Assembly (NCBI GenBank): GCA_024644405.1
Contig: JAHELC010000003.1
Span: 1 to 64,000, forward strand
DNA length: 64,000 bases
Source: Nitrospinaceae bacterium
Lineage (GTDB): Bacteria; Nitrospinota; Nitrospinia; Nitrospinales; Nitrospinaceae
Direction: 5' to 3'
Part shown: one piece after another, positions 1 through 64,000 of the stretch
Layout: every line of letters begins with the position of its first letter
How positions within the stretch are numbered: the stretch's first letter is position 1
The notes under the pieces: generated by a model
What the model saw: the letters and a program-made list of their open reading frames with translations, nothing else
Told to the model about the DNA's origin: nothing
Databases searched by the model: none
Translations under genes and position numbers: made by a program

Positions 1-1
1 A

Positions 2-496
2 GACGTGGTGGCGGGGTTTCTGATCGGCGATACCAGAACGTTCGACGAAGACCCGAGGTTTGGGATTGTGGTGCTGGCAGAGATCGCCAGCCGGGCACTT
101 TCACCAGGCATAAACGACCCTGGCACAGCAATTGATATCATAAGCCGAACTGTAAGGATATTCGCCTGTCTGGATACCAAGTCTACACAAGAGACCGACC
201 CGGTCGTTCAATATGATCGCATCGCAGTGCCGGAGCTCGACATAAATGACCTGTTTGATGATGCCTATAATTCAATTAGCCGTGATGGCGCCGGCAGTAT
301 CGAAGTCGTTGTGCGACTTCACAAAGCACTTGCTTCGCTGGCATCGCTCGCAAGATCTGAAATTCGAGAGGCAGCCCTCGTACAGGCCCGCCGCGCCCAT
401 ATGCGGGCAAAGAAGGCACTTAGTGATTCTGACGACCAGGCGGTTGCAAAGAAGGCGGCCGCCTTCGCGTTGGAGACTAGAAATGGGAATTCTTGA
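2..496 (+). CDS. DUF2254 membrane protein, C-terminal part (partial)
   Basis: This is the 3' end of a gene that starts before the window, since the frame is open to base 2. The visible 164 residues match the soluble C-terminal part of DUF2254 proteins, most clearly the stretch with RTFDEDPRFG and SRALSPGINDPGTA. DUF2254 proteins are predicted inner-membrane proteins of unknown function with N-terminal transmembrane helices, which lie outside this window. The C-terminus is Ala/Lys-rich. The GTG codons at 5 and 8 are in frame but are not credible starts, because they fall inside the conserved domain. No role can be assigned. Confidence 0.8.
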   Translation, partial: DVVAGFLIGDTRTFDEDPRFGIVVLAEIASRALSPGINDPGTAIDIISRTVRIFACLDTKSTQETDPVVQYDRIAVPELDINDLFDDAYNSISRDGAGSIEVVVRLHKALASLASLARSEIREAALVQARRAHMRAKKALSDSDDQAVAKKAAAFALETRNGNS

Positions 497-691
497 GACG
501 GAATCCTATTCGCTGGGAATTTTTTTTGCTCTTAAAATTGTGAACTGCAGCCTTGAAAAATCCATTCCACGCACTCACCACGCTGCATGGCGAAGCGTGG
601 GTAATACGGTGACGATAATAACTAAAAGTGTAACTGCAAGAGCAATGTTGAAACACATTTGCTTTCTATAATAAAGAGTGTTGTTTCCAAG

Positions 692-1084
692 TTATGAGGT
701 TTTATTCACTTCATCGATCTGTTCGTTCAGGGTCCAGTAATCGTAAAGGTAGCCTACTAAAAAAAGACCGCCAGTCAGCAACCAGATAATACCAGTGACC
801 CATTTGCCGATATAAAACCGGTGTATTCCGAAAACACCCAGAAAAGTTAGTAAAATCCACGTCACATTATAATCCTTGTCGCCGGCAAGATATCTATGAT
901 CGGCTTTCCGGTCCATGTCGGATATGAGAAACAGGTCCACGATCCAACCGACAAACAACAACCCCAGTGTAAAAAAGTATAGTGTGCCGGAAATAGGACG
1001 GCCATAGTAGAACCGATGCGCTCCCATAAAACCGAAAATCCAAAGTATGTAGCCGATTGTCTTGGAATGAGTATTGTTATCCAT
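692..1084 (-). CDS. TM2 domain protein with two TM2 units
   Basis: This 130-residue membrane protein consists of two TM2 domains in tandem (about residues 8-55 and 72-120). Each has the pattern G-hydrophobic-GxHRFYxG followed by a second helix ending in D (GAHRFYYGRP and GIHRFYIGKW). TM2 domains are short two-helix hairpins found in many bacterial proteins with no agreed function. The duplication suggests a four-helix protein. It stands alone: the next gene on its left is on the other strand and the 500 bases upstream hold no gene. It lies just outside the putative island. Confidence 0.85.
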   Translation of the reverse strand: MDNNTHSKTIGYILWIFGFMGAHRFYYGRPISGTLYFFTLGLLFVGWIVDLFLISDMDRKADHRYLAGDKDYNVTWILLTFLGVFGIHRFYIGKWVTGIIWLLTGGLFLVGYLYDYWTLNEQIDEVNKTS

Positions 1085-1561
1085 TGCCCTGCATCCTCCC
1101 GAGTCAAAAACGGAGCGTTACTCTCCAGCTTAATAACACCAAACCATAACATACTTTGTGTATACTGTAATTATTCTTGATAGTGACCTGACTCCGAGTT
1201 GTACTGCAGCCAAATGTCCGCTTTTGGCCGTTTACTGCCAATCAAACCCTTTAGGAGAACGTCTGCTTTAAGTTGCACCACCCTTATGCTGTGGCTGTAT
1301 CAACGTCACGCTCTCAAAGCATTTCGTGCATCTGCGGGAGATGAAAGTAATATATGAGATATTAAAATATTTTTCCCGTAACTGGGTCGCAAACAAGATT
1401 AGATATGAGACTCTACCGGGGGCCCTGGGGGATTCGGGATCAGCAAAACCGCCACAACAGGAACGCAATGGGTCCCATCATTTATTCGCCACAGAACGAT
1501 GAAATCGTACAAATGTCAAACCCAACCCATTAATCGACTCTAACCCTGAACTAACCCCAAT
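1085..1561. other. Intergenic region without a convincing gene
   Basis: This stretch of nearly 500 bases separates the TM2 gene from the tRNA fragment. The only open frame of any length (1268-1468, minus strand) begins with TTG, lacks a ribosome binding site and resembles no family I know. I see no repeat or RNA gene in it. Confidence 0.5.
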
Positions 1562-1596
1562 AAAAAAGGACCTACAGAGAAACCCCATAAGTCCTT
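1562..1596 (-). terminator. Rho-independent terminator beside the tRNA-Lys fragment
   Basis: Read on the minus strand, AAGGAC and GTCCTT form a 6-bp stem followed by a T run (bases 1562-1567 on the plus strand). It lies directly downstream of the isolated tRNA-Lys 3' fragment, where the terminator of the original tRNA gene would be expected. This supports the view that the left repeat is the displaced native 3' end. Confidence 0.5.
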
Positions 1597-1602
1597 GATT
1601 AA

Positions 1603-1652
1603 TTGGTGGGCCGTCACGGGATCGAACCGTGGACCTACTGATTAAGAGTCAG
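1603..1652 (-). repeat. 50-bp direct repeat, tRNA-Lys 3' fragment (att-like)
   Basis: These 50 bases are identical to 21856-21905. They comprise the 3' 49 nt of tRNA-Lys(CTT), from the anticodon loop through the T arm, acceptor strand and encoded CCA, plus one flanking base. The 5' part of the tRNA is absent: the sequence diverges at base 1653. Tyrosine recombinases commonly use exactly this part of tRNA genes as attB, so this is the likely distal attachment site of the island on its right. Confidence 0.8.
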
Positions 1653-1888
1653 AACCCATTAATAAATAACAACTTATCACAACACCCAACAACAATAGAA
1701 TCAGGGAGTTATTAAGTGTCTCCTGTTGCCCTCTGTTGTGGAAAACTGCCATTTGTTACTGAGAAGTGGCCCTGAATTGTCCCACAGATGGGGTGTTTTC
1801 TGTGGTGAAACCTGAATCCGGTTTCAGGGGGGGGCAGGTCGCAGACTTGTTACAAACAAAACCGCCAACTCAAACTTTAAAAGTTGAT

Positions 1889-4057
1889 CTAAAAATAGGC
1901 GCGAAAACCAACCGTAGCGAAATATCCGGTGTTGCTCTCGGTGTTTCCCAAAACTGTATCTTGCCGGAACTCTCGACCGCCCTCCAACTCAAACCGCAAC
2001 CATTTTTTCCATCGATAATCTATTCGCAGAAGGGGCCGAATAGTTACCGTCTCTCCATTATCATTCTTATTTTTCCGAAGATTAGTCTGGATTCTTGGAT
2101 TGATTCTAAAATTTGGGGTAATAGGATAGCGGAGGTTCAGGTTCAATGAATACGAATCATTGCTCATGGTATCTGCATAGCGCATTTCAATTATATTGAT
2201 ATCTCCTTCGATAAATAAATTACTCGCAATCAATTGCGCCAGATAAAAATATTCTTTCCCGGTTGACGGGTTGCCTGGCACTCCCCCCGATGTCGGTGTT
2301 GCCGACAATTCGGAAATAGTAACCTCCCCAACCACCTGATATTTTTCATTTAAATCCTGAACAATCCCAATCGTTGCAGATTTATTAGTGGCCGTACGGT
2401 CTCGAGCCAGTTGACGGATTTCATCTTCAGTAAAAATGTTTAATAATCCCGAAATCTCTTGAACCATTTGTCCTATCAGGGCATTGCTGGTTGTCAGGAT
2501 AGGGCTCTTGCGGTAATCCAATACTAGATTCAACCGAGTTTTGGTAGAAAACGTCCATCCGCCATTAAGCAGAAAAATATTCAATTCATCGTAGGAAATA
2601 TCATAATCCACATAAGAAAAAAGGGATATCTTTGGATCAAAATAACGAATTTCCCCACCTACTGCTCGCCTATCGACTATGCCCTCCACTTCCTGATTAA
2701 TAGCAAAGAGATTGAAATCTACACTATCCCAGAATGTTCCAAGGTTAAAATTCGCACCATAAAAATGTTTATTTGCATTGAATGCACGGTCATCACTGGA
2801 GACCACCGGATATCCAAATACTCCATTGATTGTCACTTCCGGGAGAATTTCATAGCCCACCGATCCTCCGTCAAACCTTCCCAAAATCCCGCCGGAGCTT
2901 CGCGACTGCCTGCCGAAACGGCCAGACAACCCCCACTTTCGATCCTCCAGATCAACAAATAAATTGTTAACCCGAGCCACGTCATCCGATCCATTATTTC
3001 TCAGATTGGCTGCGTAGGTTCCAAAAAACTGGGTCTGGATTTCATACCTGTCACTTCGGGACCGGGTACTGAAGTCCAGACTGGTCAGCGATTCCGACTG
3101 ATTGATTACTTTGGTTCCATCTTCAAATTCGGTGTCGCTATAATTATAAAACTCCGACAAACTGCCAAATACCTGGTGATCCCAAACGGATTCGGCAACG
3201 TCTTCCGGTCTCTTCGGCTTCCGCAGTTTTTCTTTAGGCCTGGCTGCAGCGGTCAACAAACCTGAAAGACGTTGACGCACACGATCTGCTCCGGGACCTT
3301 CCGGGTACAGTTTAAGATATTTTTCGTATTCGGCCTTGGCATGGGCCAATTGCCCATTGCGGTGTCGGGCCAACCCTAAAAGTTCTTGTGCATCTTGGCG
3401 AAACACGGTGTCCGGATTTCTCAGAACTTTTGTATAGAGTTGAATGGCGCGCCGGAAATTGCGGTCAATCATGGCGCCTCCCGCCTCATCCATCAATTCG
3501 ACCATTTTCGGGGCTCCAGTCGACAAATCAGGGATAGGCATCGCTGGCTCTGGAAGAATGACTTCTAATTCAGGTTCTTTTTCAGGCTCCTTGGGTATTT
3601 CGGTCCGCACAACTATTATGAGCGTTCTCAGGTCTCCGCTGTTCCGCACATCGAACTCCACGTCACGGATGAACCTTAGGATCAATTCGGGGCGGTCCGG
3701 TACACCCCCCTCATAGGTCATTTCCTTTAGAGGAATAGAAGTGGAACGATCCCAACTGAGAATCTGCCGTTCACTGAGTTGTTGAATCGTTTCCGGATCA
3801 TCAAGACCAATGACGGATGGCCTCATTTGAATAATAAGAATAGTTCCCTTATTTTTTGGGCGGTGACTGACATATCTCATTGGAAGAAAAAAATCGACTC
3901 GAACTTCGTAACCCGTGGATCGAGCTCTGATATCAACCTTGTTGACAAGGCGGGAAAATGCAGGTGACACAAATAGAAACACTGCACCGAAAACCAGAAT
4001 GAAAATTATGAGCTGGCGAAAAACATTGCAGCGTAATACTCGAATAAAATGGTTCAA
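1889..4057 (-). CDS. Outer-membrane beta-barrel protein with AMIN-like and TPR domains
   Basis: This 722-residue protein has an N-terminal hydrophobic signal segment (about residues 12-35) and then a beta-rich AMIN-like domain (about 37-160), of the kind found in secretins and peptidoglycan amidases. A proline/glutamate linker leads to two TPR units (about 185-265), including LARHRNGQLAHAKAEYEKYL. The last 430 residues or so have alternating polar/aromatic strands and end in VGFRAYF, with the terminal aromatic residue typical of outer-membrane barrels. It is the last gene of the six-gene cytochrome operon, 129 bases after the 16-haem cytochrome. By analogy with porin-cytochrome conduits it could be the sheath through which a cytochrome crosses the outer membrane. 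That role is inferred; it could also be a plain porin or secretion protein. Confidence 0.75.
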   Translation of the reverse strand: MNHFIRVLRCNVFRQLIIFILVFGAVFLFVSPAFSRLVNKVDIRARSTGYEVRVDFFLPMRYVSHRPKNKGTILIIQMRPSVIGLDDPETIQQLSERQILSWDRSTSIPLKEMTYEGGVPDRPELILRFIRDVEFDVRNSGDLRTLIIVVRTEIPKEPEKEPELEVILPEPAMPIPDLSTGAPKMVELMDEAGGAMIDRNFRRAIQLYTKVLRNPDTVFRQDAQELLGLARHRNGQLAHAKAEYEKYLKLYPEGPGADRVRQRLSGLLTAAARPKEKLRKPKRPEDVAESVWDHQVFGSLSEFYNYSDTEFEDGTKVINQSESLTSLDFSTRSRSDRYEIQTQFFGTYAANLRNNGSDDVARVNNLFVDLEDRKWGLSGRFGRQSRSSGGILGRFDGGSVGYEILPEVTINGVFGYPVVSSDDRAFNANKHFYGANFNLGTFWDSVDFNLFAINQEVEGIVDRRAVGGEIRYFDPKISLFSYVDYDISYDELNIFLLNGGWTFSTKTRLNLVLDYRKSPILTTSNALIGQMVQEISGLLNIFTEDEIRQLARDRTATNKSATIGIVQDLNEKYQVVGEVTISELSATPTSGGVPGNPSTGKEYFYLAQLIASNLFIEGDINIIEMRYADTMSNDSYSLNLNLRYPITPNFRINPRIQTNLRKNKNDNGETVTIRPLLRIDYRWKKWLRFELEGGREFRQDTVLGNTESNTGYFATVGFRAYF

Positions 4058-4186
4058 AACCTACATCCCTATTTTTGAATTGGAATTTAGACTTTTCTGA
4101 ATGGAGTTCTTGCTTAAACCGAACGCAGGATCAGAATGCACCAGCACTGACTTGGTGCTGACTGTTATGGTGTTTATCTATGGTGT

Positions 4187-6007
4187 TTATTGGAAAGCCC
4201 CATCCCTTACATTGTGCTGATTGTTATTGGTCTTATCTATGGTAGTCATTGTGCTATCTGTATATTCATGACATGGACCGCTACAGTCTCTTAATTCACT
4301 GACCGAATAGGTGGCATTCGGCGGATATTTATCATGTTTGTCGCGTACATAATTATTGGCATGACACCCAGCGCAGTCGGGTTTGTAAGTCGCGGAGGTC
4401 CAAATAACCGTCTGGGAATTACTCTGATGGCATTGGATGCAAGTTACACTGGAATTATGGTCTCCGGGATAGCTGGCAGAGTTGTGACTGAAATTTATAG
4501 TCAGCCAATTCGTGGTGTTGTGGCATTCGTCACATTGCAAGCTGGTCACAAAATGAGTGGCAGGTTTTCCTGTTGCGGTGGTTCCATTATGACAGGAAGA
4601 ACAACTCCCCGTCACCAGGCTGTGATCAAAATTCGCCGGGCTCCATGCCAGAGTGTTGTGGCAACTATCACATTGTCCCAAAGTTTGAATGTGAGTCGCG
4701 CTTTTGCCGGTGGCGGTGGTGCCGTTGTGACAGGAGGAACAGGTGCCCGTGACCCCAGTGTGGTCAAAATTCACGGTGGTCCAGTTGGTGGTGACGTGAC
4801 AATCGTCACAGGTGTTGGACGTTTGAAGATGGGTGGCGCTTTTGCCGGTAGCGGTGGTGCCGTTGTGACAGCTGAAACAGGTGCCCGTGACCCCGGCGTG
4901 GTCAAAATTCACGGTGGTCCAGTTGGTGGTGACGTGACAATCGTCACAGGTGTTCGCACTCTGAATATGCGTCGCGCTCTTGCCGGTGGCGGTGGTGCCG
5001 TTGTGACAGCTGAAACAGGTTCCTGTAATGGTGCTATGATCAAAACGCGCGGCACTCCAGCGCTGAGTATTGTGACATGATTCGCAGTTATTGGAACTCG
5101 CCATATGGGAGCTGTTTTTACCCATAGCGATAAACCCATTATGACAACTGGAACAAGTTCCAGTGATGGAATTATGGTCCACTCGAAGGACGGATGCCCA
5201 GTTTTGAGTGGTGTGGCAGTTGTCACAAAGGTTGTCCGTCCGGATATGATTCGAACTTTTGGATGTTGACCCCACCATCCCTCCCCGCACATGGCAGGAA
5301 AAACACCTGCGGGGAGTGCCCCGAAAGACCGCACCCACATGGCAACGGTCGCAACGGACCTGAAAATGAGCTCCGGTTAGCGGGAACCCCGTTGCAAGAT
5401 GATTAAACCCAATGGACCCACTCTTTTTTATTCCTTTCCGAGTGGTCCTTTTATTTTGTGCGATTTTTTTGTTTTTTTGTGAAGGAGACGATAGACTTTG
5501 AAGTTTCGAACTCGCATTGCCTGCGATGCCCGATTTTTTCTTGATCACGGAGACCGTTCGTCGTGGCTCCTTGTTGATGGAAGTCAGGGCAATGGGTTTG
5601 TCTTTTTTATTTTCAGCAGAAACACTTGCTTTAATGGATTTCTTTTTCTTCTTCCTATGGACCGATTTGGCTGAAAAGGTTTTCTTTTTCGGGATACCAA
5701 GCATTACTTTGATGCGCAGTTTCTTTTCAGTAATTAGATCTCTGGTCGACTTTTTGTTTCTGGGAGTGGCCATTAATTTTGTTAGTCGCTTGTATTTTTT
5801 AATTCTATCAACAGTTTCTTTAACCGATTCAGTAAAGGGATCAACGTAAATAACCCTTGAAGTTCCCTTGGAAATTTTTCCGGAATCGCCCCTCCGCTGG
5901 TCTTTTTTACTTTGAGAGTAAATCGGTTGCGATATAAACAGGACAAAAAAGCCCAAGAGAAAACCAGCAATGCAAATCGTAATGCAACGATTCCCAGTCC
6001 GGCTCAT
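4187..6007 (-). CDS. Secreted multihaem c-type cytochrome, 16 haem sites with 46-residue repeats
   Basis: From the ATG at 6007 the protein has 606 residues. A classic signal peptide (MSRTGNR then a hydrophobic core ending IYSQS) favours this start, with AGGAG four bases upstream; in-frame starts at 6100 and 6124 would give a 30-39 residue leader. Residues about 32-215 are very rich in lysine and lack haem motifs. The rest carries fifteen CxxCH motifs and, near the C-terminus, one CX3CH (CSGPCH). The core is a 46-residue unit (CxSCHNGTTATGK...CDxCHxTTNW...FDH) repeated about six times, supplying histidines for bis-His ligation. Two adjacent units (near 4743 and 4881) are almost identical in DNA, 138 bases apart, which points to recent duplication. 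It follows the 27-haem gene in the same operon. An electron-wire role is inferred. Confidence 0.85.
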   Translation of the reverse strand: MSRTGNRCITICIAGFLLGFFVLFISQPIYSQSKKDQRRGDSGKISKGTSRVIYVDPFTESVKETVDRIKKYKRLTKLMATPRNKKSTRDLITEKKLRIKVMLGIPKKKTFSAKSVHRKKKKKSIKASVSAENKKDKPIALTSINKEPRRTVSVIKKKSGIAGNASSKLQSLSSPSQKNKKIAQNKRTTRKGIKKSGSIGFNHLATGFPLTGAHFQVRCDRCHVGAVFRGTPRRCFSCHVRGGMVGSTSKSSNHIRTDNLCDNCHTTQNWASVLRVDHNSITGTCSSCHNGFIAMGKNSSHMASSNNCESCHNTQRWSAARFDHSTITGTCFSCHNGTTATGKSATHIQSANTCDDCHVTTNWTTVNFDHAGVTGTCFSCHNGTTATGKSATHLQTSNTCDDCHVTTNWTTVNFDHTGVTGTCSSCHNGTTATGKSATHIQTLGQCDSCHNTLAWSPANFDHSLVTGSCSSCHNGTTATGKPATHFVTSLQCDECHNTTNWLTINFSHNSASYPGDHNSSVTCIQCHQSNSQTVIWTSATYKPDCAGCHANNYVRDKHDKYPPNATYSVSELRDCSGPCHEYTDSTMTTIDKTNNNQHNVRDGAFQ

Positions 6008-6153
6008 GCCACTCCTAACCTTGACATTACCGCTCAATTCCCGGGCAATAATGGAACCCACAAATATCTTCGGGAAACGGTCTTTGATAGACTTGATCAT
6101 TTTTTCTATTCTTCCTGTCAACACAATAAATCTTCCATTCAGTAATCTTCTAT

Positions 6154-8121
6154 TTAATGCCTTATTTGGACCTCCTCAAATGAGGTGGTCACATGACAAC
6201 GTTCGCACCGGCGGCCAAAACTTCCGCGGTGAACATCCTCCTGCGCGTGACAGCCATAGCATCGGGCTGATAAACGGATTTTTTCTTCAACTGGCTGCTT
6301 ATGACAAGCCATACAGTCAAGCCCTTCATGGGATCCGTCTAAATTAAAATCCGTTTGGCTATTGTGATCAAACTCCCACAACTTCCAACCATTGGGGTTG
6401 TGGCAGGTTTCACATACCGGCCCTAGACGCCGTTTGTGCGTGTCCTGGTCTGCGTGGCAATCCATGCATTTTGAAGAGGTTTCCTTATAAGCGGCTGTAA
6501 GGTGACAGGATTCACAGGAAGTGATGGCGTGGATTCCGATCAATGGGAACCGCGCCAGATCGTGCTCGAACCGCACCTTCTTTCCCCAATCCTGCACGTT
6601 ATGGCATTTGTCACACTTTTCCCCCTGCTGGCTTTTATGAACATCGTCGGATTTGTGACAGGAGAAGCAGGTTTTCTCCATTTTAATTTTTTCCTTCACC
6701 GGTTGCATATGGCAAGCGAGGCATGCCAGCTTGTCATGCGCTCCATTCAAGGAAAACTTGGTCTGTTTGTTATGATCAAACTTCCATAATTTCCAGGCCT
6801 TGGGGTTGTGACAGGAATCACATTTCGGCCCCAGCCTCTGTTTATGGATATCGACCTTCATATGGCAGTCCACACATTTGGACGAAGCTTCCTTGTACTT
6901 TGCCGAAAGATGACAGTTTTCACAGGTGGTCACGGCGTGAATTCCCACCAAAGGAAATTTGGTTTTATTGTGGTCGAACTTGACCCGCTTCCCCCAACTC
7001 TGTACATTGTGGCATTTATCGCACTTCTTTCCCTGCTCACCTTTGTGAACGTCATCAATTTTGTGGCAGTCATAACAGAGCTTACCCAGCTTTTCCTTGT
7101 AGGCATTACCCCGGTGGCAATCCAAGCACACCAACTTGGCATGGCGACCCGCCAATTTGAATTTGGTGTCCTTGTCATGACTGAATTTCACCTTAGGCCA
7201 TTTGATAAAGCTATGGCATTTGTTGCATTTTTCACCCATACGTCCTTTATGATCATCGTCACTCCGGTGACAGTCGATACATTCCCGCTTCAATTTTTTC
7301 TTGAAATCGTTGTCCTTGTGGCAGGAATTGCATTTCGCCTGATCGTGGGCGCCTCGAAGCGGGAACTTGGTTTTGTCGTGGTCAAACTTGGTCTTCGGCC
7401 ATCTTGCGGTATTGTGGCATTTGTCGCATTTTTTCCCAAAGCGTCCCTCGTGAACATCGTTGAGAGCATGACAGGAGAAGCATTTCGACGGTGTATTTTT
7501 ATAGCGCTGATTTGGATGACAGCTATTGCACGTTACCTTTTGATGCTTTCCTGTCAACCGGAATTTGGTTTTGTTATGGTCAAACCGTCCCCGGCTCCAG
7601 GACCGCTCTGAATGGCAATTGGAGCAGGTTTTTCCCAACCGGCCAAAGTGGGGATCGTCTTTTTTATGACAATCGATACAACGGGATGGTACTTGCCGGT
7701 ATTTTTTACCGGCGGCATGGCAGTTGCGGCACTTGACGGAACGATGCTTTCCCTTGAGGATGAAATCCGTGGCTTTATGATCGAAGGTTTCCAGGTCCAG
7801 CTGAATGATATCCGCGGCCCTTCCTTTATGATCAGTGTGGCAGTGCTTACACTCGCGCCCTTTCACCTTGAGATTGCGGCCATGAAACCCTTTTCTTTTT
7901 TTGAGGTCAACGCCCACCGGCTTATGGCACTCCAGGCACTTCTCATTCTGCCCGCCTTTTTTAAACAAGGCATGACACTTGGTGCACTCCGATTCGTATT
8001 TGGCGTGACCCTTGACCACGGGCCCCGGCATCAGAAGCTTTTCATAAGAGTCAGCATATGTTTGCAAAGGCAACAACATTATAGCTCCTGTTAATAATCC
8101 TCTAATCAATAAAGATTTCAT
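6154..8121 (-). CDS. Periplasmic 27-haem c-type cytochrome of nine tri-haem modules
   Basis: The protein has 655 residues with a cleavable signal peptide (MKSLLIRGLL...TYADS). I count 27 CxxCH motifs, running from CTKCH near residue 46 almost to the C-terminus. They fall into nine three-haem modules of roughly 65-70 residues. Between modules lies a conserved segment FDHxxTxFxLxGxH, whose histidines are likely distal haem ligands, as in cytochrome c7/c3-type wires. No catalytic domain is visible, so the protein appears to be a long electron-transfer chain. It lies 57 bases downstream of the b-type membrane cytochrome gene, its plausible electron partner at the membrane. Family membership is clear from the motifs; direction of electron flow and donor are inferred. 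Confidence 0.9.
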   Translation of the reverse strand: MKSLLIRGLLTGAIMLLPLQTYADSYEKLLMPGPVVKGHAKYESECTKCHALFKKGGQNEKCLECHKPVGVDLKKRKGFHGRNLKVKGRECKHCHTDHKGRAADIIQLDLETFDHKATDFILKGKHRSVKCRNCHAAGKKYRQVPSRCIDCHKKDDPHFGRLGKTCSNCHSERSWSRGRFDHNKTKFRLTGKHQKVTCNSCHPNQRYKNTPSKCFSCHALNDVHEGRFGKKCDKCHNTARWPKTKFDHDKTKFPLRGAHDQAKCNSCHKDNDFKKKLKRECIDCHRSDDDHKGRMGEKCNKCHSFIKWPKVKFSHDKDTKFKLAGRHAKLVCLDCHRGNAYKEKLGKLCYDCHKIDDVHKGEQGKKCDKCHNVQSWGKRVKFDHNKTKFPLVGIHAVTTCENCHLSAKYKEASSKCVDCHMKVDIHKQRLGPKCDSCHNPKAWKLWKFDHNKQTKFSLNGAHDKLACLACHMQPVKEKIKMEKTCFSCHKSDDVHKSQQGEKCDKCHNVQDWGKKVRFEHDLARFPLIGIHAITSCESCHLTAAYKETSSKCMDCHADQDTHKRRLGPVCETCHNPNGWKLWEFDHNSQTDFNLDGSHEGLDCMACHKQPVEEKIRLSARCYGCHAQEDVHRGSFGRRCERCHVTTSFEEVQIRH

Positions 8122-8178
8122 GCATATTCCAAAAATTAGATTTCTGAAAATTCCGCTTATTCTTAATCTACGATCGGA

Positions 8179-9129
8179 TCAATACGCATGAACCGCAATA
8201 ACATGAAACACGCCTGCCATCATCATCATCACTAACAAGGGAATGTGCAAAATGTGCCACAGCGCAAACAGGCGCTCGTAAACATTGAACTCTGCTACCT
8301 TTCTTATCTGCCTGAGAAAGCGCCAAGCCTCCAGGCGCGCATTCCGCAAATTCCGGCGGTAAACGCTTGCGTTCCACCCTTTCCTGCGAGCTTCCTCCTT
8401 CAGGCCTCGCTTGAGAGAACCGCGCAAACCGCGGTAGGTCCAACGGATTCGCAGACGTATAAAAAAGAAAATGCCTACGCTGAAAAAGAAACCCTTAGAA
8501 TGGCTTAAAATCGAGTTAGCGAAATGGAGCAGTTGTTTCTTCACGTTTGGAGCAAACCCGAGGTTGCGGGCCAGCTCACCCTTTTCTTCTTCCAGCTCGC
8601 ATGTCAGTTCCTCTAAGTTCATGCGTTGGCCGTACAGACCATGATGAATTTGGACGTACAGGTATCTCCCGATCAAACCGCTTCCCGCCACCAGGAGCAT
8701 GGAGAACAGGGCGACGGAGCTGTTGGTCGAACCCAGGGAGAAATTCGCGTGATACAAAATGCAGACCGGACCCAATACGCCCAACATCATATGGTAACGA
8801 AACCAGTAACGGAGGGGACCCCAACGCGCCATAAATCGGAACCGCTTGCGCATGGGATATAAAAGGAGAATCAGCATCATCACGGAACCCAGAATTCCCA
8901 ACAGGTAGCCGGTTCCGGTTTCTGCCGTAAGGTATTCCCTATCCCGCAGTTTCCACCCAGCATAAATGGCAAATCCCGAGAGGAAAAAGAACAGCCCCGC
9001 CCCTACTTTCATCAGAGTTTCCATTCCCCATCCGCTTTTTTTACGGGTGGCCGGGCGCGGAACGCCCTGGCCTTTCGCGGCCGCGGGAGGACTCAACGTT
9101 GAATGGCTTGCTAGCGTTTGAGTATTCAT
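8179..9129 (-). CDS. Membrane b-type cytochrome, ferric-reductase-like
   Basis: This 316-residue protein has about six hydrophobic segments (near residues 41-60, 73-92, 112-130, 137-158, 220-235 and 290-313). Histidines lie in or beside helices at 113, 127, 162/163, 292, 295, 309 and 314. The spacing (YHMMLGVLG...LYHANF and LWHILHIP...FHVIAVHAY) suits binding of two b haems across a membrane, as in cytochrome b561 and ferric-reductase transmembrane domains. A charged, coiled-coil-like loop (about 172-200) would face the cytoplasm. It sits between the Sel1/ankyrin gene and the 27-haem cytochrome gene. The likely role is to pass electrons from the cytoplasmic flavo-iron-sulphur protein to periplasmic haems. 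The exact family is uncertain. Confidence 0.7.
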   Translation of the reverse strand: MNTQTLASHSTLSPPAAAKGQGVPRPATRKKSGWGMETLMKVGAGLFFFLSGFAIYAGWKLRDREYLTAETGTGYLLGILGSVMMLILLLYPMRKRFRFMARWGPLRYWFRYHMMLGVLGPVCILYHANFSLGSTNSSVALFSMLLVAGSGLIGRYLYVQIHHGLYGQRMNLEELTCELEEEKGELARNLGFAPNVKKQLLHFANSILSHSKGFFFSVGIFFFIRLRIRWTYRGLRGSLKRGLKEEARRKGWNASVYRRNLRNARLEAWRFLRQIRKVAEFNVYERLFALWHILHIPLLVMMMMAGVFHVIAVHAY

Positions 9130-9170
9130 GATTACTTTATTAACGAGCCGGCTTTCCTGATACTAGGTTC

Positions 9171-12056
9171 TTAAAAAAGATCTGACAGCCAGTTCCATTC
9201 TCCTTTATGCGAATTAAAAATATCCTGAATATCGGTCCGGTTCTTGGAGACCATCGTATGAGCGAGTTCCCGTTTGTTATTTCGGATCTTGGGATCGGCA
9301 CCGTTCTCCAAAAGCAGTTTCACCGTCTCAATGTGGCCTCCCCTCGAAGCTTCCATCAGGGCTGTATTGCCAGCGAGGTTTCTTTCATTGATCGGACATC
9401 CACCTTCCAAAAGCTTGCGGGCAATCCCGGCATGCCCGCGGTTGGAAGCCATAATCAAAAGCGTGTTACCCACCTTGCTTTTCTGGCGAATGTCCGCTCC
9501 CTTCGCAAGGAAGTACCGGACGATGCTTTCGTGTCCTTTCCACACAGCCTGCATTAAAGGAGTTCTTCCGTCAAAATCGGAAGGCTCCACCTCAGCACCG
9601 TGTTTCATCAATAATTTGACGGCGTTCAAATTCCCGCTATTGGCGGCAAACCAAAGTGGACTACGGCCCTGACCGTCTCGGACGTTCACGCGCGCTCCAC
9701 GTTTCAACAATAGCGTGAGAATTTGAGTCCCGCTGAACCGGGAAGCCAGAATAACGGGCACGGTGCTATTTTTGCGGCTCAAGGTGGTGTTCGCCCCAGC
9801 GGCCAACAGAATTTTTACCATGGCAGGGTTCTTGTCCTGAATGGCGTAAATCAATGCGGTGTTGCCGTCTTTCGGCTGTGTATTGACACGTGCGCCGGCT
9901 TTCACCAACGCCTTAACCACTTCGATGTGCCCATGCTCCGCCGCCCAGATCAGAGGGGTTTTGCTATTAAACTGTTTCGTGTTTGGGTTCGCTCCTTTAT
10001 CCAGAAGCACGCTGACAATTTCCCGGTGCCCCTTCAAGGCGGCACGGCTGAGGGCTGTATGCCCCTGCTCATCGACATCATCGATGGAAACGCCTGATTT
10101 CAGCAAAGCTCGGACCAGGTCCGTCTGCCCACGCCAGGCGGCGACCATCAACAGCGGCCAACCCTGGTAAGCTTGAGTATCTTTTGAACCGATGGATTGG
10201 GTTTTTCTCGGACGGTTGGATTTGAGAACGGCAGTATTGAAAGTTTTTCTCTCGTCCTTTTTAAGCACCGCTCCATGAGCCAATAACATACGTAAAGTGA
10301 CTTTGTCTTTTTTGTAATCCGCAATCTGAGCCGCGTTGAAACCGCTGCCATTTATAATGTTTAGTTTCGCCTCGTTCTGAATCAATATCTTCACCGTACC
10401 CGTGTTGCCCTTCAGCGTGGCAATCATTAGAGGTGTGTTGCCGTTCCGGTCTTTTGCGTTGAGAGGGACCCCCGCCATAATGAGGGGTTTTATAAGTTTA
10501 GGGTGAGAACCCGCGGCTGCAATATGAAGTAGGTTGTCCCCAACTCGATTGGAAGTTTGAATCCGCGCCCCTGAACGGATCAAAGGGTGTACCAATTCTA
10601 CATGCCCCGCTTCAACCGCTTCCATGAGGGGGGTGCGTCCGTGATCGTCTTTGTAATTGGCATCTGCCCCCAGAGCCAACAGTCGTTGCACGTCCTCTGT
10701 GTTGCCCTGGTGGACCGCCTCGAACAACTCCAAATTCAACTTTGACTTGGGTAGGGCAGGCCTTCCCGTTTCAATTTGTTCCAGTTTGGTTTCCGCCTGT
10801 TGATATCCCTGCACGGAGGCTTTCTGGAACCATTGTTTCGCCCTGGAATGGCTGGGTTTCACACCCCAACCGTTTTCATACATGATGCCGAGATTGTATT
10901 GGGCGGCGGCGTGGCCTTGCTTGGCTGAAACCTTCAGCCAGGAAAAGGCGGTCTTGTGACTCTTGGGAACACCCAGTCCGGAACGGTACAGTCCGGCCAA
11001 CTGATATTGAGCTTCGGCATTGCCTTTGCGAGCTAGAGTTTGCAACAATCGCGCCGCTTTTGAAATGTTGTTCCTGCGAACGGCGATTTGAACTTGCTCC
11101 ATTTCTTTTGCAGACCGGATAATTTTTTTAATATTTTTGTTCTTGGTTTTGTTGGCAAGATCTATCGCTGTCCGCCCGTCCCCGTTTTTGATATGAACAT
11201 CCGCGCCCAGATGAATCAGAGTCTGAATCATTGTAAAATTCCGCTTTGTCACCGCGATGTGCAAGGGAGTGTTGTCTTTCCAGTCCCGGCTGTTCACATT
11301 GATTCCTGACTGAACCAGTAGGTAAGTTGACTTAACGTCACCCCGGCGAACCGCGATCAGCAAAGGGTTGTTGCCGGAAGCATCGGCGACGGTGAGTTCG
11401 GCATTCGAATTCAGTAGAACACCTAATGCTGACGGTTGGCCGTTCTCCACGGCAAGGATCAAAGGAGTACGTCCCTGGGGGTCCGGGGCATTGATGTCGG
11501 CTCCCCTTCGGATCAGGTTTTCCACCGCCTGGAGTCGCCCGGCGGCAACGGCATCCCTAAGGGCTTGGTTCATCTTCAAACCTGGGTCATTTTGTTGTCT
11601 TGCCTCCAATTGTTTCAAGGCTTTAAATTTTTCCCAGGCCATTTCGCTGCCTTGCCGGGCAGCGGCTTGATACCATTGGACCGCTCGGGAGGTGTCGGTT
11701 TGTGTGCCCCAACCCTGTTCATACATCACCCCGAGTTGATACTGGGCGTCAACATGTCCCTTGCGCGCGGCCTTTTTCAACCAGAAGACAGCGGTTTCGT
11801 GGTTTTTGGCAACCCCGCGTCCGGACCGAAAGAGGCCTGCCAATTGAAATTGCGCGTCGGTATGGCCCTTTTTCGCCAGAGGTTTCAACAGGCGGGCGGA
11901 CTTGGTGAAATCTTGCAAGCGGGCGGCGGCTTTGGCCTCTGCCAAATCATCTGCAGGGGCGGCAATTCCCAATCCATTCAGCCCGATCGTCCATATCAGG
12001 ATGAGGACCACCAAGTCGAAAATAGAATATGATTTTCTTGTTTCGGTTTTATTCAT
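9171..12056 (-). CDS. Secreted Sel1-like and ankyrin repeat protein
   Basis: The 961-residue protein begins with a signal-type segment (LVVLILIWTIGLNGLGIAAPA, about residues 15-35). It then alternates repeat types: Sel1-like repeats (about 40-155, e.g. AQYQLGVMYEQGWG), ankyrin repeats (about 165-315), two more Sel1-like repeats (about 330-425) and a long ankyrin array to near the C-terminus. Both repeat types are protein-binding scaffolds. No catalytic or haem motif is present. The gene starts 6 bases after the flavoprotein gene ends and lies 41 bases before the b-cytochrome gene, so it is co-transcribed with the electron-transfer genes. It may assemble or stabilise the periplasmic complex; this is inferred from context only. 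Confidence 0.85.
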   Translation of the reverse strand: MNKTETRKSYSIFDLVVLILIWTIGLNGLGIAAPADDLAEAKAAARLQDFTKSARLLKPLAKKGHTDAQFQLAGLFRSGRGVAKNHETAVFWLKKAARKGHVDAQYQLGVMYEQGWGTQTDTSRAVQWYQAAARQGSEMAWEKFKALKQLEARQQNDPGLKMNQALRDAVAAGRLQAVENLIRRGADINAPDPQGRTPLILAVENGQPSALGVLLNSNAELTVADASGNNPLLIAVRRGDVKSTYLLVQSGINVNSRDWKDNTPLHIAVTKRNFTMIQTLIHLGADVHIKNGDGRTAIDLANKTKNKNIKKIIRSAKEMEQVQIAVRRNNISKAARLLQTLARKGNAEAQYQLAGLYRSGLGVPKSHKTAFSWLKVSAKQGHAAAQYNLGIMYENGWGVKPSHSRAKQWFQKASVQGYQQAETKLEQIETGRPALPKSKLNLELFEAVHQGNTEDVQRLLALGADANYKDDHGRTPLMEAVEAGHVELVHPLIRSGARIQTSNRVGDNLLHIAAAGSHPKLIKPLIMAGVPLNAKDRNGNTPLMIATLKGNTGTVKILIQNEAKLNIINGSGFNAAQIADYKKDKVTLRMLLAHGAVLKKDERKTFNTAVLKSNRPRKTQSIGSKDTQAYQGWPLLMVAAWRGQTDLVRALLKSGVSIDDVDEQGHTALSRAALKGHREIVSVLLDKGANPNTKQFNSKTPLIWAAEHGHIEVVKALVKAGARVNTQPKDGNTALIYAIQDKNPAMVKILLAAGANTTLSRKNSTVPVILASRFSGTQILTLLLKRGARVNVRDGQGRSPLWFAANSGNLNAVKLLMKHGAEVEPSDFDGRTPLMQAVWKGHESIVRYFLAKGADIRQKSKVGNTLLIMASNRGHAGIARKLLEGGCPINERNLAGNTALMEASRGGHIETVKLLLENGADPKIRNNKRELAHTMVSKNRTDIQDIFNSHKGEWNWLSDLF

Positions 12057-12062
12057 GGACGT

Positions 12063-13364
12063 TCACGCAGTTCCATATTTGGTTTCCACAGCAACCCCGA
12101 TTTCCTTCAGAAAACCGGTTGGCAAAATACCGCCAGCACAGATGATGACGGCGTCATTCCGCAGAGCAGTGATTATTCCGTTGTGTTCGATGCGCACTTT
12201 TTTTTCCTCGATGGATTTGACGTTGGATTTTAGTAAAACCTTCAGCTGATCAGCCTTGGCGGCCGCATCTACCTTGTCGCGGTTTTTCAGCTTGGCCCGG
12301 GAAAAGGACTCGCTCCGATAGGAAAGGGTGACCGTGGTTCCAGGCTTTTCGGAAATGCTGATGGCTGCCTCCAAAGCGCTGTCGCCACCGCCCACCACCA
12401 GAACATGTTTTCCGCAGTATTGTTCCGGGTCGATCAATCGATACACCACCTTGGAAGAATCTTCTCCCGGTACGCCCAGTTTTCTAGGAGTACCGCGTCT
12501 GCCGATAGCGAGAAGCACATTGCGGGTCGAATAAGTTTTTTTGGTGGTTTTTATTTCAAAGTATGATTCTTTGCGCAAAATCCCTTCCACCCGCTCCTGG
12601 TAATTGATTTTGACGCGGGTCCGTTTTTCAACGCCCTGCCAGAATTTGAGAAGAGATTCCTTGGTGGTTTCGGGGAAATGGATTTTCCCAATGAGGGGCA
12701 GAACCACCGGCTTGGTCATAACAATCTTGCCGCGTGGATAATGGGACACAGAACCTCCCAACGTTAACTGCTCCACAGTGACGGCATCCAGTTTGTGTTC
12801 CATAGCAGCCAGTGAAGCAGAAAATCCGGCGGGTCCGGCACCGATGATCACGACATCCAACAGTTTACCCTTGCCGTTGCGTCCGCGCTTGCGGATCGTA
12901 TCTATAGCCTGACTTCCTTGGGTCACCGCGTTGCGGATAAGGCCCATGCCGCCCAGTTCTCCGGCAATGAAAATACCGGGAACGTTGGTTTCAAAATTCG
13001 GCTTAATAAGAGGGATATCCACCCCGCGTGTTTCCGTTCCGAAGACGAGATCAATAGCTTCAAATGGGCAGGCTGTCTTGCAAGCCCCGTGACCGATGCA
13101 ATGGCTCGGGCCTATCAGTTCCGCCTTGCCCCGAATGATTCCGAGAACGCTTTGCTCCGGGCAGGCCTTGACACAGGCTCCGCAACCGATACACAAATTC
13201 TGATCGATAACGGGGTGGAGTGAGGAGGGTTCCGTTAATCCCGCTTCCAGTTCCTGCTTCTGGATTCGACGGCACCTTTGTTCTTTCCATATTTTGACGC
13301 TTGTGTATCCCCCCAAAATCAAAAGGGCGAGAACAGCGTAAACCAACAAATTTTCCATGACCAA
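12063..13364 (-). CDS. Membrane-anchored ferredoxin/FAD-NAD(P) oxidoreductase
   Basis: The 433-residue protein has one N-terminal transmembrane helix (about residues 5-22). It then has a double ferredoxin domain with CIGCGACVKACP (58-69) and CIGHGACKTACP (89-100), where a histidine replaces one cysteine of the second set. A thioredoxin-reductase-like part follows: FAD motif VVIIGAGPAG (171-180) and a later NAD(P) motif VLVVGGGDSALEAA. The segment NVPGIFIAGELGGMG (about 127-141), normally found at the C-terminus of this fold, precedes the FAD motif. The protein ends at ICAGGILPTGF, so the fold looks circularly permuted. As first gene of the operon it is the likely entry point for electrons from NAD(P)H; it could instead accept electrons and reduce NAD(P). 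Confidence 0.8.
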   Translation of the reverse strand: MVMENLLVYAVLALLILGGYTSVKIWKEQRCRRIQKQELEAGLTEPSSLHPVIDQNLCIGCGACVKACPEQSVLGIIRGKAELIGPSHCIGHGACKTACPFEAIDLVFGTETRGVDIPLIKPNFETNVPGIFIAGELGGMGLIRNAVTQGSQAIDTIRKRGRNGKGKLLDVVIIGAGPAGFSASLAAMEHKLDAVTVEQLTLGGSVSHYPRGKIVMTKPVVLPLIGKIHFPETTKESLLKFWQGVEKRTRVKINYQERVEGILRKESYFEIKTTKKTYSTRNVLLAIGRRGTPRKLGVPGEDSSKVVYRLIDPEQYCGKHVLVVGGGDSALEAAISISEKPGTTVTLSYRSESFSRAKLKNRDKVDAAAKADQLKVLLKSNVKSIEEKKVRIEHNGIITALRNDAVIICAGGILPTGFLKEIGVAVETKYGTA

Positions 13365-13724
13365 CTTAAATTAATAAGGTCGTATTTTAATGGGGACGGG
13401 GAACTGCATTAAAACATACCCCTTATGGGCGACCTTAGTTGAAAAAACAATACTTAAGCCCCTGTTATACGTGCAAAAGCCGGGCCACTCGAGACCTATC
13501 TAATTAATACATTATTTTTCAATAACTTACTTATTAAGGAGATTTACAATTAATGAAATGCGTTACTATTTTTATAAATAATTAATAAAAAATTATAATA
13601 TTGTATAAGTTGAAAAAAATTTGGTAATATATTATATTGGTATACAGTTAATTTATAGAATTTTATAATTTTGGAGGGCTTTGGAATCTGTAACCTTTGA
13701 AATTACTTAAAAAAAGGGGATCCT
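13365..13724. promoter_or_regulatory. AT-rich divergent promoter region
   Basis: These 360 bases separate the first gene of the cytochrome operon (minus strand) from the CcmI-like gene (plus strand). They become extremely AT-rich from about 13500 to 13670, with several TATAAT-like hexamers, and must hold the promoters of both units. I cannot pick a single promoter with confidence. A 10-codon frame at 13553-13585 has an AAGGAG 11 bases upstream, but it is too short and AT-rich to accept as a gene. Confidence 0.45.
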
Positions 13725-14633
13725 ATGGACACGAAATGGTTCCGTGCTCCTTACTTTATTATTTTGATGATATTTGGGGGGGTCATGATCATCGCAATGG
13801 TCATAGACAGGCAAGATCGACCTTCTCCAATTTTTGACAACTCTCCCAATCAAACCGCCTCTCTTCCCATTGCTGACAAAAAGGTCGATTCTGCGGTGAT
13901 GGATCTTCCGCTGGACACATTGACCGAGCGCCTGGCCCGAAAACTGGAGAAAAACCCCAATGATATTCCTGGATGGACTCTTTTGGGCCGCTCTTATGCG
14001 ACCATGGGTCAGCACAAAAAATCCGTTCATGCGTTTGAGAAAGCCATGGCCATGGCACCCAATGATGTAAACCTTCGGGTGACCTACGGTGAAACGCTAA
14101 TAACAAGTGCCGACGGCAAAGTTACACCAAAGGCCAATAAAATTTTTATGACCGCCAACAAAATTGATCCACAACATCCGGGGGTACGCTACAATCTGGC
14201 ACTGGCGGACCATCAGGCCGGGAACTCTCAAAAAGCTTACGACGTTTTAACCAACCTCATAAAGGAAGCACCTGCCGGAGCGCCCTGGGTAAAAAAGGTG
14301 GATGATCTACTTGCCAAGGTATCGGGTGAACTGAATTTACCGGTTTCTCCTTCCGGCCCGGCTCCATCGGTTCAACCGGGTAAATCCAAGGGGACGGAAC
14401 TTTCTTCCTCAGAAAAAAATCAGGAGGCGTTTATCCGGAGCATGGTCGATCGCCTGGCTGCCCGGATGGAAAAAAACCCAAGTGATTTGGAAGGCTGGTT
14501 GAAACTGGGGCGCTCTTACAAAGTGCTAGAGGAGTATGACAAAGCGGCGCGGGCATATGAAAAGGCGTTGGCACTGGCTCCGGACAATCCGGAAATCCGC
14601 AAACTGTACCGGGAAATGAAAAAGAGCCGATGA
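13725..14633 (+). CDS. Membrane-anchored TPR protein, CcmI-like
   Basis: The 302-residue protein has an N-terminal transmembrane helix (about residues 7-26). Two related TPR blocks follow (about 62-190 and 235-298), with matching cores LARKLEKNPNDIPGWTLLG and LAARMEKNPSDLEGWLKLG, joined by a Pro/Ser linker. The pattern of several residues, NPxDxxGWxxLGRSY, then AFEKAMAMAP is that of the periplasmic domain of CcmI/NrfG-type proteins. Those bind apocytochrome c during haem attachment. AAGGGGA lies five bases before the ATG. It is transcribed away from the multihaem operon, and a role in maturing those cytochromes is plausible. No other ccm gene is in the window, so the assignment is by similarity of repeats only. 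Confidence 0.6.
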   Translation: MDTKWFRAPYFIILMIFGGVMIIAMVIDRQDRPSPIFDNSPNQTASLPIADKKVDSAVMDLPLDTLTERLARKLEKNPNDIPGWTLLGRSYATMGQHKKSVHAFEKAMAMAPNDVNLRVTYGETLITSADGKVTPKANKIFMTANKIDPQHPGVRYNLALADHQAGNSQKAYDVLTNLIKEAPAGAPWVKKVDDLLAKVSGELNLPVSPSGPAPSVQPGKSKGTELSSSEKNQEAFIRSMVDRLAARMEKNPSDLEGWLKLGRSYKVLEEYDKAARAYEKALALAPDNPEIRKLYREMKKSR

Positions 14634-14724
14634 CCCTTTTTCCTCTTCTTCTCATTCTGCGTAAATGATTTTAGAACAGCTCAGCGAAATCAGATTCAAA
14701 ATAAAAACTGGAATTTGGATTACA

Positions 14725-14773
14725 GAAAAAACCCGCCATCGCCTCTTCGTTTCAAAGCGGTGTGCGGGTTTCT
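14725..14773 (-). terminator. Terminator after the FKBP gene
   Basis: On the minus strand, AAACCCGC pairs with GCGGGTTT around a partly paired loop and is followed by a T run. It lies between the convergent TPR and FKBP genes and may work for both. Confidence 0.6.
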
Positions 14774-14815
14774 TAATGAAACATGTTTATCCACGTCCAA
14801 GATAAACAGCTTGTC

Positions 14816-15979
14816 TTATTGAGTGATCACCGCCGAAAGGGCGTTGCCCTTATTCGTCGCCTTGATGGACAGTGTCTTGGAAATACCTGCAGAAGCCACT
14901 TGCACAGTACTCTCCCCGGCGCGTTGCACCGTGATCTTTACAGACGGACCTTTGCTGGGGGATACCACCACCATATCAGGATCTGAAGTTTTCCATTCAA
15001 GCTTGGAGGCCCTGATCGGCCTTCCCTTGGTATCGAAACCGGCAGCTTTAGCCTCCACCGTAAGCTTTTTCCCCGGAATGGGAGCACTGGCGGTATAGCT
15101 AGGTGGAGAAACCCAATGTTTCGTCGTGGCGTACCCGCCATGGGCGGGCCGTGATTTTTGTTTGAAGGCTATCTTAATGTCGGTCAGGGCAGCGGCCTGC
15201 GAATCTTCAATAGAGAGAAGGTCCACCTCGACGATCAGTGTGGAATTCGGACCTATTATACGACCTGCGCCGCGCTCGCCGTATGCGAGATTCGAGGGAA
15301 TGAAAACCTGCCACTTGGATCCAACAGGCATGAGCAGAAGGGCTTCCCTCCAGCCTTGGACAACTCCCCTGACCGAGAAGGCCCTCGGCATACCTTTCTT
15401 CAAAGTGCCGACGAATTCCGTTCCGTTGATAAGGGTCCCTCGGAAATGGGAAATTACCTTGTCATTGATCGTAGGTTTCTTTCCATTACCGGCCCTGAGT
15501 ATCTTGTATTGAAGTCCGCTTTCCAGGGTAACGACCCCTTCTTTGGTCTTGTTTTCGGACAGAAATTTTTCACCCTCCTGTTTGTTTTTCACACGCCTTT
15601 GAATCAGCTGGGTGGCCTGATTCTGTTTCAGTTCGACTTGCATTTCTTTAACAACGGCACGAACCTCTTTTTCGGTCAAGAGTGGCTTACTGCCGGAATG
15701 TGCATCCTGGAGCCCCTGCATGAGGAGATCCATATTCACGTCCACCCCCAGATTACGAATCTGGTGCCCGAAACTCATGCCGACGGCATAACTCTGTTTC
15801 TCCTTCGGCCCCGCAAACGCCGTGGCATCCTGCGCGGAGGTTGCCGGATCAGCAGACCCTTCCAGTTTGGTATCGGCCTGGAGGGACAAAGCCATCGCCA
15901 GGAAGGCCGCGATTACTATTATGGTAATGGCGACCCGGGACAGCTTGATGGGCTTTGGTAATGGGGATGACTTTGTCAT
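14816..15979 (-). CDS. FKBP-type peptidyl-prolyl isomerase, Mip-like, with C-terminal Ig-like domain
   Basis: I start the gene at the ATG at 15979, preceded by AAGGAG seven bases away, giving 387 residues; the longer frame to 16036 adds 19 residues before the signal anchor. A hydrophobic segment (about residues 14-32) directs export. A helical Mip/FkpA-type dimerisation region (about 60-160) is followed by an FKBP domain (about 160-255) with VVQGWREAL, IPSNLAYGERG and STLIVEVDLL. The last 100 residues resemble a bacterial Ig-like domain, which is unusual for this family. It would fold exported proteins by proline isomerisation. Its upstream neighbour on the same strand is the proline-rich giant peroxidase-like protein, a possible client, but a terminator lies between them. 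Confidence 0.85.
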   Translation of the reverse strand: MTKSSPLPKPIKLSRVAITIIVIAAFLAMALSLQADTKLEGSADPATSAQDATAFAGPKEKQSYAVGMSFGHQIRNLGVDVNMDLLMQGLQDAHSGSKPLLTEKEVRAVVKEMQVELKQNQATQLIQRRVKNKQEGEKFLSENKTKEGVVTLESGLQYKILRAGNGKKPTINDKVISHFRGTLINGTEFVGTLKKGMPRAFSVRGVVQGWREALLLMPVGSKWQVFIPSNLAYGERGAGRIIGPNSTLIVEVDLLSIEDSQAAALTDIKIAFKQKSRPAHGGYATTKHWVSPPSYTASAPIPGKKLTVEAKAAGFDTKGRPIRASKLEWKTSDPDMVVVSPSKGPSVKITVQRAGESTVQVASAGISKTLSIKATNKGNALSAVITQ

Positions 15980-16051
15980 TCTTATTCTCCTTCTACTGAC
16001 ATTAGTTAATTCTTTGCGCGTCAACGCTTCTATCATTTTTCATGCATTACT

Positions 16052-16104
16052 AAAAAAACCCAAGCTGCCCATCCTCTCCCCCTGATTAGGAGAAGATGAG
16101 CAGC
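16052..16104 (-). terminator. Strong terminator after the giant di-haem protein gene
   Basis: On the minus strand, 16089-16104 and 16064-16079 form a 16-bp stem with only two G-U pairs and a 9-base loop, then a T run (16052-16058). It separates the peroxidase-like gene from the FKBP gene. Confidence 0.8.
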
Positions 16105-16138
16105 GAGAGCATATGAACCACGATAACGATTTTACGAC

Positions 16139-19100
16139 CTAACGGTCGAAGTGATCGTTATTCGGGCCAGCTACCGGAGTTCTCGAGATCCCCAGGAAGG
16201 CCGGCAGGCGAGTAGCCTGTCCTAGCTTACCCGTTTCCGGGACCTGCTCAAAGCAGGTTCCAGAGAATGGATCCAATCCTCCCTGGGTGTCATCGCCCGG
16301 TAAGCAAGGAACACCAGAACGTGTTACCAGGCCGTCACGACCGAAGGTGTTTGCCGGAGCCCGTCCATCAAAGGGCACGAAAATCTCCGGTTGGTCAAAC
16401 GGCGCGGACTTGTGCGCTACCCGTTCATCAGTTTGGGCGAGCAGGAATTTCACCAGGGCCTCTTTGGCATCCTCCAAAGCCCTCTCCCGCTCCGTCCCCG
16501 GTCCCGCTGGCGGAGTCGGCTCCGGTGTACAATTAAGAGCAGCGCCTTGGCACCCCGGAGGGTTGGTATCCGGCATCTGGCCGTATTGCGTTACGATATC
16601 CGGAATTCCATCCAGCAATCCTGGAGGAAGGTCAGTGGTTGCACCGAACCCGAAAGCTTGCAGTTCAATATCCACCAGATTCGGGTCACGGTCCTCCCGG
16701 CTCGTTTCGGGGAAATCCCCACCGCGCATATAGAAATCAATTATCTGACGTAGGGTCAGGTAACTGCCGGTGTGGAAGAAAGGACCGGTGATCTCCACGT
16801 TCCGCAGTTGGGAGGCTTTGGCAGCGCCATTCCTGCCCACACGGTTTTCCACCGGCCAGGTGCCGTTGGGCGGAGCCACCAGACTTCCTGGAACATAAGG
16901 GCCATTGCCCAGCCCCATGTTGGTCGGAACACCGGTTTGGCTGTTGGGACACAACGAATCAGGGTTGTTAAACCCCAAAGGTCCCCAGCCAAAGTTCGGA
17001 GGTCCCGCACCAAAAGTCGCCGGGTCGTAGAGACCGCAATGGATGTCCGCTCCAAACAGGATCTCCGTATACTCGGCCACCGGGGTATGGGTTTTGGTGT
17101 TGGGCGCAAAGGCCAACTCGTCGATGAGCGGATTTGCCTCGCCCGCCGGCAGGTTGTTCGCCCAGTCCGCCAGGTACTCCGGTAAAAGCGGATTAGCCGG
17201 TTCCAATTGCAAGCCCGGATTGACCGACTCCTGATAGTAAAAGGTTGGATTGCCGGCTCCATCCTTGAAGTCACAGTCGAGGCAATCGCCGACGGCTTCA
17301 TACAGGCCGCCGCCCACGCCTAAAGCCGGATCGAAATTGGGCATTGGCCCATCACAAGTCGCCATATCAAAATCAGTGCCGTCATCACAAGGCTCGAAAT
17401 CCTCGCCCCCGAGGTTCTTCATAGCCAGAGCCGCCAGGTTCAGCGGAAAGCCGAAGGGATCATCTCCGCCCCGTAACATGTCTTCCTCCACGGGTCGAAT
17501 CCCGATGTGATAGACACCGTTGTCCTGAAAAGTGGTGCCAAAGGACTGCCCGATCACCCGATCATCAAGATTATCAAATAACAACGGGTCAGCAAATGGG
17601 AAACCAGCATCGTTATATGGTAAAGGAACGCCATTAACGATATATTGTCCAAATACCTCATCGTTGAATAAACGAAAGTCCCGGTTCTCAACTTCGACAC
17701 CGTCCTGCGCATTCTCCTCGAGTTCTTCCGCAAGGCTCAGTCCCGTAACCAACCGAAGTACGCCGGTAGGCTCCGGAGACCCCGGAGGCGTCGGAAACTC
17801 GATTTCGGTACCCGACTGAAGCAACCCGGCGTTCACATTGTTGGTATGATCCGACTGCTCAGGTCCGAGGTGGCAGAGCATGCAACGCGCCGTCCTCAGG
17901 AACGGATTCGATCCGACTCCAGCCGGATTCCTGTTGATCCCTGAGTGAGGATCCACCGCCTGAAACGGAGCGAGTGCGGCAGTCGTATTGCCTCCCGCAA
18001 AGATATCAAACCCGAAAAGTTCATCGGGTCCGAATCCAGCAACCAGGTTGAGCGCCCCCTCAGGAGCCCCGGTGACCAGTTCGCGTATCACGCCAGGAGG
18101 CAAGGTTCCCTGCTCGCCGGGCTGTGCGACGCCATTGCCGAGCATTGGATTCGCATCATTGAACCGATCCCACGGCGTGTCGTCGGGAATCAGCAGTTGC
18201 TCGTAGGCCTGTACTCCCAATCCGAAGAACAGGCTGAAGTTGGCCTCCATCTGGGTGAACTGGAGTGTGTCAGTCGGAACCGCCGGATTATCGGCAACCG
18301 CGATGACAAAGCCATCGAACGGGTCGCAACCCGCTGATGCCCCGATCGCCAAAGCAGCCGCATTAAGCACAGGTTCCCCGTCATGTATTTGCTCACCCGG
18401 TTCGCAGGCGTTGCTCATCGGCACAGATGCACCGTTGAAATGCTGGGTTGTGTTGCTCCAGAGCTGCTCATTGAAAGCCATTTCGATCAGCTCCGGGTAA
18501 GTGGTGCAGAGCCCGGGCTTGCCGGCTGCCGCCACGCCAAGGCCCACACAGATCGAGCCCATGTTGTTGGCCCAGGGTCCGAGCCGACTGTCCGTGGGAT
18601 CCACCTTCTGATTGGCCAGCGGTACCACGCCTGCCTGCAACATCTTCTTGCCGAGCTGTTGCCAGTTGCGACCGAAGAAGGCCATCTCGAATTCGCTCAA
18701 GGGCGGCCCCATAGCCTGGGAAGCCAGGCTGGAAAACCGGATTCTTACCGGTACCCGCGCCTCTCCATCGTCAAATCCCTTGTATTCCTCATACCACTCA
18801 CAGAGACCCTCAGGTCCGAGTTCGGCTTCCGCCGGAGCTGGCAGAGGAAGGAGTTCCTCGGGTTCACCGTCTTCTTCACAGTTTACGTAGATGTGGAAGA
18901 ACGGGTCGGCGGGACCAAACACACTGCCGCCATTATAATCATGGCGGGCGCGCCCGTCCCAGAAGTTGTCGAAATTAAACGCCGCGGAATGCATGGTCGG
19001 CGTATTGCGGGGCTCGACCCGGCGCAACTTATTACCGTTTGCATCTACCATAGATGCAATCGGCTCGGCAATTGGAGTACCCATATCCGGGGCCAAGGGC

Positions 19101-20566
19101 GCTACGCCCAGGGTGGCCGGATTGAATGCCCCTGCCCCTACGATGACGTCATCAAACTGAACGGCTTCGCTGACGCCCATGGAAGCCATAACGTCGTTGG
19201 CATCGCTCATTACATTAATTGGATTCTTCAGCGGCTCACCCACTTCGTTCACGTCATCCAATTTGTGGAACGGAAAGTCGCCGGCCACCACATTCTCATT
19301 CGGTCCTTTGACCTGCAAGGTGTGGTCTGGAGTTACGGCTATATGATTAGGGTTGAGCTGGTTGCGGGTCCGGGTATCAATGCCGCCGGCGAAATGGCAG
19401 GAGCCACAGGCCTGAACCGTATCGCTGCCAATTTGCATATCCCAGAACAAGGCCTTACCCAGGACCTCCGCGGCCAGCCGATCCTCAATAAAATGAGTTT
19501 CGTTGACCGGCTGTTCGAGTTCCACAACGGGTTCTATTTCTCCGCTATCCTCGTCCTCTGCGAGAATTATTCCATCTGCATCACAGGACAGTTCCGCGAT
19601 AATGGTGCGGTGAGGCGGAATGCGGTTATCACCTTGGCCCGGTCCACTTCTGGGGCCCAAGTCCAATTGATTTCGGGCACCATTGCCGACCGGGTTGGAA
19701 ACCACAAGCGACCCATCAGGCGGCGCGGGTATATAATCCGGATCCGCCGGGTCGATCACTCCATTCCCGTTAAAGTCAGTGTCTTCGGGGTCAACCAATC
19801 CATTACCGTTAACGTCAATGTCTCCTCCGAAACCCACGTCGTCGCAGGGACCTCCTATATTCCAATTTCCTTGTCCACTCGGTTTTTCAACAGCACTACC
19901 CCCCATGCAGGTTACCAGTATGCCAATCGGAGTCCGTAATTCAGTGGGGATGTTGCTTACTAATCCCAGTGATTCTCCAGGAGGGGTCACAGCAACAGTC
20001 TCGTCGGGATCAAACAGATATCCCGGCTGGTTCCAATCGATTTCCCCATCCGGCCGACTGCGCAGAGGCTGGCCGGTGAGTACATTGTGGCACGGATGAA
20101 AAAGTTTGAAGTCGCCGGGCATGGCAACCTCTGTTCCCCTGTTGGGGTTCGGTGTTACACCGTCTGGCATGAAATACGACTCGAAATGCTTACGGCGTTC
20201 TGCCGTTGAAGTGCAGAAGATGCTCTCGTCCTCCTTATTAAATTTCACGCCACCATTATCCGTCAAGGGGTCGTCCGGATCGCATACAAAAGCGTACGGA
20301 TCTTCCAGGAGTTCAACAATCTCCTTCCAAAGGGGGACCCTCTTCAGAGAGCCCGCCGGCCCGACTTCCGTTTCTACTTCAATCGGAAGTTCGGGGACTA
20401 CCGATGGGGTGGTTATTATCTCTCCAGGAGCGGCCATTGCGGGCGATACCGGGAACATAAAAAAAGCTGGTAACCCTAGGGCCACCAGCACAAAAAACAC
20501 GGTATTAATGATACATGATGCTGTAAAATTTAATTTTGGGTCAAACACTTCAACTGAGTCCTTCAT
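16139..20566 (-). CDS. Giant di-haem cytochrome c peroxidase/MauG-family protein
   Basis: The protein has 1475 residues, about three to four times the usual length of bacterial di-haem peroxidases. It has a signal peptide (cleavage near AMAAPGE) and, at about 251-280, two calcium-loop-like DxNGNGxxDPxD repeats. Haem site 1 is CGSCH (about 387-391). The family block RNTPTMHSAAFNFDNFWDGR follows, then haem site 2, CMLCH (about 895-899). The C-terminal family block (RNVEITGPFFHTGSYLTLRQ) is near 1270. These landmarks are those of the CCP/MauG superfamily, with large Pro/Asp/Gly-rich insertions. AGGAGG lies seven bases before the ATG. Substrate is unknown: hydrogen peroxide reduction or oxidation of a large or protein substrate are both possible. 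Confidence 0.85.
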   Translation of the reverse strand: MKDSVEVFDPKLNFTASCIINTVFFVLVALGLPAFFMFPVSPAMAAPGEIITTPSVVPELPIEVETEVGPAGSLKRVPLWKEIVELLEDPYAFVCDPDDPLTDNGGVKFNKEDESIFCTSTAERRKHFESYFMPDGVTPNPNRGTEVAMPGDFKLFHPCHNVLTGQPLRSRPDGEIDWNQPGYLFDPDETVAVTPPGESLGLVSNIPTELRTPIGILVTCMGGSAVEKPSGQGNWNIGGPCDDVGFGGDIDVNGNGLVDPEDTDFNGNGVIDPADPDYIPAPPDGSLVVSNPVGNGARNQLDLGPRSGPGQGDNRIPPHRTIIAELSCDADGIILAEDEDSGEIEPVVELEQPVNETHFIEDRLAAEVLGKALFWDMQIGSDTVQACGSCHFAGGIDTRTRNQLNPNHIAVTPDHTLQVKGPNENVVAGDFPFHKLDDVNEVGEPLKNPINVMSDANDVMASMGVSEAVQFDDVIVGAGAFNPATLGVAPLAPDMGTPIAEPIASMVDANGNKLRRVEPRNTPTMHSAAFNFDNFWDGRARHDYNGGSVFGPADPFFHIYVNCEEDGEPEELLPLPAPAEAELGPEGLCEWYEEYKGFDDGEARVPVRIRFSSLASQAMGPPLSEFEMAFFGRNWQQLGKKMLQAGVVPLANQKVDPTDSRLGPWANNMGSICVGLGVAAAGKPGLCTTYPELIEMAFNEQLWSNTTQHFNGASVPMSNACEPGEQIHDGEPVLNAAALAIGASAGCDPFDGFVIAVADNPAVPTDTLQFTQMEANFSLFFGLGVQAYEQLLIPDDTPWDRFNDANPMLGNGVAQPGEQGTLPPGVIRELVTGAPEGALNLVAGFGPDELFGFDIFAGGNTTAALAPFQAVDPHSGINRNPAGVGSNPFLRTARCMLCHLGPEQSDHTNNVNAGLLQSGTEIEFPTPPGSPEPTGVLRLVTGLSLAEELEENAQDGVEVENRDFRLFNDEVFGQYIVNGVPLPYNDAGFPFADPLLFDNLDDRVIGQSFGTTFQDNGVYHIGIRPVEEDMLRGGDDPFGFPLNLAALAMKNLGGEDFEPCDDGTDFDMATCDGPMPNFDPALGVGGGLYEAVGDCLDCDFKDGAGNPTFYYQESVNPGLQLEPANPLLPEYLADWANNLPAGEANPLIDELAFAPNTKTHTPVAEYTEILFGADIHCGLYDPATFGAGPPNFGWGPLGFNNPDSLCPNSQTGVPTNMGLGNGPYVPGSLVAPPNGTWPVENRVGRNGAAKASQLRNVEITGPFFHTGSYLTLRQIIDFYMRGGDFPETSREDRDPNLVDIELQAFGFGATTDLPPGLLDGIPDIVTQYGQMPDTNPPGCQGAALNCTPEPTPPAGPGTERERALEDAKEALVKFLLAQTDERVAHKSAPFDQPEIFVPFDGRAPANTFGRDGLVTRSGVPCLPGDDTQGGLDPFSGTCFEQVPETGKLGQATRLPAFLGISRTPVAGPNNDHFDR

Positions 20567-21337
20567 AACACCCCTCCTCTATACTCCAGTAATTGTCAAA
20601 GAAGTCGCTGTTTTACAAATGACTGAGTGCTAATGATTAAAAAAATGGCCTTCGTTAAAATTTTTTACTCAGGTTGCACTCCATTTTGCATAGTCCTGTT
20701 TATTTTTAAATATCCTGAACACCCTTTGGCCTCCTCCCGTTCGGGTAAGTTCAGGCAATTTCTAAAAAAGCTAGGAAAATTTGGTTCATCACACAAACTG
20801 TAAAACTACCCTAACTGTAGTAATGAAAAAAAAGCTTATGATTTAAGAACCAAATGAATTGTGCGCCTAATCACTCTTTTGGGTTAGTAGTGTTGTTTAT
20901 TTTGTTCAACTTCATACTCCTGATAAAATGTATTGTCAAGAAGCTAATAATTGGGAATTCAACATAATTCAGGCAATATCAACATATCGAGCATCCGAAG
21001 AGACACCTCAGAGTATGTATAAATAATTCAATTGATTAATTTTAACTCAACTTAACTAAGGTAATCTGAGATAGGTTTCGCTCCGTTGGATACCCCAAAA
21101 ATACCCCAAAAATATCTTGAATTATTTAACCATCCATCTATCAATAAACAAATACTTTTATGTTGAAATACGCCAATCCCGTCAATTTAATCTAAACCAA
21201 AAATTTCCATTGATAGTGTTTTGAAGAAGATTTAGGCTCCTATATTTGATTAAAACTTACAGTTACTTATTTAAAATACAATGTAAATCTAAATTTTTTT
21301 AAGTATTCTTTGAGGGATTTATTGAGTATGGAAAAAA
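20567..21337. other. Gene-free, AT-rich stretch inside the tRNA-proximal island end
   Basis: No credible gene is present in about 770 bases. Two tandem 11-bp copies of TACCCCAAAAA lie at 21091-21112, of the sort seen near tyrosine-recombinase attachment sites. The region lies where an island integrase would be expected, so it may be the remnant of one, but I see no recognisable integrase sequence. Confidence 0.45.
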
Positions 21338-21598
21338 TCAAATTTTAACAGAATTTTCAAAACCACTGCAAAATCGTTCCTTAGCTAGAGAGGGCAAGAA
21401 AGTGACCCGCCCCCCGCAAACTGGACCAGGGCTTATCTTAGGATTTGGGCCAAAAACCCAGGATGGAATGGATAAGAGGGGAAAATAGCCAGGCAAATAC
21501 TCTAACTTAACATGTGGTACAACTATCAGGGGCAGGTCAGTGGTTGAAAGCGCGAAGATCGGTTCATCCCGTATTGCATCGGTGAAGTCAGCGTCCAT
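21338..21598 (-). CDS. Hypothetical 86-residue protein
   Basis: I do not recognise this frame. An AGGAGG lies five bases before the ATG at 21598, which is why it is listed. The first half is hydrophobic and proline-rich. The second half (CGGRVTFLPSLAKERF) is encoded by a stretch related to a dispersed repeat seen again at 40832-40844 and is probably not of protein origin. It lies between the giant peroxidase-like gene and tRNA-Lys. It may be a decayed gene. Confidence 0.3.
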   Translation of the reverse strand: MDADFTDAIRDEPIFALSTTDLPLIVVPHVKLEYLPGYFPLLSIPSWVFGPNPKISPGPVCGGRVTFLPSLAKERFCSGFENSVKI

Positions 21599-21814
21599 CC
21601 ATAACCACCTCCTCTAAATCATAACCATAAACACCTTCCATCCCCCGGCTACCCCCCCCCTTTTTAGGCCCCCTGGGTCTTATTCACTTTGTACACTGAA
21701 TATTTATGATGCTCTTGGAAGGATTCCTATGGCAATGTGGTGGGATTCCTGCGCGTAAGAGTATTTGGTGAATGCTGAAGAACATCAGAATACACACAAA
21801 ATGCTACCCATAAG

Positions 21815-21844
21815 CAAAAAGGTTACTAGTCTAAACCAGTAACC
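21815..21844 (-). terminator. Terminator downstream of tRNA-Lys
   Basis: On the minus strand, GGTTACT and AGTAACC form a 7-bp stem followed by TTTTT (plus 21816-21820). It lies 13 bases after the tRNA 3' end. Its sequence differs from the hairpin beside the left tRNA fragment. Confidence 0.65.
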
Positions 21845-21855
21845 CCTTGTTTTAT

Positions 21856-21905
21856 TTGGTGGGCCGTCACGGGATCGAACCGTGGACCTACTGATTAAGA
21901 GTCAG
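21856..21905 (-). repeat. 50-bp direct repeat, copy inside intact tRNA-Lys
   Basis: These bases are identical to 1603-1652, with an offset of 20,253 bases. The copy covers the 3' 49 nt of the tRNA plus one flanking base, and marks the tRNA-proximal end of the putative island. Confidence 0.8.
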
Positions 21906-21932
21906 TTGCTCTACCAGTTGAGCTAACGGCCC
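21857..21932 (-). tRNA. tRNA-Lys (anticodon CTT)
   Basis: The minus strand folds as a 76-nt tRNA. Its 7-bp acceptor stem is GGGCCGT/ACGGCCC, the D arm includes TAGCTCAACTGGTAGAGCA, the anticodon stem is ACTGA/TCAGT around CTCTTAA (anticodon CTT, Lys), and the T arm has GGTTCGATCC. The terminal CCA is encoded. A terminator follows. Its 3' half is duplicated 20 kb away. Confidence 0.97.
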
Positions 21933-22130
21933 ACCATTTTATTTTTATATATGTATATGGAACGTAAATTAGCATGGTCCCCAGGGGGAGTCAATATTGC
22001 CACCTCTTCTGTTCCTCTGTCAGTTTTCAAAGTATATGCGTCCCTTGCCTTCCGAATCAGGCAGAAAATATAGTCATTATATATAAACAGGCTGCGCACT
22101 CCCGATAAAGCCATGCGCTACACAAAACTC

Positions 22131-22478
22131 TCAGCCTACAAAAAAATTTAACAGTTTCATCTGCCCCATGGCAATCAGGTTGCACAGGCCCCCCAGGATC
22201 AGAGAGGCGAATAAATAAAGGAACGCTTTGCTCCGGTCGATCCGAATCTGCACGATATCCACCAATAAACCCAGCCCCATCAGGCCGAAAAAGAGCACCC
22301 GCTCGATCTTCAAAAAAATCTCCTCGCCTTTCAGGGGCCCTCCCTCCCGGGTTCCCGGGAAAATGTATTCATTATATAGGCAAGCAGCGTAAAGCCCCAC
22401 CAGGAAGAAAACCCATATTTTTTTCAATAAGATAAGGGTTTCTTCCACCCGGGGTTCTTTGACGGGATCATTTTCCAT
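22131..22478 (-). CDS. Small hypothetical membrane protein
   Basis: This 115-residue protein has about three hydrophobic segments (near residues 18-38, 60-80 and 84-110) and short charged ends. I recognise no family. It lies upstream of the tRNA gene on the same strand and outside the island. The short loops and lack of conserved polar residues in the helices argue against an enzyme. Confidence 0.65.
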   Translation of the reverse strand: MENDPVKEPRVEETLILLKKIWVFFLVGLYAACLYNEYIFPGTREGGPLKGEEIFLKIERVLFFGLMGLGLLVDIVQIRIDRSKAFLYLFASLILGGLCNLIAMGQMKLLNFFVG

Positions 22479-22735
22479 GGCTGTAGCCGGGTGGCTCCGA
22501 CGATTTTTAAAATCTTCCTCTTTACTGCGGCATCTAATTTGGTATAACTTACATAAAATCAGATTAAAAGCTGAAATATGAAGCGGAGAGTTCTGGACTC
22601 TGGGGGGACCGGCATTCCCCGTTTTTGTGAAAGCAACCCCCCGTTATTCAGACTTATATATCAAAGACACAAGCTTCCATTCAAGATTCTACACTATTTT
22701 TCAGTGTTAACATTCAGGAGAAAGGACTTAGCATC

Positions 22736-23371
22736 ATGGCTATCCGATTAGGAGACGAAGCACCCAATTTTACTGCCGAAACCACCGAAGGAAAAATTGA
22801 TTTCCACAAATGGCTGGGCGACGGCTGGGGAGTGTTATTTTCCCATCCCAAGGATTACACCCCGGTCTGCACGACAGAACTGGGTCGTGTGGCCAATTTG
22901 AAAAAGGAATTCGAAAAAAGAAAGGTGAAAGTTCTCGCCCTCAGCGTGGATTCCGTCGACGATCACAAAGGTTGGATCAAGGACATCAACGAAACCCAAA
23001 AATGCACCGTGAATTATCCGATCATCGCCGATCCCGACAAGAAAGTGGCGCAGTTGTACGACATGATCCACCCCAATGCGCTGGACAACCTGACGGTGCG
23101 CTCCGTATTTATCATTGGTCCGGACAAAAAGGTGAAGCTCACCTTGACCTATCCGGCCTCCACCGGTAGAAATTTTGATGAGCTGTTGCGGGTGATCGAT
23201 TCCCTGCAGTTGACCGCCAATTACCAGGTGGCCACTCCGGTGGATTGGAAACACGGTGAGGATTGTGTGGTGGTTCCCGCTATCAAAACGGAAGACATAC
23301 CGGCGAAGTTCCCGAAGGGACACAAAGTCATCAAACCCTATCTGCGGACCACACCGCAACCCAATCTCTAA
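22736..23371 (+). CDS. 1-Cys peroxiredoxin (Prx6 type)
   Basis: This 211-residue thiol peroxidase reduces hydrogen peroxide and organic peroxides in the cytoplasm. The active-site motif HPKDYTPVCTTE gives the peroxidatic cysteine at residue 45 with the conserved Pro and Thr. The C-terminal extension DWKHGEDCVVVP...YLRTTPQPN is typical of the Prx6 group, which usually works without a resolving cysteine. AGGAG lies upstream of the ATG. The gene stands alone between its own promoter region and a strong terminator. Length and motifs are normal for the family. Confidence 0.95.
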   Translation: MAIRLGDEAPNFTAETTEGKIDFHKWLGDGWGVLFSHPKDYTPVCTTELGRVANLKKEFEKRKVKVLALSVDSVDDHKGWIKDINETQKCTVNYPIIADPDKKVAQLYDMIHPNALDNLTVRSVFIIGPDKKVKLTLTYPASTGRNFDELLRVIDSLQLTANYQVATPVDWKHGEDCVVVPAIKTEDIPAKFPKGHKVIKPYLRTTPQPNL

Positions 23372-23382
23372 AACGATTCAAG

Positions 23383-23418
23383 GTTTGGAGGGCAACCCGC
23401 CCTCCAAACTTTTCTTTT
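23383..23418 (+). terminator. Terminator after the peroxiredoxin gene
   Basis: A perfect 11-bp stem, GTTTGGAGGGC/GCCCTCCAAAC, with a 5-base loop is followed by a T-rich tract. Confidence 0.9.
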
Positions 23419-23478
23419 GACCGGCACCGTGCTATTCTGGCCTCGATTTCATTTCCTTCTACAATAATTGCACACGGC

Positions 23479-24330
23479 ATGAGCTCAAAAACACAGCCTC
23501 CTGAAATTTCATCCCTGATTCGCCTGCTGGACGACCGCGACCCTTATGTGACCGACCAGGTTGGCAACCGTTTAGTGGAACTCGGGACCGAAGCTGTGCC
23601 GTTTCTGGAAATGGCCAGCCGCGGGGAAAACCTGACCCTGAAGACACGCGCTTTGGAAATTCTGGAACAGATCGCTCCCCGGCAACTGGTGGATGCTTTT
23701 CGCAGTCTTTCGCGGAACCCGGACGATATCGATCTGGAAAAAGGTGTCCTCCTGCTCATGCAGTTTGGACATCCGACCGCCGACCCAATACTGGTGCAAC
23801 AGCAACTGGATCAACTGGCGGAAGGCCTGGCACCCATGATCAAACTTGAAGAACCCGCTCCCCGGGTTCTCAGCCAACTGACGGATTACCTGTTTCGTCA
23901 ACAAGGGTTTCATGGCAATCAGGACAACTACATTGATCCGGACAACAGCTATCTCAACACGGTACTCAAAAACAAAACCGGCCTTCCCATCAGCCTCTCG
24001 GTATTGTGCATTTTAATCGGACAGCGTTTACAGATCCCGATCGTCGGCATCGGCCTGCCTTATCATTTTATCGCCAAGTACGATTCGTTGACCGAACCGA
24101 ATTTTTTTGATCCCTTTCACAAGGGACGCGTTCTGACTCCAGAAAAATGCGCTGAAATGGTTCAGGGATTCGGCATCCAGTTTGAGGATCATTTCCTGTT
24201 TCCGGTCAGCCACCGGGAGATCCTGATCCGCATGATCCAAAACCTCGTCAATGTCTATCAGAAGTTGGGCGAGGAGGAGAAGGTGAACTCTCTTAAAGAG
24301 TATTCACAAATTCTGATGGGCCAAAAATAA
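23479..24330 (+). CDS. SirB1-family transglutaminase-like protein
   Basis: The gene starts at the ATG at 23479; the longer open frame would overlap the peroxiredoxin gene. The 283-residue product has a helical N-terminal half resembling HEAT-type repeats. The SirB1 core (about residues 150-215) contains NSYLNTVLKNKTGLPISLSV and VGIGLPYHFIAKY, followed by the FFDPFHKG segment. SirB1 proteins carry a transglutaminase-like fold, and their biochemical role is unclear. C-terminal TPR-like helices (RMIQNLVNVYQKLGEEEK) complete the usual architecture. It converges on the proline-rich protein gene, with a short palindrome between the stops. Confidence 0.85.
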   Translation: MSSKTQPPEISSLIRLLDDRDPYVTDQVGNRLVELGTEAVPFLEMASRGENLTLKTRALEILEQIAPRQLVDAFRSLSRNPDDIDLEKGVLLLMQFGHPTADPILVQQQLDQLAEGLAPMIKLEEPAPRVLSQLTDYLFRQQGFHGNQDNYIDPDNSYLNTVLKNKTGLPISLSVLCILIGQRLQIPIVGIGLPYHFIAKYDSLTEPNFFDPFHKGRVLTPEKCAEMVQGFGIQFEDHFLFPVSHREILIRMIQNLVNVYQKLGEEEKVNSLKEYSQILMGQK

Positions 24331-24337
24331 CAGGGTG

Positions 24338-24355
24338 CTGACCGGCTCCGGTCAG
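24338..24355. other. Palindrome between convergent genes
   Basis: CTGACCGG and CCGGTCAG form a perfect 8-bp stem with a 2-base loop, overlapping the stop of the minus-strand gene. There is no T run, so termination by this hairpin alone is uncertain. Confidence 0.4.
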
Positions 24356-26085
24356 GAAAGCCCGATTTCGCCGTTGGATGAGGATTGTTGCTGTTTGGCA
24401 GTGATGATTTCCCGCAATCGTTCCAGAATGAAATCCGCCAGATCCGCCACGGTACGAATCACCTTGGGTTCGCTGAAAATCTTTTTCGCCTCCGACGTCA
24501 ACTCATTGTCCACGACCGAATGGACCAATGCATTCACGTTACGAATGTTTTCGGGGTTCACTGTCGCGTTTTCTTGCGCAAACAATTCGTTGGACTGAGC
24601 AGGTACCGGCTGCGGACCCGATGCGGGTTGTGGATTGGATTGGCCGGACGCCGTCTGGCCACTTGTCCCTTCAGGTGGAGCAATGGCTCCCTCCGGATTA
24701 ACGGTTTGGACCTGCGGCCCTTCCAATCCTTGTCCCTGATCGACCGAAGGTGCAGGGTTATTAACCGGATTCCCTACCGGGGCATTTTGCGGCTGTGGGT
24801 TCTGCAACGCCGGACTCGCGGCGGTCACTGGAGCTTCCGGATTGTTTGGAGGTATGGTATCCGGACGACTCACCGGAGTTTCCACACGGGCATTTTGCGG
24901 CTGTGGGTTCTGCAACGCCGGACTCGCGGCGGTCACTGGAGCTTCCGGATTGTTTGGAGGTATGGTATCCGGACGACTCACCGGAGTTTCCACACGGGCG
25001 TTTTCACCGGCTTGCGTGTTCTGCAACGCCGGACTGGCGGCAGTCACAGGAGTTTCCTGCGGGTTGGCGACAACCGTCTCGGGACGGCTCACCGGAGTTT
25101 CCACACGGGCGTTTTCACCGGCTTGCGTGTTCTGCAACGCCGGACTGGCGGCAGTCACCGGAGTTTCCTGCGGGTTGGCGACAACCGTCTCGGGACGGCT
25201 CACTGGCTGTGACTGAGGAGCAGCATCCGTTTGCACCGGGACGTTTTCATCTGCGGGTGCAGGTGCATTCTGCAAAACCGGACTTGACGCGGTCACCCTG
25301 AAATCTCCACTCGGACTTGCAGGAGCATTTGTCGTATTGACCGGGTTCTCCACCACCGCACTTTGGGGAATGGCGTTTTGCAAGGCCGGGCTCGCGGCGG
25401 TTACGGTAAAATCGCCTCTCGACGATTCGGGAGCCTCTACAACCGTTACCGGATTTTCAACAATCGTATTTTCACTCGCACGCGAATTGGCCAGCGCTGG
25501 ACTGGCGGCAACCACCGGGGTCCGATTGTTGGACGTGGCGCCATTCGTGATTCTTTCTAATGAAATGGAATCTTCCGAGGCAGGGATCTCTGCAACCGGG
25601 TTTGCACTCGGTGGGGCGGCATCAACATTCACCTGAACTTCGGGCACTGGGAGACTGAGCGTTTCCACCACCGCCTGCTCCACGCTGGAGGTCAAATCCT
25701 GAACTGCTTCAGGATTCGAGGCCACTACAACCGCGGCGTTTTCAGCTTGCTCCAAACCGGGTTGACTCAGGAAGTCGGAAACTGCCGTCCGGACCCTTCC
25801 TGACAAATCCTGAATCGCACCCAACTCATCCGGGTTCAATCCATCCCCGACCGCCGCCGAATAGGCTGAGGCGGCCCGTGCCACCGGTGAAATTTCCGGA
25901 GTGACCGGGTCCGGGACCTGCTCCGGCGAATCTTCCAACGGAGGAGGCGCAGGGTTTCCCGGCGCAGGCACAGGGTTCCCTCTCAATGCCTTGAGCTGAG
26001 CGTTGGCAGAAACCGGAGTTCCCAACTTGGAAAGTGCGGCTTGCCGGACCGGGTTCGTTATTTCATTTAAAACTTGAATATCCAT
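24352..26085 (-). CDS. Proline-rich tandem-repeat protein of unknown function
   Basis: This 577-residue protein is rich in Pro, Ala, Asn, Val and Gln with no signal peptide. An N-terminal conserved-looking part (MDIQVLNEITNPVRQAALSK) leads to a long low-complexity region. That region has repeats built on PVTAASPALQN: two units of about 37 residues and two of about 36, each pair nearly identical in DNA. The C-terminal 65 residues are helical and charged (NELTSEAKKIFSE...ADFILERLREII) and look like a folded domain. I do not recognise the family. The layout suggests a flexible tether between two small domains. Confidence 0.75.
   Translation of the reverse strand: MDIQVLNEITNPVRQAALSKLGTPVSANAQLKALRGNPVPAPGNPAPPPLEDSPEQVPDPVTPEISPVARAASAYSAAVGDGLNPDELGAIQDLSGRVRTAVSDFLSQPGLEQAENAAVVVASNPEAVQDLTSSVEQAVVETLSLPVPEVQVNVDAAPPSANPVAEIPASEDSISLERITNGATSNNRTPVVAASPALANSRASENTIVENPVTVVEAPESSRGDFTVTAASPALQNAIPQSAVVENPVNTTNAPASPSGDFRVTASSPVLQNAPAPADENVPVQTDAAPQSQPVSRPETVVANPQETPVTAASPALQNTQAGENARVETPVSRPETVVANPQETPVTAASPALQNTQAGENARVETPVSRPDTIPPNNPEAPVTAASPALQNPQPQNARVETPVSRPDTIPPNNPEAPVTAASPALQNPQPQNAPVGNPVNNPAPSVDQGQGLEGPQVQTVNPEGAIAPPEGTSGQTASGQSNPQPASGPQPVPAQSNELFAQENATVNPENIRNVNALVHSVVDNELTSEAKKIFSEPKVIRTVADLADFILERLREIITAKQQQSSSNGEIGLS
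24778..25210. repeat. Coding tandem repeats, 108- and 111-bp units
   Basis: Inside the proline-rich gene are two adjacent copies of a 108-base unit (about 24782-24998) and two of a related 111-base unit (about 24999-25210), nearly identical within each pair. Unit lengths are multiples of three, so copy-number changes would keep the reading frame. Confidence 0.8.
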
Positions 26086-26303
26086 TGATTCCTAAGCCTT
26101 TAGACAAATGTAACAAGGCGAATTTAGGTTTTTCCTGATTTCCTTATCGGCAAAAATAGACCAAACCTGAGGAGGTTTGCGAAAAAAAACAAAGACCAAA
26201 CCTTTATTTTATGGGGACTTAGGGGTGATGGAGCGATAACTGGCTGTTTATGGGCGGGTTAAATCGTCCGATCAAAATGACCCGGATAATTCACATATTG
26301 GAC

Positions 26304-26849
26304 TCAATCTGAATTAGGGAGCACGACCTTTTCCAGGGGTGGATTATTCTGGTCTTTTTCCGAGAGAATGGGGTCTTCGATCGGCCACTCGATTCCCACC
26401 TTGGGATCATTCCAGATCAAACCGCCTTCATCCTCCGGATAATAAAAATCGGAGCATTTGTACGTGAAATCTGCGGTTTTACTGGTGACGCAATACCCGT
26501 GGGCAAAGCCGGTCGGCACGAACAACTGATGCCTGTTTTTTGAGGAAAGCGCGTACCCATCCCACTGCCCGAACGTGGGGGAGTCCTTGCGCAGGTCGAC
26601 CACCACATCGAACACTTCGCCCTCGGGCACCCAGACCAGCTTGGCCTGACCGTGCTTGATCTGATAATGCATGCCTCTTAAAACTCCGCGGGTCGACCGG
26701 GCATAATTGTCCTGAACAAATTCCGTGTCTATCCCGTGATCCCGGTACCGGTCCCTGTTATAAGTCTCAAGAAAAAAACCACGCGGGTCTTCAAACACCC
26801 GGGGTTTGATGAGATAGACTCCTTTCAATCGAGATTCGGTCACTTTCAT
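26304..26849 (-). CDS. rfbC: dTDP-4-dehydrorhamnose 3,5-epimerase
   Basis: The 181-residue cupin enzyme converts dTDP-4-keto-6-deoxyglucose to dTDP-4-keto-rhamnose, the third step of dTDP-L-rhamnose synthesis for surface polysaccharides. The family block FVQDNYARSTRGVLRGMHYQ carries the catalytic base His61. VPTGFAHGYCV and the later WNDPKVGIEWP block are also present. AGGA lies shortly before the ATG. No other rfb genes are adjacent, so it is probably expressed alone. Length is normal. Confidence 0.95.
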   Translation of the reverse strand: MKVTESRLKGVYLIKPRVFEDPRGFFLETYNRDRYRDHGIDTEFVQDNYARSTRGVLRGMHYQIKHGQAKLVWVPEGEVFDVVVDLRKDSPTFGQWDGYALSSKNRHQLFVPTGFAHGYCVTSKTADFTYKCSDFYYPEDEGGLIWNDPKVGIEWPIEDPILSEKDQNNPPLEKVVLPNSD

Positions 26850-26938
26850 AAACGGTCCTATTCTTTTTCAGGCCCAAAGTCGGATGATTCTAACCCAAAA
26901 AGCGGCGGATTGGCATCCGGTTTTTCTTACGGGATTCA

Positions 26939-26967
26939 TTGACACCCTCTTGTGCTCCCCTTATAAT
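26939..26967 (+). promoter_or_regulatory. Consensus sigma-70 promoter of hisA-hisF
   Basis: TTGACA (26939-26944) and TATAAT (26962-26967) are both perfect and separated by 17 bases. The hisA start codon lies about 49 bases further on. Confidence 0.85.
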
Positions 26968-27015
26968 TCTCCGGCTTATCGTCTACAATGAAGTCTCACA
27001 GGAAGGACCGGCAGA

Positions 27016-27750
27016 GTGAAAATTATTCCCGCAGTGGATATCAAAGGCGGCCGATGCGTCCGTCTGACCCAGGGCAAAGAAGACCAGGAAACCGTTTATT
27101 CGGACGATCCCCGGGCCATGGCCCAACATTGGGATGAGCTGGGCGCCCAACTCATTCATGTGGTGGATCTGGACGGCGCCTTTCAGGGTCTGCCGAAAAA
27201 CGCTGACATTATCAAAGACATTATTTACAGCAGTACCGTGGATATCCAGGTGGGAGGGGGCATTCGTACAATTGAAGCGATCGCTGCCTATGTCAACGCC
27301 GGCGCCTACCGGGTCATTCTGGGCACCATCGCCCACGAGGAACCGGCCTTTGTGGCAGAAGCCTGCAAACAGTTTCCGGGAAAAATCATGATCGGTATCG
27401 ATGCCCAAGATGGAAAAGTCGCCGTCAAAGGCTGGACCGAGGTTTCGGAACAAACCGCCGCCGACCTCGCCAAAACCATGGAACCGCTGGGTGTCGCCGG
27501 TTTTATATTCACCGACATCAGCCGGGACGGCATGTTGCAGGGACCCAACCTCGACAGCATCCGGCAATTCGCCCGGGCCACTTCCCTGCCCGTCATCGCG
27601 TCCGGTGGGATCAGCGGTATACAGGATGTGGTCAGCCTGCTTTCTCTCCAAACGAAGGGCGTCGAAGGCATGATCACGGGAAAAGCTCTTTACGATAAAA
27701 GACTTGATTTCAAGGAAGCTTTAAAACAGGTGCGGAACCATGCTGGCTAA
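27016..27750 (+). CDS. hisA: HisA, phosphoribosylformimino-AICAR isomerase
   Basis: The 244-residue TIM-barrel enzyme performs the fourth step of histidine synthesis, converting ProFAR to PRFAR. The start is GTG at 27016 with AGGAAGGA upstream. The catalytic acid/base pair is Asp8 (IPAVDIKGG) and Asp129 (IGIDAQDG). The phosphate-binding loops VGGGIR and ASGGISG are present. It overlaps hisF by 11 bases, so the two are translationally coupled, and a consensus promoter precedes it. Confidence 0.97.
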
Positions 27751-28576
27751 ACGGATCATTCCCTGTCTGGATGTCAAAGACGGACGGGTGGTTAAAGGTG
27801 TGCAGTTCGTCAACCTGCGGGATGCGGGCGACCCGGTGGAATGCGCCGCCGCATACGAAGCGGAGGGCGCCGACGAGCTGACCTTTCTCGACATCACCGC
27901 CTCGCACGAAAAACGCGATATCATTCTCGACGTAGTGGCGCGGACTGCCGAGAAAGTGTTCATGCCGCTCACTGTCGGCGGCGGCGTGCGCACACTGGAG
28001 GACATCCGCAATCTTCTGAAAGCGGGGGCCGACAAGGTGGCCATCAATACTGCCGCCGTGCATAATCCGGAATTCGTGCAACAGGCCGCACAGCGGTTTG
28101 GAAGTCAGTGCATCGTGGTGGCCATCGACGCCAAGCAGGTGGAAACCGACAGTCCGACCATTGATTCCCCCTTCAAATGGAAAGATAATCACCCCGAGCT
28201 GTTCCGACGCCCGACCCCGCCCGCACCCACATGGGAAGTGTTCACGCACGGCGGCCGTAACCCCACCGGCATTCAAGTCATACAGTGGGCGCAACTTATG
28301 GAACAATACGGCGCCGGTGAAATCCTGCTGACCAGCATGGACCGCGACGGCACCAAGCAGGGTTACGATGTGGCGCTCAACCGCGCCGTCTCCGAAGCCA
28401 CCACCATTCCGGTGATTGCCTCGGGAGGCGCGGGGACGCTGGAACATATGTACGAGGGCATTGTTGAGGGTAAAGCAGATGCCGTGCTTGCCGCTTCAAT
28501 TTTTCATTTCAAGGAAATTACCATCCCCGAAACCAAACGCTACCTGGCGGACAAGGGTGTCACCATCCGGCTTTAG
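27740..28576 (+). CDS. hisF: HisF, imidazole glycerol phosphate synthase cyclase subunit
   Basis: The 278-residue TIM barrel uses ammonia from HisH to turn PRFAR into imidazole glycerol phosphate and AICAR. Catalytic residues Asp11 (CLDVKDG) and Asp130 (VVAIDAK) are in place, with VGGGVRT and ASGGAGT phosphate loops. The protein is some 25 residues longer than typical because of an insertion at about 135-164 ([20 protein letters not shown] and the Pro-rich residues after it). No hisH is nearby. The HisF assignment is secure; the function of the insertion is unknown. Confidence 0.96.
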
Positions 28577-28602
28577 ATCATCCCCCTAATTCAAACGACC
28601 TG

Positions 28603-29058
28603 CTAAGCCCCTGCCAATTCAGAAGTACAATGTGGACAGCGAGTGGCTTTAATGGATATTGAAGAAAAACAAAACGAACAGTCTTTCGAGGTGGGGGCCT
28701 CTTCAGGAGCGGGTTCTTTCTTCTTCATTTTACTCAAGGCCTTAATCATCATAAATATGGCAAACCCCACAATGATGAAACTGATGACCGTATTGGTAAA
28801 CACGCCGTAATTGATGGTCACCGCTCCGGCAGCTTTGGCATCGGCTAAAGCGGTATAAGGACCGGCGGTGGCTCCTTCTTTGAGAACAACAAAGAGATTC
28901 GAGAAATCCACTCCACCCATCAACAGGCCGATGGGAGGCATGATCACGTCCGAAACCAGTACTTTTATAATCAATCCAAATGCGCTGCCGATGACGATAC
29001 CTACTGCCATATCAACAACGTTACCACGCATGATAAATGCCTTGAATTCTTTTAGCAT
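28603..29058 (-). CDS. mscL: MscL large-conductance mechanosensitive channel with C-terminal zinc ribbon
   Basis: The 151-residue channel opens on membrane tension to release solutes on hypo-osmotic shock. I start at the ATG at 29058, because GGAGG lies six bases before it, rather than at the in-frame ATG 12 bases upstream. The N-terminus MLKEFKAFIMRGNVVDMAVG and the first pore helix are typical, and a second helix runs at about 78-100. The C-terminus, after the usual helical bundle, carries CSFC...CPHC, a small zinc ribbon not found in E. coli MscL but seen in other bacteria. Confidence 0.93.
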   Translation of the reverse strand: MLKEFKAFIMRGNVVDMAVGIVIGSAFGLIIKVLVSDVIMPPIGLLMGGVDFSNLFVVLKEGATAGPYTALADAKAAGAVTINYGVFTNTVISFIIVGFAIFMMIKALSKMKKKEPAPEEAPTSKDCSFCFSSISIKATRCPHCTSELAGA

Positions 29059-29457
29059 TACATCCTCCATTTTTTGTATTCAACGGATATTCCATATGAT
29101 TTTTGGAATACATGCTTTGAACTATAAAATTGAGAATTATGGTATCTTTGAAATTAGGCCGCGCAACTATACCACACCCCATTTGGGGCGAAAGACATCA
29201 CTTTTACCTTTTAGCCTATTACCGCATTTTTCAAGAAAATTCATTGTCCCTGAAGTGGACCGTTGTTCTGTGTGGAGATTATTCCCCCTCTTGCATTGGG
29301 AAATTCAACAACTTATTATGCCTGGACCTGCTGCATCAGGAAACTTGTAAACGTTGGATTCTATTTGAATACATCTTGACTCGTCGCCGGGAATTGGTTA
29401 CAAAACCCATTCTCCAAAAATTGCGTGACTAATCAGAATATTATTGAGGGTATCCAA
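29059..29457. other. Intergenic region between divergent genes
   Basis: About 400 bases separate mscL and the DUF481 gene. A 100-codon plus-strand frame (29130-29432) lacks a clear ribosome binding site and family similarity, so I do not call it. The region presumably holds both promoters. Confidence 0.4.
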
Positions 29458-30483
29458 ATGACTCTGGCAAGAACGTCAATTAAAATAGCGGCATTTGTTA
29501 TGCACCTCGCTTTAGTGATCAGTATGGGGTCCACTCAAGCAATGGCTGACACCGTTGAATTCGGCGATAACAATATTCTGCAGGGGACCGTTTCTACCCT
29601 GAAAAAAGGGACGTTGATCTTTTCGACAGCGTACGCCAAGAAAATTAAAATCCCGGTCGGCCAGATTAAGACCATTACGACGGATCAGGCGGTCACGCTG
29701 AAAATGACCAACAATTCGATCCTGACGGGAAAACTGACCACGCTGGAAGACGGACGGGTGGCGGTCATCCTGGAACCGGTGGGGGAAACCGTTCCCTTCG
29801 AGTGGGCCCAGGTTAAAACCATCAACGAACCCCCGGGAAGCTGGTCGGGCAGTTTTGCCGCAGGCGGTACGGTTCAAACCGGTAACGTGGAACGAACCAG
29901 CGTCAGTGTTGGGTTTGATGCCAAACGAGACTGGGCACACGACCGGTTCCAACTCCGCTTTCTCCACAACTATGCCGAAGACACCGGTAACATTACTTCC
30001 CGCAATACCTTCGGGGCCCTGAAGTTCGACCATTTTTTCACGGAAAAGTTTTTCACCGGCCTCAGTGTGGAGTTGCTGAAAGACGAGTTCAAGGACCTCA
30101 ACCTGCGGGCCATCATCGGTCTGGGACCGGGCTACCGGATCTGGAACGACGACGTAAAAACCCTTGAGGTGGAAGTGGGAATCACTTATTTTTCCGAGGA
30201 TCTGGATGTGGGCATGGACGATCAGTTTATGTCAGGAAGGGTGGGTATCAACTACTCCTACAAAATCCTTGAAAATCTGGTGTTTAAGAATTTTCTGCTT
30301 TACTACCCCAGCTTGGAAGAACCCAAGGAATACCGGCTCCGCAACGAAGCGGCTCTTATCTCACACTTGGGCGAAGGCTGGTCCTTCAAACTCACCCATA
30401 TTTTCGATCAAAACTCTGAACCGGCGCCCACCGTTGAAGACAAGGATCAGCAATTTATTTTTGCCCTTCAATATTCGTTTTAG
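29458..30483 (+). CDS. DUF481 outer-membrane protein
   Basis: I start at the ATG at 29458, with GAGGG seven bases upstream, giving 341 residues. A signal peptide ends near TQAMADT. The N-terminal 100 residues are beta-rich, with NNILQGTVSTLKKGTLIFST and a similar GKLTTLEDG segment, a small repeated sandwich domain. The rest is a DUF481 beta barrel ending in the aromatic FALQYSF. DUF481 proteins (YdiY-type) are outer-membrane barrels linked to salt stress in some bacteria; their cargo is unknown. Confidence 0.88.
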   Translation: MTLARTSIKIAAFVMHLALVISMGSTQAMADTVEFGDNNILQGTVSTLKKGTLIFSTAYAKKIKIPVGQIKTITTDQAVTLKMTNNSILTGKLTTLEDGRVAVILEPVGETVPFEWAQVKTINEPPGSWSGSFAAGGTVQTGNVERTSVSVGFDAKRDWAHDRFQLRFLHNYAEDTGNITSRNTFGALKFDHFFTEKFFTGLSVELLKDEFKDLNLRAIIGLGPGYRIWNDDVKTLEVEVGITYFSEDLDVGMDDQFMSGRVGINYSYKILENLVFKNFLLYYPSLEEPKEYRLRNEAALISHLGEGWSFKLTHIFDQNSEPAPTVEDKDQQFIFALQYSF

Positions 30484-30502
30484 GAGGGAAATGCCTGGCG
30501 GA

Positions 30503-31441
30503 TCAAGCCACACCGTTGTTTTTTAACCGGAGTGACTTCGAATCGGTATCGAGGGTCGCTTCGACTCCCAGCGGCAGGGTCCACATCTCATTGCCATGGC
30601 CCACCGGGCATTCGGTGAGAACGGGGATGGTGCGATTCGGCACGATACCCCGGAACAGGTCTTCCAGCCTGCCCTTCTGTCCGTCCGAAAAACGGCAATT
30701 GACCATTTCCCCAAATACAATACCCTTCACTCCGCGAAATTTACCGGCAGCTTTCAATTGCCACAGCATACCGTCGATCCGGTAAGCGGGTTCGTTGACG
30801 TCTTCAATCAGCAGAATACCGTCACGGGTTTGGATTTCGTAAGGAGTTTTCAGGGAGCGGCATAGCAGGGTCAGACACCCGCCGACGAGTTTGCCCTGCG
30901 CGGTCCCTGCCTGCAGAACCCGGGCCTGGGGGGCCTCGAGTTGACCTCCTTCTTTAACCCCGGTCAATACTTTGCGGAACTGGGTTTTGGAAATCTTCAT
31001 GGGCTTGCATCCGAAACTGCCCGACACCATCGGGCCGTGGAATGCCACCAAACCGCATTTCTGAAGCAGATAGATCAACAGAAGGGTGATGTCGCTGGAG
31101 CCCACCACCACTTTGGGATTCTTGCGGATGATTTTGGAATCGAGCAGCGGCAGGACGCGGTTGACTCCATACCCCCCACGGGCGCAGAATATGGCCTTGA
31201 TCTCCGGGTTCTGGAACATCACCATCAAATCGTCGGCCCGGTCTGCATCTTCCCCGGCAAGAAAGTCTTTGTGGTCATTCACGAATCTTCCAAGCACCGG
31301 TTGAAACCCCATGCCGCGGATCACCCCCAAACCCGTTTCCAAATGAACCGGGTCGACCGGACCCGCCGGGGCCACCACCCCCACCAGATCTCCCTGTTTC
31401 AGCTTTTTGGGACGTATCAATCGCAGGTTTGAGGTTGCCAC
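30503..31441 (-). CDS. ldcA: LD-carboxypeptidase, S66 family
   Basis: The 312-residue serine peptidase removes the terminal D-Ala from murein tetrapeptides during peptidoglycan recycling. The nucleophile block ARGGYGVNRVLPLLD and the substrate-binding block VVGSSDITLLL are clear. LIEDVNEPAYRIDGML supplies the conserved Glu, and the catalytic His lies near ECPVGHGNE. The start is GTG at 31441 with GGAG upstream. Some S66 members instead act on microcin C (MccF), but the length and context fit LdcA. Confidence 0.9.
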   Translation of the reverse strand: MATSNLRLIRPKKLKQGDLVGVVAPAGPVDPVHLETGLGVIRGMGFQPVLGRFVNDHKDFLAGEDADRADDLMVMFQNPEIKAIFCARGGYGVNRVLPLLDSKIIRKNPKVVVGSSDITLLLIYLLQKCGLVAFHGPMVSGSFGCKPMKISKTQFRKVLTGVKEGGQLEAPQARVLQAGTAQGKLVGGCLTLLCRSLKTPYEIQTRDGILLIEDVNEPAYRIDGMLWQLKAAGKFRGVKGIVFGEMVNCRFSDGQKGRLEDLFRGIVPNRTIPVLTECPVGHGNEMWTLPLGVEATLDTDSKSLRLKNNGVA

Positions 31442-31571
31442 GGGTTCTCCAAGCTAATTATTCCCAGAAAATCACCCTGTCATTATAATCCATAACTGAT
31501 TGATTTAAAAAATATTAGGAGGTTTTGTAAGGGGAACACAAACTTTCCGGAGATTTTTTTCTATCGAACGC

Positions 31572-31598
31572 TAAAGTTATCAATATTTCTTCCGATAA
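31572..31598 (+). promoter_or_regulatory. Sigma-28 (FliA) promoter of flagellin 1
   Basis: TAAA (31572-31575), 15 bases, then TCCGATAA (31591-31598) differ from the flagellar consensus TAAA-N15-GCCGATAA by one base. It lies about 120 bases before the flagellin start. Confidence 0.85.
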
Positions 31599-31720
31599 CT
31601 CACCTGAGGCTAATAATGCACTGAAGAGATCAAGGACTGACCGCTTTAGCCTTTCTGCAGGTACTTTAGCGGCACAGCCAGCAACATAACTTGAGAAGTT
31701 TTTTTAAGGGTGGCACAACT

Positions 31721-32578
31721 ATGGCGATTCGAATTTTTACCAACCTGACCTCCTTGAACGCTCAGCGGATTCTGGGCATTAACAACGACCGGCTGGCGCA
31801 GTCGATCGAGCGAGTCTCCTCCGGACTCCGCATCAACCGGGCCAGCGATGATCCCGGCGGACTGGCGATTGCAGAGTCCCTGCGGTCGGATATCCGCGTG
31901 CTCCGTCAGGGTTTGAGAAATTTGAACGACGGTATTTCCCTCGTGAATGTAGCGGAAGCCGGAATGAACGAGCAATCCGACATACTGATCCGAATGCGCG
32001 AGTTGGCGGCGCAATCAGCCTCGGGAACCATCACCGACCCGGAACGGGCCAACCTGCAATTAGAATTTGTGCAACTGAGGAACGAAATCGACCGTATCTC
32101 CAACGCTACCGAATTTAACGGAATTAACCTCCTGGATGGATCCTTGGACTCCGGCGCCGCCAACCCTATCATCATCAATTTCGGGCTGGACGGCACCGCC
32201 AACAGTCAGCTTAATCTTAATACCGAAGCCGATGTGGATGACGTCGATTCCACCTTTTTGGGTATCGCCGGCCTGGACATCTCCACCCAGGCGGGGGGAA
32301 CCGCCGCTTTAACCACTCTGGATACGGCCCTGGATCTCTTGTCCGGTGAACGCGCCAGTCTGGCGGCGGTGCAAAACCGCCTGACGCGAATCCTCCCCGG
32401 TCAGGCGATTCTGGTGGAAAACCTGACGGCTGCCGAATCCCAGATACGCGACGCCGACATCGCGGAAGAGGTGGCCCTGCTGGCCCGCAACCAGATTCTC
32501 GTGGAAGCGGCCACCGCCATGGTCGCCCAGGCCAATCTCATCCCCGAACAGGTGCTGAGGCTGCTGCCTTCCATATGA
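31721..32578 (+). CDS. fliC: Flagellin 1 (short)
   Basis: This is a 285-residue flagellar filament subunit. The start at 31721 gives the canonical N-terminus MAIRIFTNLTSLNAQR; the longer frame adds ten residues with no support. The N-terminal D0/D1 region has LAQSIERVSSGLRINRASDD and the C-terminal D0/D1 has AESQIRDADIAEEVALLARN. The middle is very short, so the surface D2/D3 domains are nearly absent. A sigma-28 promoter precedes it and a second flagellin follows 311 bases later. It ends in LPSI rather than the usual LL or LR. Confidence 0.96.
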   Translation: MAIRIFTNLTSLNAQRILGINNDRLAQSIERVSSGLRINRASDDPGGLAIAESLRSDIRVLRQGLRNLNDGISLVNVAEAGMNEQSDILIRMRELAAQSASGTITDPERANLQLEFVQLRNEIDRISNATEFNGINLLDGSLDSGAANPIIINFGLDGTANSQLNLNTEADVDDVDSTFLGIAGLDISTQAGGTAALTTLDTALDLLSGERASLAAVQNRLTRILPGQAILVENLTAAESQIRDADIAEEVALLARNQILVEAATAMVAQANLIPEQVLRLLPSI

Positions 32579-32725
32579 TCGTATCCCCCTGACCGCGTTG
32601 TAAATCTGAACAATCCGAAGGCCCAACCGGCAAAAATCCGCTCCGCGTCTCTCTTCGTAACTCACTGATATTCGGACAATTAAATTTACCCAGAAAACCG
32701 GCCCGCCGCCTAACTCAAAAAAGCT

Positions 32726-32752
32726 TCAAGGAATTCCTCAAATACCCGATAC
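32726..32752 (+). promoter_or_regulatory. Possible sigma-28 promoter of flagellin 2
   Basis: TCAA (32726-32729), 15 bases, then CCCGATAC (32745-32752) is a weaker match to the sigma-28 pattern, at correct spacing. It lies in the 311-base gap between the two flagellin genes, which otherwise holds no gene. Confidence 0.5.
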
Positions 32753-32889
32753 GAAAGACAAGTGACAGGTGGGCGCAAAGATCTCAACGCTTACTCCTGT
32801 CACAAAAGAATTTTATTTCGTCCTACGAGGTTCCGGCATGGAGGCTGGAAAAAACACAGAGCAGTAACCATAATCAAGGAGGATTTATC

Positions 32890-34077
32890 ATGGCAGTACG
32901 AATCTTTAACAACATTCCCTCAATCAACGCGCAGAGGCATTTGGGAATCAATAACCAGCGCCTGGCCCAGTCTATCGAACGGGTCTCATCGGGACTCAGG
33001 ATCAACAAGGCCTCCGATGACGTCGCGGGCCTGGCCATTTCTGAAAAACTGCGGTCCGACATCCGCGTGCTCCAGCAGGGTTTACGTAACCTGAATGATG
33101 GCCTTTCAGTGGTGAATGTCATGGAAGCCGCCCTGAACGAGCAGACGGATATGGTCATCCGGATGCGGGAGCTGGCGGCACAGGCCGCATCAGCAACCGT
33201 AGGCCCAACGGAGCGAGCCCTGCTCCAGTTGGAAGTGAACGCATTGGTCACGGAGATCAACCGTTTTTCCACAGCCACGGAATTCAACGGTCAGAATCTT
33301 CTGGACGGATCTTTTACCTCCCTCCTGGTGCATTTCGGTGTGGACGCCAGCGCCAACAGCCAGCTTGATATTGCGGCGGCGGCCGGTATTACGTCCACCG
33401 CAGTGGACATGCCTTTTATTTTATCAGGGACCGCCACCCCCTATACAGGCGCACAAGTAGTCAACGTGGGTGGTAATGTTGCGGGTGCCGATGCAACTGG
33501 AATACCAAATGTTGCGGGTCCTTTCACAGCAACCATAACAGTTGATGGGGTAGCGGTACCCATTTCCGTAGCCGGTACCGCCGCCCAAACCTACACCACC
33601 CTGATTGCTGAGCTGAATGCGGACTTGGGTGCGGCTGCCACCGCATCATTAGCAGGTGGAAATATTTTAGTCACGAGTGCGACAACCGGGTTGACTTCTA
33701 CCGTCAGTATTGCGGATACCGACCTGTTTTCGAACGTGACTAATTTTGTAGGTTTTAATGCACCCATTATCGGTCTGGATATCAGCAGTTCTGCCGGGGC
33801 GGCACAAGCCGCGGTAGCCAGCCTGGATACAGCCACGGATGCTATTATTACCGTACGCGCCGGAGTGGCCGCAACGCAAAACCGGATGACCCGTATCATC
33901 AATACGCAAGCCACGGTGATCGAGAACATACAGGCCGCCGAGTCCCAGATACGGGATGCGGACATCGCGGAGGAAATAGCTCTGCTCACGCGGAACCAGA
34001 TTCTGGTGGAGTCTGCCACAGCGATGGTAGGACAGGCCAACCTGATCCCGCAGTCGGTCTTGCAGTTGTTAGGTTAA
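32890..34077 (+). CDS. fliC: Flagellin 2 (long, with D2-type insert)
   Basis: This 395-residue flagellin has the same D0/D1 ends as its neighbour (MAVRIFNNIPSINAQRHLGI and AESQIRDADIAEEIALLTRN). An extra central region of about 110 residues (roughly 170-290) is rich in Val, Thr, Ala and Gly, with a flagellin-IN-like stretch (FTATITVDGVAVPISVAG). AAGGAGG lies upstream of the ATG. A second, weaker sigma-28-type sequence precedes it and a strong terminator follows. Two flagellins of different length suggest a mixed or segmented filament. Confidence 0.96.
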   Translation: MAVRIFNNIPSINAQRHLGINNQRLAQSIERVSSGLRINKASDDVAGLAISEKLRSDIRVLQQGLRNLNDGLSVVNVMEAALNEQTDMVIRMRELAAQAASATVGPTERALLQLEVNALVTEINRFSTATEFNGQNLLDGSFTSLLVHFGVDASANSQLDIAAAAGITSTAVDMPFILSGTATPYTGAQVVNVGGNVAGADATGIPNVAGPFTATITVDGVAVPISVAGTAAQTYTTLIAELNADLGAAATASLAGGNILVTSATTGLTSTVSIADTDLFSNVTNFVGFNAPIIGLDISSSAGAAQAAVASLDTATDAIITVRAGVAATQNRMTRIINTQATVIENIQAAESQIRDADIAEEIALLTRNQILVESATAMVGQANLIPQSVLQLLG

Positions 34078-34111
34078 ATCCAACGGATTTTTTTCCGTTC
34101 ATTTTTGAAAG

Positions 34112-34143
34112 CGCCCTTGAGAGTTTCTCAAGGGCGTTTTTTT
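34112..34143 (+). terminator. Terminator after the flagellin pair
   Basis: CGCCCTTGAGA and CTCAAGGGCG, with a 4-5 base loop, form a near-perfect stem followed by seven T residues. Confidence 0.92.
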
Positions 34144-34211
34144 GTTCAGGCGTTCGTTCCATTCCTACTCCCCCCCTGTGCTATACTGGTTCGGACCAGC
34201 CGGGATCCTTC

Positions 34212-34952
34212 GTGACCCGCAATAATCGATATTCATGTTTCTACATTCAATCCTCCCCTCCCCTGGTAACGCTATTGGACCCCGAATCGAACACCCAAAC
34301 CCGCAATGCTGTTGAACGGTCGGGTGCGTGGATATTGACTGGTATGGCCGTGGTCCTGCTCAGCACAGGGCTCAAAGTCATCTGGAATGCTTATGATGAA
34401 TGGAATTATGCGGAAGCGCTGGCAGCAACGCAGCCGGAGCGGGCTTTGGAGCATTACGAACGCGTCATTCACTGGCACGTTCCGTTTTTGTCGCTGAGCG
34501 ATGATGCGGCCGGGAAGATGTGGGACTACGCCCTGAACTATGAAAAACAGGGGAACACCGAAAAGGCCCTGAGCACCTACCGGGTTCTCCGGGGCGCCTT
34601 TTACGCGGCGCGCAGTCTCTACACGCCCGGCAAGAATTGGATTGTCCGGTGCAACGAAAAAATCGCGGGCCTGATGGCTGCCAAACCGGGTTACTCCGAA
34701 ACCGAGCGCAACAAGTCTTTTGACGAAAGAAAAACAGAGTACCTGAAACTCCTGTCGCGCGAAAAATCGCCGCACCCGGAGTGGGCGTTGTTAACCGAGA
34801 TCGGCTTTTGGGGATGGGTCGCCTGCGCTTTTATTTTTATTTTCCGGGGATTCACGGCAACCGGGGCATTCCAGGCACGCCCGGCTTTGCGCTGGGCGGG
34901 CGGCTGGCTGGTGTGTTACGGCCTTTGGGTATGGGGCCTGTTCCGGGTGTGA
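34212..34952 (+). CDS. Membrane protein with a short TPR-like region, unknown function
   Basis: The 246-residue protein has one hydrophobic segment near residues 40-58 and two more near the C-terminus (about 197-215 and 228-243). The loop between them has TPR-like helices (PERALEHYERVI and YEKQGNTEKALSTYRVL). I recognise no named family. The start at 34212 is not strongly supported and an internal start nearer the first helix is possible. It lies between the flagellin terminator and the ABC operon. Confidence 0.6.
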   Translation: MTRNNRYSCFYIQSSPPLVTLLDPESNTQTRNAVERSGAWILTGMAVVLLSTGLKVIWNAYDEWNYAEALAATQPERALEHYERVIHWHVPFLSLSDDAAGKMWDYALNYEKQGNTEKALSTYRVLRGAFYAARSLYTPGKNWIVRCNEKIAGLMAAKPGYSETERNKSFDERKTEYLKLLSREKSPHPEWALLTEIGFWGWVACAFIFIFRGFTATGAFQARPALRWAGGWLVCYGLWVWGLFRV

Positions 34953-35102
34953 TGTTCCTACACCACCGATAATGAACGCCGATTAAAATTTTTTAATGGA
35001 AACGCGTTCCCCCCTGTGATAATTTTTAAAAAGTTGAACGACTATTGATACTCTTTGAGCCCATAAAATTATTATCCTGCCGAGAATTTCCAGAGGAAGT
35101 CC

Positions 35103-36047
35103 ATGATCGAGGTTGAACACCTGACCAAGAATTACGGTCCCCGGTCAGCCGTCAAAGACCTCTCGTTCCAGATCAACCAGGGAGAAGTGGTCGGGTTTTT
35201 AGGACCCAACGGCGCCGGTAAATCCACCACCATGAATATTCTGACGTGTATCCTTCCCGCCACGGAAGGTAAGGCGCGAGTGTGTGGCTTCGACACATTT
35301 GACCAATCGCTGGAAATCCGCAAGGTCATCGGCTACCTGCCCGAAACGCCTCCCCTGTACCAGGACATGGTGGTTGCCAAATTCCTTGAATTTGCGGCAG
35401 GACTTCGCAATGTCCCCAAAAAGAAGATCGCCGCCGCCGTGGACCGCGTGTTGCAACAATGCGGACTGGGGGACGTGCGCCATCGCATTATCGGACGCTT
35501 GTCCAAGGGCTATCAACAACGGGTGGGACTGGCCCAGGCCCTGATCCACGATCCGAAAATTCTCATTCTGGACGAGCCGACCATCGGGCTCGATCCCATT
35601 CAGATCATTGAAATCCGGAAATTGATTCAGGAGCTGGGCACCTCGCACACCATTCTGCTCAGCTCGCATATCCTGCCGGAGGTCACGCAGATTTGCCAGC
35701 GCGTCATTATCATTAATGAGGGAGAAATTGTCGCCATGGATACGCTGGACGGACTCAACGCCTCCATGCGCCATACCCGCCGACTGGAACTCAAGGTGCG
35801 CAACCCGGCCGACGACATTCAAAACAAACTTGAGGCCTTGGACAAGGTCCTTTCCGTTCAAACGCGCGGCCGAGACCTGTTTGTGATCGAAAGCGAACCG
35901 GAAGCGCATGTGCAGGACGAAGTGGCCCGGCTCGCTCTGGACCAGCTGTGGGGCATTGAAGAATTAAAACCCATTGACATGACGCTGGAAGATATTTTCC
36001 TGAAACTGACCACGGAAGAAAAAGAAGTTAAAGAGGCTCAAATATGA
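35103..36047 (+). CDS. ABC transporter ATP-binding protein, GldA-like
   Basis: The 314-residue ATPase powers the adjacent permease. Walker A is GPNGAGKST, the signature region is LSKGYQQRVGLAQALIHDP (the usual LSGGQ is altered to LSKGY, common in this subfamily), and Walker B is ILILDEPT. A C-terminal extension (about 225-314) is typical of GldA/NatA-type ATPases. GAGGAAG lies before the ATG. The permease start overlaps its stop by four bases, and the gene opens a four-gene operon to 40156. Confidence 0.93.
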   Translation: MIEVEHLTKNYGPRSAVKDLSFQINQGEVVGFLGPNGAGKSTTMNILTCILPATEGKARVCGFDTFDQSLEIRKVIGYLPETPPLYQDMVVAKFLEFAAGLRNVPKKKIAAAVDRVLQQCGLGDVRHRIIGRLSKGYQQRVGLAQALIHDPKILILDEPTIGLDPIQIIEIRKLIQELGTSHTILLSSHILPEVTQICQRVIIINEGEIVAMDTLDGLNASMRHTRRLELKVRNPADDIQNKLEALDKVLSVQTRGRDLFVIESEPEAHVQDEVARLALDQLWGIEELKPIDMTLEDIFLKLTTEEKEVKEAQI

Positions 36048-36823
36048 AGCCCATATTCTGGATCGCACGGCGCGAAATAGGATCGTTTTTTTATTCGCCG
36101 ATTTTTTACGTAGTGACCACGGTGTTTCTCGTTCTGTACAGTTTCCTGTTTTTTGCGATCCTTTCCGATTACAGTCAGGGCAGCATGCAGGCGGCGCCCC
36201 AGGCAGAGGCCCTGCAGAAGGCAGGGATCTCGATCAATGTCAATGAATTGGTCATCGTGCCTTCGCTCGGAAACATGGGCGTGATATTGCTGTTTATCAT
36301 TCCTCTCATCACCATGCGCAGTTTTGCCGAAGAGAGAAAAAATAAAACATTATCGCTGCTGCTGTCTTCCCCCGTCCATCTGAGCGCAATCGTCGCCGGC
36401 AAATTTCTGGCCTGCCTGATAGTGGTCGGGTTTATGATTCTGTTGTCTTCCTATTCCATCGCCTTCATTGTGCTGATCGGACAACCGGAGCTGGGTCCGA
36501 TTGTATCCGGCTATCTGGGTATTCTTCTCATGACGGGGTGTTATATCGCCATGGGGGTGTTCGCTTCCTCGTTGACGGACAACCAGATCGTCGCCGCCGT
36601 TATCGGTTTCGGCCTGGCCCTTCTCATGTGGCTGCTCGAACTTCCTGCCCAGAGTTCCGATTCGGATATTGGAATGATCCTGAAATACATCTCCCTGAGA
36701 AGTCATCAGGAATCTTTCCTCAAGGGAGTCCTCGACACCAGCGATATCGCCTATTACCTTTCCTTCATGGCATTCATTCTGTTTGTCACGCACCAGGTAC
36801 TCGATTCCCGGAGATGGAGGTGA
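36044..36823 (+). CDS. ABC transporter permease, GldF-like
   Basis: The 259-residue membrane protein has six hydrophobic helices. Family features include an N-terminal ARREIGSFFYSPIFYV segment and LITMRSFAEERKNKT after the second helix, as in ABC-2 permeases. It overlaps the ATPase gene by four bases (ATGA) and is followed after four bases by the GldG-like gene. The GldAFG trio is essential for gliding in Bacteroidota, but homologues are widespread in non-gliding bacteria, where the substrate is unknown. Confidence 0.92.
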   Translation: MKPIFWIARREIGSFFYSPIFYVVTTVFLVLYSFLFFAILSDYSQGSMQAAPQAEALQKAGISINVNELVIVPSLGNMGVILLFIIPLITMRSFAEERKNKTLSLLLSSPVHLSAIVAGKFLACLIVVGFMILLSSYSIAFIVLIGQPELGPIVSGYLGILLMTGCYIAMGVFASSLTDNQIVAAVIGFGLALLMWLLELPAQSSDSDIGMILKYISLRSHQESFLKGVLDTSDIAYYLSFMAFILFVTHQVLDSRRWR

Positions 36824-36827
36824 CGCC

Positions 36828-38381
36828 ATGAAACAACTCTCTCCATTTGCAGGTTGGACGGCGTTGATCCTCGGGGTCACGGCGTTGATCACTTACCTGT
36901 TTCTGCCGGAATACACGCTGTTAATCCTGACCTTTGTCAGCATCGCGGGGATCAATGCTATCTTCTTTTTTACAGTTAGCCGGAAGGAAGTGATTCACGC
37001 CCTCAAAACGCGAACCGCGCTGTACGGCATGAACACGACCGTGGTCATTCTGGTGTTTCTGGGTATTCTGGTTTTTATCAATCTCCTGACGCATCGCCAC
37101 AAATTCCTCTGGGACGTCACTGAAACCTCGGCCTATACATTGTCCCCGCAAACCCGGAAGATCGTGCAGAACCTGCCGAGAAAAGTCAAATTGACGGCCT
37201 TCATCCAGGCCGGCAACCCCGGACGCGAAGACTTTCAACAACTGGTGGACGGCTATAAGGAACTGACAGACCAAATTGAAGTGGAGTTGGTCGACCCGGA
37301 CCGTCAACCAGCCGTCGTCAAGCAATATGGAGTGACCACGTACGGTACGGTGGTATTCGAAAGCGGCAAACAGGAAACCAAAGTCAAAAAGGCTACGGAG
37401 GAGAATTTAACCAATGCCCTATTGCAGGTCACACGGGATCAGCAAAAGAAAATTTATTTTCTGAGCGGCCACAAAGAAAAAAACCTCGAGAACAAAGAGA
37501 GAAGCGGATATTCCCAGGCCAAACAGGCTTTGGAGCGGGATCATTACAAAGTCGAGCCATTGCTCCTCCTGCAAACCGGCCAGGTGCCGGATGATGCGAA
37601 TGTTTTGATCATCAACGGACCGGAAAAGGCTTTGCAAGAATCGGAAATCGTAGCAGTCGAAGCCTATCTCAACCGGGGCGGAGCGATCCTGTTGCTGCTG
37701 GACCCGCAACAGGATGCCGGGCTCACCCCTTTTCTGGAACGGTGGGGAATCGACATCCGCGACGACCTGGTGATTGATCCACTTGCGAAACTATATGGTT
37801 CGGATTTCACGACTCCCATTGTCAGTCCGGTTGCCGACCATCCGATCACCCGCGACATCGGCCAGCAAACTATACTTCCCATGCTTCGTTCCATTTCCGC
37901 CATCACCACGGAAGGCCTGGAGACGACACCCGTGTTGTTCTCCGGACCCAAGAGCTGGGCGGAAAAAGAGTACCAATCTGGAAGAGTCCAACTTGATCCC
38001 GGAATCGATCTCCAGGGTCCGGTTCCGGTGGCCGTGGTGTCCTCCAAAATAATCAAATCCGCCAACAGCGCTGAAGAAAAACAATCCGCGGAGCCACCGA
38101 CTCCCTCAAAAAAAGCGCATCTGGTCGTGGTCGGCGATTCGGATTTCGCCAGCAACCAGTTTTTCAGTCTATACGGCAACGGCGACTTTTTTCTGAACAC
38201 CGCTTCCTGGCTGGCTAAGGAAGATAACCTTATCTCCATCCGCCCCCGCACTAGAAAATGGAGTCCGATCACCCTCACCGATACCCAGGGCAACCTGATT
38301 TCCCTGCTGGGTATCATTGTGTTCCCCGGTCTGGTGATTCTCGCCGGCTTCCGGATCTGGTGGAAAAGACGATCGTTATGA
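36828..38381 (+). CDS. GldG-like ABC accessory protein
   Basis: The start at 36828 has GGAGGTG five bases upstream; the longer frame would overlap the permease gene. The 517-residue protein has two or three N-terminal helices (about 10-30, 34-50 and 66-84). A large extracytoplasmic part resembles the GldG/IFT52-type domain, with DVTETSAYTLSPQTRKIV, LDPQQDAG and VVVGDSDFASNQ, and a C-terminal helix follows (about 490-510). It works with the GldA- and GldF-like proteins. Its stop overlaps the next start by four bases. Confidence 0.9.
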   Translation: MKQLSPFAGWTALILGVTALITYLFLPEYTLLILTFVSIAGINAIFFFTVSRKEVIHALKTRTALYGMNTTVVILVFLGILVFINLLTHRHKFLWDVTETSAYTLSPQTRKIVQNLPRKVKLTAFIQAGNPGREDFQQLVDGYKELTDQIEVELVDPDRQPAVVKQYGVTTYGTVVFESGKQETKVKKATEENLTNALLQVTRDQQKKIYFLSGHKEKNLENKERSGYSQAKQALERDHYKVEPLLLLQTGQVPDDANVLIINGPEKALQESEIVAVEAYLNRGGAILLLLDPQQDAGLTPFLERWGIDIRDDLVIDPLAKLYGSDFTTPIVSPVADHPITRDIGQQTILPMLRSISAITTEGLETTPVLFSGPKSWAEKEYQSGRVQLDPGIDLQGPVPVAVVSSKIIKSANSAEEKQSAEPPTPSKKAHLVVVGDSDFASNQFFSLYGNGDFFLNTASWLAKEDNLISIRPRTRKWSPITLTDTQGNLISLLGIIVFPGLVILAGFRIWWKRRSL

Positions 38382-40156
38382 AGTTCCGCAGCACCCTTTG
38401 GAATACCCTCTGGCTGATCCTCGTGTTTATCGCCCTCGGCCTGTACCTGGCCCTGGTCGAAGTACCCACTGCAGAGAAGAAAGACGCGGAAGAAACCCGA
38501 TCCAAGCAAGTACTCCATTTCAAAGTGGAAGAGGTTGAGGAATTCGATCTCATCAAACCCTCCGGGACAATCAAGATTAAACGCAACCCGGAGAACGCGC
38601 GCTGGAATATCGCCGAACCCCTGGGCGTCCCGGGAGAAGACAGCGTCATCAATCAACTGCTGCTCGTTTTGGAGGAAGCCCGGATCACCCGCGTGGTGGA
38701 TGAAGAACCGAAGAGTCTGGCGGATTTCGGATTGAAAGATCCGACACTTCAAATCGCCCTGCGTTTCAAAACCGGGGAACCCCAAACGCTCCTGGTGGGA
38801 GACGCCAGCCCGCTCGGTCATGACACCTACATCAAGCTGGCGGACGAGCAACGCGTGCTCCTTTCTTTTTTCGATAAAAGCCAACTCGATGCATCCCTGA
38901 ACGACTTGCGCAACAAAACCCTGCTCGATTTCGTGGCCCGCGATGTCACCGCAGTGGACCTCAAGTTTGGAAAGGACACCCAGCGTTTCGTAAAGGAAGG
39001 AGAAGATTGGAAACTGACTGCACCGGTCAACGCCCTGGGCGACGCCGATGAAATCTCCAACTTTCTGAGTAATATCCGAAGCGAACGCATTGAAACCTTC
39101 GTCTCCGAAACGCCTGAGGAGGTCGTCCCCCTGGGGCTGAATCCTCCGCGCATCCTTCTTAAAATCCAGGCGGAAAAAGCCAAGCAGTCGTGGACCCTTA
39201 AAATCGGCAAGCCGTACGACGAACATTCCTTCTACGCACAACGCGGACAACCCGATAATATCGTGACCGTATCAGAAAGCCTGGTGGATACTCTTTCCAA
39301 AAATCCCCTCAGCTTTATGGAGAAATCACTCATAACCTTCAGAGAGGAGGATGTGGCGGCCATCGAGAGCCGGGATGGAAAGGAAACCGTGCATGTGGTT
39401 CGCGATCCCGGAACCAGGGGACAATGGAAATTCAAGAACCCGGAGAATGGTTCAGTCGATTCCGCCACCGTCAACACATTGTTGCTGGACCTTCAAGAAG
39501 CGCAAATCGAGAAATTCGCGCCGACCAAACAGTTGAAGCTGTTTGGATTGGATGCCCCTCAAAAGGAACTGTCCATATTCAAGAAAGACGGGTCAAAAGC
39601 AACTCTCCAATTGGGGAACACCGGCAAGAACCAGCAGTATTCATTTGTCACCCGCAGCGTGGACCAGTCGGTTTTCGAGCTGGACGCTAAAACGGTGAGT
39701 AAAATTTTCCGCCCCCGTGGCGATTTCAAGGATAAAAAACTGCTGAAATTCGATCCGGAACGGGTCGCCCGTATCCTGATCGAGTATCCAGACAAAACTT
39801 TTGAGTTGGACAAACAGGACAACCAATGGGTGCTCATTCAGCCGGAAGAGTTGGACGACCTCAAACCGTTTGTCGGCAAGGATGTTTTGTGGACCCTGAA
39901 CAACCTGGAATACGTAACGAAGCTGAATTCCAAAGAGGTTGCAGAAGAAACGGGACTGGAGAAGTCCCGCCTGACCCTCACCCTGCGCGACCGTGACAAT
40001 CATTCCCTGGGCCAGCTTAAAATCGGCCAACCCGTGAAGGGCCAGCCGCTTCTTTACAGCCAGCTGGCCGGAGACCCGGCCCTGTACCAGATCAGGGACC
40101 GCACCCTGAGCGAAATCCCCGATTCGCTGGACCGTTTTCGGAAAAACGCGCGCTGA
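38378..40156 (+). CDS. DUF4340 protein of the Gld-type ABC operon
   Basis: The ATG at 38378 overlaps the previous stop (ATGA), giving 592 residues. A single N-terminal helix (about 8-26) anchors a long extracytoplasmic part made of repeated DUF4340 units, each with a pattern such as WNIAEPLGVPGEDSVINQLL followed by FGLKDPTLQI. DUF4340 proteins regularly follow GldG-like genes and are thought to act on the outside of the same transporter. Function is unproven. It is the last gene of the operon. Confidence 0.88.
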   Translation: MKFRSTLWNTLWLILVFIALGLYLALVEVPTAEKKDAEETRSKQVLHFKVEEVEEFDLIKPSGTIKIKRNPENARWNIAEPLGVPGEDSVINQLLLVLEEARITRVVDEEPKSLADFGLKDPTLQIALRFKTGEPQTLLVGDASPLGHDTYIKLADEQRVLLSFFDKSQLDASLNDLRNKTLLDFVARDVTAVDLKFGKDTQRFVKEGEDWKLTAPVNALGDADEISNFLSNIRSERIETFVSETPEEVVPLGLNPPRILLKIQAEKAKQSWTLKIGKPYDEHSFYAQRGQPDNIVTVSESLVDTLSKNPLSFMEKSLITFREEDVAAIESRDGKETVHVVRDPGTRGQWKFKNPENGSVDSATVNTLLLDLQEAQIEKFAPTKQLKLFGLDAPQKELSIFKKDGSKATLQLGNTGKNQQYSFVTRSVDQSVFELDAKTVSKIFRPRGDFKDKKLLKFDPERVARILIEYPDKTFELDKQDNQWVLIQPEELDDLKPFVGKDVLWTLNNLEYVTKLNSKEVAEETGLEKSRLTLTLRDRDNHSLGQLKIGQPVKGQPLLYSQLAGDPALYQIRDRTLSEIPDSLDRFRKNAR

Positions 40157-41015
40157 CCCCGGTTCCTTATTGGACCGATTTGGCGAATTTTAACAGAAAA
40201 TCAATATCCCTTTAATATCAAATAGTTATTTTTATTTTGAATTTTTTTAGCCTGTTCAGGTATTATTTATTATATTTAACTCTCCACCAGGCTCTCCTCT
40301 CCCGATGCCCCATCATATAGTTCGATGGAATAATTACTGCCCCAATATGTTGTGGTTGTTATTTATTGTTAATGAAATCCAAATTCATTTATTCTATAAC
40401 TTATTGATTTATTGTGAGTTACATAATATGCGCAGAGTTTTTGATTTATCCGCTTGACACCCTACAATATATAGTGGTACATTTCCCCAGCCACACAATA
40501 TAAAGGATTTTAATCTGTTACCGTACTTCTGTGCTTGTTGGATCAACCTCAGATCATTTGGAACCGAATGACCAGACTTACGATTCAAAATACAGATTTT
40601 CCCTGCCCCTCCCGGCGGGTTACTTTAAAAACGGCTTCCTTTTCCCCCATGCATCTTTTAAACCTCTTGGGGTTTGAGATGCAGGTAATGCCCCTTCCTA
40701 AACCCTCAAATGTATTGAGCGCCGGCCGAGACCTGCATACACAATCGGCAAACAAGCTCATTCCAAGCGGCGTTAGGTGGAAGCGTTTTTTACGGTCAGC
40801 GTTTGTTCCTCGCGGAACGGGCCAGGGCCAAAAAGTAACCCGCCACCCTTTCGTTATTTCGCCCCGTCGGCAGTGTAAGAGTCTGTACGCTTATTCTCTT
40901 CCATTGCAATCCTGTTTTCTGCCAGGGACAGGACGGTCGTTTGACCTCAAGGGGTTTGACCAGCCCAAACGCCGACGTTCTCTTGCATCTTCCGACGGGG
41001 TTTCTTCATATTAAA
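40157..41015. other. Long gene-free region
   Basis: About 860 bases lie between the ABC operon and dut. The first half is AT-rich. The second contains a 13-bp inverted repeat pair (40614-40626 and 40832-40844). A 159-codon frame (40535-41014) spans this and lacks similarity or a ribosome binding site, so it is not called. TTGACA at 40454 has no matching -10 element at proper spacing. Confidence 0.45.
40614..40844. repeat. Segment bounded by 13-bp inverted repeats
   Basis: GGCGGGTTACTTT at 40614-40626 and its exact complement AAAGTAACCCGCC at 40832-40844 bound 231 bases. A one-mismatch relative of the right arm with similar flanks occurs at 21399-21411. It may be a non-autonomous repeat or a structured RNA. 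Confidence 0.45.
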
Positions 41016-41453
41016 ATGGATACACTCGACGCATCGAAAACCGTTTGCCGGGTGGCAGGAGGGTTTACCCCCTCCTACGCCTACCCCGGTGACGCGGGTG
41101 CGGACTTGTGTGCCGCCACCGATACCGTCATTCCCGCCCGTGGCAAAATGCTGGTCGCCACCGGCATCCGTCTCGCCCTCCCGGACGGGCACGTCGGCCT
41201 CATCTGGCCGCGCAGCGGCATGGCCGTCAAACACGGCATCGACTGCGGCGCCGGGGTGATCGACTCCCAGTACCGCGGCGAAGTCAAAGTCCTGCTGTTC
41301 AATCACTCCGACGGCGAGCACTTCATCAAACAGGGAGACCGCATCGCGCAACTCCTCGTGCAGAAAGTCGAGACCGTGGAATTCCTGCCGGTCGACGACC
41401 TCGACGCCACCGACCGCTCAGCCTCCGGTTTCGGCTCCACCGGCCCAGCGTGA
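41016..41453 (+). CDS. dut: dUTP diphosphatase
   Basis: The 145-residue trimeric enzyme hydrolyses dUTP to dUMP and pyrophosphate, keeping uracil out of DNA. All five motifs are present: PGDAGADL, PRSGMAVKHGI, VIDSQYRGEV, GDRIAQLL and RSASGFGSTG, the last near the C-terminus. The start at 41016 gives a normal length; the longer frame enters the repeat-bearing region. GC content is much higher than in the upstream gap. Confidence 0.97.
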   Translation: MDTLDASKTVCRVAGGFTPSYAYPGDAGADLCAATDTVIPARGKMLVATGIRLALPDGHVGLIWPRSGMAVKHGIDCGAGVIDSQYRGEVKVLLFNHSDGEHFIKQGDRIAQLLVQKVETVEFLPVDDLDATDRSASGFGSTGPA

Positions 41454-41615
41454 CGCTGGACCCAATTTCGCCGAGCGTGACTTCCGCGATTGAAACGTTA
41501 TCTTCGCGTCCAAAGGTTTTAAATTGCCACCGGCAGACCCCCTGACCCTACCCTCACTTGATTTTTTTCCGCACCGGATTTAAATTAATGGTCCATCACT
41601 TTTTGATTGCTCGTC

Positions 41616-42140
41616 ATGAAAATACGGGTCAACCATTCTAAAATCGAACTGGTAAAGGGCGACATCACCGAAAGCAACACCGACGCCATCGTCAACGCCG
41701 CCAATGCGCAATTGATTCTGGGAGCAGGGGTGGCAGGCGCGATCCGCTCCAAGGGAGGTCCGTCCATTCAAGAGGAATGCAACGCCATCGGGCATTGCCC
41801 GGTGGGCGGGGCGGTGATCACCGGCGGGGGCAATTTGAAAGCGCGGCATGTTATTCATGCCGTCGGACCCCGCCAGGGCGAAGGCGATGAGGTAACCAAA
41901 TTAAAAAACGCCACTCTCAACAGTTTGAAAGTGGCGAAAGAAAACAAATTGAAATCAATCACCTTCCCGGCGATCAGTACCGGCGTCTACGGATTCCCCA
42001 TCGACGCCTGCGCCCGCATCATGCTCACCACCGCAAAGACATACCTCTCCGGCCCCACGATAATCAAGCGCGTCGTTTTCGCGTTATTCGACGAAACAAG
42101 TTTTAAAGCGTTCGAAGATCAAATAAAAACATTGAAATAA
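41616..42140 (+). CDS. Macrodomain (ADP-ribose-binding) protein
   Basis: The 174-residue protein is a single macrodomain. VKGDITESNTDAIVNAAN, the GAGVAGAIRSKGG loop, HCPVGGAVITGGGNL, VIHAVGP and FPAISTGVYGFP match the family that binds ADP-ribose and often removes it from proteins or O-acetyl-ADP-ribose (YmdB-like). ATG at 41616 is preferred over the in-frame TTG nine bases earlier. It has no operon partner. Confidence 0.92.
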   Translation: MKIRVNHSKIELVKGDITESNTDAIVNAANAQLILGAGVAGAIRSKGGPSIQEECNAIGHCPVGGAVITGGGNLKARHVIHAVGPRQGEGDEVTKLKNATLNSLKVAKENKLKSITFPAISTGVYGFPIDACARIMLTTAKTYLSGPTIIKRVVFALFDETSFKAFEDQIKTLK

Positions 42141-42150
42141 GAAAACCTGG

Positions 42151-42194
42151 ATCCTTAACGGAGCTTGTCCTGAGCTTGCCGAAGGGTTAAGGAT
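42151..42194. repeat. Palindromic dispersed-type element
   Basis: ATCCTTAAC (42151-42159) and GTTAAGGAT (42186-42194) flank a core containing GAGCTTGTCCTGAGC and GCCGAAGG. Cores of this type are scattered through many bacterial genomes as short palindromic repeats. It lies between the macrodomain and radical SAM genes, which converge, and may also end transcription. Confidence 0.6.
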
Positions 42195-42250
42195 GACAAA
42201 CAGTACCGATTTGTCAATCTGAGGGGCCTTGGCGACGAAGAATCTGGGTT

Positions 42251-43492
42251 TTAAAGGAAATAATCTTCTTCTTCGGGGGTGTGGGGGACCAGGGCGTCGA
42301 GTTTTTCGGGGTGTTTGATGAGGTCTTCGAACCACCAGTTGACGTGGTTGTAGAGGCAGGTCACGTTTTCGCATTCCTTGGTGGCGTTGAATTCGTGAAT
42401 CATACTGGTGCAGGTGTCGCGCACGCCGGCGTAACCCTGGGCGTCGGCGTAACCGTCCTTCTCGCCGAGCTGGCCGTGCGGCTGGTTGCGGTACACGGGG
42501 CAGTTGTAGGTGCCGAGCGGACTCAGAATCTGCCGGAAAAACTGCATGTGGCATCTCTGCGGCTGGCCGACGTTGTCGGTCGACTTCTCACCGGTCAACA
42601 GCATTTTGAGATTGGTGGCGCGGTGGACTTTGAAGGTGTCGTCTTCCAGTGCGGAAGCTTTTTCCAACTGCCCGCTGATCACCTTGATGATTTGCTTGTA
42701 GCGTTTGTCCGACGCTTCGAGGTCGATCACTTCCGCATTGTTGATTTCAGCGCGGGTCAGGAACGGTTTGAACGCAATGTAGTCGAACTGGTTGCGCTTG
42801 GCGAGCGCCGCCGCCTCGGCCATCTCGTGCATGTTCTCGACGATGTCTTCATCGAAGATGTTGGCGCCCTTCCATGTGACGATATACGAAAACCCGACTT
42901 TAAAACTGGAATTGACCGCCTTGATGTCGGGAATATGCGCACAGATTTCTTCCAGCGTGATTTTGAATTTCGGCAGGTGCATGGCCTGGAACGTGGGATC
43001 GGTTCCCGAATCGAGCGACAGCCGCACCCAGTCGCCCTCGTCCAGGCAATCGGCGATGTTGAGGATTCTTTTGTTGCCCGCCCCGTTGGACACGATGGAC
43101 ACCTGCAGTTTCAATTCCTTCATGAAACGGATGGTCTCTTCGAATTTCGGATACGTAGTCGGTTCACCGCCGCCGATGACGATGACCGACTTGAGGCCTT
43201 TTTCGGCCATCAGTTTCAGCGAATCGAGCAGGCGCTGGTGATCGTAGCGGATGTTCAGGTTGAGAATCTCCTTGTCGACGCAGTGATCGCAGGCGTAGTT
43301 GCACGCGGTGGTGAGGTCGAGATTGATGGAGACCGGGGCGAAGTCGGGCATGGCTTCCGGATTGCGGTTCTCGCCGCTGGCCAGCCATTTGACGTATTCC
43401 TTGACGCGCGGCAGGGTGTCCGGCTGGCGGAGTTTGGCGGCGAAATCGTGAATGGAGGACAGCGCAACTTTCTGTTTTTCAGCAGTATTCAT
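42251..43492 (-). CDS. Radical SAM protein with SPASM-like C-terminus
   Basis: The 413-residue protein binds a [4Fe-4S] cluster through CNYACDHC (about residues 65-72). It has the SAM-binding GGEPTTYP block and strands typical of a radical SAM TIM barrel. The C-terminal third has further cysteines (CHMQFF...YNCPVYR, then DTC and CENVTC), like the auxiliary cluster site of SPASM proteins. Substrate is unknown. It is the last gene of a four-gene minus-strand operon with a Gfo/Idh oxidoreductase and two heptose/LPS genes, overlapping its neighbour by four bases. A sugar modification or a peptide maturation role are both possible. Confidence 0.85.
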   Translation of the reverse strand: MNTAEKQKVALSSIHDFAAKLRQPDTLPRVKEYVKWLASGENRNPEAMPDFAPVSINLDLTTACNYACDHCVDKEILNLNIRYDHQRLLDSLKLMAEKGLKSVIVIGGGEPTTYPKFEETIRFMKELKLQVSIVSNGAGNKRILNIADCLDEGDWVRLSLDSGTDPTFQAMHLPKFKITLEEICAHIPDIKAVNSSFKVGFSYIVTWKGANIFDEDIVENMHEMAEAAALAKRNQFDYIAFKPFLTRAEINNAEVIDLEASDKRYKQIIKVISGQLEKASALEDDTFKVHRATNLKMLLTGEKSTDNVGQPQRCHMQFFRQILSPLGTYNCPVYRNQPHGQLGEKDGYADAQGYAGVRDTCTSMIHEFNATKECENVTCLYNHVNWWFEDLIKHPEKLDALVPHTPEEEDYFL

Positions 43493-44424
43493 ATTTGGAG
43501 ATTCTCCACTATGTTCTTCAAATCGATCATCGACGCGATCAGTTGTTGTTTATCGGTGGGCTTCCCGTTTTCGAGATCAGCCAGATAGTTCCGGACCCTT
43601 TTCTCCAGCGGATCTTCCACCGCCACCGGCTTCCCCGACTCGCCGGTGAACATCATTTGATATTCGGGAAGTTGGATGGTCCGCCGCACGGCATGGCCGT
43701 TGATGGCGTATCCCGCCGGACGCGGGCTCTCCGGAGTTTGAACCAGATCCACGGCCACTTCCAGACATCCGGCTGCATGCCGGTATTCAAATGAAACCGT
43801 CAGGTGTTCGGGAGTTTTGGCGGCCGCCCGGGGATTCTGAACCTCACCGAGCCCCGTTAAACAGTGTACCATGCTCAGCACGTGAGGCAATGCGTCGATC
43901 GCCATATTTATGCCGGAAGACGCCGGTCCCATCAACATCTCAAACCGCTCTACCGGTTGACTCTTCACTTCCGGGTAGAGCGAATAATACTCGTCCAGGG
44001 TTTCCGGCCATTGGGTTACCAGTTGCAGGAGTTGTCCGTCTCCGCAGAACCGGTCGACCAGGCGTTCCACTTCATTCGGATCAACGGGCTGGCCGTCATC
44101 CCAGAAGAATGGTTTTTCGCACAAACAGGAAATACCGAATTCCGCCACTGTCTCCAAATGCTGGCGATGCACTCCGGTGGGCGAGGCGATGACGACGATC
44201 GTGGGCTTCGCCTGTTCGATGGCGGATTTTAAATCCGTGTAACCCTGCGTCGATATGCCGTACTGTGGTTGCAGGTAACGCGCGGTTTCTTCCACCGAGT
44301 GGGACGAGGTGCCGACGATGCCGCTGATCTCCGCACCCTGTTGGTGAAAGTATTGGGCGATGAATTCGCCCAATCCCTGTTTACGCCGTCTCGCTCCGAC
44401 TACCAGCACCCGATGAACGCTCAC
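43489..44424 (-). CDS. Gfo/Idh/MocA-family oxidoreductase
   Basis: The 311-residue protein has an N-terminal Rossmann fold and the family marker CEKPFFW (near residue 100), in place of the usual EKP block, with ASPTGVHRQHLE before it. Such enzymes oxidise or reduce sugars or sugar nucleotides with NAD(P). GTG at 44424 is chosen because AAGGAGG lies five bases before it; an in-frame GTG six bases upstream would sit inside that site. It overlaps the waaF-like gene by about 44 bases and the radical SAM gene by four. The substrate is probably a surface sugar, by context. Confidence 0.82.
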   Translation of the reverse strand: MSVHRVLVVGARRRKQGLGEFIAQYFHQQGAEISGIVGTSSHSVEETARYLQPQYGISTQGYTDLKSAIEQAKPTIVVIASPTGVHRQHLETVAEFGISCLCEKPFFWDDGQPVDPNEVERLVDRFCGDGQLLQLVTQWPETLDEYYSLYPEVKSQPVERFEMLMGPASSGINMAIDALPHVLSMVHCLTGLGEVQNPRAAAKTPEHLTVSFEYRHAAGCLEVAVDLVQTPESPRPAGYAINGHAVRRTIQLPEYQMMFTGESGKPVAVEDPLEKRVRNYLADLENGKPTDKQQLIASMIDLKNIVENLQI

Positions 44425-45463
44425 CGGCACCTCCTTGATCCAAAATTTGTTGAACGGCGTGAAACACCTTGTCCGGTGTCATCTCGATCATGCAGGGATG
44501 ATCAATGGGGCACACTTTCTTGTGACAGGGCACGCAGGGTAAATCCTCACGCAGGATCACCGTTTTGTCCAAATGACAGTTGGTGTGACGCGGATCGGTC
44601 GGCCCCATCAGCACCACCACCGGTTTGTCGAAAGCGACCGCGTAATGGCGCGGTCCGGTGTCGTTGGTCACCAGCAGGTCCATGCGCTGGGCCAACGCCT
44701 TCAACACGCCGAGGTCGGCTTTGTCCGGACCGGTATTGATGATGTCTGCTTTCGAAGTTTGAACGATTTCGTCAGCGATGGCGTCTTCTCCAGGTCCCAC
44801 CAGCAACAGCAGTTTAGTTCGATACCGGTTCTGAATGGACTCCGCCAGCTCGGCAAAATATTTCGGAGGCCAGCATTTGGATGACCCGAACTGGGCACCG
44901 GGGTTGAGTGCGATGACCCGGTCTTCCTGCTTAATTCCGTAATTCTGCAACAGTTCCTCTCCCCGCGCAGATTCTTCATCGGTCAGGTACAACTGCGGCG
45001 TCACCGGCACTTCGATCTTCAATCCCATCCATTTCAGGAGTTCGAGATAGTAATCGGTCATGGGCACGGGTTGGTAGCGTCCGTTCTCCATCGGCGGGTT
45101 GGGTCCCTGGATGAAATGCTTCCGGAACCCCCGGCGGTAGCCGACGATGTTGTTCACACCTCCCCAGCGCACGGACAAAAACGAACGAAAGGAATTGGGC
45201 AACAGGAGGGCGAGGTCCGGTGACTCGTCGCGGATTGCAGACGCCAGTTGTTTCATTCCTCCGAAGCCTTTGTCCTGGCAGGGGATCAAGCGGTCGATGC
45301 CGGGATGCCCCACCAGAATTTTGGCGGCGTATTGGCGCACCGCGACGACGATCCGTGCCTCCGGGTAATTGTTTTTCAGGATGCGGATGACCGGTTCGGC
45401 CATCACCACATCCCCCACCCAGTTGGGGAAACGGATCAGAATCCTTTGGATAGGATCGCTCAT
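44381..45463 (-). CDS. waaF: ADP-heptose:LPS heptosyltransferase (glycosyltransferase family 9)
   Basis: The 360-residue enzyme adds heptose to the LPS inner core at the cytoplasmic face. N-terminal RFPNWVGDVVMAEPVIRIL, the central NPGAQFGSSKCWPPKYFAEL block and the C-terminal VTNDTGPRHYAVAF and MGPTDPRHT blocks are typical of WaaF/WaaC. CVPCHKKVCP near the end is also common in WaaF. The ATG at 45463 follows the rfaE2 stop by one base, so the two are coupled; the longer frame to 45517 is not needed. Confidence 0.92.
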   Translation of the reverse strand: MSDPIQRILIRFPNWVGDVVMAEPVIRILKNNYPEARIVVAVRQYAAKILVGHPGIDRLIPCQDKGFGGMKQLASAIRDESPDLALLLPNSFRSFLSVRWGGVNNIVGYRRGFRKHFIQGPNPPMENGRYQPVPMTDYYLELLKWMGLKIEVPVTPQLYLTDEESARGEELLQNYGIKQEDRVIALNPGAQFGSSKCWPPKYFAELAESIQNRYRTKLLLLVGPGEDAIADEIVQTSKADIINTGPDKADLGVLKALAQRMDLLVTNDTGPRHYAVAFDKPVVVLMGPTDPRHTNCHLDKTVILREDLPCVPCHKKVCPIDHPCMIEMTPDKVFHAVQQILDQGGAGERSSGAGSRSETA

Positions 45464-45464
45464 T

Positions 45465-45968
45465 TTATTTTTTGAGTTTGGCCAGGATATCAGTCGTGCT
45501 GTGGTCTTTGGAATCACCCACAGTCACCACCTCGCCGCCGTAGGCTTTCACGATGGGATACTCCGGCATTTGTTCCAGGCGGTCGGCGTAGTCGGTCCCT
45601 TTGGTGTGAACGTCGGGTTTCAATAGTGCGCACAACGGACCGGGATGGTTGTCCTCCAGCGGCACCACGTAATCGACCGCCTCGATGGCGGAGATGATTT
45701 CCATCCGCTCGTAATCCGGGTTGACGGGGTTGCGGTCCGGCTTGATGCGCTTGACGGACGCGTCGGTATTGATGGCGACGACGAGGATGTCCCCCAGCGC
45801 CTTGGCGCCGAACAGGTAACGCAGGTGCCCGACGTGCAAAATCTCGAAACAGCCGTTGGCGAACACCACTTTGCGGCCGGCTTGGCGGTGCTCTTCCAGA
45901 ACCGGTACCAGATCCGCCGGATTGGGATAAACTTTTTTCTGATGGACGGGAATAACCGGATCGCTCAC
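45465..45968 (-). CDS. rfaE2: D-glycero-beta-D-manno-heptose 1-phosphate adenylyltransferase
   Basis: The 167-residue nucleotidyltransferase makes ADP-heptose from heptose 1-phosphate and ATP, feeding LPS core synthesis. FANGCFEILHVGHLRYL contains the HxGH motif, and KGTDYADR and GDSKDHSTTDI are the other conserved blocks. It corresponds to the C-terminal domain of E. coli HldE, here a separate protein. GTG at 45968 has AAGGAG five bases upstream. It heads the operon. Confidence 0.95.
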   Translation of the reverse strand: MSDPVIPVHQKKVYPNPADLVPVLEEHRQAGRKVVFANGCFEILHVGHLRYLFGAKALGDILVVAINTDASVKRIKPDRNPVNPDYERMEIISAIEAVDYVVPLEDNHPGPLCALLKPDVHTKGTDYADRLEQMPEYPIVKAYGGEVVTVGDSKDHSTTDILAKLKK

Positions 45969-46110
45969 ACGAACTCCTTGCAGGCGGGTTCACTTTAAAA
46001 ATCTATTTTAAAGGAATTTTTGCCCGAGGCCTACACCTAATGTAGGCGAACTACCGGAAAAGGCACTGATTTTAAACCTCCAACGGGACTGGTGAACCGA
46101 AAGTAGGTTT

Positions 46111-46734
46111 TTACGCTCCCTTGAGTCCCGGTCCATCGAGGGTGTTCAGGCGTACGACATTTTCCACCGGATGACGATAGGACCTTGGACGGGGGGCGTC
46201 TTTCTGGTGACCCAACACGACGATCATCACAGGAATCATATTGGGTGTGAGCTTGAGCAAAGTGGATACCTTTTCCGGATCGAACCCGATCATCGGGCCC
46301 GTCGCCCAGCCGCGGTTGGCCGCGCCATACATCAACGACATCGCCGCCAGGGATGCGCCGCGGATGGCTTCATCACGTTGCAATTGTTTTTTACCTTCGT
46401 AGAATTCATGAATCATCGGCACCATCTTTTGCTGAACGGCTTCGGGAGTCTCCTTGTAAATCTTCAGGGCATCCTTGAAAGCATCCAGCTTGCCGCACAC
46501 CAGGATCGCCACGGAACACTCCTCCACCTGCGGTTGACCCCAGGCCGCTTCCCGGAACTTTTTCTTCATCGCGGCGTCTTTGACCGCAATGAAGGTCCAG
46601 TGCTGTAAGTTGAATGCGCTGGGACTCAGCACCACGTCATCAAACAACGCCTTAAGCTCGGCGTCGCTGATGGTTTTTTCAGGTTCGTAGGATTTGACAC
46701 TGCGGCGTTGCTGAACAAGTTCCGAAAATTCCAT
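46111..46734 (-). CDS. Nitroreductase-family protein
   Basis: The 207-residue flavoprotein has the family pattern: RRSVKSYEPEKTISD at the start, SPSAFNLQHWTF (FMN contact), then GAANRGWATGPMIGFDP. Members reduce nitro compounds, quinones or enones with NAD(P)H. It lies in a minus-strand group with a YgiD-type dioxygenase, a pirin and a VOC protein, suggestive of electrophile or oxidative stress defence. Substrate cannot be named. Confidence 0.9.
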   Translation of the reverse strand: MEFSELVQQRRSVKSYEPEKTISDAELKALFDDVVLSPSAFNLQHWTFIAVKDAAMKKKFREAAWGQPQVEECSVAILVCGKLDAFKDALKIYKETPEAVQQKMVPMIHEFYEGKKQLQRDEAIRGASLAAMSLMYGAANRGWATGPMIGFDPEKVSTLLKLTPNMIPVMIVVLGHQKDAPRPRSYRHPVENVVRLNTLDGPGLKGA

Positions 46735-46792
46735 GGACCTTTTCCTTTCTATAGTAACTCTTGGGGGTTCATTCCGGCTTCAATTGACTTGT

Positions 46793-47581
46793 TTAAGAAA
46801 TCATGACGGCTCGCATAGAAATACTTTTTAACACTATCCTCTCTATAGGAAATGTGACTCTCTCTTCTTTGTCCTGTAAGGCAATGATATAAATCAGAGG
46901 AAGCAAATGTTCCGGTGTTGGGGCAGACAGGCGGGCGGACTCGCCCAACGATTCAAAATTAAGAATGCCCGGATGATTTCCCTTTATCAAAAATTGTTTG
47001 ATGCTTTCATCAAATTCTACCGCCCAGTCAGCGGGTTCGACTTTTGGATCAGAAGCGATCTGGCCAAGATTATGAACGATATTGCCGCTACCCAGAATTA
47101 AAATACCGTCGTTCCTCAAGGGTTTCAATTCTCTCCCAAGGGCGTAATGGTCCTTCGGCTTCAATCCTTTGTCCAGGCTCAGTTGCAGCACTGGGATATG
47201 TGCATCAGGGTACATTTTGATTAAAACCCCCCAGGACCCATGATCCAACCCCCATTGGTGATCGAGAGTCACTCCTGATTCCTTCACGATCGATTGAATC
47301 CTTGCGGCGAGGGCAGGATCACCCTTGGCTGGATACTGGATATCGAATAATGCTTTGGGAAAATTGCCAAAGTCATGAATCGTACGTGGGCTCTCCATTG
47401 CGGTGACACGGGAGCCCGTTGTTTCCCAATGAGCGGAAATCGATAAAATCGCTTTGGGCTGTGGAATACTCTTCCCTAAAAGTTCCCAGCTTTTTGTGAA
47501 TTCGTTTTCTTCGATCGCGTTCATTGGGCTACCGTGCCCCAAAAAAAGCGCCGGCATTTTATGATTATGAGATTGAGTCAT
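46793..47581 (-). CDS. ygiD: LigB-family extradiol dioxygenase (YgiD-like)
   Basis: The 262-residue protein matches DODA-type 4,5-DOPA/aromatic-ring extradiol dioxygenases. Metal-binding histidines are expected in LFLGHGSPMNA, ISAHWETTG, LDHGSWGVL and LGSGNIVHNLG. Bacterial members cleave catechol-type rings; some are of unknown substrate. It is 20 bases before the pirin gene end and in the same direction, and pirin and YgiD-like genes often occur together. Confidence 0.9.
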   Translation of the reverse strand: MTQSHNHKMPALFLGHGSPMNAIEENEFTKSWELLGKSIPQPKAILSISAHWETTGSRVTAMESPRTIHDFGNFPKALFDIQYPAKGDPALAARIQSIVKESGVTLDHQWGLDHGSWGVLIKMYPDAHIPVLQLSLDKGLKPKDHYALGRELKPLRNDGILILGSGNIVHNLGQIASDPKVEPADWAVEFDESIKQFLIKGNHPGILNFESLGESARLSAPTPEHLLPLIYIIALQDKEERVTFPIERIVLKSISMRAVMIS

Positions 47582-47601
47582 TTTCTCCTAATTAATCTTT
47601 C

Positions 47602-48399
47602 TTATTTCCCATCTCGATACAAGGGATAATCCACTGTGGCCGGAACCTCGATCAAAGTGATGCGGAGCGGGCTGTCCGCCTCCGCCTGAAGGGAAGCCGC
47701 TCCCGGTTCCCCGGCATGGACCACGGCAAAATATCGAGGCTCCAGAGGATGTTTTCCCAACGTGGCCTCATCCACCAATAGGCCCTTGCCGTCGATCACC
47801 ATCATAGCCAGGGTACGATCAGCAGCCAGGTCGCGCCGGTAGTTTTGACCCGGCTGAATGAGAATATCCTGCATGGCGGCTTCCGTCTGTATCGTGACCG
47901 GAGCCCCTTCGCCGATGATCTGTTTGATGATCACGCCATCGCGGGTTTCAGTTGGAAAATCTTCATGAGCAAATTCCCGATAAGTGGGCGATTTGGTGAT
48001 GGCCTCCCGCAGGTTCGGTTCGAACCAGATCTGAAAAAATTCGTTGTGATCCGCCACCGTTTCCTCTTCATGGGAAACACCAGAACCGGTTTGCATGACC
48101 TGGGCACCACCGGCTTTCACCCGGCTTTTGGTTCCCAGCGTGTCATAATGACCGATCTCTCCTTCAATGGCATAACTCATGATTTCGAACGCCTGATGCG
48201 GGTGCAGCGCAATTTTGCCGTAACCCTTCGCCGTCGCCCACGCCCAGTAAAACAACGGACCCAGATTCCGGGGCGCAGGACCGTCCTGGGGAAAGCCGAT
48301 GGGTTTGATTTCGGTGATGCGCCCGCCGTCGAACTGGCCCACTCCCTGAGCTTCCGGCGGGTAGATTTTAATGTCGAATGCTTTCGTTTTTGTATTCAT
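47602..48399 (-). CDS. Pirin-family cupin protein
   Basis: The 265-residue bicupin has the pirin metal-site block HPHQAFEIMSYAIEGEIGHYD and later SGVSHEEE and FQIWFEPNLRE. Some bacterial pirins (YhiK/YhhW type) have quercetinase activity, while others act in redox-linked regulation. The spacing to the dioxygenase gene (20 bases) suggests co-transcription. Exact substrate unknown. Confidence 0.93.
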   Translation of the reverse strand: MNTKTKAFDIKIYPPEAQGVGQFDGGRITEIKPIGFPQDGPAPRNLGPLFYWAWATAKGYGKIALHPHQAFEIMSYAIEGEIGHYDTLGTKSRVKAGGAQVMQTGSGVSHEEETVADHNEFFQIWFEPNLREAITKSPTYREFAHEDFPTETRDGVIIKQIIGEGAPVTIQTEAAMQDILIQPGQNYRRDLAADRTLAMMVIDGKGLLVDEATLGKHPLEPRYFAVVHAGEPGAASLQAEADSPLRITLIEVPATVDYPLYRDGK

Positions 48400-48442
48400 G
48401 TTTCTTCCCCTTTAAGGCTTTCACAGCCCTTAAGAAAAAATG

Positions 48443-48868
48443 TTATTTATCAAAATGAATTTCGATCTGATGGCCATCGGGATCGGGAAAATAAATTGAA
48501 ACTCCCTCTCCCCAATCGCGCGGCTCGCCGTCCAGCTTGACCCCACTCTCTTTGAGAGCCTGCAGGGTAGCCGTGTACCGGTCATAAGGAGCCCCGAATG
48601 CGAAATGCAGGTACCCATCATCGGTCATGGTTTTCTGCGCGGCGGTCAAATCGAGTTCCGGCGATTCAAACAACGCGATGGCAACATTACCGGCGTCCAC
48701 TTCGACATGTTTCAGTCCGGCCCGGGTTTCCGTCCGCGTGATCACCGGAAACCCCAGGATCCCGGTATAGAATGCCTCCGCCCGCTCCATATTGCGAACG
48801 TTCAAGGCAAGATGATTGATGCCATCGAGGTTAATTTTTGGCTGGGTTGAAGTTTTATTTTTTTTCAT
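48443..48868 (-). CDS. VOC-family (glyoxalase-like) protein
   Basis: The 141-residue protein has the paired beta-alpha-beta-beta-beta units of vicinal oxygen chelate proteins. GINHLALNVRNMERAEAFYT supplies the first metal His, LHFAFG the second and GHQIEIHF the final Glu. That composition suits a metal-dependent glyoxalase, fosfomycin-resistance or dioxygenase-type fold. I start at the ATG at 48868; a TTG 15 bases upstream is in frame. It probably heads the pirin/dioxygenase group. Confidence 0.88.
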   Translation of the reverse strand: MKKNKTSTQPKINLDGINHLALNVRNMERAEAFYTGILGFPVITRTETRAGLKHVEVDAGNVAIALFESPELDLTAAQKTMTDDGYLHFAFGAPYDRYTATLQALKESGVKLDGEPRDWGEGVSIYFPDPDGHQIEIHFDK

Positions 48869-49394
48869 GAGATCACCCGTCAAGTGAATTCAGGTTGATG
48901 CTACCGATTGGTATAGAGATAACTGAGCCTACCAAATCCTGTTCATTTTATCCTTCTTTTAGTTCCACCAATCCCTAATTCCGAAAGACACTCTGCATTC
49001 GGCTTCCCGGATCATAAGCATGGGTTAATAATTATGAAAAGCATCTTCGATTGAGTAAAAAAGAGTCGGTTTAAAGAGCAGACCTCCGCAGAATCGCCCT
49101 TCCTAAAAATTAGACATATATTTAATATTCCATCCCAACTCTCAGTCCCCGATTTCACCCAAAATTTCACCCTTTCGTGCCTGATTTTCCAATAATTTTA
49201 AATAAATTCAGCCAAAAATAGTCTGGATTAAATAATAAATTTAATTAAATCAATGAGTTATATGTTTAAAATAAAATTAAACAAATATTCACATTTTATA
49301 TTGACAAAATTAGATAATTGTCTAATATTGTACATAGACATTGTGTCTAATTAATAACTTTGATAAATTAACAATTCAGACGGGGAGACTTAAA
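48869..49394. other. AT-rich divergent regulatory region
   Basis: About 525 bases without a gene separate the VOC gene from the CarH-type operon. The right end holds the consensus promoter and inverted repeats listed separately; the rest is AT-rich with no clear feature. Confidence 0.5.
49301..49350 (+). promoter_or_regulatory. Promoter with overlapping inverted-repeat operators for the CarH-type operon
   Basis: TTGACA (49301-49306) and TAATAT (49323-49328), 16 bases apart, form a strong sigma-70 promoter. An inverted repeat with TTAGA/TCTAA arms (49310-49325) fills the spacer. A second one with TAGAC/GTCTA arms (49335-49349) covers the likely start of transcription. Both share the half-site TAGAC or a close variant. 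Placement suits repression in the dark by the MerR-family CarH-like protein encoded just downstream; this is inferred. Confidence 0.7.
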
Positions 49395-50081
49395 ATGAAA
49401 ACCTCGAAAATGATCCAGACACTGACAGCAGCCACCGCCAGTTTGTTTCTATTCGCCAATGTTGCTGCCGCCCACAGCGAGCACGATCACTCCAAACTTT
49501 CTCTCCAATGGAAATTCTCCAAGAAAGTTGAAGCCAAGATTCTGGCCCGGGGGACTTTGCAGGGCAACGGTTATTACATTGGGCTCTCCTCTCATGAGCA
49601 GAAAACCATCCAGCGTTATGGCATCCGGAACGGCAATATCTTCACCTCCCAGGTGGATGGGGTCAACGCTTATGTCAAACGAACCTCTACCGGCATTCAA
49701 ATCATGGACAGCGGCGTGATGAGCATTAGTGTCCAGAAACAGCTCCCTATCCGGACCTTAAATTGGATCTCCCGGATCTCCACCGGCCCTTCCGGACATT
49801 CCGGTCATGACCATGCCCTGGTGCCTCAAGAATGGTCTTTCGGACAAACCACGCAGAATCGGATCGCGAAGCGTCTGGGTACCAACAGCGTGGTTTTCGT
49901 AGGGCTCACCAAATTCGAGCAGGACTTGTTGACCGACTACGGCATCAAGCTGGGCAATCGATTTCATACGGTCATCAACGGCCAAACCACGATGGCCGAG
50001 CGCTCCAGCGGTGGGTTGAAAATCATGGGCCTGTCCAACAATGAAGTGGCTCAAATGAACTCAAGCCAAACCAATATGTAA
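49395..50081 (+). CDS. Secreted protein with duplicated His-rich domain, unknown function
   Basis: ATG at 49395 follows GGGGAG and gives 228 residues with a signal peptide (cleavage near VAAAHSE). The mature protein is two copies of one domain of about 85-90 residues. Each opens with a histidine cluster (HSEHDH and HSGHDH), then QWKFSKK/EWSFGQT, a GLSSHEQKTIQRYGI/GLTKFEQDLLTDYGI stretch and a STGIQIM/SGGLKIM end. I do not recognise the family. The histidine clusters could bind a metal. It is the first gene after the operator-like promoter, 39 bases before the regulator gene. Confidence 0.8.
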   Translation: MKTSKMIQTLTAATASLFLFANVAAAHSEHDHSKLSLQWKFSKKVEAKILARGTLQGNGYYIGLSSHEQKTIQRYGIRNGNIFTSQVDGVNAYVKRTSTGIQIMDSGVMSISVQKQLPIRTLNWISRISTGPSGHSGHDHALVPQEWSFGQTTQNRIAKRLGTNSVVFVGLTKFEQDLLTDYGIKLGNRFHTVINGQTTMAERSSGGLKIMGLSNNEVAQMNSSQTNM

Positions 50082-50120
50082 TAAGGATTATCTTCAACAA
50101 CCTTTACCGGGACAAACATT

Positions 50121-51062
50121 ATGTTAGCTGCTGTAGAAAATCAGAACGAAAGCTTACTCACGATCGGGGAACTTTCCAGAAGAACCGGGATCACCACGCA
50201 TACGCTGAGAATGTGGGAGAAACGTTACGACTCCCCCAAGTCGATCCGATTACCTTCGGGACACCGGCGTTATCTCCCGCAAGAGATCGAACGACTGCGA
50301 GCGGTTGCCCGGACCATCAAACTGGGATTTCGTGCGGGCAAAGTAGTGGGCGGTACTTTGGAGGAGCTGCATAACCTCATGGGCTTTGAATCGAAGCGTT
50401 CCTCCAGGGTGCCGCATTCCACTGAGTCCGATCTTCTGCAACAGCAATACGATTCCAAAATCAATCAATGGCTCGATTGGATTTCCGAGTTTGATGAAGA
50501 AAATTTGAATATCGAAATACATCGGGAATGGGGATTGCAGGGACCGCTTTCTTTTATCACCAACCTGGCAAGCCCTTTAATCACCCAAATTGGAAAAAAA
50601 TGGGAATGCGGCGACTTTACGGTAGCTCAGGAGCATTTTGCCACAGAGATATTGAGCAACTTTCTGGGCAACCGCTGGCGGCGCCAGAACGAACGCAAAC
50701 CCGGCAAGACGGCGATTCTCGCAACACTTCCGGGAGAAAACCATCTTTTAGGACTCCAAATGTGCGCGGTGGTGATGTCGACCACCGATTGGAAGATTGT
50801 TTCGTTGGGCTTGGACACACCGGAAGAGGACATTGTCGCAACAGTGAACCAGTGCGGGTCACCGCTCCTTTGTGTCAGCGTTTCCGGCTGGTATGGCGCC
50901 TCCCGTGCCAAACCCATTCTATGGAGACTGCGAAAGGAATTGAATCGTCGCACCAATATTGTGGTGGGCGGAGGCGGAGCTCCCGACAATCTCGACGAGA
51001 TAAAGATGATGAATGATTTTGATGAATATTACAAGTGGCTCACTGATCCCGTCAATATATAA
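50121..51062 (+). CDS. CarH/LitR-type MerR regulator with B12-binding photoreceptor domain
   Basis: The 313-residue protein has an N-terminal MerR DNA-binding domain (about 12-80, LLTIGELSRRTGITTHTLRM and RRYLPQEIERL). A helical bundle and a Rossmann-type cobalamin-binding domain (about 195-305) follow. The diagnostic CarH signatures are present: W161 then nine residues then EH (171-172), and GENHLLG (205-211) supplying the likely cobalt-ligand His208. In known CarH proteins adenosylcobalamin drives tetramer formation and repression in the dark, and light breaks the Co-C bond and frees the promoter. The operator-like repeats before 49395 fit autoregulation. B12 use is inferred from motifs. 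Confidence 0.9.
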   Translation: MLAAVENQNESLLTIGELSRRTGITTHTLRMWEKRYDSPKSIRLPSGHRRYLPQEIERLRAVARTIKLGFRAGKVVGGTLEELHNLMGFESKRSSRVPHSTESDLLQQQYDSKINQWLDWISEFDEENLNIEIHREWGLQGPLSFITNLASPLITQIGKKWECGDFTVAQEHFATEILSNFLGNRWRRQNERKPGKTAILATLPGENHLLGLQMCAVVMSTTDWKIVSLGLDTPEEDIVATVNQCGSPLLCVSVSGWYGASRAKPILWRLRKELNRRTNIVVGGGGAPDNLDEIKMMNDFDEYYKWLTDPVNI

Positions 51063-51092
51063 ATCATTTTCTATCAAGAAAGGAGGGAAGTC

Positions 51093-51290
51093 ATGTTTCA
51101 CGAAGTTCGAATCTATACCCCCAGGGGCGACCTGAAAAAAGTGATTTCTACACAGGAGTTGAGCGAAGCGCATTGGAATACTTTCAATAAAATTCCACTA
51201 CCAGACATTAAAGCACTGATTCTCCTGCGCGAGCATAAAAAACAAACCATCGAAGCCGATTATCATGCTGGAAGCAATACAAACATCTGA
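51093..51290 (+). CDS. Hypothetical 65-residue protein
   Basis: AGGAGGG lies six bases before the ATG, which makes this small gene credible. The product is soluble and has MFHEVRIYTPRGDLKKVIS followed by a helical HWNTFNKIPLPDIKAL segment. I recognise no family. It sits 30 bases after the CarH-type gene and 47 before the chelatase-like gene in the same direction, so it is likely in the same transcript. Confidence 0.65.
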   Translation: MFHEVRIYTPRGDLKKVISTQELSEAHWNTFNKIPLPDIKALILLREHKKQTIEADYHAGSNTNI

Positions 51291-51337
51291 AAATATCTTG
51301 ATTCACACAAGCAAGGCCCAAATATAAAGGTGATATT

Positions 51338-51865
51338 ATGAACTTCAAAAACACAGCGGTTTTAATAGTGGGACATGGAGGCTGGCCCTCTGATTGCCCG
51401 GAAGAGTTGGCAGGAAAATTGAAACGCCTTGAAAGCAAACGTAGAAAAGAAAACGCCCCTCCCAGCGAGGAGGAAATTGACTTGGACAGTATAGTCAGAG
51501 GCTGGCCCAGGACGCCCGAGACGGATCCTTACAAATACGGGCTGGAAAAGCTGGCTTCCCGGTTGGCAGAACGCCTGAATTTTTATTCCATAGGTTTGGC
51601 TTATAACGAATTTTGCGATCCCACGATCGGAAATGCCGCAACCCGACTCATACAGGAAGGAGCCCGTTCCGTTATCGTGGTTTCCACCATGTTTACTCCT
51701 GGGGGCTCGCATTCGGAGAAGGAAATTCCTGAAGAAATTGAATTGCTGCAAGCAGCCTACCCGGATGTGGAGTTTGTTTATGCGTGGCCTTTTGATATGG
51801 ATCGCGTGGCAGATATGCTGGCGGAACACGTTATGGATTTTTCCAGTCATCTCTCGGTGAGGTAA
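51338..51865 (+). CDS. CbiX/SirB-like chelatase-fold protein
   Basis: The 175-residue protein resembles single-domain sirohydrochlorin cobalt/ferrochelatases. N-terminal AVLIVGHGGWP carries the expected catalytic His. VIVVSTMFTPGGSHSEKEIP is the conserved second block, with its metal-site His. YNEFCDPTIGNAATRLIQEG lies between. An insertion at about 30-60 is charged. Such enzymes insert cobalt into the corrin precursor or iron into sirohydrochlorin. Next to a B12-dependent regulator this is notable, but it may also be a non-enzymatic relative. Confidence 0.72.
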   Translation: MNFKNTAVLIVGHGGWPSDCPEELAGKLKRLESKRRKENAPPSEEEIDLDSIVRGWPRTPETDPYKYGLEKLASRLAERLNFYSIGLAYNEFCDPTIGNAATRLIQEGARSVIVVSTMFTPGGSHSEKEIPEEIELLQAAYPDVEFVYAWPFDMDRVADMLAEHVMDFSSHLSVR

Positions 51866-51871
51866 CAGACC

Positions 51872-52339
51872 ATGTGGAAATTGAATACTAAAGGGTCGCT
51901 GTTGACCGCGATCGTGGTTTTAACCGTCACGACACCCCCGGCTTGGGCCCTGGATTGGCAGGATCCTGAATGGGCCGGTGTGGGCTGTCCCTCAATATTG
52001 TCCGGTAATTGGATGCCCCTCACGGATTCGCCTTACACCGGATTACTGATCGAGTTCAAGTCCCAGGGTGCGGTCTTATCTTCAAAGGGAAATAGCACGA
52101 TGTTGTATGACTGGACTCAGAACCCAAAGGACAGCCAATATTTTATTTTGAAACGGGTGTCAGAAGATCAGGAATCTTTTCCGACATACCTCAAGATCAG
52201 ACCGCACATGGCGATTCAAATTAATTCAAAAGGGCAAAAGCTCACCCAATGTAAAATCAAAGTGTTTTTATTTGAATCCAAACAAAAGGCAGACCAAATG
52301 TCTTATTTGAGTTGGGATATTTATAAAAAAGAGCAATGA
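51872..52339 (+). CDS. Secreted hypothetical protein
   Basis: The 155-residue protein has a signal peptide (cleavage near AWALDW) and a beta-rich mature part with two cysteines (GCPSIL and TQCKIK) that could form a disulphide. The family is unknown to me. It starts 6 bases after the chelatase-like gene and ends in a terminator, so it is the last gene of the first transcript of the CarH-type operon. Confidence 0.7.
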   Translation: MWKLNTKGSLLTAIVVLTVTTPPAWALDWQDPEWAGVGCPSILSGNWMPLTDSPYTGLLIEFKSQGAVLSSKGNSTMLYDWTQNPKDSQYFILKRVSEDQESFPTYLKIRPHMAIQINSKGQKLTQCKIKVFLFESKQKADQMSYLSWDIYKKEQ

Positions 52340-52368
52340 TCCCGTTTCGAATGAAACGGGATTTTTTC
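52339..52368 (+). terminator. Terminator inside the CarH-type cluster
   Basis: A perfect 10-bp stem, ATCCCGTTTC/GAAACGGGAT, with a 4-base loop is followed by TTTTTT. It overlaps the stop codon of the preceding gene. Confidence 0.93.
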
Positions 52369-52397
52369 TCAACCATTAATTTTTTTAGAGGCGCAAA

Positions 52398-52817
52398 ATG
52401 GCAATCGAATACTTACATATTTCAGGTCTGATCCTCGTTGCTTTGATCCTGGGAGGAATGATGTTTTTTGCATGCATCATGACCCCTCTGGTGTTCACCA
52501 AGCTCCCACCGAAAATCTCCGGACCCTTTATTAGGGAAGCATTTCCGGTTTACAGCTTGGCGATGGCCGTTTTGAGTTTTTTAGCGGGGGTCATTTTTAT
52601 AGGGACCCAAAACTCCTGGCTCCTGTTTCTGGTTTTTGCCCTGTTTATTTTCGGATGGAAAGTGCTCATGCCTATAATCAACAAGTATCGGGATGCCCAA
52701 CTGGCCGGGGACCCATCATCCGCAAAGCCGTTTGAGCGCCTGCATCGTGCCAGCGTAATATTGAATACAGCACAATTGATTATAGTAGCGGTGACTTTTG
52801 TTCGGCTCATTCCATAA
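52398..52817 (+). CDS. DUF4149 membrane protein
   Basis: The 139-residue protein has four hydrophobic helices (about 8-30, 50-70, 72-92 and 115-136) and matches the DUF4149 layout, with a GGMMFFACIMTPLVF first helix and the HRASVILNTAQLI segment. The function of the family is unknown. A GAGG motif precedes the ATG. The terminator just upstream suggests partial uncoupling from the CarH-type genes. Confidence 0.8.
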   Translation: MAIEYLHISGLILVALILGGMMFFACIMTPLVFTKLPPKISGPFIREAFPVYSLAMAVLSFLAGVIFIGTQNSWLLFLVFALFIFGWKVLMPIINKYRDAQLAGDPSSAKPFERLHRASVILNTAQLIIVAVTFVRLIP

Positions 52818-52914
52818 CGGATCGTGAAATAACACAATTTACCGCTTCCGTTTAAACAAGAAAAACGCTCTTGGACAGGTCAAACACAATAACGTAAAAC
52901 TCAGGTTTGAATTC

Positions 52915-53853
52915 ATGCGATCTCAAACAATTGCTGATCCCAAAATTCTCGTTGCAGGCGGAACCGGTTATGTCGGTAAAAACCTGATCCGGCGTTTAGC
53001 GCGATCCTCTTATCCGGTACGATGTCTCTCCCGAAAAAAACCATTGAAGAAAGGGATGCTCGATAGCAAGGTAGAGGTGGTGCATGGCGATCTTTTGAAT
53101 TCCGGAAGCCTCGGTAAGGCTTTAAACGGAATCGAAATTGCCTTCTATTTGGCTCACAGCCTGGACGCAAAGGAAGATTTTGAAAAAAAAGAATACACCG
53201 CTGCGGAAAACTTTGCGAAAACCTGCAAGGCGGCAGGAACCCGACGGATCATTTTTCTGGGTGCCTTGGGGAGCCCTCAGGCTGCATCCTTATCTCCTCA
53301 TCTAAAAAGCCGGAAAGAGGTGGGAAATATTTTAAGAACTTCGGGTGTCCAGGTCATCGAATTTCAGGCATCAATTATACTCGGCGCTGGAAGTCTGTCC
53401 TATGAAATGATAAAAACGCTTTCCGAAAGGCTGCCGATAATGATCATGCCGCAATGGACGAACGTTAAATCTCAGCCTATCTTCATTCAGGATGTTTTGG
53501 ATTACCTGGTCAAGGCCGTTGAACTTGAAACCAGCCAAAATGAAATTTTTGAAATTGGCGGTCAGGATCAGGTTTCCTATAAGGATTTGATCGCTGAATA
53601 TTCCCGACAACGAAACCTGAAACGATGGCTGTTTCCGGTACCGGTTTTAACCCCCTGGCTTTCCAGTCTTTGGCTGTCCCTGGTCACACCCTTGTACGCC
53701 AGGGTAGGCAGAAGATTGATTGAGAGTATTAAAACCCCAACCGTCGTTCACAATGATTGGGCACGAACCGTTTTCCCCAGCATCAAACCATTGGGAATTT
53801 TAAATTCCATTGAGTTTGCTTTGGGAGAAGAAGGTCGTCTCTCTGGAAAATAA
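52915..53853 (+). CDS. NAD(P)-binding atypical short-chain reductase (YbjT-like)
   Basis: The 312-residue protein has an N-terminal Rossmann fold with ILVAGGTGYVGKNLIRRL, VVHGDLLNSGSL and FYLAHSLDAKEDFEKKE. A substrate domain with DVLDYLVKAVE and EIFEIGGQDQVSYKDL follows. It lacks the YxxxK catalytic pair of classical SDRs, so it may act on a quinone or be a sensor. Genes of this type often sit near LitR/CarH regulators in other bacteria. Its own ribosome site is weak. Confidence 0.82.
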   Translation: MRSQTIADPKILVAGGTGYVGKNLIRRLARSSYPVRCLSRKKPLKKGMLDSKVEVVHGDLLNSGSLGKALNGIEIAFYLAHSLDAKEDFEKKEYTAAENFAKTCKAAGTRRIIFLGALGSPQAASLSPHLKSRKEVGNILRTSGVQVIEFQASIILGAGSLSYEMIKTLSERLPIMIMPQWTNVKSQPIFIQDVLDYLVKAVELETSQNEIFEIGGQDQVSYKDLIAEYSRQRNLKRWLFPVPVLTPWLSSLWLSLVTPLYARVGRRLIESIKTPTVVHNDWARTVFPSIKPLGILNSIEFALGEEGRLSGK

Positions 53854-53925
53854 CCCCTCTGATGAGTGAACGTTTTCGGATAAGACGGTTCGCAATCCCA
53901 AAACAGCCCACTTTATAGGGAGGCT

Positions 53926-53956
53926 AAGGCCCTTCGTCTACTTTTTTAAAGGGCCT
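53926..53956 (+). terminator. Possible terminator after the NAD(P)-binding protein gene
   Basis: AAGGCCCTT pairs with AAAGGGCCT over a long T-rich loop. No T run follows the stem on the plus strand, so termination is only tentative. The 300-base gap to 54156 is otherwise featureless. Confidence 0.4.
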
Positions 53957-54155
53957 CTCTATCTCTCCTCTAAACCTCTGAAATATAATGAGTACCGTTA
54001 GTTTCTGTCACCAATATTAGATATCCGGATCAAATCCGGCAACCGCGGGCAAAGAGCACACTATAATTTCACGGAAAATCCAAGTATAATGGGAATTTGA
54101 GTAAACTTGTCAACCTGTGCACAAGGACCCTATCGTGATCAAAGGATTCAAGGTC

Positions 54156-54749
54156 ATGACATTTCATCACACGCCCAACCCGGAGGCGGCCCAGTTCATC
54201 ATGAGCGGGGATGTGATGAAAAAAGGAACCAAAACCTTTTCCACTCCGGAATTGTCCAAGGGGGACCCTTTAGCCGAAGCTCTGTTTAAAATTTACGGCG
54301 TGGAAAATGTGTTCATCAAGGAAAACTTTGTCACCATCACCAAATCCCCGGTGGTGGCCTGGACCACCGTGATGGAGCCGATTCAAAATGCGCTGGAGCA
54401 GCACACGACTTTTTATGAAACCTGCGATGAAGACGCGCAACCCGAACCGTTAACCTCCAACATTCTGGAAAATGTAGAGGTGGAGGATTTTCCGAACCTG
54501 ACCGATGCCCAAAAATCGGAAGTGATCGATGCGATGCTGGACCATGCGGTCCGACCCGCCCTGGCCAACGATGGCGGCGGCATCACTCTGTTAGGCGTTG
54601 AGGGGAATCTGGTTCGGGTTCACTATCAGGGCGCCTGCGGCACCTGTCCCAGCTCCACCGCGGGAACGTTGGAGTTCATAGAAAATTTCCTCAAAGACAC
54701 TCTCAGCAAAGACCTCAAGGTCGAAACTGTAGACCCCTCCCCTGTTTAA
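54156..54749 (+). CDS. Nfu-type iron-sulphur cluster carrier
   Basis: The 197-residue protein has an Nfu N-terminal domain (MTFHHTPNPEAAQFIM to about residue 90) and a C-terminal NifU-like domain with GACGTCPSS, whose CxxC binds a [4Fe-4S] cluster for delivery to apoproteins. ATG at 54156 starts the conserved domain directly; the upstream GTG at 54117 would add 13 residues. Its stop overlaps the convergent LOG-family gene by four bases. Confidence 0.93.
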   Translation: MTFHHTPNPEAAQFIMSGDVMKKGTKTFSTPELSKGDPLAEALFKIYGVENVFIKENFVTITKSPVVAWTTVMEPIQNALEQHTTFYETCDEDAQPEPLTSNILENVEVEDFPNLTDAQKSEVIDAMLDHAVRPALANDGGGITLLGVEGNLVRVHYQGACGTCPSSTAGTLEFIENFLKDTLSKDLKVETVDPSPV

Positions 54750-55324
54750 ATCCACTTGCTGTGCACTTCCGGCGGTCTGAAATTTTCAATAAACTCCATC
54801 GCCTCTTCCGGTGACTCCACCAACGCGTACATTTTAAGCGTTTCCTCTTTCGCGAATTTCAGTTTTACCAGTTGTTCGAAATGCCGGATAATGCCGTCGT
54901 AAAATCCTTCAGTATTGATAAACACTAGGGGCTTCAGCGTCTGCTTCAACTGGATCAGCGAAAAAATCTCCATCGCTTCTTCGAGGGTGCCCACCCCACC
55001 CGGCAAAACGATAAACGCATCGGATCGCTCATCCATGATGCCCTTCCGTTCCCGCATCGTGCGGGTGACGACCAACTCATCGGCGTCGCCGTATTCGATC
55101 TCCACCTTTTTGAAAAATTTCGGCAGAACGCCGGTGACCTTCCCCCCCTTGTCGTGCACGCCCCGGGCCACCGCGCCCATGAGGCCGATGGATGCGCCGC
55201 CATAAACCAGATCGATCCCCGCCTGGCCCATCCGCCGGCCCAGATCGGTTGCGGCATCCAGATACACGTCATCCACGGCGTTGCTGGACGCGCAGAACAC
55301 GCATATCGAACGAATATGTTTCAT
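54746..55324 (-). CDS. LOG-family (TIGR00730) protein, probable nucleotide phosphoribohydrolase
   Basis: The 192-residue Rossmann-fold protein has YGGASIGLMGAVA, RTMRERKGIMDERSDAF and the diagnostic PGGVGTLEEAMEI motif. LOG proteins cleave the ribose-base bond of nucleoside 5'-monophosphates, originally described as cytokinin activation. In bacteria the physiological substrate is often AMP-like. The start at ATG 55324 gives the typical N-terminus ICVFCASSNAVDD. Confidence 0.93.
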   Translation of the reverse strand: MKHIRSICVFCASSNAVDDVYLDAATDLGRRMGQAGIDLVYGGASIGLMGAVARGVHDKGGKVTGVLPKFFKKVEIEYGDADELVVTRTMRERKGIMDERSDAFIVLPGGVGTLEEAMEIFSLIQLKQTLKPLVFINTEGFYDGIIRHFEQLVKLKFAKEETLKMYALVESPEEAMEFIENFRPPEVHSKWI

Positions 55325-55546
55325 TGCAACTCCGCGGGGAACTCTATCGAGCAGTTTTGAGGCGGATCCCGGAGCCTACGAAGACTCAGGCAACCTACCG
55401 GTGAATGAGAGTGACGCCAATCCTGGGAGCTGTATCCCGCTCCCTAAAAGCAAACCCGCCCGATATTGTAATGCATCCGGTGACCCGAAAAAAGCGGCCC
55501 TTTTTGCATAGCAAATCCTTTTGTTTTCAATTGGTTCCACAATTGC
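55325..55546. other. Intergenic region upstream of the 34-residue peptide gene
   Basis: I see no gene, repeat or RNA signal in this 222-base stretch between the LOG-family gene and the promoter at 55547. Confidence 0.45.
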
Positions 55547-55575
55547 TTGACAGATTTCCTCCAGGTTCCCATATT
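55547..55575 (+). promoter_or_regulatory. Promoter of the 34-residue membrane peptide gene
   Basis: TTGACA (55547-55552) and CATATT (55570-55575), 17 bases apart, lie about 70 bases before the small open frame. Confidence 0.6.
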
Positions 55576-55647
55576 TACTGGGAAAGGCCGGGTCCCCCTG
55601 GGAATCCCAGGCCTCAACTACACTGGTTCCATCACGGAGGTGTTCAT

Positions 55648-55752
55648 ATGGAATGGTTGGACATGGGATCTTCTGGAGGTTTTTTACTGGGCGCCCTGGC
55701 GGTTTTGGCAGCAGGGGGATTTATGTTTTTTCTGGGAAAAAATATGGAGTGA
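55648..55752 (+). CDS. 34-residue single-helix membrane peptide
   Basis: A short frame encodes MEWLDMGSSGG, then a hydrophobic helix (FLLGALAVLAAGGFMFFLG) and a KNME end. GGAGGTG lies five bases before the ATG, a promoter-like sequence lies upstream and a strong terminator follows 36 bases after the stop. All parts of a functional small gene are therefore present. It resembles the single-helix subunits that accompany membrane complexes, but its partner is unknown. Confidence 0.7.
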   Translation: MEWLDMGSSGGFLLGALAVLAAGGFMFFLGKNME

Positions 55753-55788
55753 AAAGTGGAATGTTGCCTTCACTTGAACTTCATTCGG

Positions 55789-55815
55789 GGCCGTCCTTCG
55801 GGACGGCCTTTTTTT
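55789..55815 (+). terminator. Terminator after the 34-residue peptide gene
   Basis: GGCCGTCC and GGACGGCC form a perfect 8-bp stem on a TTCG tetraloop, followed by seven T residues. Confidence 0.95.
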
Positions 55816-55822
55816 ACGCGAC

Positions 55823-56971
55823 TCAATCCTTCTCATCGGGGCTGTAAAGTTTGCGGTATTCGTCAATGGAAGAGCGGTCGGTCATGCCCGATATGTAATC
55901 GCAGATGCGGCGCGGCAGGGGTCCCTGGTATTCGTTGGCCAGCACGCTCTCCGGCAGAAGTTGCGGGATGCGGGTATACGCTTCGAACAGTTTGGTCAGG
56001 TACAGCTCAGCTTTGAATTCCATGCGCCGTACCCGGCGGTGATGATACATATTTTTATATAAAAACTTTTTCAACTCGTTGTTCTTTTCGGCAACCTCTT
56101 TGCTGAACCCCGCAACCCGCTTTTGGCAGGAGCGGACGTCGCCCACCGAACGGATGCCATACTGCTCAATATTATCCTGAGTCGTCTTGCGGAAATCGGT
56201 GATGAGATCGTTGATGATACTCCGGACGATCTGGTATTTTTTAAGCTCGAAATCCAGGTTCGTGTATTTCTGCGCCAGCCGTTTTTCATTTTCCTGCCAC
56301 AGGGCGACTTCCTGCAGCTGCCCGATATTGAGCAGGTTCGAGGTGATGCCGTCGTCGAGATCATGTGCGTTGTAGGCAATCCCGTCGGCAAAATCCGCCA
56401 CCTGCCCTTCCAGCGAGGGATAGCGGTGCCCCGCCTCCCTTAAAAGAGGATTGTCGGTATCCTTGGAATGTTTACTCATGCCTTCCTGCACTTCCCAGGT
56501 CAGGTTCAGCCCTTCAAACTCCGGGTAGCGTTTTTCCAGAACCTTGACGATACGCAAACTCTGCTTGTTGTGTTCGAACCCGCCGTGTTCTTTCATCAAC
56601 TGATTCAATACGTCCTGTCCGGTATGCCCGAACGGCGGGTGTCCCAAATCGTGTGCCAGCGCAATGGCTTCTGCCAGATCCTCGTTCAACTGCAGGGATT
56701 TGCAGATAGAACGGGTGATCTGGGCCACTTCCAGCGAATGGGTCAATCGCGTCCGGTAATAATCGCCTTCGTGATACACGAACACCTGGGTCTTGTATTC
56801 CAGTTTGCGGAACGCGGAAGTATGGATGACCCGGTCGCGGTCGCGCTGGAACCGGGTGCGGTAGGGATGCTCCTCTTCCGCAGACGCGCGACCCCAGCTC
56901 TCTCCGCTTTTGACGGCATACCGAGCCAGGTATTCATTCTCCAGCTTTTCAATGTCCTGACGCTTGATCAC
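55823..56971 (-). CDS. dgt: Deoxyguanosinetriphosphate triphosphohydrolase-like HD protein
   Basis: The 382-residue protein belongs to the dGTPase family, which hydrolyses dNTPs to deoxynucleosides and triphosphate. The HD metal site is seen in RLTHSLEVAQ and AHDLGHPPFGH, and the N-terminal RTRFQRDRDRVIHTSAFRKL block is typical. The length fits the type-2, Synechocystis-like branch, in which substrate range is often broad and activated by other dNTPs. It is a single gene facing the 34-residue peptide gene. Confidence 0.93.
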   Translation of the reverse strand: MIKRQDIEKLENEYLARYAVKSGESWGRASAEEEHPYRTRFQRDRDRVIHTSAFRKLEYKTQVFVYHEGDYYRTRLTHSLEVAQITRSICKSLQLNEDLAEAIALAHDLGHPPFGHTGQDVLNQLMKEHGGFEHNKQSLRIVKVLEKRYPEFEGLNLTWEVQEGMSKHSKDTDNPLLREAGHRYPSLEGQVADFADGIAYNAHDLDDGITSNLLNIGQLQEVALWQENEKRLAQKYTNLDFELKKYQIVRSIINDLITDFRKTTQDNIEQYGIRSVGDVRSCQKRVAGFSKEVAEKNNELKKFLYKNMYHHRRVRRMEFKAELYLTKLFEAYTRIPQLLPESVLANEYQGPLPRRICDYISGMTDRSSIDEYRKLYSPDEKD

Positions 56972-57165
56972 TGTTTCTCCACTCCGGGAATACCCGCTTT
57001 CAGCGATTGGATTGGATACCTACCGGCATTGTATCGGATTCAAACCGATTTTCAACGTCCTTCGCCACACTCTGGCAACGGATGCGGTATTTTGTTAAGG
57101 TGGGCACCGGCCCGTGGACCATTGGAAGTCTTACTACCGATAAAACCCCCTCTATCAAGGAACCT

Positions 57166-58368
57166 ATGACCCTCGAATCGGACTTTCTGGTAATTGGCGG
57201 CGGCATTATGGGGTTGAGTATCGCCCGCGAACTCCGCAAAAAGTTTCACGGGTCCAGGGTGGTCCTGATCGAAAAAGAAGATCACTGCGGAGAACATGCC
57301 AGCGGCCGCAACAGCGGTGTCCTGCACGCCGGATTCTACTATACCGCCGACAGCCTCAAGGCCCGTTTTACCCGCGACGGCAACCGGGCACTCACCGAAT
57401 ATTGCGAATCCCACGGCCTCAAAATCAACAAGTGCGGCAAGCTGGTGGTGGCTCAAAACGAAAACGAGTTGCCGTGGCTGGATGAATTGATGAACCGGGC
57501 GGAGAAAAACGGCGTCGACCTGAAGATCGTCGATCAAAAAGAAGCGGAGTCGATAGAGCCTCGCGTCAAAACCTGGAAGCGGGCTCTGTTCTCCCCCACC
57601 ACCTCATCGGTGGATCCCGGAGAAGTCATGGCACGCCTGCATGCAGATGCCCAAACGGAAGGTGTGGAAGTTCATTTGGGGGTGCGTTACCTGCGACGGA
57701 CTGCGACCGGCATTCAAACCACTGCCGGAGATCATAAAGCACGGTACATTATCAATTGCGCCGGGTTGTACGCCGATACCATCGGACGCGATTTCGGGTT
57801 TTCCAGACATTACCGTATCCTTCCGTTCAAGGGCCTGTATCTTTATTCCAGCGAACCGGCGGGATCACTCCGCACCAACATCTACCCGGTCCCTGATCTG
57901 CGTAACCCTTTCCTGGGTGTTCACTTCACCGTGACCGCTCACGGCGCCATCAAGATCGGGCCGACGGCCATCCCGGTCTTATGGCGGGAACAGTATACAG
58001 GAATGGAAAATTTCAACTCCAGCGAGTTGATCGAAATCCTGTTCCGCCAGGCGGGCCTCTTTTTTTCCTCCAATTTCGATTTCAAGCGGCTGGCCTGGGA
58101 AGAAATCCAGAAATATTCACGGGGCCACCTGGTGACCCTCGCCTCCAACCTGCTTCAGGGGGTTCGCAAGAGCCAGTACAAGAAGTGGGGTCCGCCGGGT
58201 ATCCGGGCCCAATTGTTGGATCTCAGGGGAAATCAACTGGAAATGGACTTCGTTCTGGAAAACGATGATCAATCGATGCATATTTTGAATGCCGTTTCTC
58301 CCGCCTTCACCTGCGCTTTCCCTTTTGCCGAATATGTGTGCCACAAGATAGAACCCCTGATGCGTTAA
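57166..58368 (+). CDS. lhgO: L-2-hydroxyglutarate oxidase
   Basis: The 400-residue FAD enzyme oxidises L-2-hydroxyglutarate to 2-oxoglutarate, passing electrons to the quinone pool in E. coli. The FAD-binding VIGGGIMGLSIARELRK, ASGRNSGVLHAGFYY and INCAGLYADTIGRDFG blocks are typical of LhgO (YgaF). ATG at 57166, with AAGGA five bases before it, is preferred over the 53-residue longer frame. A related DAO-family dehydrogenase remains possible. Confidence 0.9.
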   Translation: MTLESDFLVIGGGIMGLSIARELRKKFHGSRVVLIEKEDHCGEHASGRNSGVLHAGFYYTADSLKARFTRDGNRALTEYCESHGLKINKCGKLVVAQNENELPWLDELMNRAEKNGVDLKIVDQKEAESIEPRVKTWKRALFSPTTSSVDPGEVMARLHADAQTEGVEVHLGVRYLRRTATGIQTTAGDHKARYIINCAGLYADTIGRDFGFSRHYRILPFKGLYLYSSEPAGSLRTNIYPVPDLRNPFLGVHFTVTAHGAIKIGPTAIPVLWREQYTGMENFNSSELIEILFRQAGLFFSSNFDFKRLAWEEIQKYSRGHLVTLASNLLQGVRKSQYKKWGPPGIRAQLLDLRGNQLEMDFVLENDDQSMHILNAVSPAFTCAFPFAEYVCHKIEPLMR

Positions 58369-58521
58369 ACAAATAATTACAGGATCATTCCAAAAAATCG
58401 CCGCTTCTCCGAGATAACCCCGAGAGACCTTGAATCGGGTTCTTTCGAGCCTGAACCGCCTCAATTAGGCTAATCTGTTATTTTTCTTGACGTTATTTCC
58501 CTCATCCCCTATTCTTTTAGT

Positions 58522-59571
58522 ATGCAGTGTGATAATTGCGGTTACATATTCTTCCAACCTGCCAAGAAATGCGCCTGTTGCAGCGCGCCTTATGTGCCGG
58601 CCATGTCCTCCTTTGACGTGGGTCAGGAAAACCTGTTCACCATCTTCGAGATGGCACCCGGTGAAGGCGGAATTCCAGGCGGCATGGGGATGACCGGGGC
58701 GGGCGCCGGGGTTGAGGATTACAACTTCACGGATGACTTTGATACCGGTGCAACCGAGTATGGCGTGGATGAAAACGTCCTCGACCTGAGCGATGCAGAA
58801 GCCGAAGGTTACGGGCCAAGTGACACCACCGGGTCTATAAGTGTTGGTGATTTTGAATTTGATACCTCAGGCATGGATGACGTACCCACGGGGGATCCCA
58901 GACTCGACATTATGGAAAATGCCGGACCCGATGATTTTGAGTTGAATCTTTCCGATGATCTCGATGAAGATGAGGCGGTGTCTACCGAAACCGTTGAGCC
59001 TAAAGCAAGATCGGGTGACGACATAAACGTGGATTTTGACGGCGGGTTCGATGAAGTGGAAGGTCTGGGCTTTGGTTTTGATGAAACCCCAGCCGAAGAG
59101 ACCCCGGACACGGAAGAAATCAGTACGGATACGGCCTCCGAACCTGAGATTTCCCTGGAACCGGATATGGAACCTCCGGAAGAAGAACCTTCCGTGGTCC
59201 TGTCAGAGGACCTGGATTTGGATATGGGTGATGAGCAACCCTCTCTGGAACTTTCTGAAGATCCTTCCCTGGAACTGCCTGAGGATCCTACCTTGGATAT
59301 GGGAGAAATGGATGCCGTTGAAGAGGAACCTTCTCTCGAACTTCCTGATGATTTAGACCTTCCTGAAGAACCTGAATTGATGGACGCCATGGAAGATGAT
59401 GGAGGGATAGATTTCGACCTCGACAGCGTGGACTTAGACGAGCCGGAAGACGTGGCCTATGAGGTACCCGATACGGAAACCGGCGATCCGGCAACCCCTA
59501 TGGATTTCGAGGGGCTGGAATTGGAAATGGAAACCCCCGAAGAACCCGAAGATGAAGATTTGAAGCCGTAA
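58522..59571 (+). CDS. Zinc-ribbon protein with long acidic tail
   Basis: The 349-residue protein opens with a small zinc ribbon (MQCDNCGYIFFQPAKKCACC, cysteines at 3, 6, 17 and 20). The remainder is dominated by Asp and Glu with repeated LELSEDPSLELPEDP-like units (about 205-295). No signal peptide or helix is present. The low-complexity part is strongly acidic and probably disordered. I recognise no named family. Zinc-ribbon plus disordered tail proteins can bind nucleic acids or act as adaptors, but no role can be assigned. Confidence 0.75.
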   Translation: MQCDNCGYIFFQPAKKCACCSAPYVPAMSSFDVGQENLFTIFEMAPGEGGIPGGMGMTGAGAGVEDYNFTDDFDTGATEYGVDENVLDLSDAEAEGYGPSDTTGSISVGDFEFDTSGMDDVPTGDPRLDIMENAGPDDFELNLSDDLDEDEAVSTETVEPKARSGDDINVDFDGGFDEVEGLGFGFDETPAEETPDTEEISTDTASEPEISLEPDMEPPEEEPSVVLSEDLDLDMGDEQPSLELSEDPSLELPEDPTLDMGEMDAVEEEPSLELPDDLDLPEEPELMDAMEDDGGIDFDLDSVDLDEPEDVAYEVPDTETGDPATPMDFEGLELEMETPEEPEDEDLKP

Positions 59572-59717
59572 CCCCCCCCTATATAGCTTCCCTTTTGATT
59601 TTCTCAACTGCCCACAATCCGATTCATTGATCACAAACCCCAGCCATTCCCCAGGAAACTTGGTTTTTCCCCAATTTTGTGCTAAAAAGGCTCTTTTTTT
59701 TCATTTAGGGGAAAATA

Positions 59718-59885
59718 TTGGATTTTGAACCGATTTTAATTTATAAATTGGTGGAAGCGAACCCGGCTCTAACAGGAATTGGCGGTTCCAGGTTGTTCGG
59801 GAGCAAACGTCGAGATCACCGTCTGCCTTTTTCGGAGACTGGGGAGCTTTCTGTCCCGGCGGTTCCCATTCACCTTTTCCCTTAA
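59718..59885 (+). CDS. Possible 55-residue protein upstream of the RDD gene
   Basis: A TTG-started frame preceded by AGGGGA encodes MDFEPILIYKLVEANPALTG, then GSRLFGSKRRDHRLPFSETG and a short proline-rich end. The stop lies six bases before the RDD start, which itself lacks a ribosome binding site, so translational coupling is plausible. The opening is weakly reminiscent of phage tail-completion (DUF3168-like) proteins but is truncated. It may be a remnant. Confidence 0.35.
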   Translation: MDFEPILIYKLVEANPALTGIGGSRLFGSKRRDHRLPFSETGELSVPAVPIHLFP

Positions 59886-59891
59886 GCCCCA

Positions 59892-60356
59892 ATGACACCA
59901 GCCCGTTTCGGACGTCGTTATATTGCGTTTTTGCTGGATATCATTTTTTTGGAAATAGTAGGGGTGTTGGCAACGATTCCCCTGGTCAATCAAACGGACC
60001 AGGACCTGGCCAAGGTTCTGATCCGCTGGATGGCCATGGGAAAAATCAGCCCGGAGGGCGCCTGGCTGGTGGCTCTGTACAGTCTGGTTTTGGGTTTGCT
60101 GTGGAGTATGTATTTTGTCGGATTTACTGCCGCCTGCGGACAAACTCCGGGAAAAAAAATCATGAGCGTGCACGTTGTGAATGAGAACGGAACGCCTGTG
60201 GATTGGGATGCCGCATCGGTTCGATTTTTTATCGGTTATCCCGTTTCGCTTCTGCCCTTGGGCCTGGGTTTTTATTGGGCTCTGGTGGATAAAAACAATC
60301 AAGCTTGGCACGATAAAATTGCCGGGACTCTGGTGATAGGTCCCGCGACTTCATAA
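59892..60356 (+). CDS. RDD-family membrane protein
   Basis: The 154-residue protein has three hydrophobic helices and the family's N-terminal signature, ARFGRRYIAFLLDIIFLE, with the Arg-Asp pattern that names RDD. The GQTPGKKIMSVHVVNENG segment follows. RDD proteins are small integral membrane proteins, some linked to ion or compatible-solute transport, mostly uncharacterised. It precedes the aminotransferase gene by 27 bases. Confidence 0.85.
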   Translation: MTPARFGRRYIAFLLDIIFLEIVGVLATIPLVNQTDQDLAKVLIRWMAMGKISPEGAWLVALYSLVLGLLWSMYFVGFTAACGQTPGKKIMSVHVVNENGTPVDWDAASVRFFIGYPVSLLPLGLGFYWALVDKNNQAWHDKIAGTLVIGPATS

Positions 60357-60383
60357 ACCTTATTAATGCAGGAATCTGACCCA

Positions 60384-61529
60384 ATGAAAAAAACGTATCT
60401 ACTGGCTCCGGGACCGACCCCGGTCCCCGAAACCGTCAATCTGGAAATGGCCGCACCGATGGTGCACCATCGCACTCCGCAATTCAGCAAAATTTTCGGC
60501 GAGGCGGCGGAAGACGCCAAGTACCTGTTCCAAACCAAACAGGATGTTATCATTCTCGCGTCCACCGGCACCGGCGGCATGGAGAGCTGTATCACCAACC
60601 TGTTCTCACCGGGCGATAAAGTCCTGGTCGTCAACGGCGGAAAATTCGGGGAACGCTGGGGCAAGATCAGCGAATCGTACGGGCTCAAGCCGGTCTGGAT
60701 CAATGTCGAATGGGGACAGGCAGTCGACCCCAAAGAAGTCAAAGCGGTATTGGATAAAGACAAGGACATCCGGGGGATTTTGGTGCAGGCCAGTGAAACC
60801 TCCACCGCTGTCGCCCACCCGATCGAAGCGTTGTCCAAACTGACCCGCGACCGCGACGACATCCTGCTGGTGGTCGACGGCATTACCGGTGTCGGTGTGT
60901 TCCCCCTGCCGATGGACGAATGGGGAATCGACGCCATCGTCACCGGCTCCCAAAAAGCGTTGGAACTGCCGCCGGGACTGGCGCTGGTGGCGTTGAGTGA
61001 AAAGGCCTGGAAATTTGCTGACCAGTCCAAGTGCCCGCATTTTTATTTCGATCTCAAGAAAGAGCGCAAAAACCTGGGAAATCAGACCTCGGCCTACACG
61101 CCGGCGGTTTCTCTGGTGATCGGCTTGCGCGCCGTATTGAAAAGTTTAAAGGAAGAAGGATTGGAGAACGTCCACAAACGACACAACCGTTTGGCACGAG
61201 CCACCCGCGCCGCGACCCAAGCGCTGGGCTTGAAAATGGTCGCCCCCGATGCCCCGGCCGACAGCCTTACCGGCGTGTTTCTTCCCGACGGGATTGACGG
61301 CGGCAAAATCGTCAAAAGCCTGCGCGATGATTTCGGCGTGACCCTGGCCGGCGGGCAGGACCAATGGAAAGGCAAAATCATCCGCATCGCGCATCTCGGT
61401 TACGTGGATACGTTCGATACCATCGTCGCAATTTCAGCCATTGAAATGGCGCTCAAAAAATTCGGGCATGCCGTGGAACTGGGCACGGGCGTGGCGGCGG
61501 CGCAGGAAATTTTACTCGAAGCATACTGA
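60384..61529 (+). CDS. Class V aminotransferase, alanine-glyoxylate/phosphoserine type
   Basis: The 381-residue PLP enzyme has LAPGPTPVPETV at the N-terminus, STGTGGMESC, VDGITGVGVFPLPMDEWGID and the Schiff-base lysine in TGSQKALELPPG. Family members include alanine-glyoxylate and serine-pyruvate transaminases; those beside serA are often proposed to serve as phosphoserine aminotransferase. The pairing with serA supports a step in serine synthesis. ATG at 60384 has AGGA upstream; the start at 60366 has no site. Confidence 0.9.
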   Translation: MKKTYLLAPGPTPVPETVNLEMAAPMVHHRTPQFSKIFGEAAEDAKYLFQTKQDVIILASTGTGGMESCITNLFSPGDKVLVVNGGKFGERWGKISESYGLKPVWINVEWGQAVDPKEVKAVLDKDKDIRGILVQASETSTAVAHPIEALSKLTRDRDDILLVVDGITGVGVFPLPMDEWGIDAIVTGSQKALELPPGLALVALSEKAWKFADQSKCPHFYFDLKKERKNLGNQTSAYTPAVSLVIGLRAVLKSLKEEGLENVHKRHNRLARATRAATQALGLKMVAPDAPADSLTGVFLPDGIDGGKIVKSLRDDFGVTLAGGQDQWKGKIIRIAHLGYVDTFDTIVAISAIEMALKKFGHAVELGTGVAAAQEILLEAY

Positions 61530-61551
61530 AATAATTAAGATTGAAAATTTA

Positions 61552-61881
61552 ATGTCTGTTGAAGAAACTGAAGTTATTGATTTTATTTCAATCGATAAAA
61601 TCACCGACGCTGTCCATTTAACCATTTCGGACCACTTGGAATGGGAAGAAAAGGAGGGCGAGCACCTTTTATTATTGCAAGATAAAATCAATGCATATTT
61701 GAGGTTTGTAGAGGGCGGCGAATTAGAGGAAACATATCCTAAAACAAAAGGAAAAAAGATTGTGATAAGTGTTGTCGGCCAGTATCCTCTCAGTCAGGAA
61801 GCAATAAAGTTCTATGATATAGCCGAAGGGATTGCCGAGGAAGCAGGAATTCAATTGGAGTTTAAATTAGCTGAAGATTAA
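61552..61881 (+). CDS. DUF6572 protein
   Basis: The 109-residue acidic protein fits DUF6572: EVIDFISIDKITDAVHLTIS, then the HLLLLQDKINAYLRFVEGGE helix and VISVVGQYPL strand. Function is unknown. Its DNA is clearly richer in A and T than the two serine-pathway genes on either side, suggesting later insertion between them. No strong ribosome site is seen. Confidence 0.78.
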   Translation: MSVEETEVIDFISIDKITDAVHLTISDHLEWEEKEGEHLLLLQDKINAYLRFVEGGELEETYPKTKGKKIVISVVGQYPLSQEAIKFYDIAEGIAEEAGIQLEFKLAED

Positions 61882-61964
61882 AACCATGAGGTTTTCGGCC
61901 GGCCAACGGACGACAAATTTTCAAGTACTCATATAACTAATTTTAATTTTGGAGTTTTGAAATA

Positions 61965-63545
61965 ATGAAAATTCTGGTCAGTGACAATCTGTCCAAACTG
62001 GGTGTGGAAATTTTGAAAAAGGAAAGCGGTATTGAGGTGGACGTCAATACCGGCTTGGCGAAAGAAGAGTTGATCAAGATCATCCCGGAATACGACGGAT
62101 TGATCGTGAGAAGCGCCACCAAAGTCACCGCCGATGTAATTGCCGCGGCGAAAAACCTCAAGGTCGTGGGACGCGCCGGAGTGGGGGTCGACAACATCGA
62201 TCTCGACGCGGCGGGTAAAAAGGGCATCATCGTCATGAACGCGCCGGACGGCAACATGATCACCACTGCTGAACACGCCATGGCGTTGATGTTGAGCATG
62301 TCCCGCAACATTCCGCAGGCCAACGCTTCTGTTAAACAGGATAGAAAATGGTCTCCCAAAACGTTTATGGGGGTCGAATTGTATGGGAAGACGATGGGCA
62401 TCATCGGTCTGGGCCGCATCGGCTCGGTCGTGGCCGAGCGGGCCAAGGGATTCGCCATGAAGGTGATCGCTTACGATCCGTTTGTGGCCAAGGAACAGGC
62501 GGAAAAAATCGGTGTGGAGGTTGTCGAGTTGAAGGATTTGCTCCAGCGCGCCGATTTCATCAGCCTGCATTCGCCGAAAGTGGGCGACAAACCCCTCCTG
62601 GGCAAAGAGGAACTGAACAGCGTCAAGCCGGGGGTGCGCATCATCAACTGTGCCCGCGGTGAACTGATCGACGAGGGGGCCCTCATCCAGGCCATCAAAG
62701 ACGGCAAAGTGGCCCAGGCGGCTCTCGACGTGTACTCGAAAGAACCGGTCAATCCCGACAGTCCACTCATGGATGTTCCGGAAATCATCTGCACCCCGCA
62801 TCTGGGCGCGTCGACCGGCGAGGCTCAGGACAAAGTGGCCATTGCCATCTGCGATCAGATAATCGATTTTCTGAAGTATGGGAGTATCCGCAACGCAGTC
62901 AATATGCCTTCCATCGACGAAGAGACACTGAAGCAGATCAAGCCGTATCTGGATCTGGGGTCGGATCTGGGCCAACTGGCTTCACAACTGGTCGAAGGTC
63001 CCATCACTCAAGTCAAGGTTCAGTACAATGGTGAAGTGTCGAACCTGAACGTCCAACCCATCACGATTTGCGTTTTAAAGGGATTGTTGACGCGGTCGCT
63101 GGAAGGGGTCAACATGGTCAACGCGCCGTTCATCGCCAAGGAGCGGGGGATTGAGGTGCAGGAGTTGAAGAGCAATGAGATCAAGGATTACACCAGCACC
63201 ATCCAGGTGCAGGTGACCACCAAACAGGGCGCCCGTGATATTACCGGCAGTATCTTCGGCAAAGGCGACCCGCGCATCGTGAGATTCGACGAATACAGCT
63301 TCGAGGCGGTGATCTCCAAGCACATGCTGATCCTGAGCAACAAGGATGTTCCGGGAGTCATCGGCAAACTCGGTAATGTGCTCGGCAAGAACAACATCAA
63401 TATCGCCGGGTTCCATCTGGGCCGCCTGGACAAAACCGGGAATGCGGTATCGGTGATCAATATCGATTCACCGCCGACCAGCGAAACCCTGCGGGAATTG
63501 CGGGAAACGCCTAACGTGATCGAAGTCCATTCGGTCGTTCTCTGA
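61965..63545 (+). CDS. serA: D-3-phosphoglycerate dehydrogenase
   Basis: The 526-residue enzyme oxidises 3-phosphoglycerate to 3-phosphohydroxypyruvate, the entry to serine synthesis. It is the long form: an N-terminal substrate domain, an NAD fold with IGLGRIGSVVAERAKG, the catalytic block CTPHLGASTGEAQ with its His, an intervening domain (about 320-450) and a C-terminal ACT domain (ILSNKDVPGVIGKLGNVLGK) for serine feedback. The aminotransferase upstream would perform the next step. Confidence 0.97.
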   Translation: MKILVSDNLSKLGVEILKKESGIEVDVNTGLAKEELIKIIPEYDGLIVRSATKVTADVIAAAKNLKVVGRAGVGVDNIDLDAAGKKGIIVMNAPDGNMITTAEHAMALMLSMSRNIPQANASVKQDRKWSPKTFMGVELYGKTMGIIGLGRIGSVVAERAKGFAMKVIAYDPFVAKEQAEKIGVEVVELKDLLQRADFISLHSPKVGDKPLLGKEELNSVKPGVRIINCARGELIDEGALIQAIKDGKVAQAALDVYSKEPVNPDSPLMDVPEIICTPHLGASTGEAQDKVAIAICDQIIDFLKYGSIRNAVNMPSIDEETLKQIKPYLDLGSDLGQLASQLVEGPITQVKVQYNGEVSNLNVQPITICVLKGLLTRSLEGVNMVNAPFIAKERGIEVQELKSNEIKDYTSTIQVQVTTKQGARDITGSIFGKGDPRIVRFDEYSFEAVISKHMLILSNKDVPGVIGKLGNVLGKNNINIAGFHLGRLDKTGNAVSVINIDSPPTSETLRELRETPNVIEVHSVVL

Positions 63546-63563
63546 CAAGCTTCACAAAAAACA

Positions 63564-63595
63564 AAACCCGCTCTCTTGAGAGAGCGGGTTTTTTA
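63564..63595 (+). terminator. Terminator after serA
   Basis: AACCCGCTCTC and GAGAGCGGGTT, with a 4-base loop, are followed by a T run. Confidence 0.93.
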
Positions 63596-63650
63596 TTGGA
63601 TCCGTCAAAGGCCTGACCTGAAGATCAACTGACCCCCGGTCTTTAGAAAC

Positions 63651-64000
63651 TTACTTGCTGTCTTCTCCAGACTTGGCTTCGATTTTCTGTCCGAATACTT
63701 TGGCGATAACGTCGTTGATGGCGGCCTCACCCAGAATGTTATAGACGGCATTAGCCGACTTGAAATGGGCGCTGGTAAAAAGGCTCAACACTTTTTTACT
63801 GGAATACCCGAGCATCATGAATTCGTGGGCGTAGTTTTCGGCTACCAGGAGCAGGGTTTTATCGTCCGCGTCTTCGTCGCCAGTGGGCGGACCCTCATCC
63901 GGATTGATATCGTCCTTGACTTCGTACACGTAGATCAAATGCCAGCCGAACTCTGTTTTGATAGGCCCGACTACATCTCCTTCCTGCGCGCTGAACGCGG
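63651..64000 (-). CDS. PpiC-type peptidyl-prolyl isomerase, C-terminal part (partial)
   Basis: The gene continues beyond the window. The first visible residues (SAQEGDVVGPIKTEFGWHL) are the end of a parvulin domain, including the GWHL motif. After it comes an acidic linker (PDEGPPTGDEDADD) and a helical tail with ENYAHEFMMLGYSSKKVLSL and NAVYNILGE. I cannot name this tail; it is not part of a typical parvulin. The isomerase probably acts on exported proteins, but the N-terminus is not visible. Confidence 0.75.
   Translation of the reverse strand, partial: AFSAQEGDVVGPIKTEFGWHLIYVYEVKDDINPDEGPPTGDEDADDKTLLLVAENYAHEFMMLGYSSKKVLSLFTSAHFKSANAVYNILGEAAINDVIAKVFGQKIEAKSGEDSK

Follow-up and report, generated by a model that had tools for sequence, protein, structure and literature searches.

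Gene content of the locus

The DNA studied is a window of 64,000 nucleotides (the whole stretch that was analysed) from a Nitrospinaceae bacterium, covering positions 1 to 64,000 of the forward strand of contig JAHELC010000003.1 in assembly GCA_024644405.1. A check of its open reading frames confirmed six co-directional genes on the minus strand, here denoted A to F, which are transcribed in this order from position 13364 to position 1889 (Table 1). As a previous reading made from the sequence only had noted, the gaps between them are mostly short: 6 (A-B), 41 (B-C), 57 (C-D), 29 (D-E) and 129 bases (E-F). The start of gene E is likely the better placed ATG at 6007, which gives a D-E gap of 146 bases, and for gene A the ATG at 13358 is more likely than the TTG at 13364. 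The gap between A and a divergent gene for a CcmH-like TPR protein is AT-rich and comprises 360 bases, and a consensus scan gave a terminator-like hairpin 3' of F.

Pfam searches matched A to Pyr_redox_3 (8e-42) and Fer4_10 (2e-12), B to Ank_2 (3e-117) and Sel1, and both D and E to Cytochrome_C7/c3. The only match for F was a weak one to TPR, and C matched no Pfam family.

Table 1. Coordinates and assignments of the features in the window.
Feature	Coordinates	Strand	Assignment	Basis
Gene A	12063..13364	-	N-terminal anchor, ferredoxin-type domain, FAD/NAD(P) domain (thioredoxin-reductase/YpdA/FNR class)	Pfam/NCBIfam, PDB relatives
Gene B	9171..12056	-	Signal-peptide-like N terminus, Sel1 and ankyrin repeats; presumed periplasmic scaffold	Pfam
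Gene C	8179..9129	-	PCC3-type inner-membrane protein, five TM helices; presumed di-haem b cytochrome	Motifs, AF2
Gene D	6154..8121	-	27-haem cytochrome of three-haem units, predicted periplasmic	27 CXXCH
Gene E	4187..6124	-	16-haem cytochrome, signal peptide, Lys/Ser-rich N-terminal segment; MtrA/DmsE-like	
Gene F	1889..4057	-	Outer-membrane protein: periplasmic beta domain, TPR and 22-strand barrel	AF2, Foldseek
Divergent neighbour	13725..14633	+	CcmH/NrfG-like TPR protein, cytochrome c maturation type	Pfam TPR_CcmH_CycH 4e-31
tRNA-Lys(CTT), complete	21857..21932	-	Near island boundary	ARAGORN, Rfam
49-bp exact copy of tRNA-Lys(CTT) 3' end	1604..1652	-	Far island boundary	blastn, 100% over 49 bp

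Features of the encoded proteins

The FAD/NAD(P) domain of A has YpdA, thioredoxin reductase and TrxR-type ferredoxin-NADP reductase as its nearest relatives in the PDB, and no conserved redox dithiol was found in this domain among the homologues. Two cluster motifs precede it, C58-x2-C61-x2-C64-x3-C68 and C89-x2-H92-x2-C95-x3-C99. Cysteine is found at the position of C61 in 79 of 84 homologues, and in the second motif (CxxHxxCxxxCP) H92, which replaces the cysteine of ferredoxins, is invariant (84/84), making this a candidate histidine-ligated or three-iron site. An N-terminal transmembrane helix is present in 82 of 83 homologues, with a mean net charge of -0.5 before and +3.2 after it, and by the positive-inside rule this bias would place the redox domain in the cytoplasm. 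A is likely to be a membrane-anchored, NAD(P)H-oxidising flavoprotein of the 2[4Fe-4S]-type/FAD/NAD(P) kind.

Protein C comprises 316 residues and contains two WX3HX13H motifs (W109-H113-H127 and W291-H295-H309) and one SGXXG motif (SGLIG, 150-154). All four histidines are invariant in the 68 aligned relatives (68/68). Loop 2 and the 120-residue loop 4 have strongly positive net charges (+5.3 and +11.9, respectively) and loops 1 and 3 are near neutral, which suggests that H113 and H295 are at the cytoplasmic face and H127 and H309 at the periplasmic face, so that C may hold one b-haem at each face of the membrane. The AF2 model (pLDDT 83) has five long helices. No match to this model at E<=0.001, known b cytochromes included, was obtained with Foldseek against the PDB, and neither a sequence search of the PDB nor a scan of viral contigs with C gave anything useful.

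The haem counts of 27 and 16 that the sequence-only reading had given for the two cytochromes are correct. D contains 27 CXXCH motifs with a repeated spacing of 16-18, 18 and 32-33 residues, and its homologues hold 18, 21, 24, 27 or 33 haems, a multiple of three in 53 of 55. E contains 15 CXXCH motifs at a near-constant spacing of 23 and one C-terminal CX3CH. Its homologues range from 9 to 73 haems (an odd number in 36 of 43), and 25 of the 43 have an additional CX3CH close to the C terminus. There are about 23 residues per haem in these cytochromes. A lipobox-like motif is present in none of 43 E homologues and in one of 56 D homologues.

Unlike D, E matches chain A of 6r2q (E-value 2e-5), a structure that we take to be MtrCAB with MtrA as chain A, although the file labels the molecule wrongly. 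The DmsE/MtrA family was matched by all 17 E homologues and by 4 of 18 D homologues, a difference to be read as moderate evidence since haem-rich sequences inflate similarity scores. Because E and not D resembles MtrA, we favour E as the cytochrome that would thread the barrel and D as the wire across the periplasm, which modifies the published picture. In the AF2 model of F (mean pLDDT 87), 22 barrel strands follow a periplasmic beta domain and TPR helices, and the Foldseek matches are porins and ushers. SPOR domains, which bind peptidoglycan, are present in 18 of 35 F homologues, and F is a conserved neighbour of E across phyla.

Relation to PCC3 and genomic setting

The sequence-only reading had regarded the gene set as lying outside the known conduits. 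This view has to be abandoned: judged by the motifs of C, the haem counts of D and E and the gene order, genes C to F are the porin-cytochrome cluster PCC3, and the core is therefore already known and not a wholly new conduit. PCC3 was described by He et al. in 2017 (PMC5566968) and surveyed in Gallionellaceae later (PMC10734462). Its inner-membrane protein was defined by a length of about 300 residues, an SGXXG and two WX3HX13H motifs (PMC5566968), and C, with five transmembrane helices, corresponds to this definition. Published periplasmic multihaem cytochromes of PCC3 have 21, 24 or 27 haems and the extracellular ones 10-18 in the main cluster (PMC10734462), in line with D and E, which adjoin each other and have very low numbers of residues per haem. 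F represents the large outer-membrane beta-barrel, and the order porin, cytochrome, cytochrome, inner-membrane protein is that of F-E-D-C in the window and in most relatives. The published PCC3 comprises four genes, comes from Proteobacteria and is assumed to pass electrons inward to quinone, and later papers (PMC8788666, PMC12442390, PMC13386937) still give four genes with a putative function. The window differs in having six genes in one operon, including A and B, and a Nitrospinota host.

Other known systems are less similar. MtrCAB, MtoAB and PioAB follow the same logic of a cytochrome in a barrel, but with 10 haems and CymA as partner, whereas the window has 16 and 27 haems and a b-type inner-membrane partner; it also has a 22-strand barrel with TPR and beta (often SPOR) domains and lacks an MtrC-like lipoprotein. 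Membership was rejected since E scored 64.5 bits against the decahaem MtrA-type family, below the cut-off of 192. The Geobacter Pcc conduit (OmbB-OmaB-OmcB) likewise combines a barrel with two multihaem cytochromes, albeit with other haem numbers and another inner-membrane partner, and it was rejected because the outer-membrane lipoprotein cytochrome has no counterpart here. PCC4 resembles PCC3 in the SGXXG/HX13H logic of the inner membrane, and one PCC4 subgroup has an Fe-S gene upstream; however, PCC4 lacks an extracellular cytochrome, and its inner-membrane proteins are not homologous overall to those of PCC3 (PMC5566968).

Independent occurrence of the parts everywhere, the outcome that the sequence-only reading had named as speaking against its proposal, is not what we observed. 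A scan of GTDB contigs with A gave at least 527 relatives, and among the best 80 of these PCC3 genes adjoin A in 69, the remaining 11 being on contigs that end within about 4.3 kb of A. In the reverse direction, we considered 150 genomes from the family to which a Gallionella MAG belongs. C was present in 61 and A in 64 of them (both in 60, C only in 1, A only in 4, neither in 85), an association with a Fisher value of 8e-36 that is optimistic owing to the relatedness of the genomes. Within this family 54 of 66 A copies are located within 3 kb of a C copy, with a median gap of 373 bases. Some Gallionellaceae genomes have extra C copies without a second A, suggesting that C can probably use another donor. 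In most Proteobacteria A-B is divergent from C-F, and separate regulation of A is therefore possible. All six genes are co-directional in Nitrospinota, Myxococcota, one Omnitrophota MAG and some Alphaproteobacteria.

In Bradyrhizobium STM 3843, one of the original PCC3 carriers named by He et al. (PMC5566968), A and B adjoin C-D-E. On plasmid pEMTOL02 of Emticicia (Bacteroidota) the order is C-A-D-E-F, with A (49% identity) between C and D and without B. A B-type protein accompanies A in 58 of the 69 PCC3-linked loci, which is weaker evidence as ankyrin matches are unspecific; B is probably a periplasmic repeat protein that holds or assembles parts. Among the published full texts searched, which cover few subscription journals, none links PCC3 to an ankyrin protein or a flavoprotein, and none names the genes flanking the Sideroxydans clusters.

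Close C homologues are scattered in five of 77 genomes of the phylum. The complete A-B-C-D-E-F set, in the same order and direction, is found in a genome of another family (G027), and one of another genus (G012; Nitrospinaceae OFTM7) has A to E before its contig breaks off. In the tree of A the window groups with these two at 100/100. In a further genome (G056), B-C-D occupy a contig of 3.4 kb and A lies on a different one. In G057, C and D are kept, A is missing, B is shortened, E is cut after about five haems and F is not detectable, as if A and the conduit were decaying together. The recurrence of the set in the same order and direction in other genomes is far beyond chance. The sequences show the gene content, the motifs and a conserved linkage of A to PCC3. 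On this comparative evidence A accompanies PCC3 almost constantly in different phyla, and A and B are part of it.

Weak C-like proteins on plasmids of Methylophaga and Variovorax belong to another cluster, with a 2Fe-2S protein and a small cytochrome but without a barrel. The C-like matches in G058, G009 and G021 were likewise assigned to a different cluster and not to PCC3.

The tRNA-Lys gene and the 49-bp copy of its 3' end have the same orientation and bracket 20.2 kb that contain the operon, the GC content of which is 45-53% compared with mostly 50-57% in the rest of the window. No integrase was found in the 20.2 kb between the repeats, and the left flank, which reaches the contig end after 1.6 kb, shows no conservation within the genus. 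In a genome of the same genus (G019), DabA and an antiporter-like subunit come after the same tRNA-Lys, and beyond them lies a degraded copy of the tRNA end, 45 bases long (84%); in G015 other genes follow the tRNA. Since the cargo differs, this tRNA-Lys is a variable-cargo site, and the PCC3 cluster of the window apparently lies on a tRNA-flanked genomic island. What the locus adds to PCC3 is the six-part composition, the NAD(P)H partner, the island and the host, which extends the range of PCC3 to Nitrospinota.

Direction of electron flow

In our preferred reading, to which we assign a probability of about 0.55, the locus encodes a PCC3 conduit with its own inner-membrane electron source in the same operon, giving a path from NAD(P)H to the outside. 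On the cytoplasmic side the FAD of A would oxidise NAD(P)H, and the electrons would pass via the two cluster sites of A to the inner b-haem of C (H113/H295) and across the membrane to the outer one (H127/H309). From there they would enter D, the 27-haem wire across the periplasm, and then E, the MtrA-like 16-haem wire that would thread barrel F to the outside. The cofactors, topology, threading, partners and direction of this path are inferred. The sequence-only reading had likewise held that the gene products, by role and envelope layer, could form an envelope-spanning path with an NAD(P)H-linked flavoprotein inside, and in this, in the gene roles and in the operon it was right.

The direction from NAD(P)H to the outside is plausible, being what the association of an anchored NAD(P)H/FAD/Fe-S protein with a di-haem b protein and a multihaem exit most simply suggests. 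Electrons leaving NAD(P)H for the outside run downhill, and the membrane potential assists them; for inward flow to NAD(P)+ neither is true. A and C together would be a split counterpart of NADPH oxidase/ferric reductase, i.e. a transmembrane NAD(P)H dehydrogenase feeding D. By analogy, both would combine a cytoplasmic NAD(P)H/FAD module with a transmembrane protein that has paired HX13H motifs and sends electrons outward, but the window would use two proteins, Fe-S clusters between FAD and haem, and a multihaem wire as acceptor. Membership in the FRD/NOX family was rejected as C has no Pfam match to FRD (PF01794) and shares only the HX13H spacing with it. We count against our preferred reading the divergent A-B arrangement in most Proteobacteria, the extra C copies and the failure of C to match a b-cytochrome fold.

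Inward flow, which we regard as unlikely, would be the PCC3 model of the literature with A added to it. Electrons from a donor outside the cell (Fe(II), Mn(II) or a mineral) would reach quinone through F/E/D and C, and A would draw on C or quinol to reduce NAD(P)+ with an input of energy. In the last step electrons would have to move uphill against the membrane potential, a search of the clusters gave no proton-coupling subunit, and many PCC3 hosts are not known for metal oxidation. On the other hand, PCC3 is frequent in iron oxidisers (PMC10734462), and the C protein was modelled as a quinone-active cytochrome in 2017 (PMC5566968). The expression data are divided: in Sideroxydans ES-1 PCC3 was down-regulated on Fe(II) (PMC8788666), which counts for outward flow, whereas in Sideroxydans CL21 iron oxidation was accompanied by a rise in the inner-membrane component of one PCC3 copy (PMC12442390), which points against it.

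It is improbable that A stands outside the electron path, as a maturation or protection factor (e.g. one that keeps a thiol partner or the cysteines of the haem sites in the reduced state) or as a redox sensor of the cluster, with C communicating with quinone alone. The kinship of its FAD/NAD(P) part with YpdA and thioredoxin reductases would fit such a role, as would its frequent placement in a separate divergent transcript and the CcmH-like gene adjoining the operon. However, the FAD domain lacks the conserved dithiol, A has two conserved iron-sulphur motifs and a membrane anchor, and its best homologues go with PCC3 and not with cytochrome c genes at large. Cytochromes confined to the periplasm for storage or redox buffering, with F as an unrelated porin, would agree with the missing lipobox of E and with localisations that are predictions, but this is highly improbable given the large 22-strand barrel, its conservation next to E and the MtrA-like character of E.

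PCC3 is widespread in iron-oxidising bacteria and is counted by the field as a possible iron oxidase. With A as a fifth component, the near-constant NAD(P)H flavoprotein partner shifts the default hypothesis on the direction of PCC3, and the question can be addressed in hosts that grow in culture, such as Sideroxydans, Bradyrhizobium and Emticicia. Extending the outward path of our preferred reading beyond this locus, we tentatively suggest, at somewhat less than even odds, that PCC3 is in essence an oxidoreductase that passes electrons outward from NAD(P)H to an extracellular acceptor without the quinone pool, in which A, with its unusual His-containing cluster site, and the di-haem b protein would form a split NOX-like dehydrogenase wired to giant multihaem cytochromes, and that it has spread between phyla partly by plasmids and tRNA islands. 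The divergent CcmH/NrfG-like neighbour might possibly aid haem attachment, should it be linked to the operon.

The tRNA-Lys island and its cargo

The island holding operon A-F spans 20.2 kb between tRNA-Lys and the 49-bp repeat copy (see table), and no recognisable integrase is encoded within it. The cargo at the same tRNA-Lys differs among genomes of the same genus: in G019, DabA and its partner sit between the tRNA-Lys and a decayed copy of the tRNA 3' end. The gene for a MauG/di-haem peroxidase-type protein shares the island with the operon. A short stretch of the window (about 1208-1346) resembles many intergenic sites in same-genus genomes and is probably a dispersed repeat.

Coordinates of the features
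Feature	Location	Strand	Remark
49-bp direct repeat of tRNA-Lys 3' end	window 1604-1652		exact; far island boundary
tRNA-Lys	window 21857-21932		near island boundary
1475-aa secreted protein	window 16139-20566	-	two MauG/di-haem cytochrome c peroxidase stretches
DabA inorganic-carbon transporter gene and antiporter-like partner	L150 (G019:C120) 4330-11643		at same tRNA-Lys
Decayed PCC3 cluster	L027 (G057) 8052-16343
Further multihaem cytochrome genes	L038 (G000:C9) 7177-13123		window's own genome
Further multihaem cytochrome genes	L039 (G000:C6) 6368-12417		window's own genome

Decayed and plasmid-borne PCC3 genes

The G057 cluster, 4.5 kb from a tRNA-Lys(CTT), lacks A (flavoprotein) and has no detectable F (barrel), its B (Sel1/ankyrin protein) is shortened and its E (cytochrome) ends after about five haems. 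The Emticicia plasmid pEMTOL02 (L042, Bacteroidota) carries a PCC3 set including A, and this set adjoins another gene group, which encodes cytochrome, Rieske and barrel proteins. On plasmids of Methylophaga (L043) and Variovorax (L044), near copper-resistance genes, a distant protein resembling C (presumed di-haem b membrane protein) is encoded together with a small cytochrome and a 2Fe-2S protein. This trio may be a related inner-membrane module in minimal form.

Cofactor motifs and haem numbers

The motif CxxHxxCxxxCP, in which histidine replaces one cluster cysteine, is found at residues 89-99 of A (window 12063-13364) and is invariant in 84 homologues across phyla. Among homologues in L045-L124, haem counts go up by threes in D and rise mostly by twos in E; since the numbers are quantised, this suggests that both cytochromes were enlarged by adding whole repeat units. 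The last haem site of many E homologues is a conserved C-terminal CX3CH (C614, C618 and H619 in the E protein of the window). The further multihaem genes of G000 encode 11- and 10-haem proteins, and also a 10-haem protein of 895 aa that is accompanied by small cytochromes.
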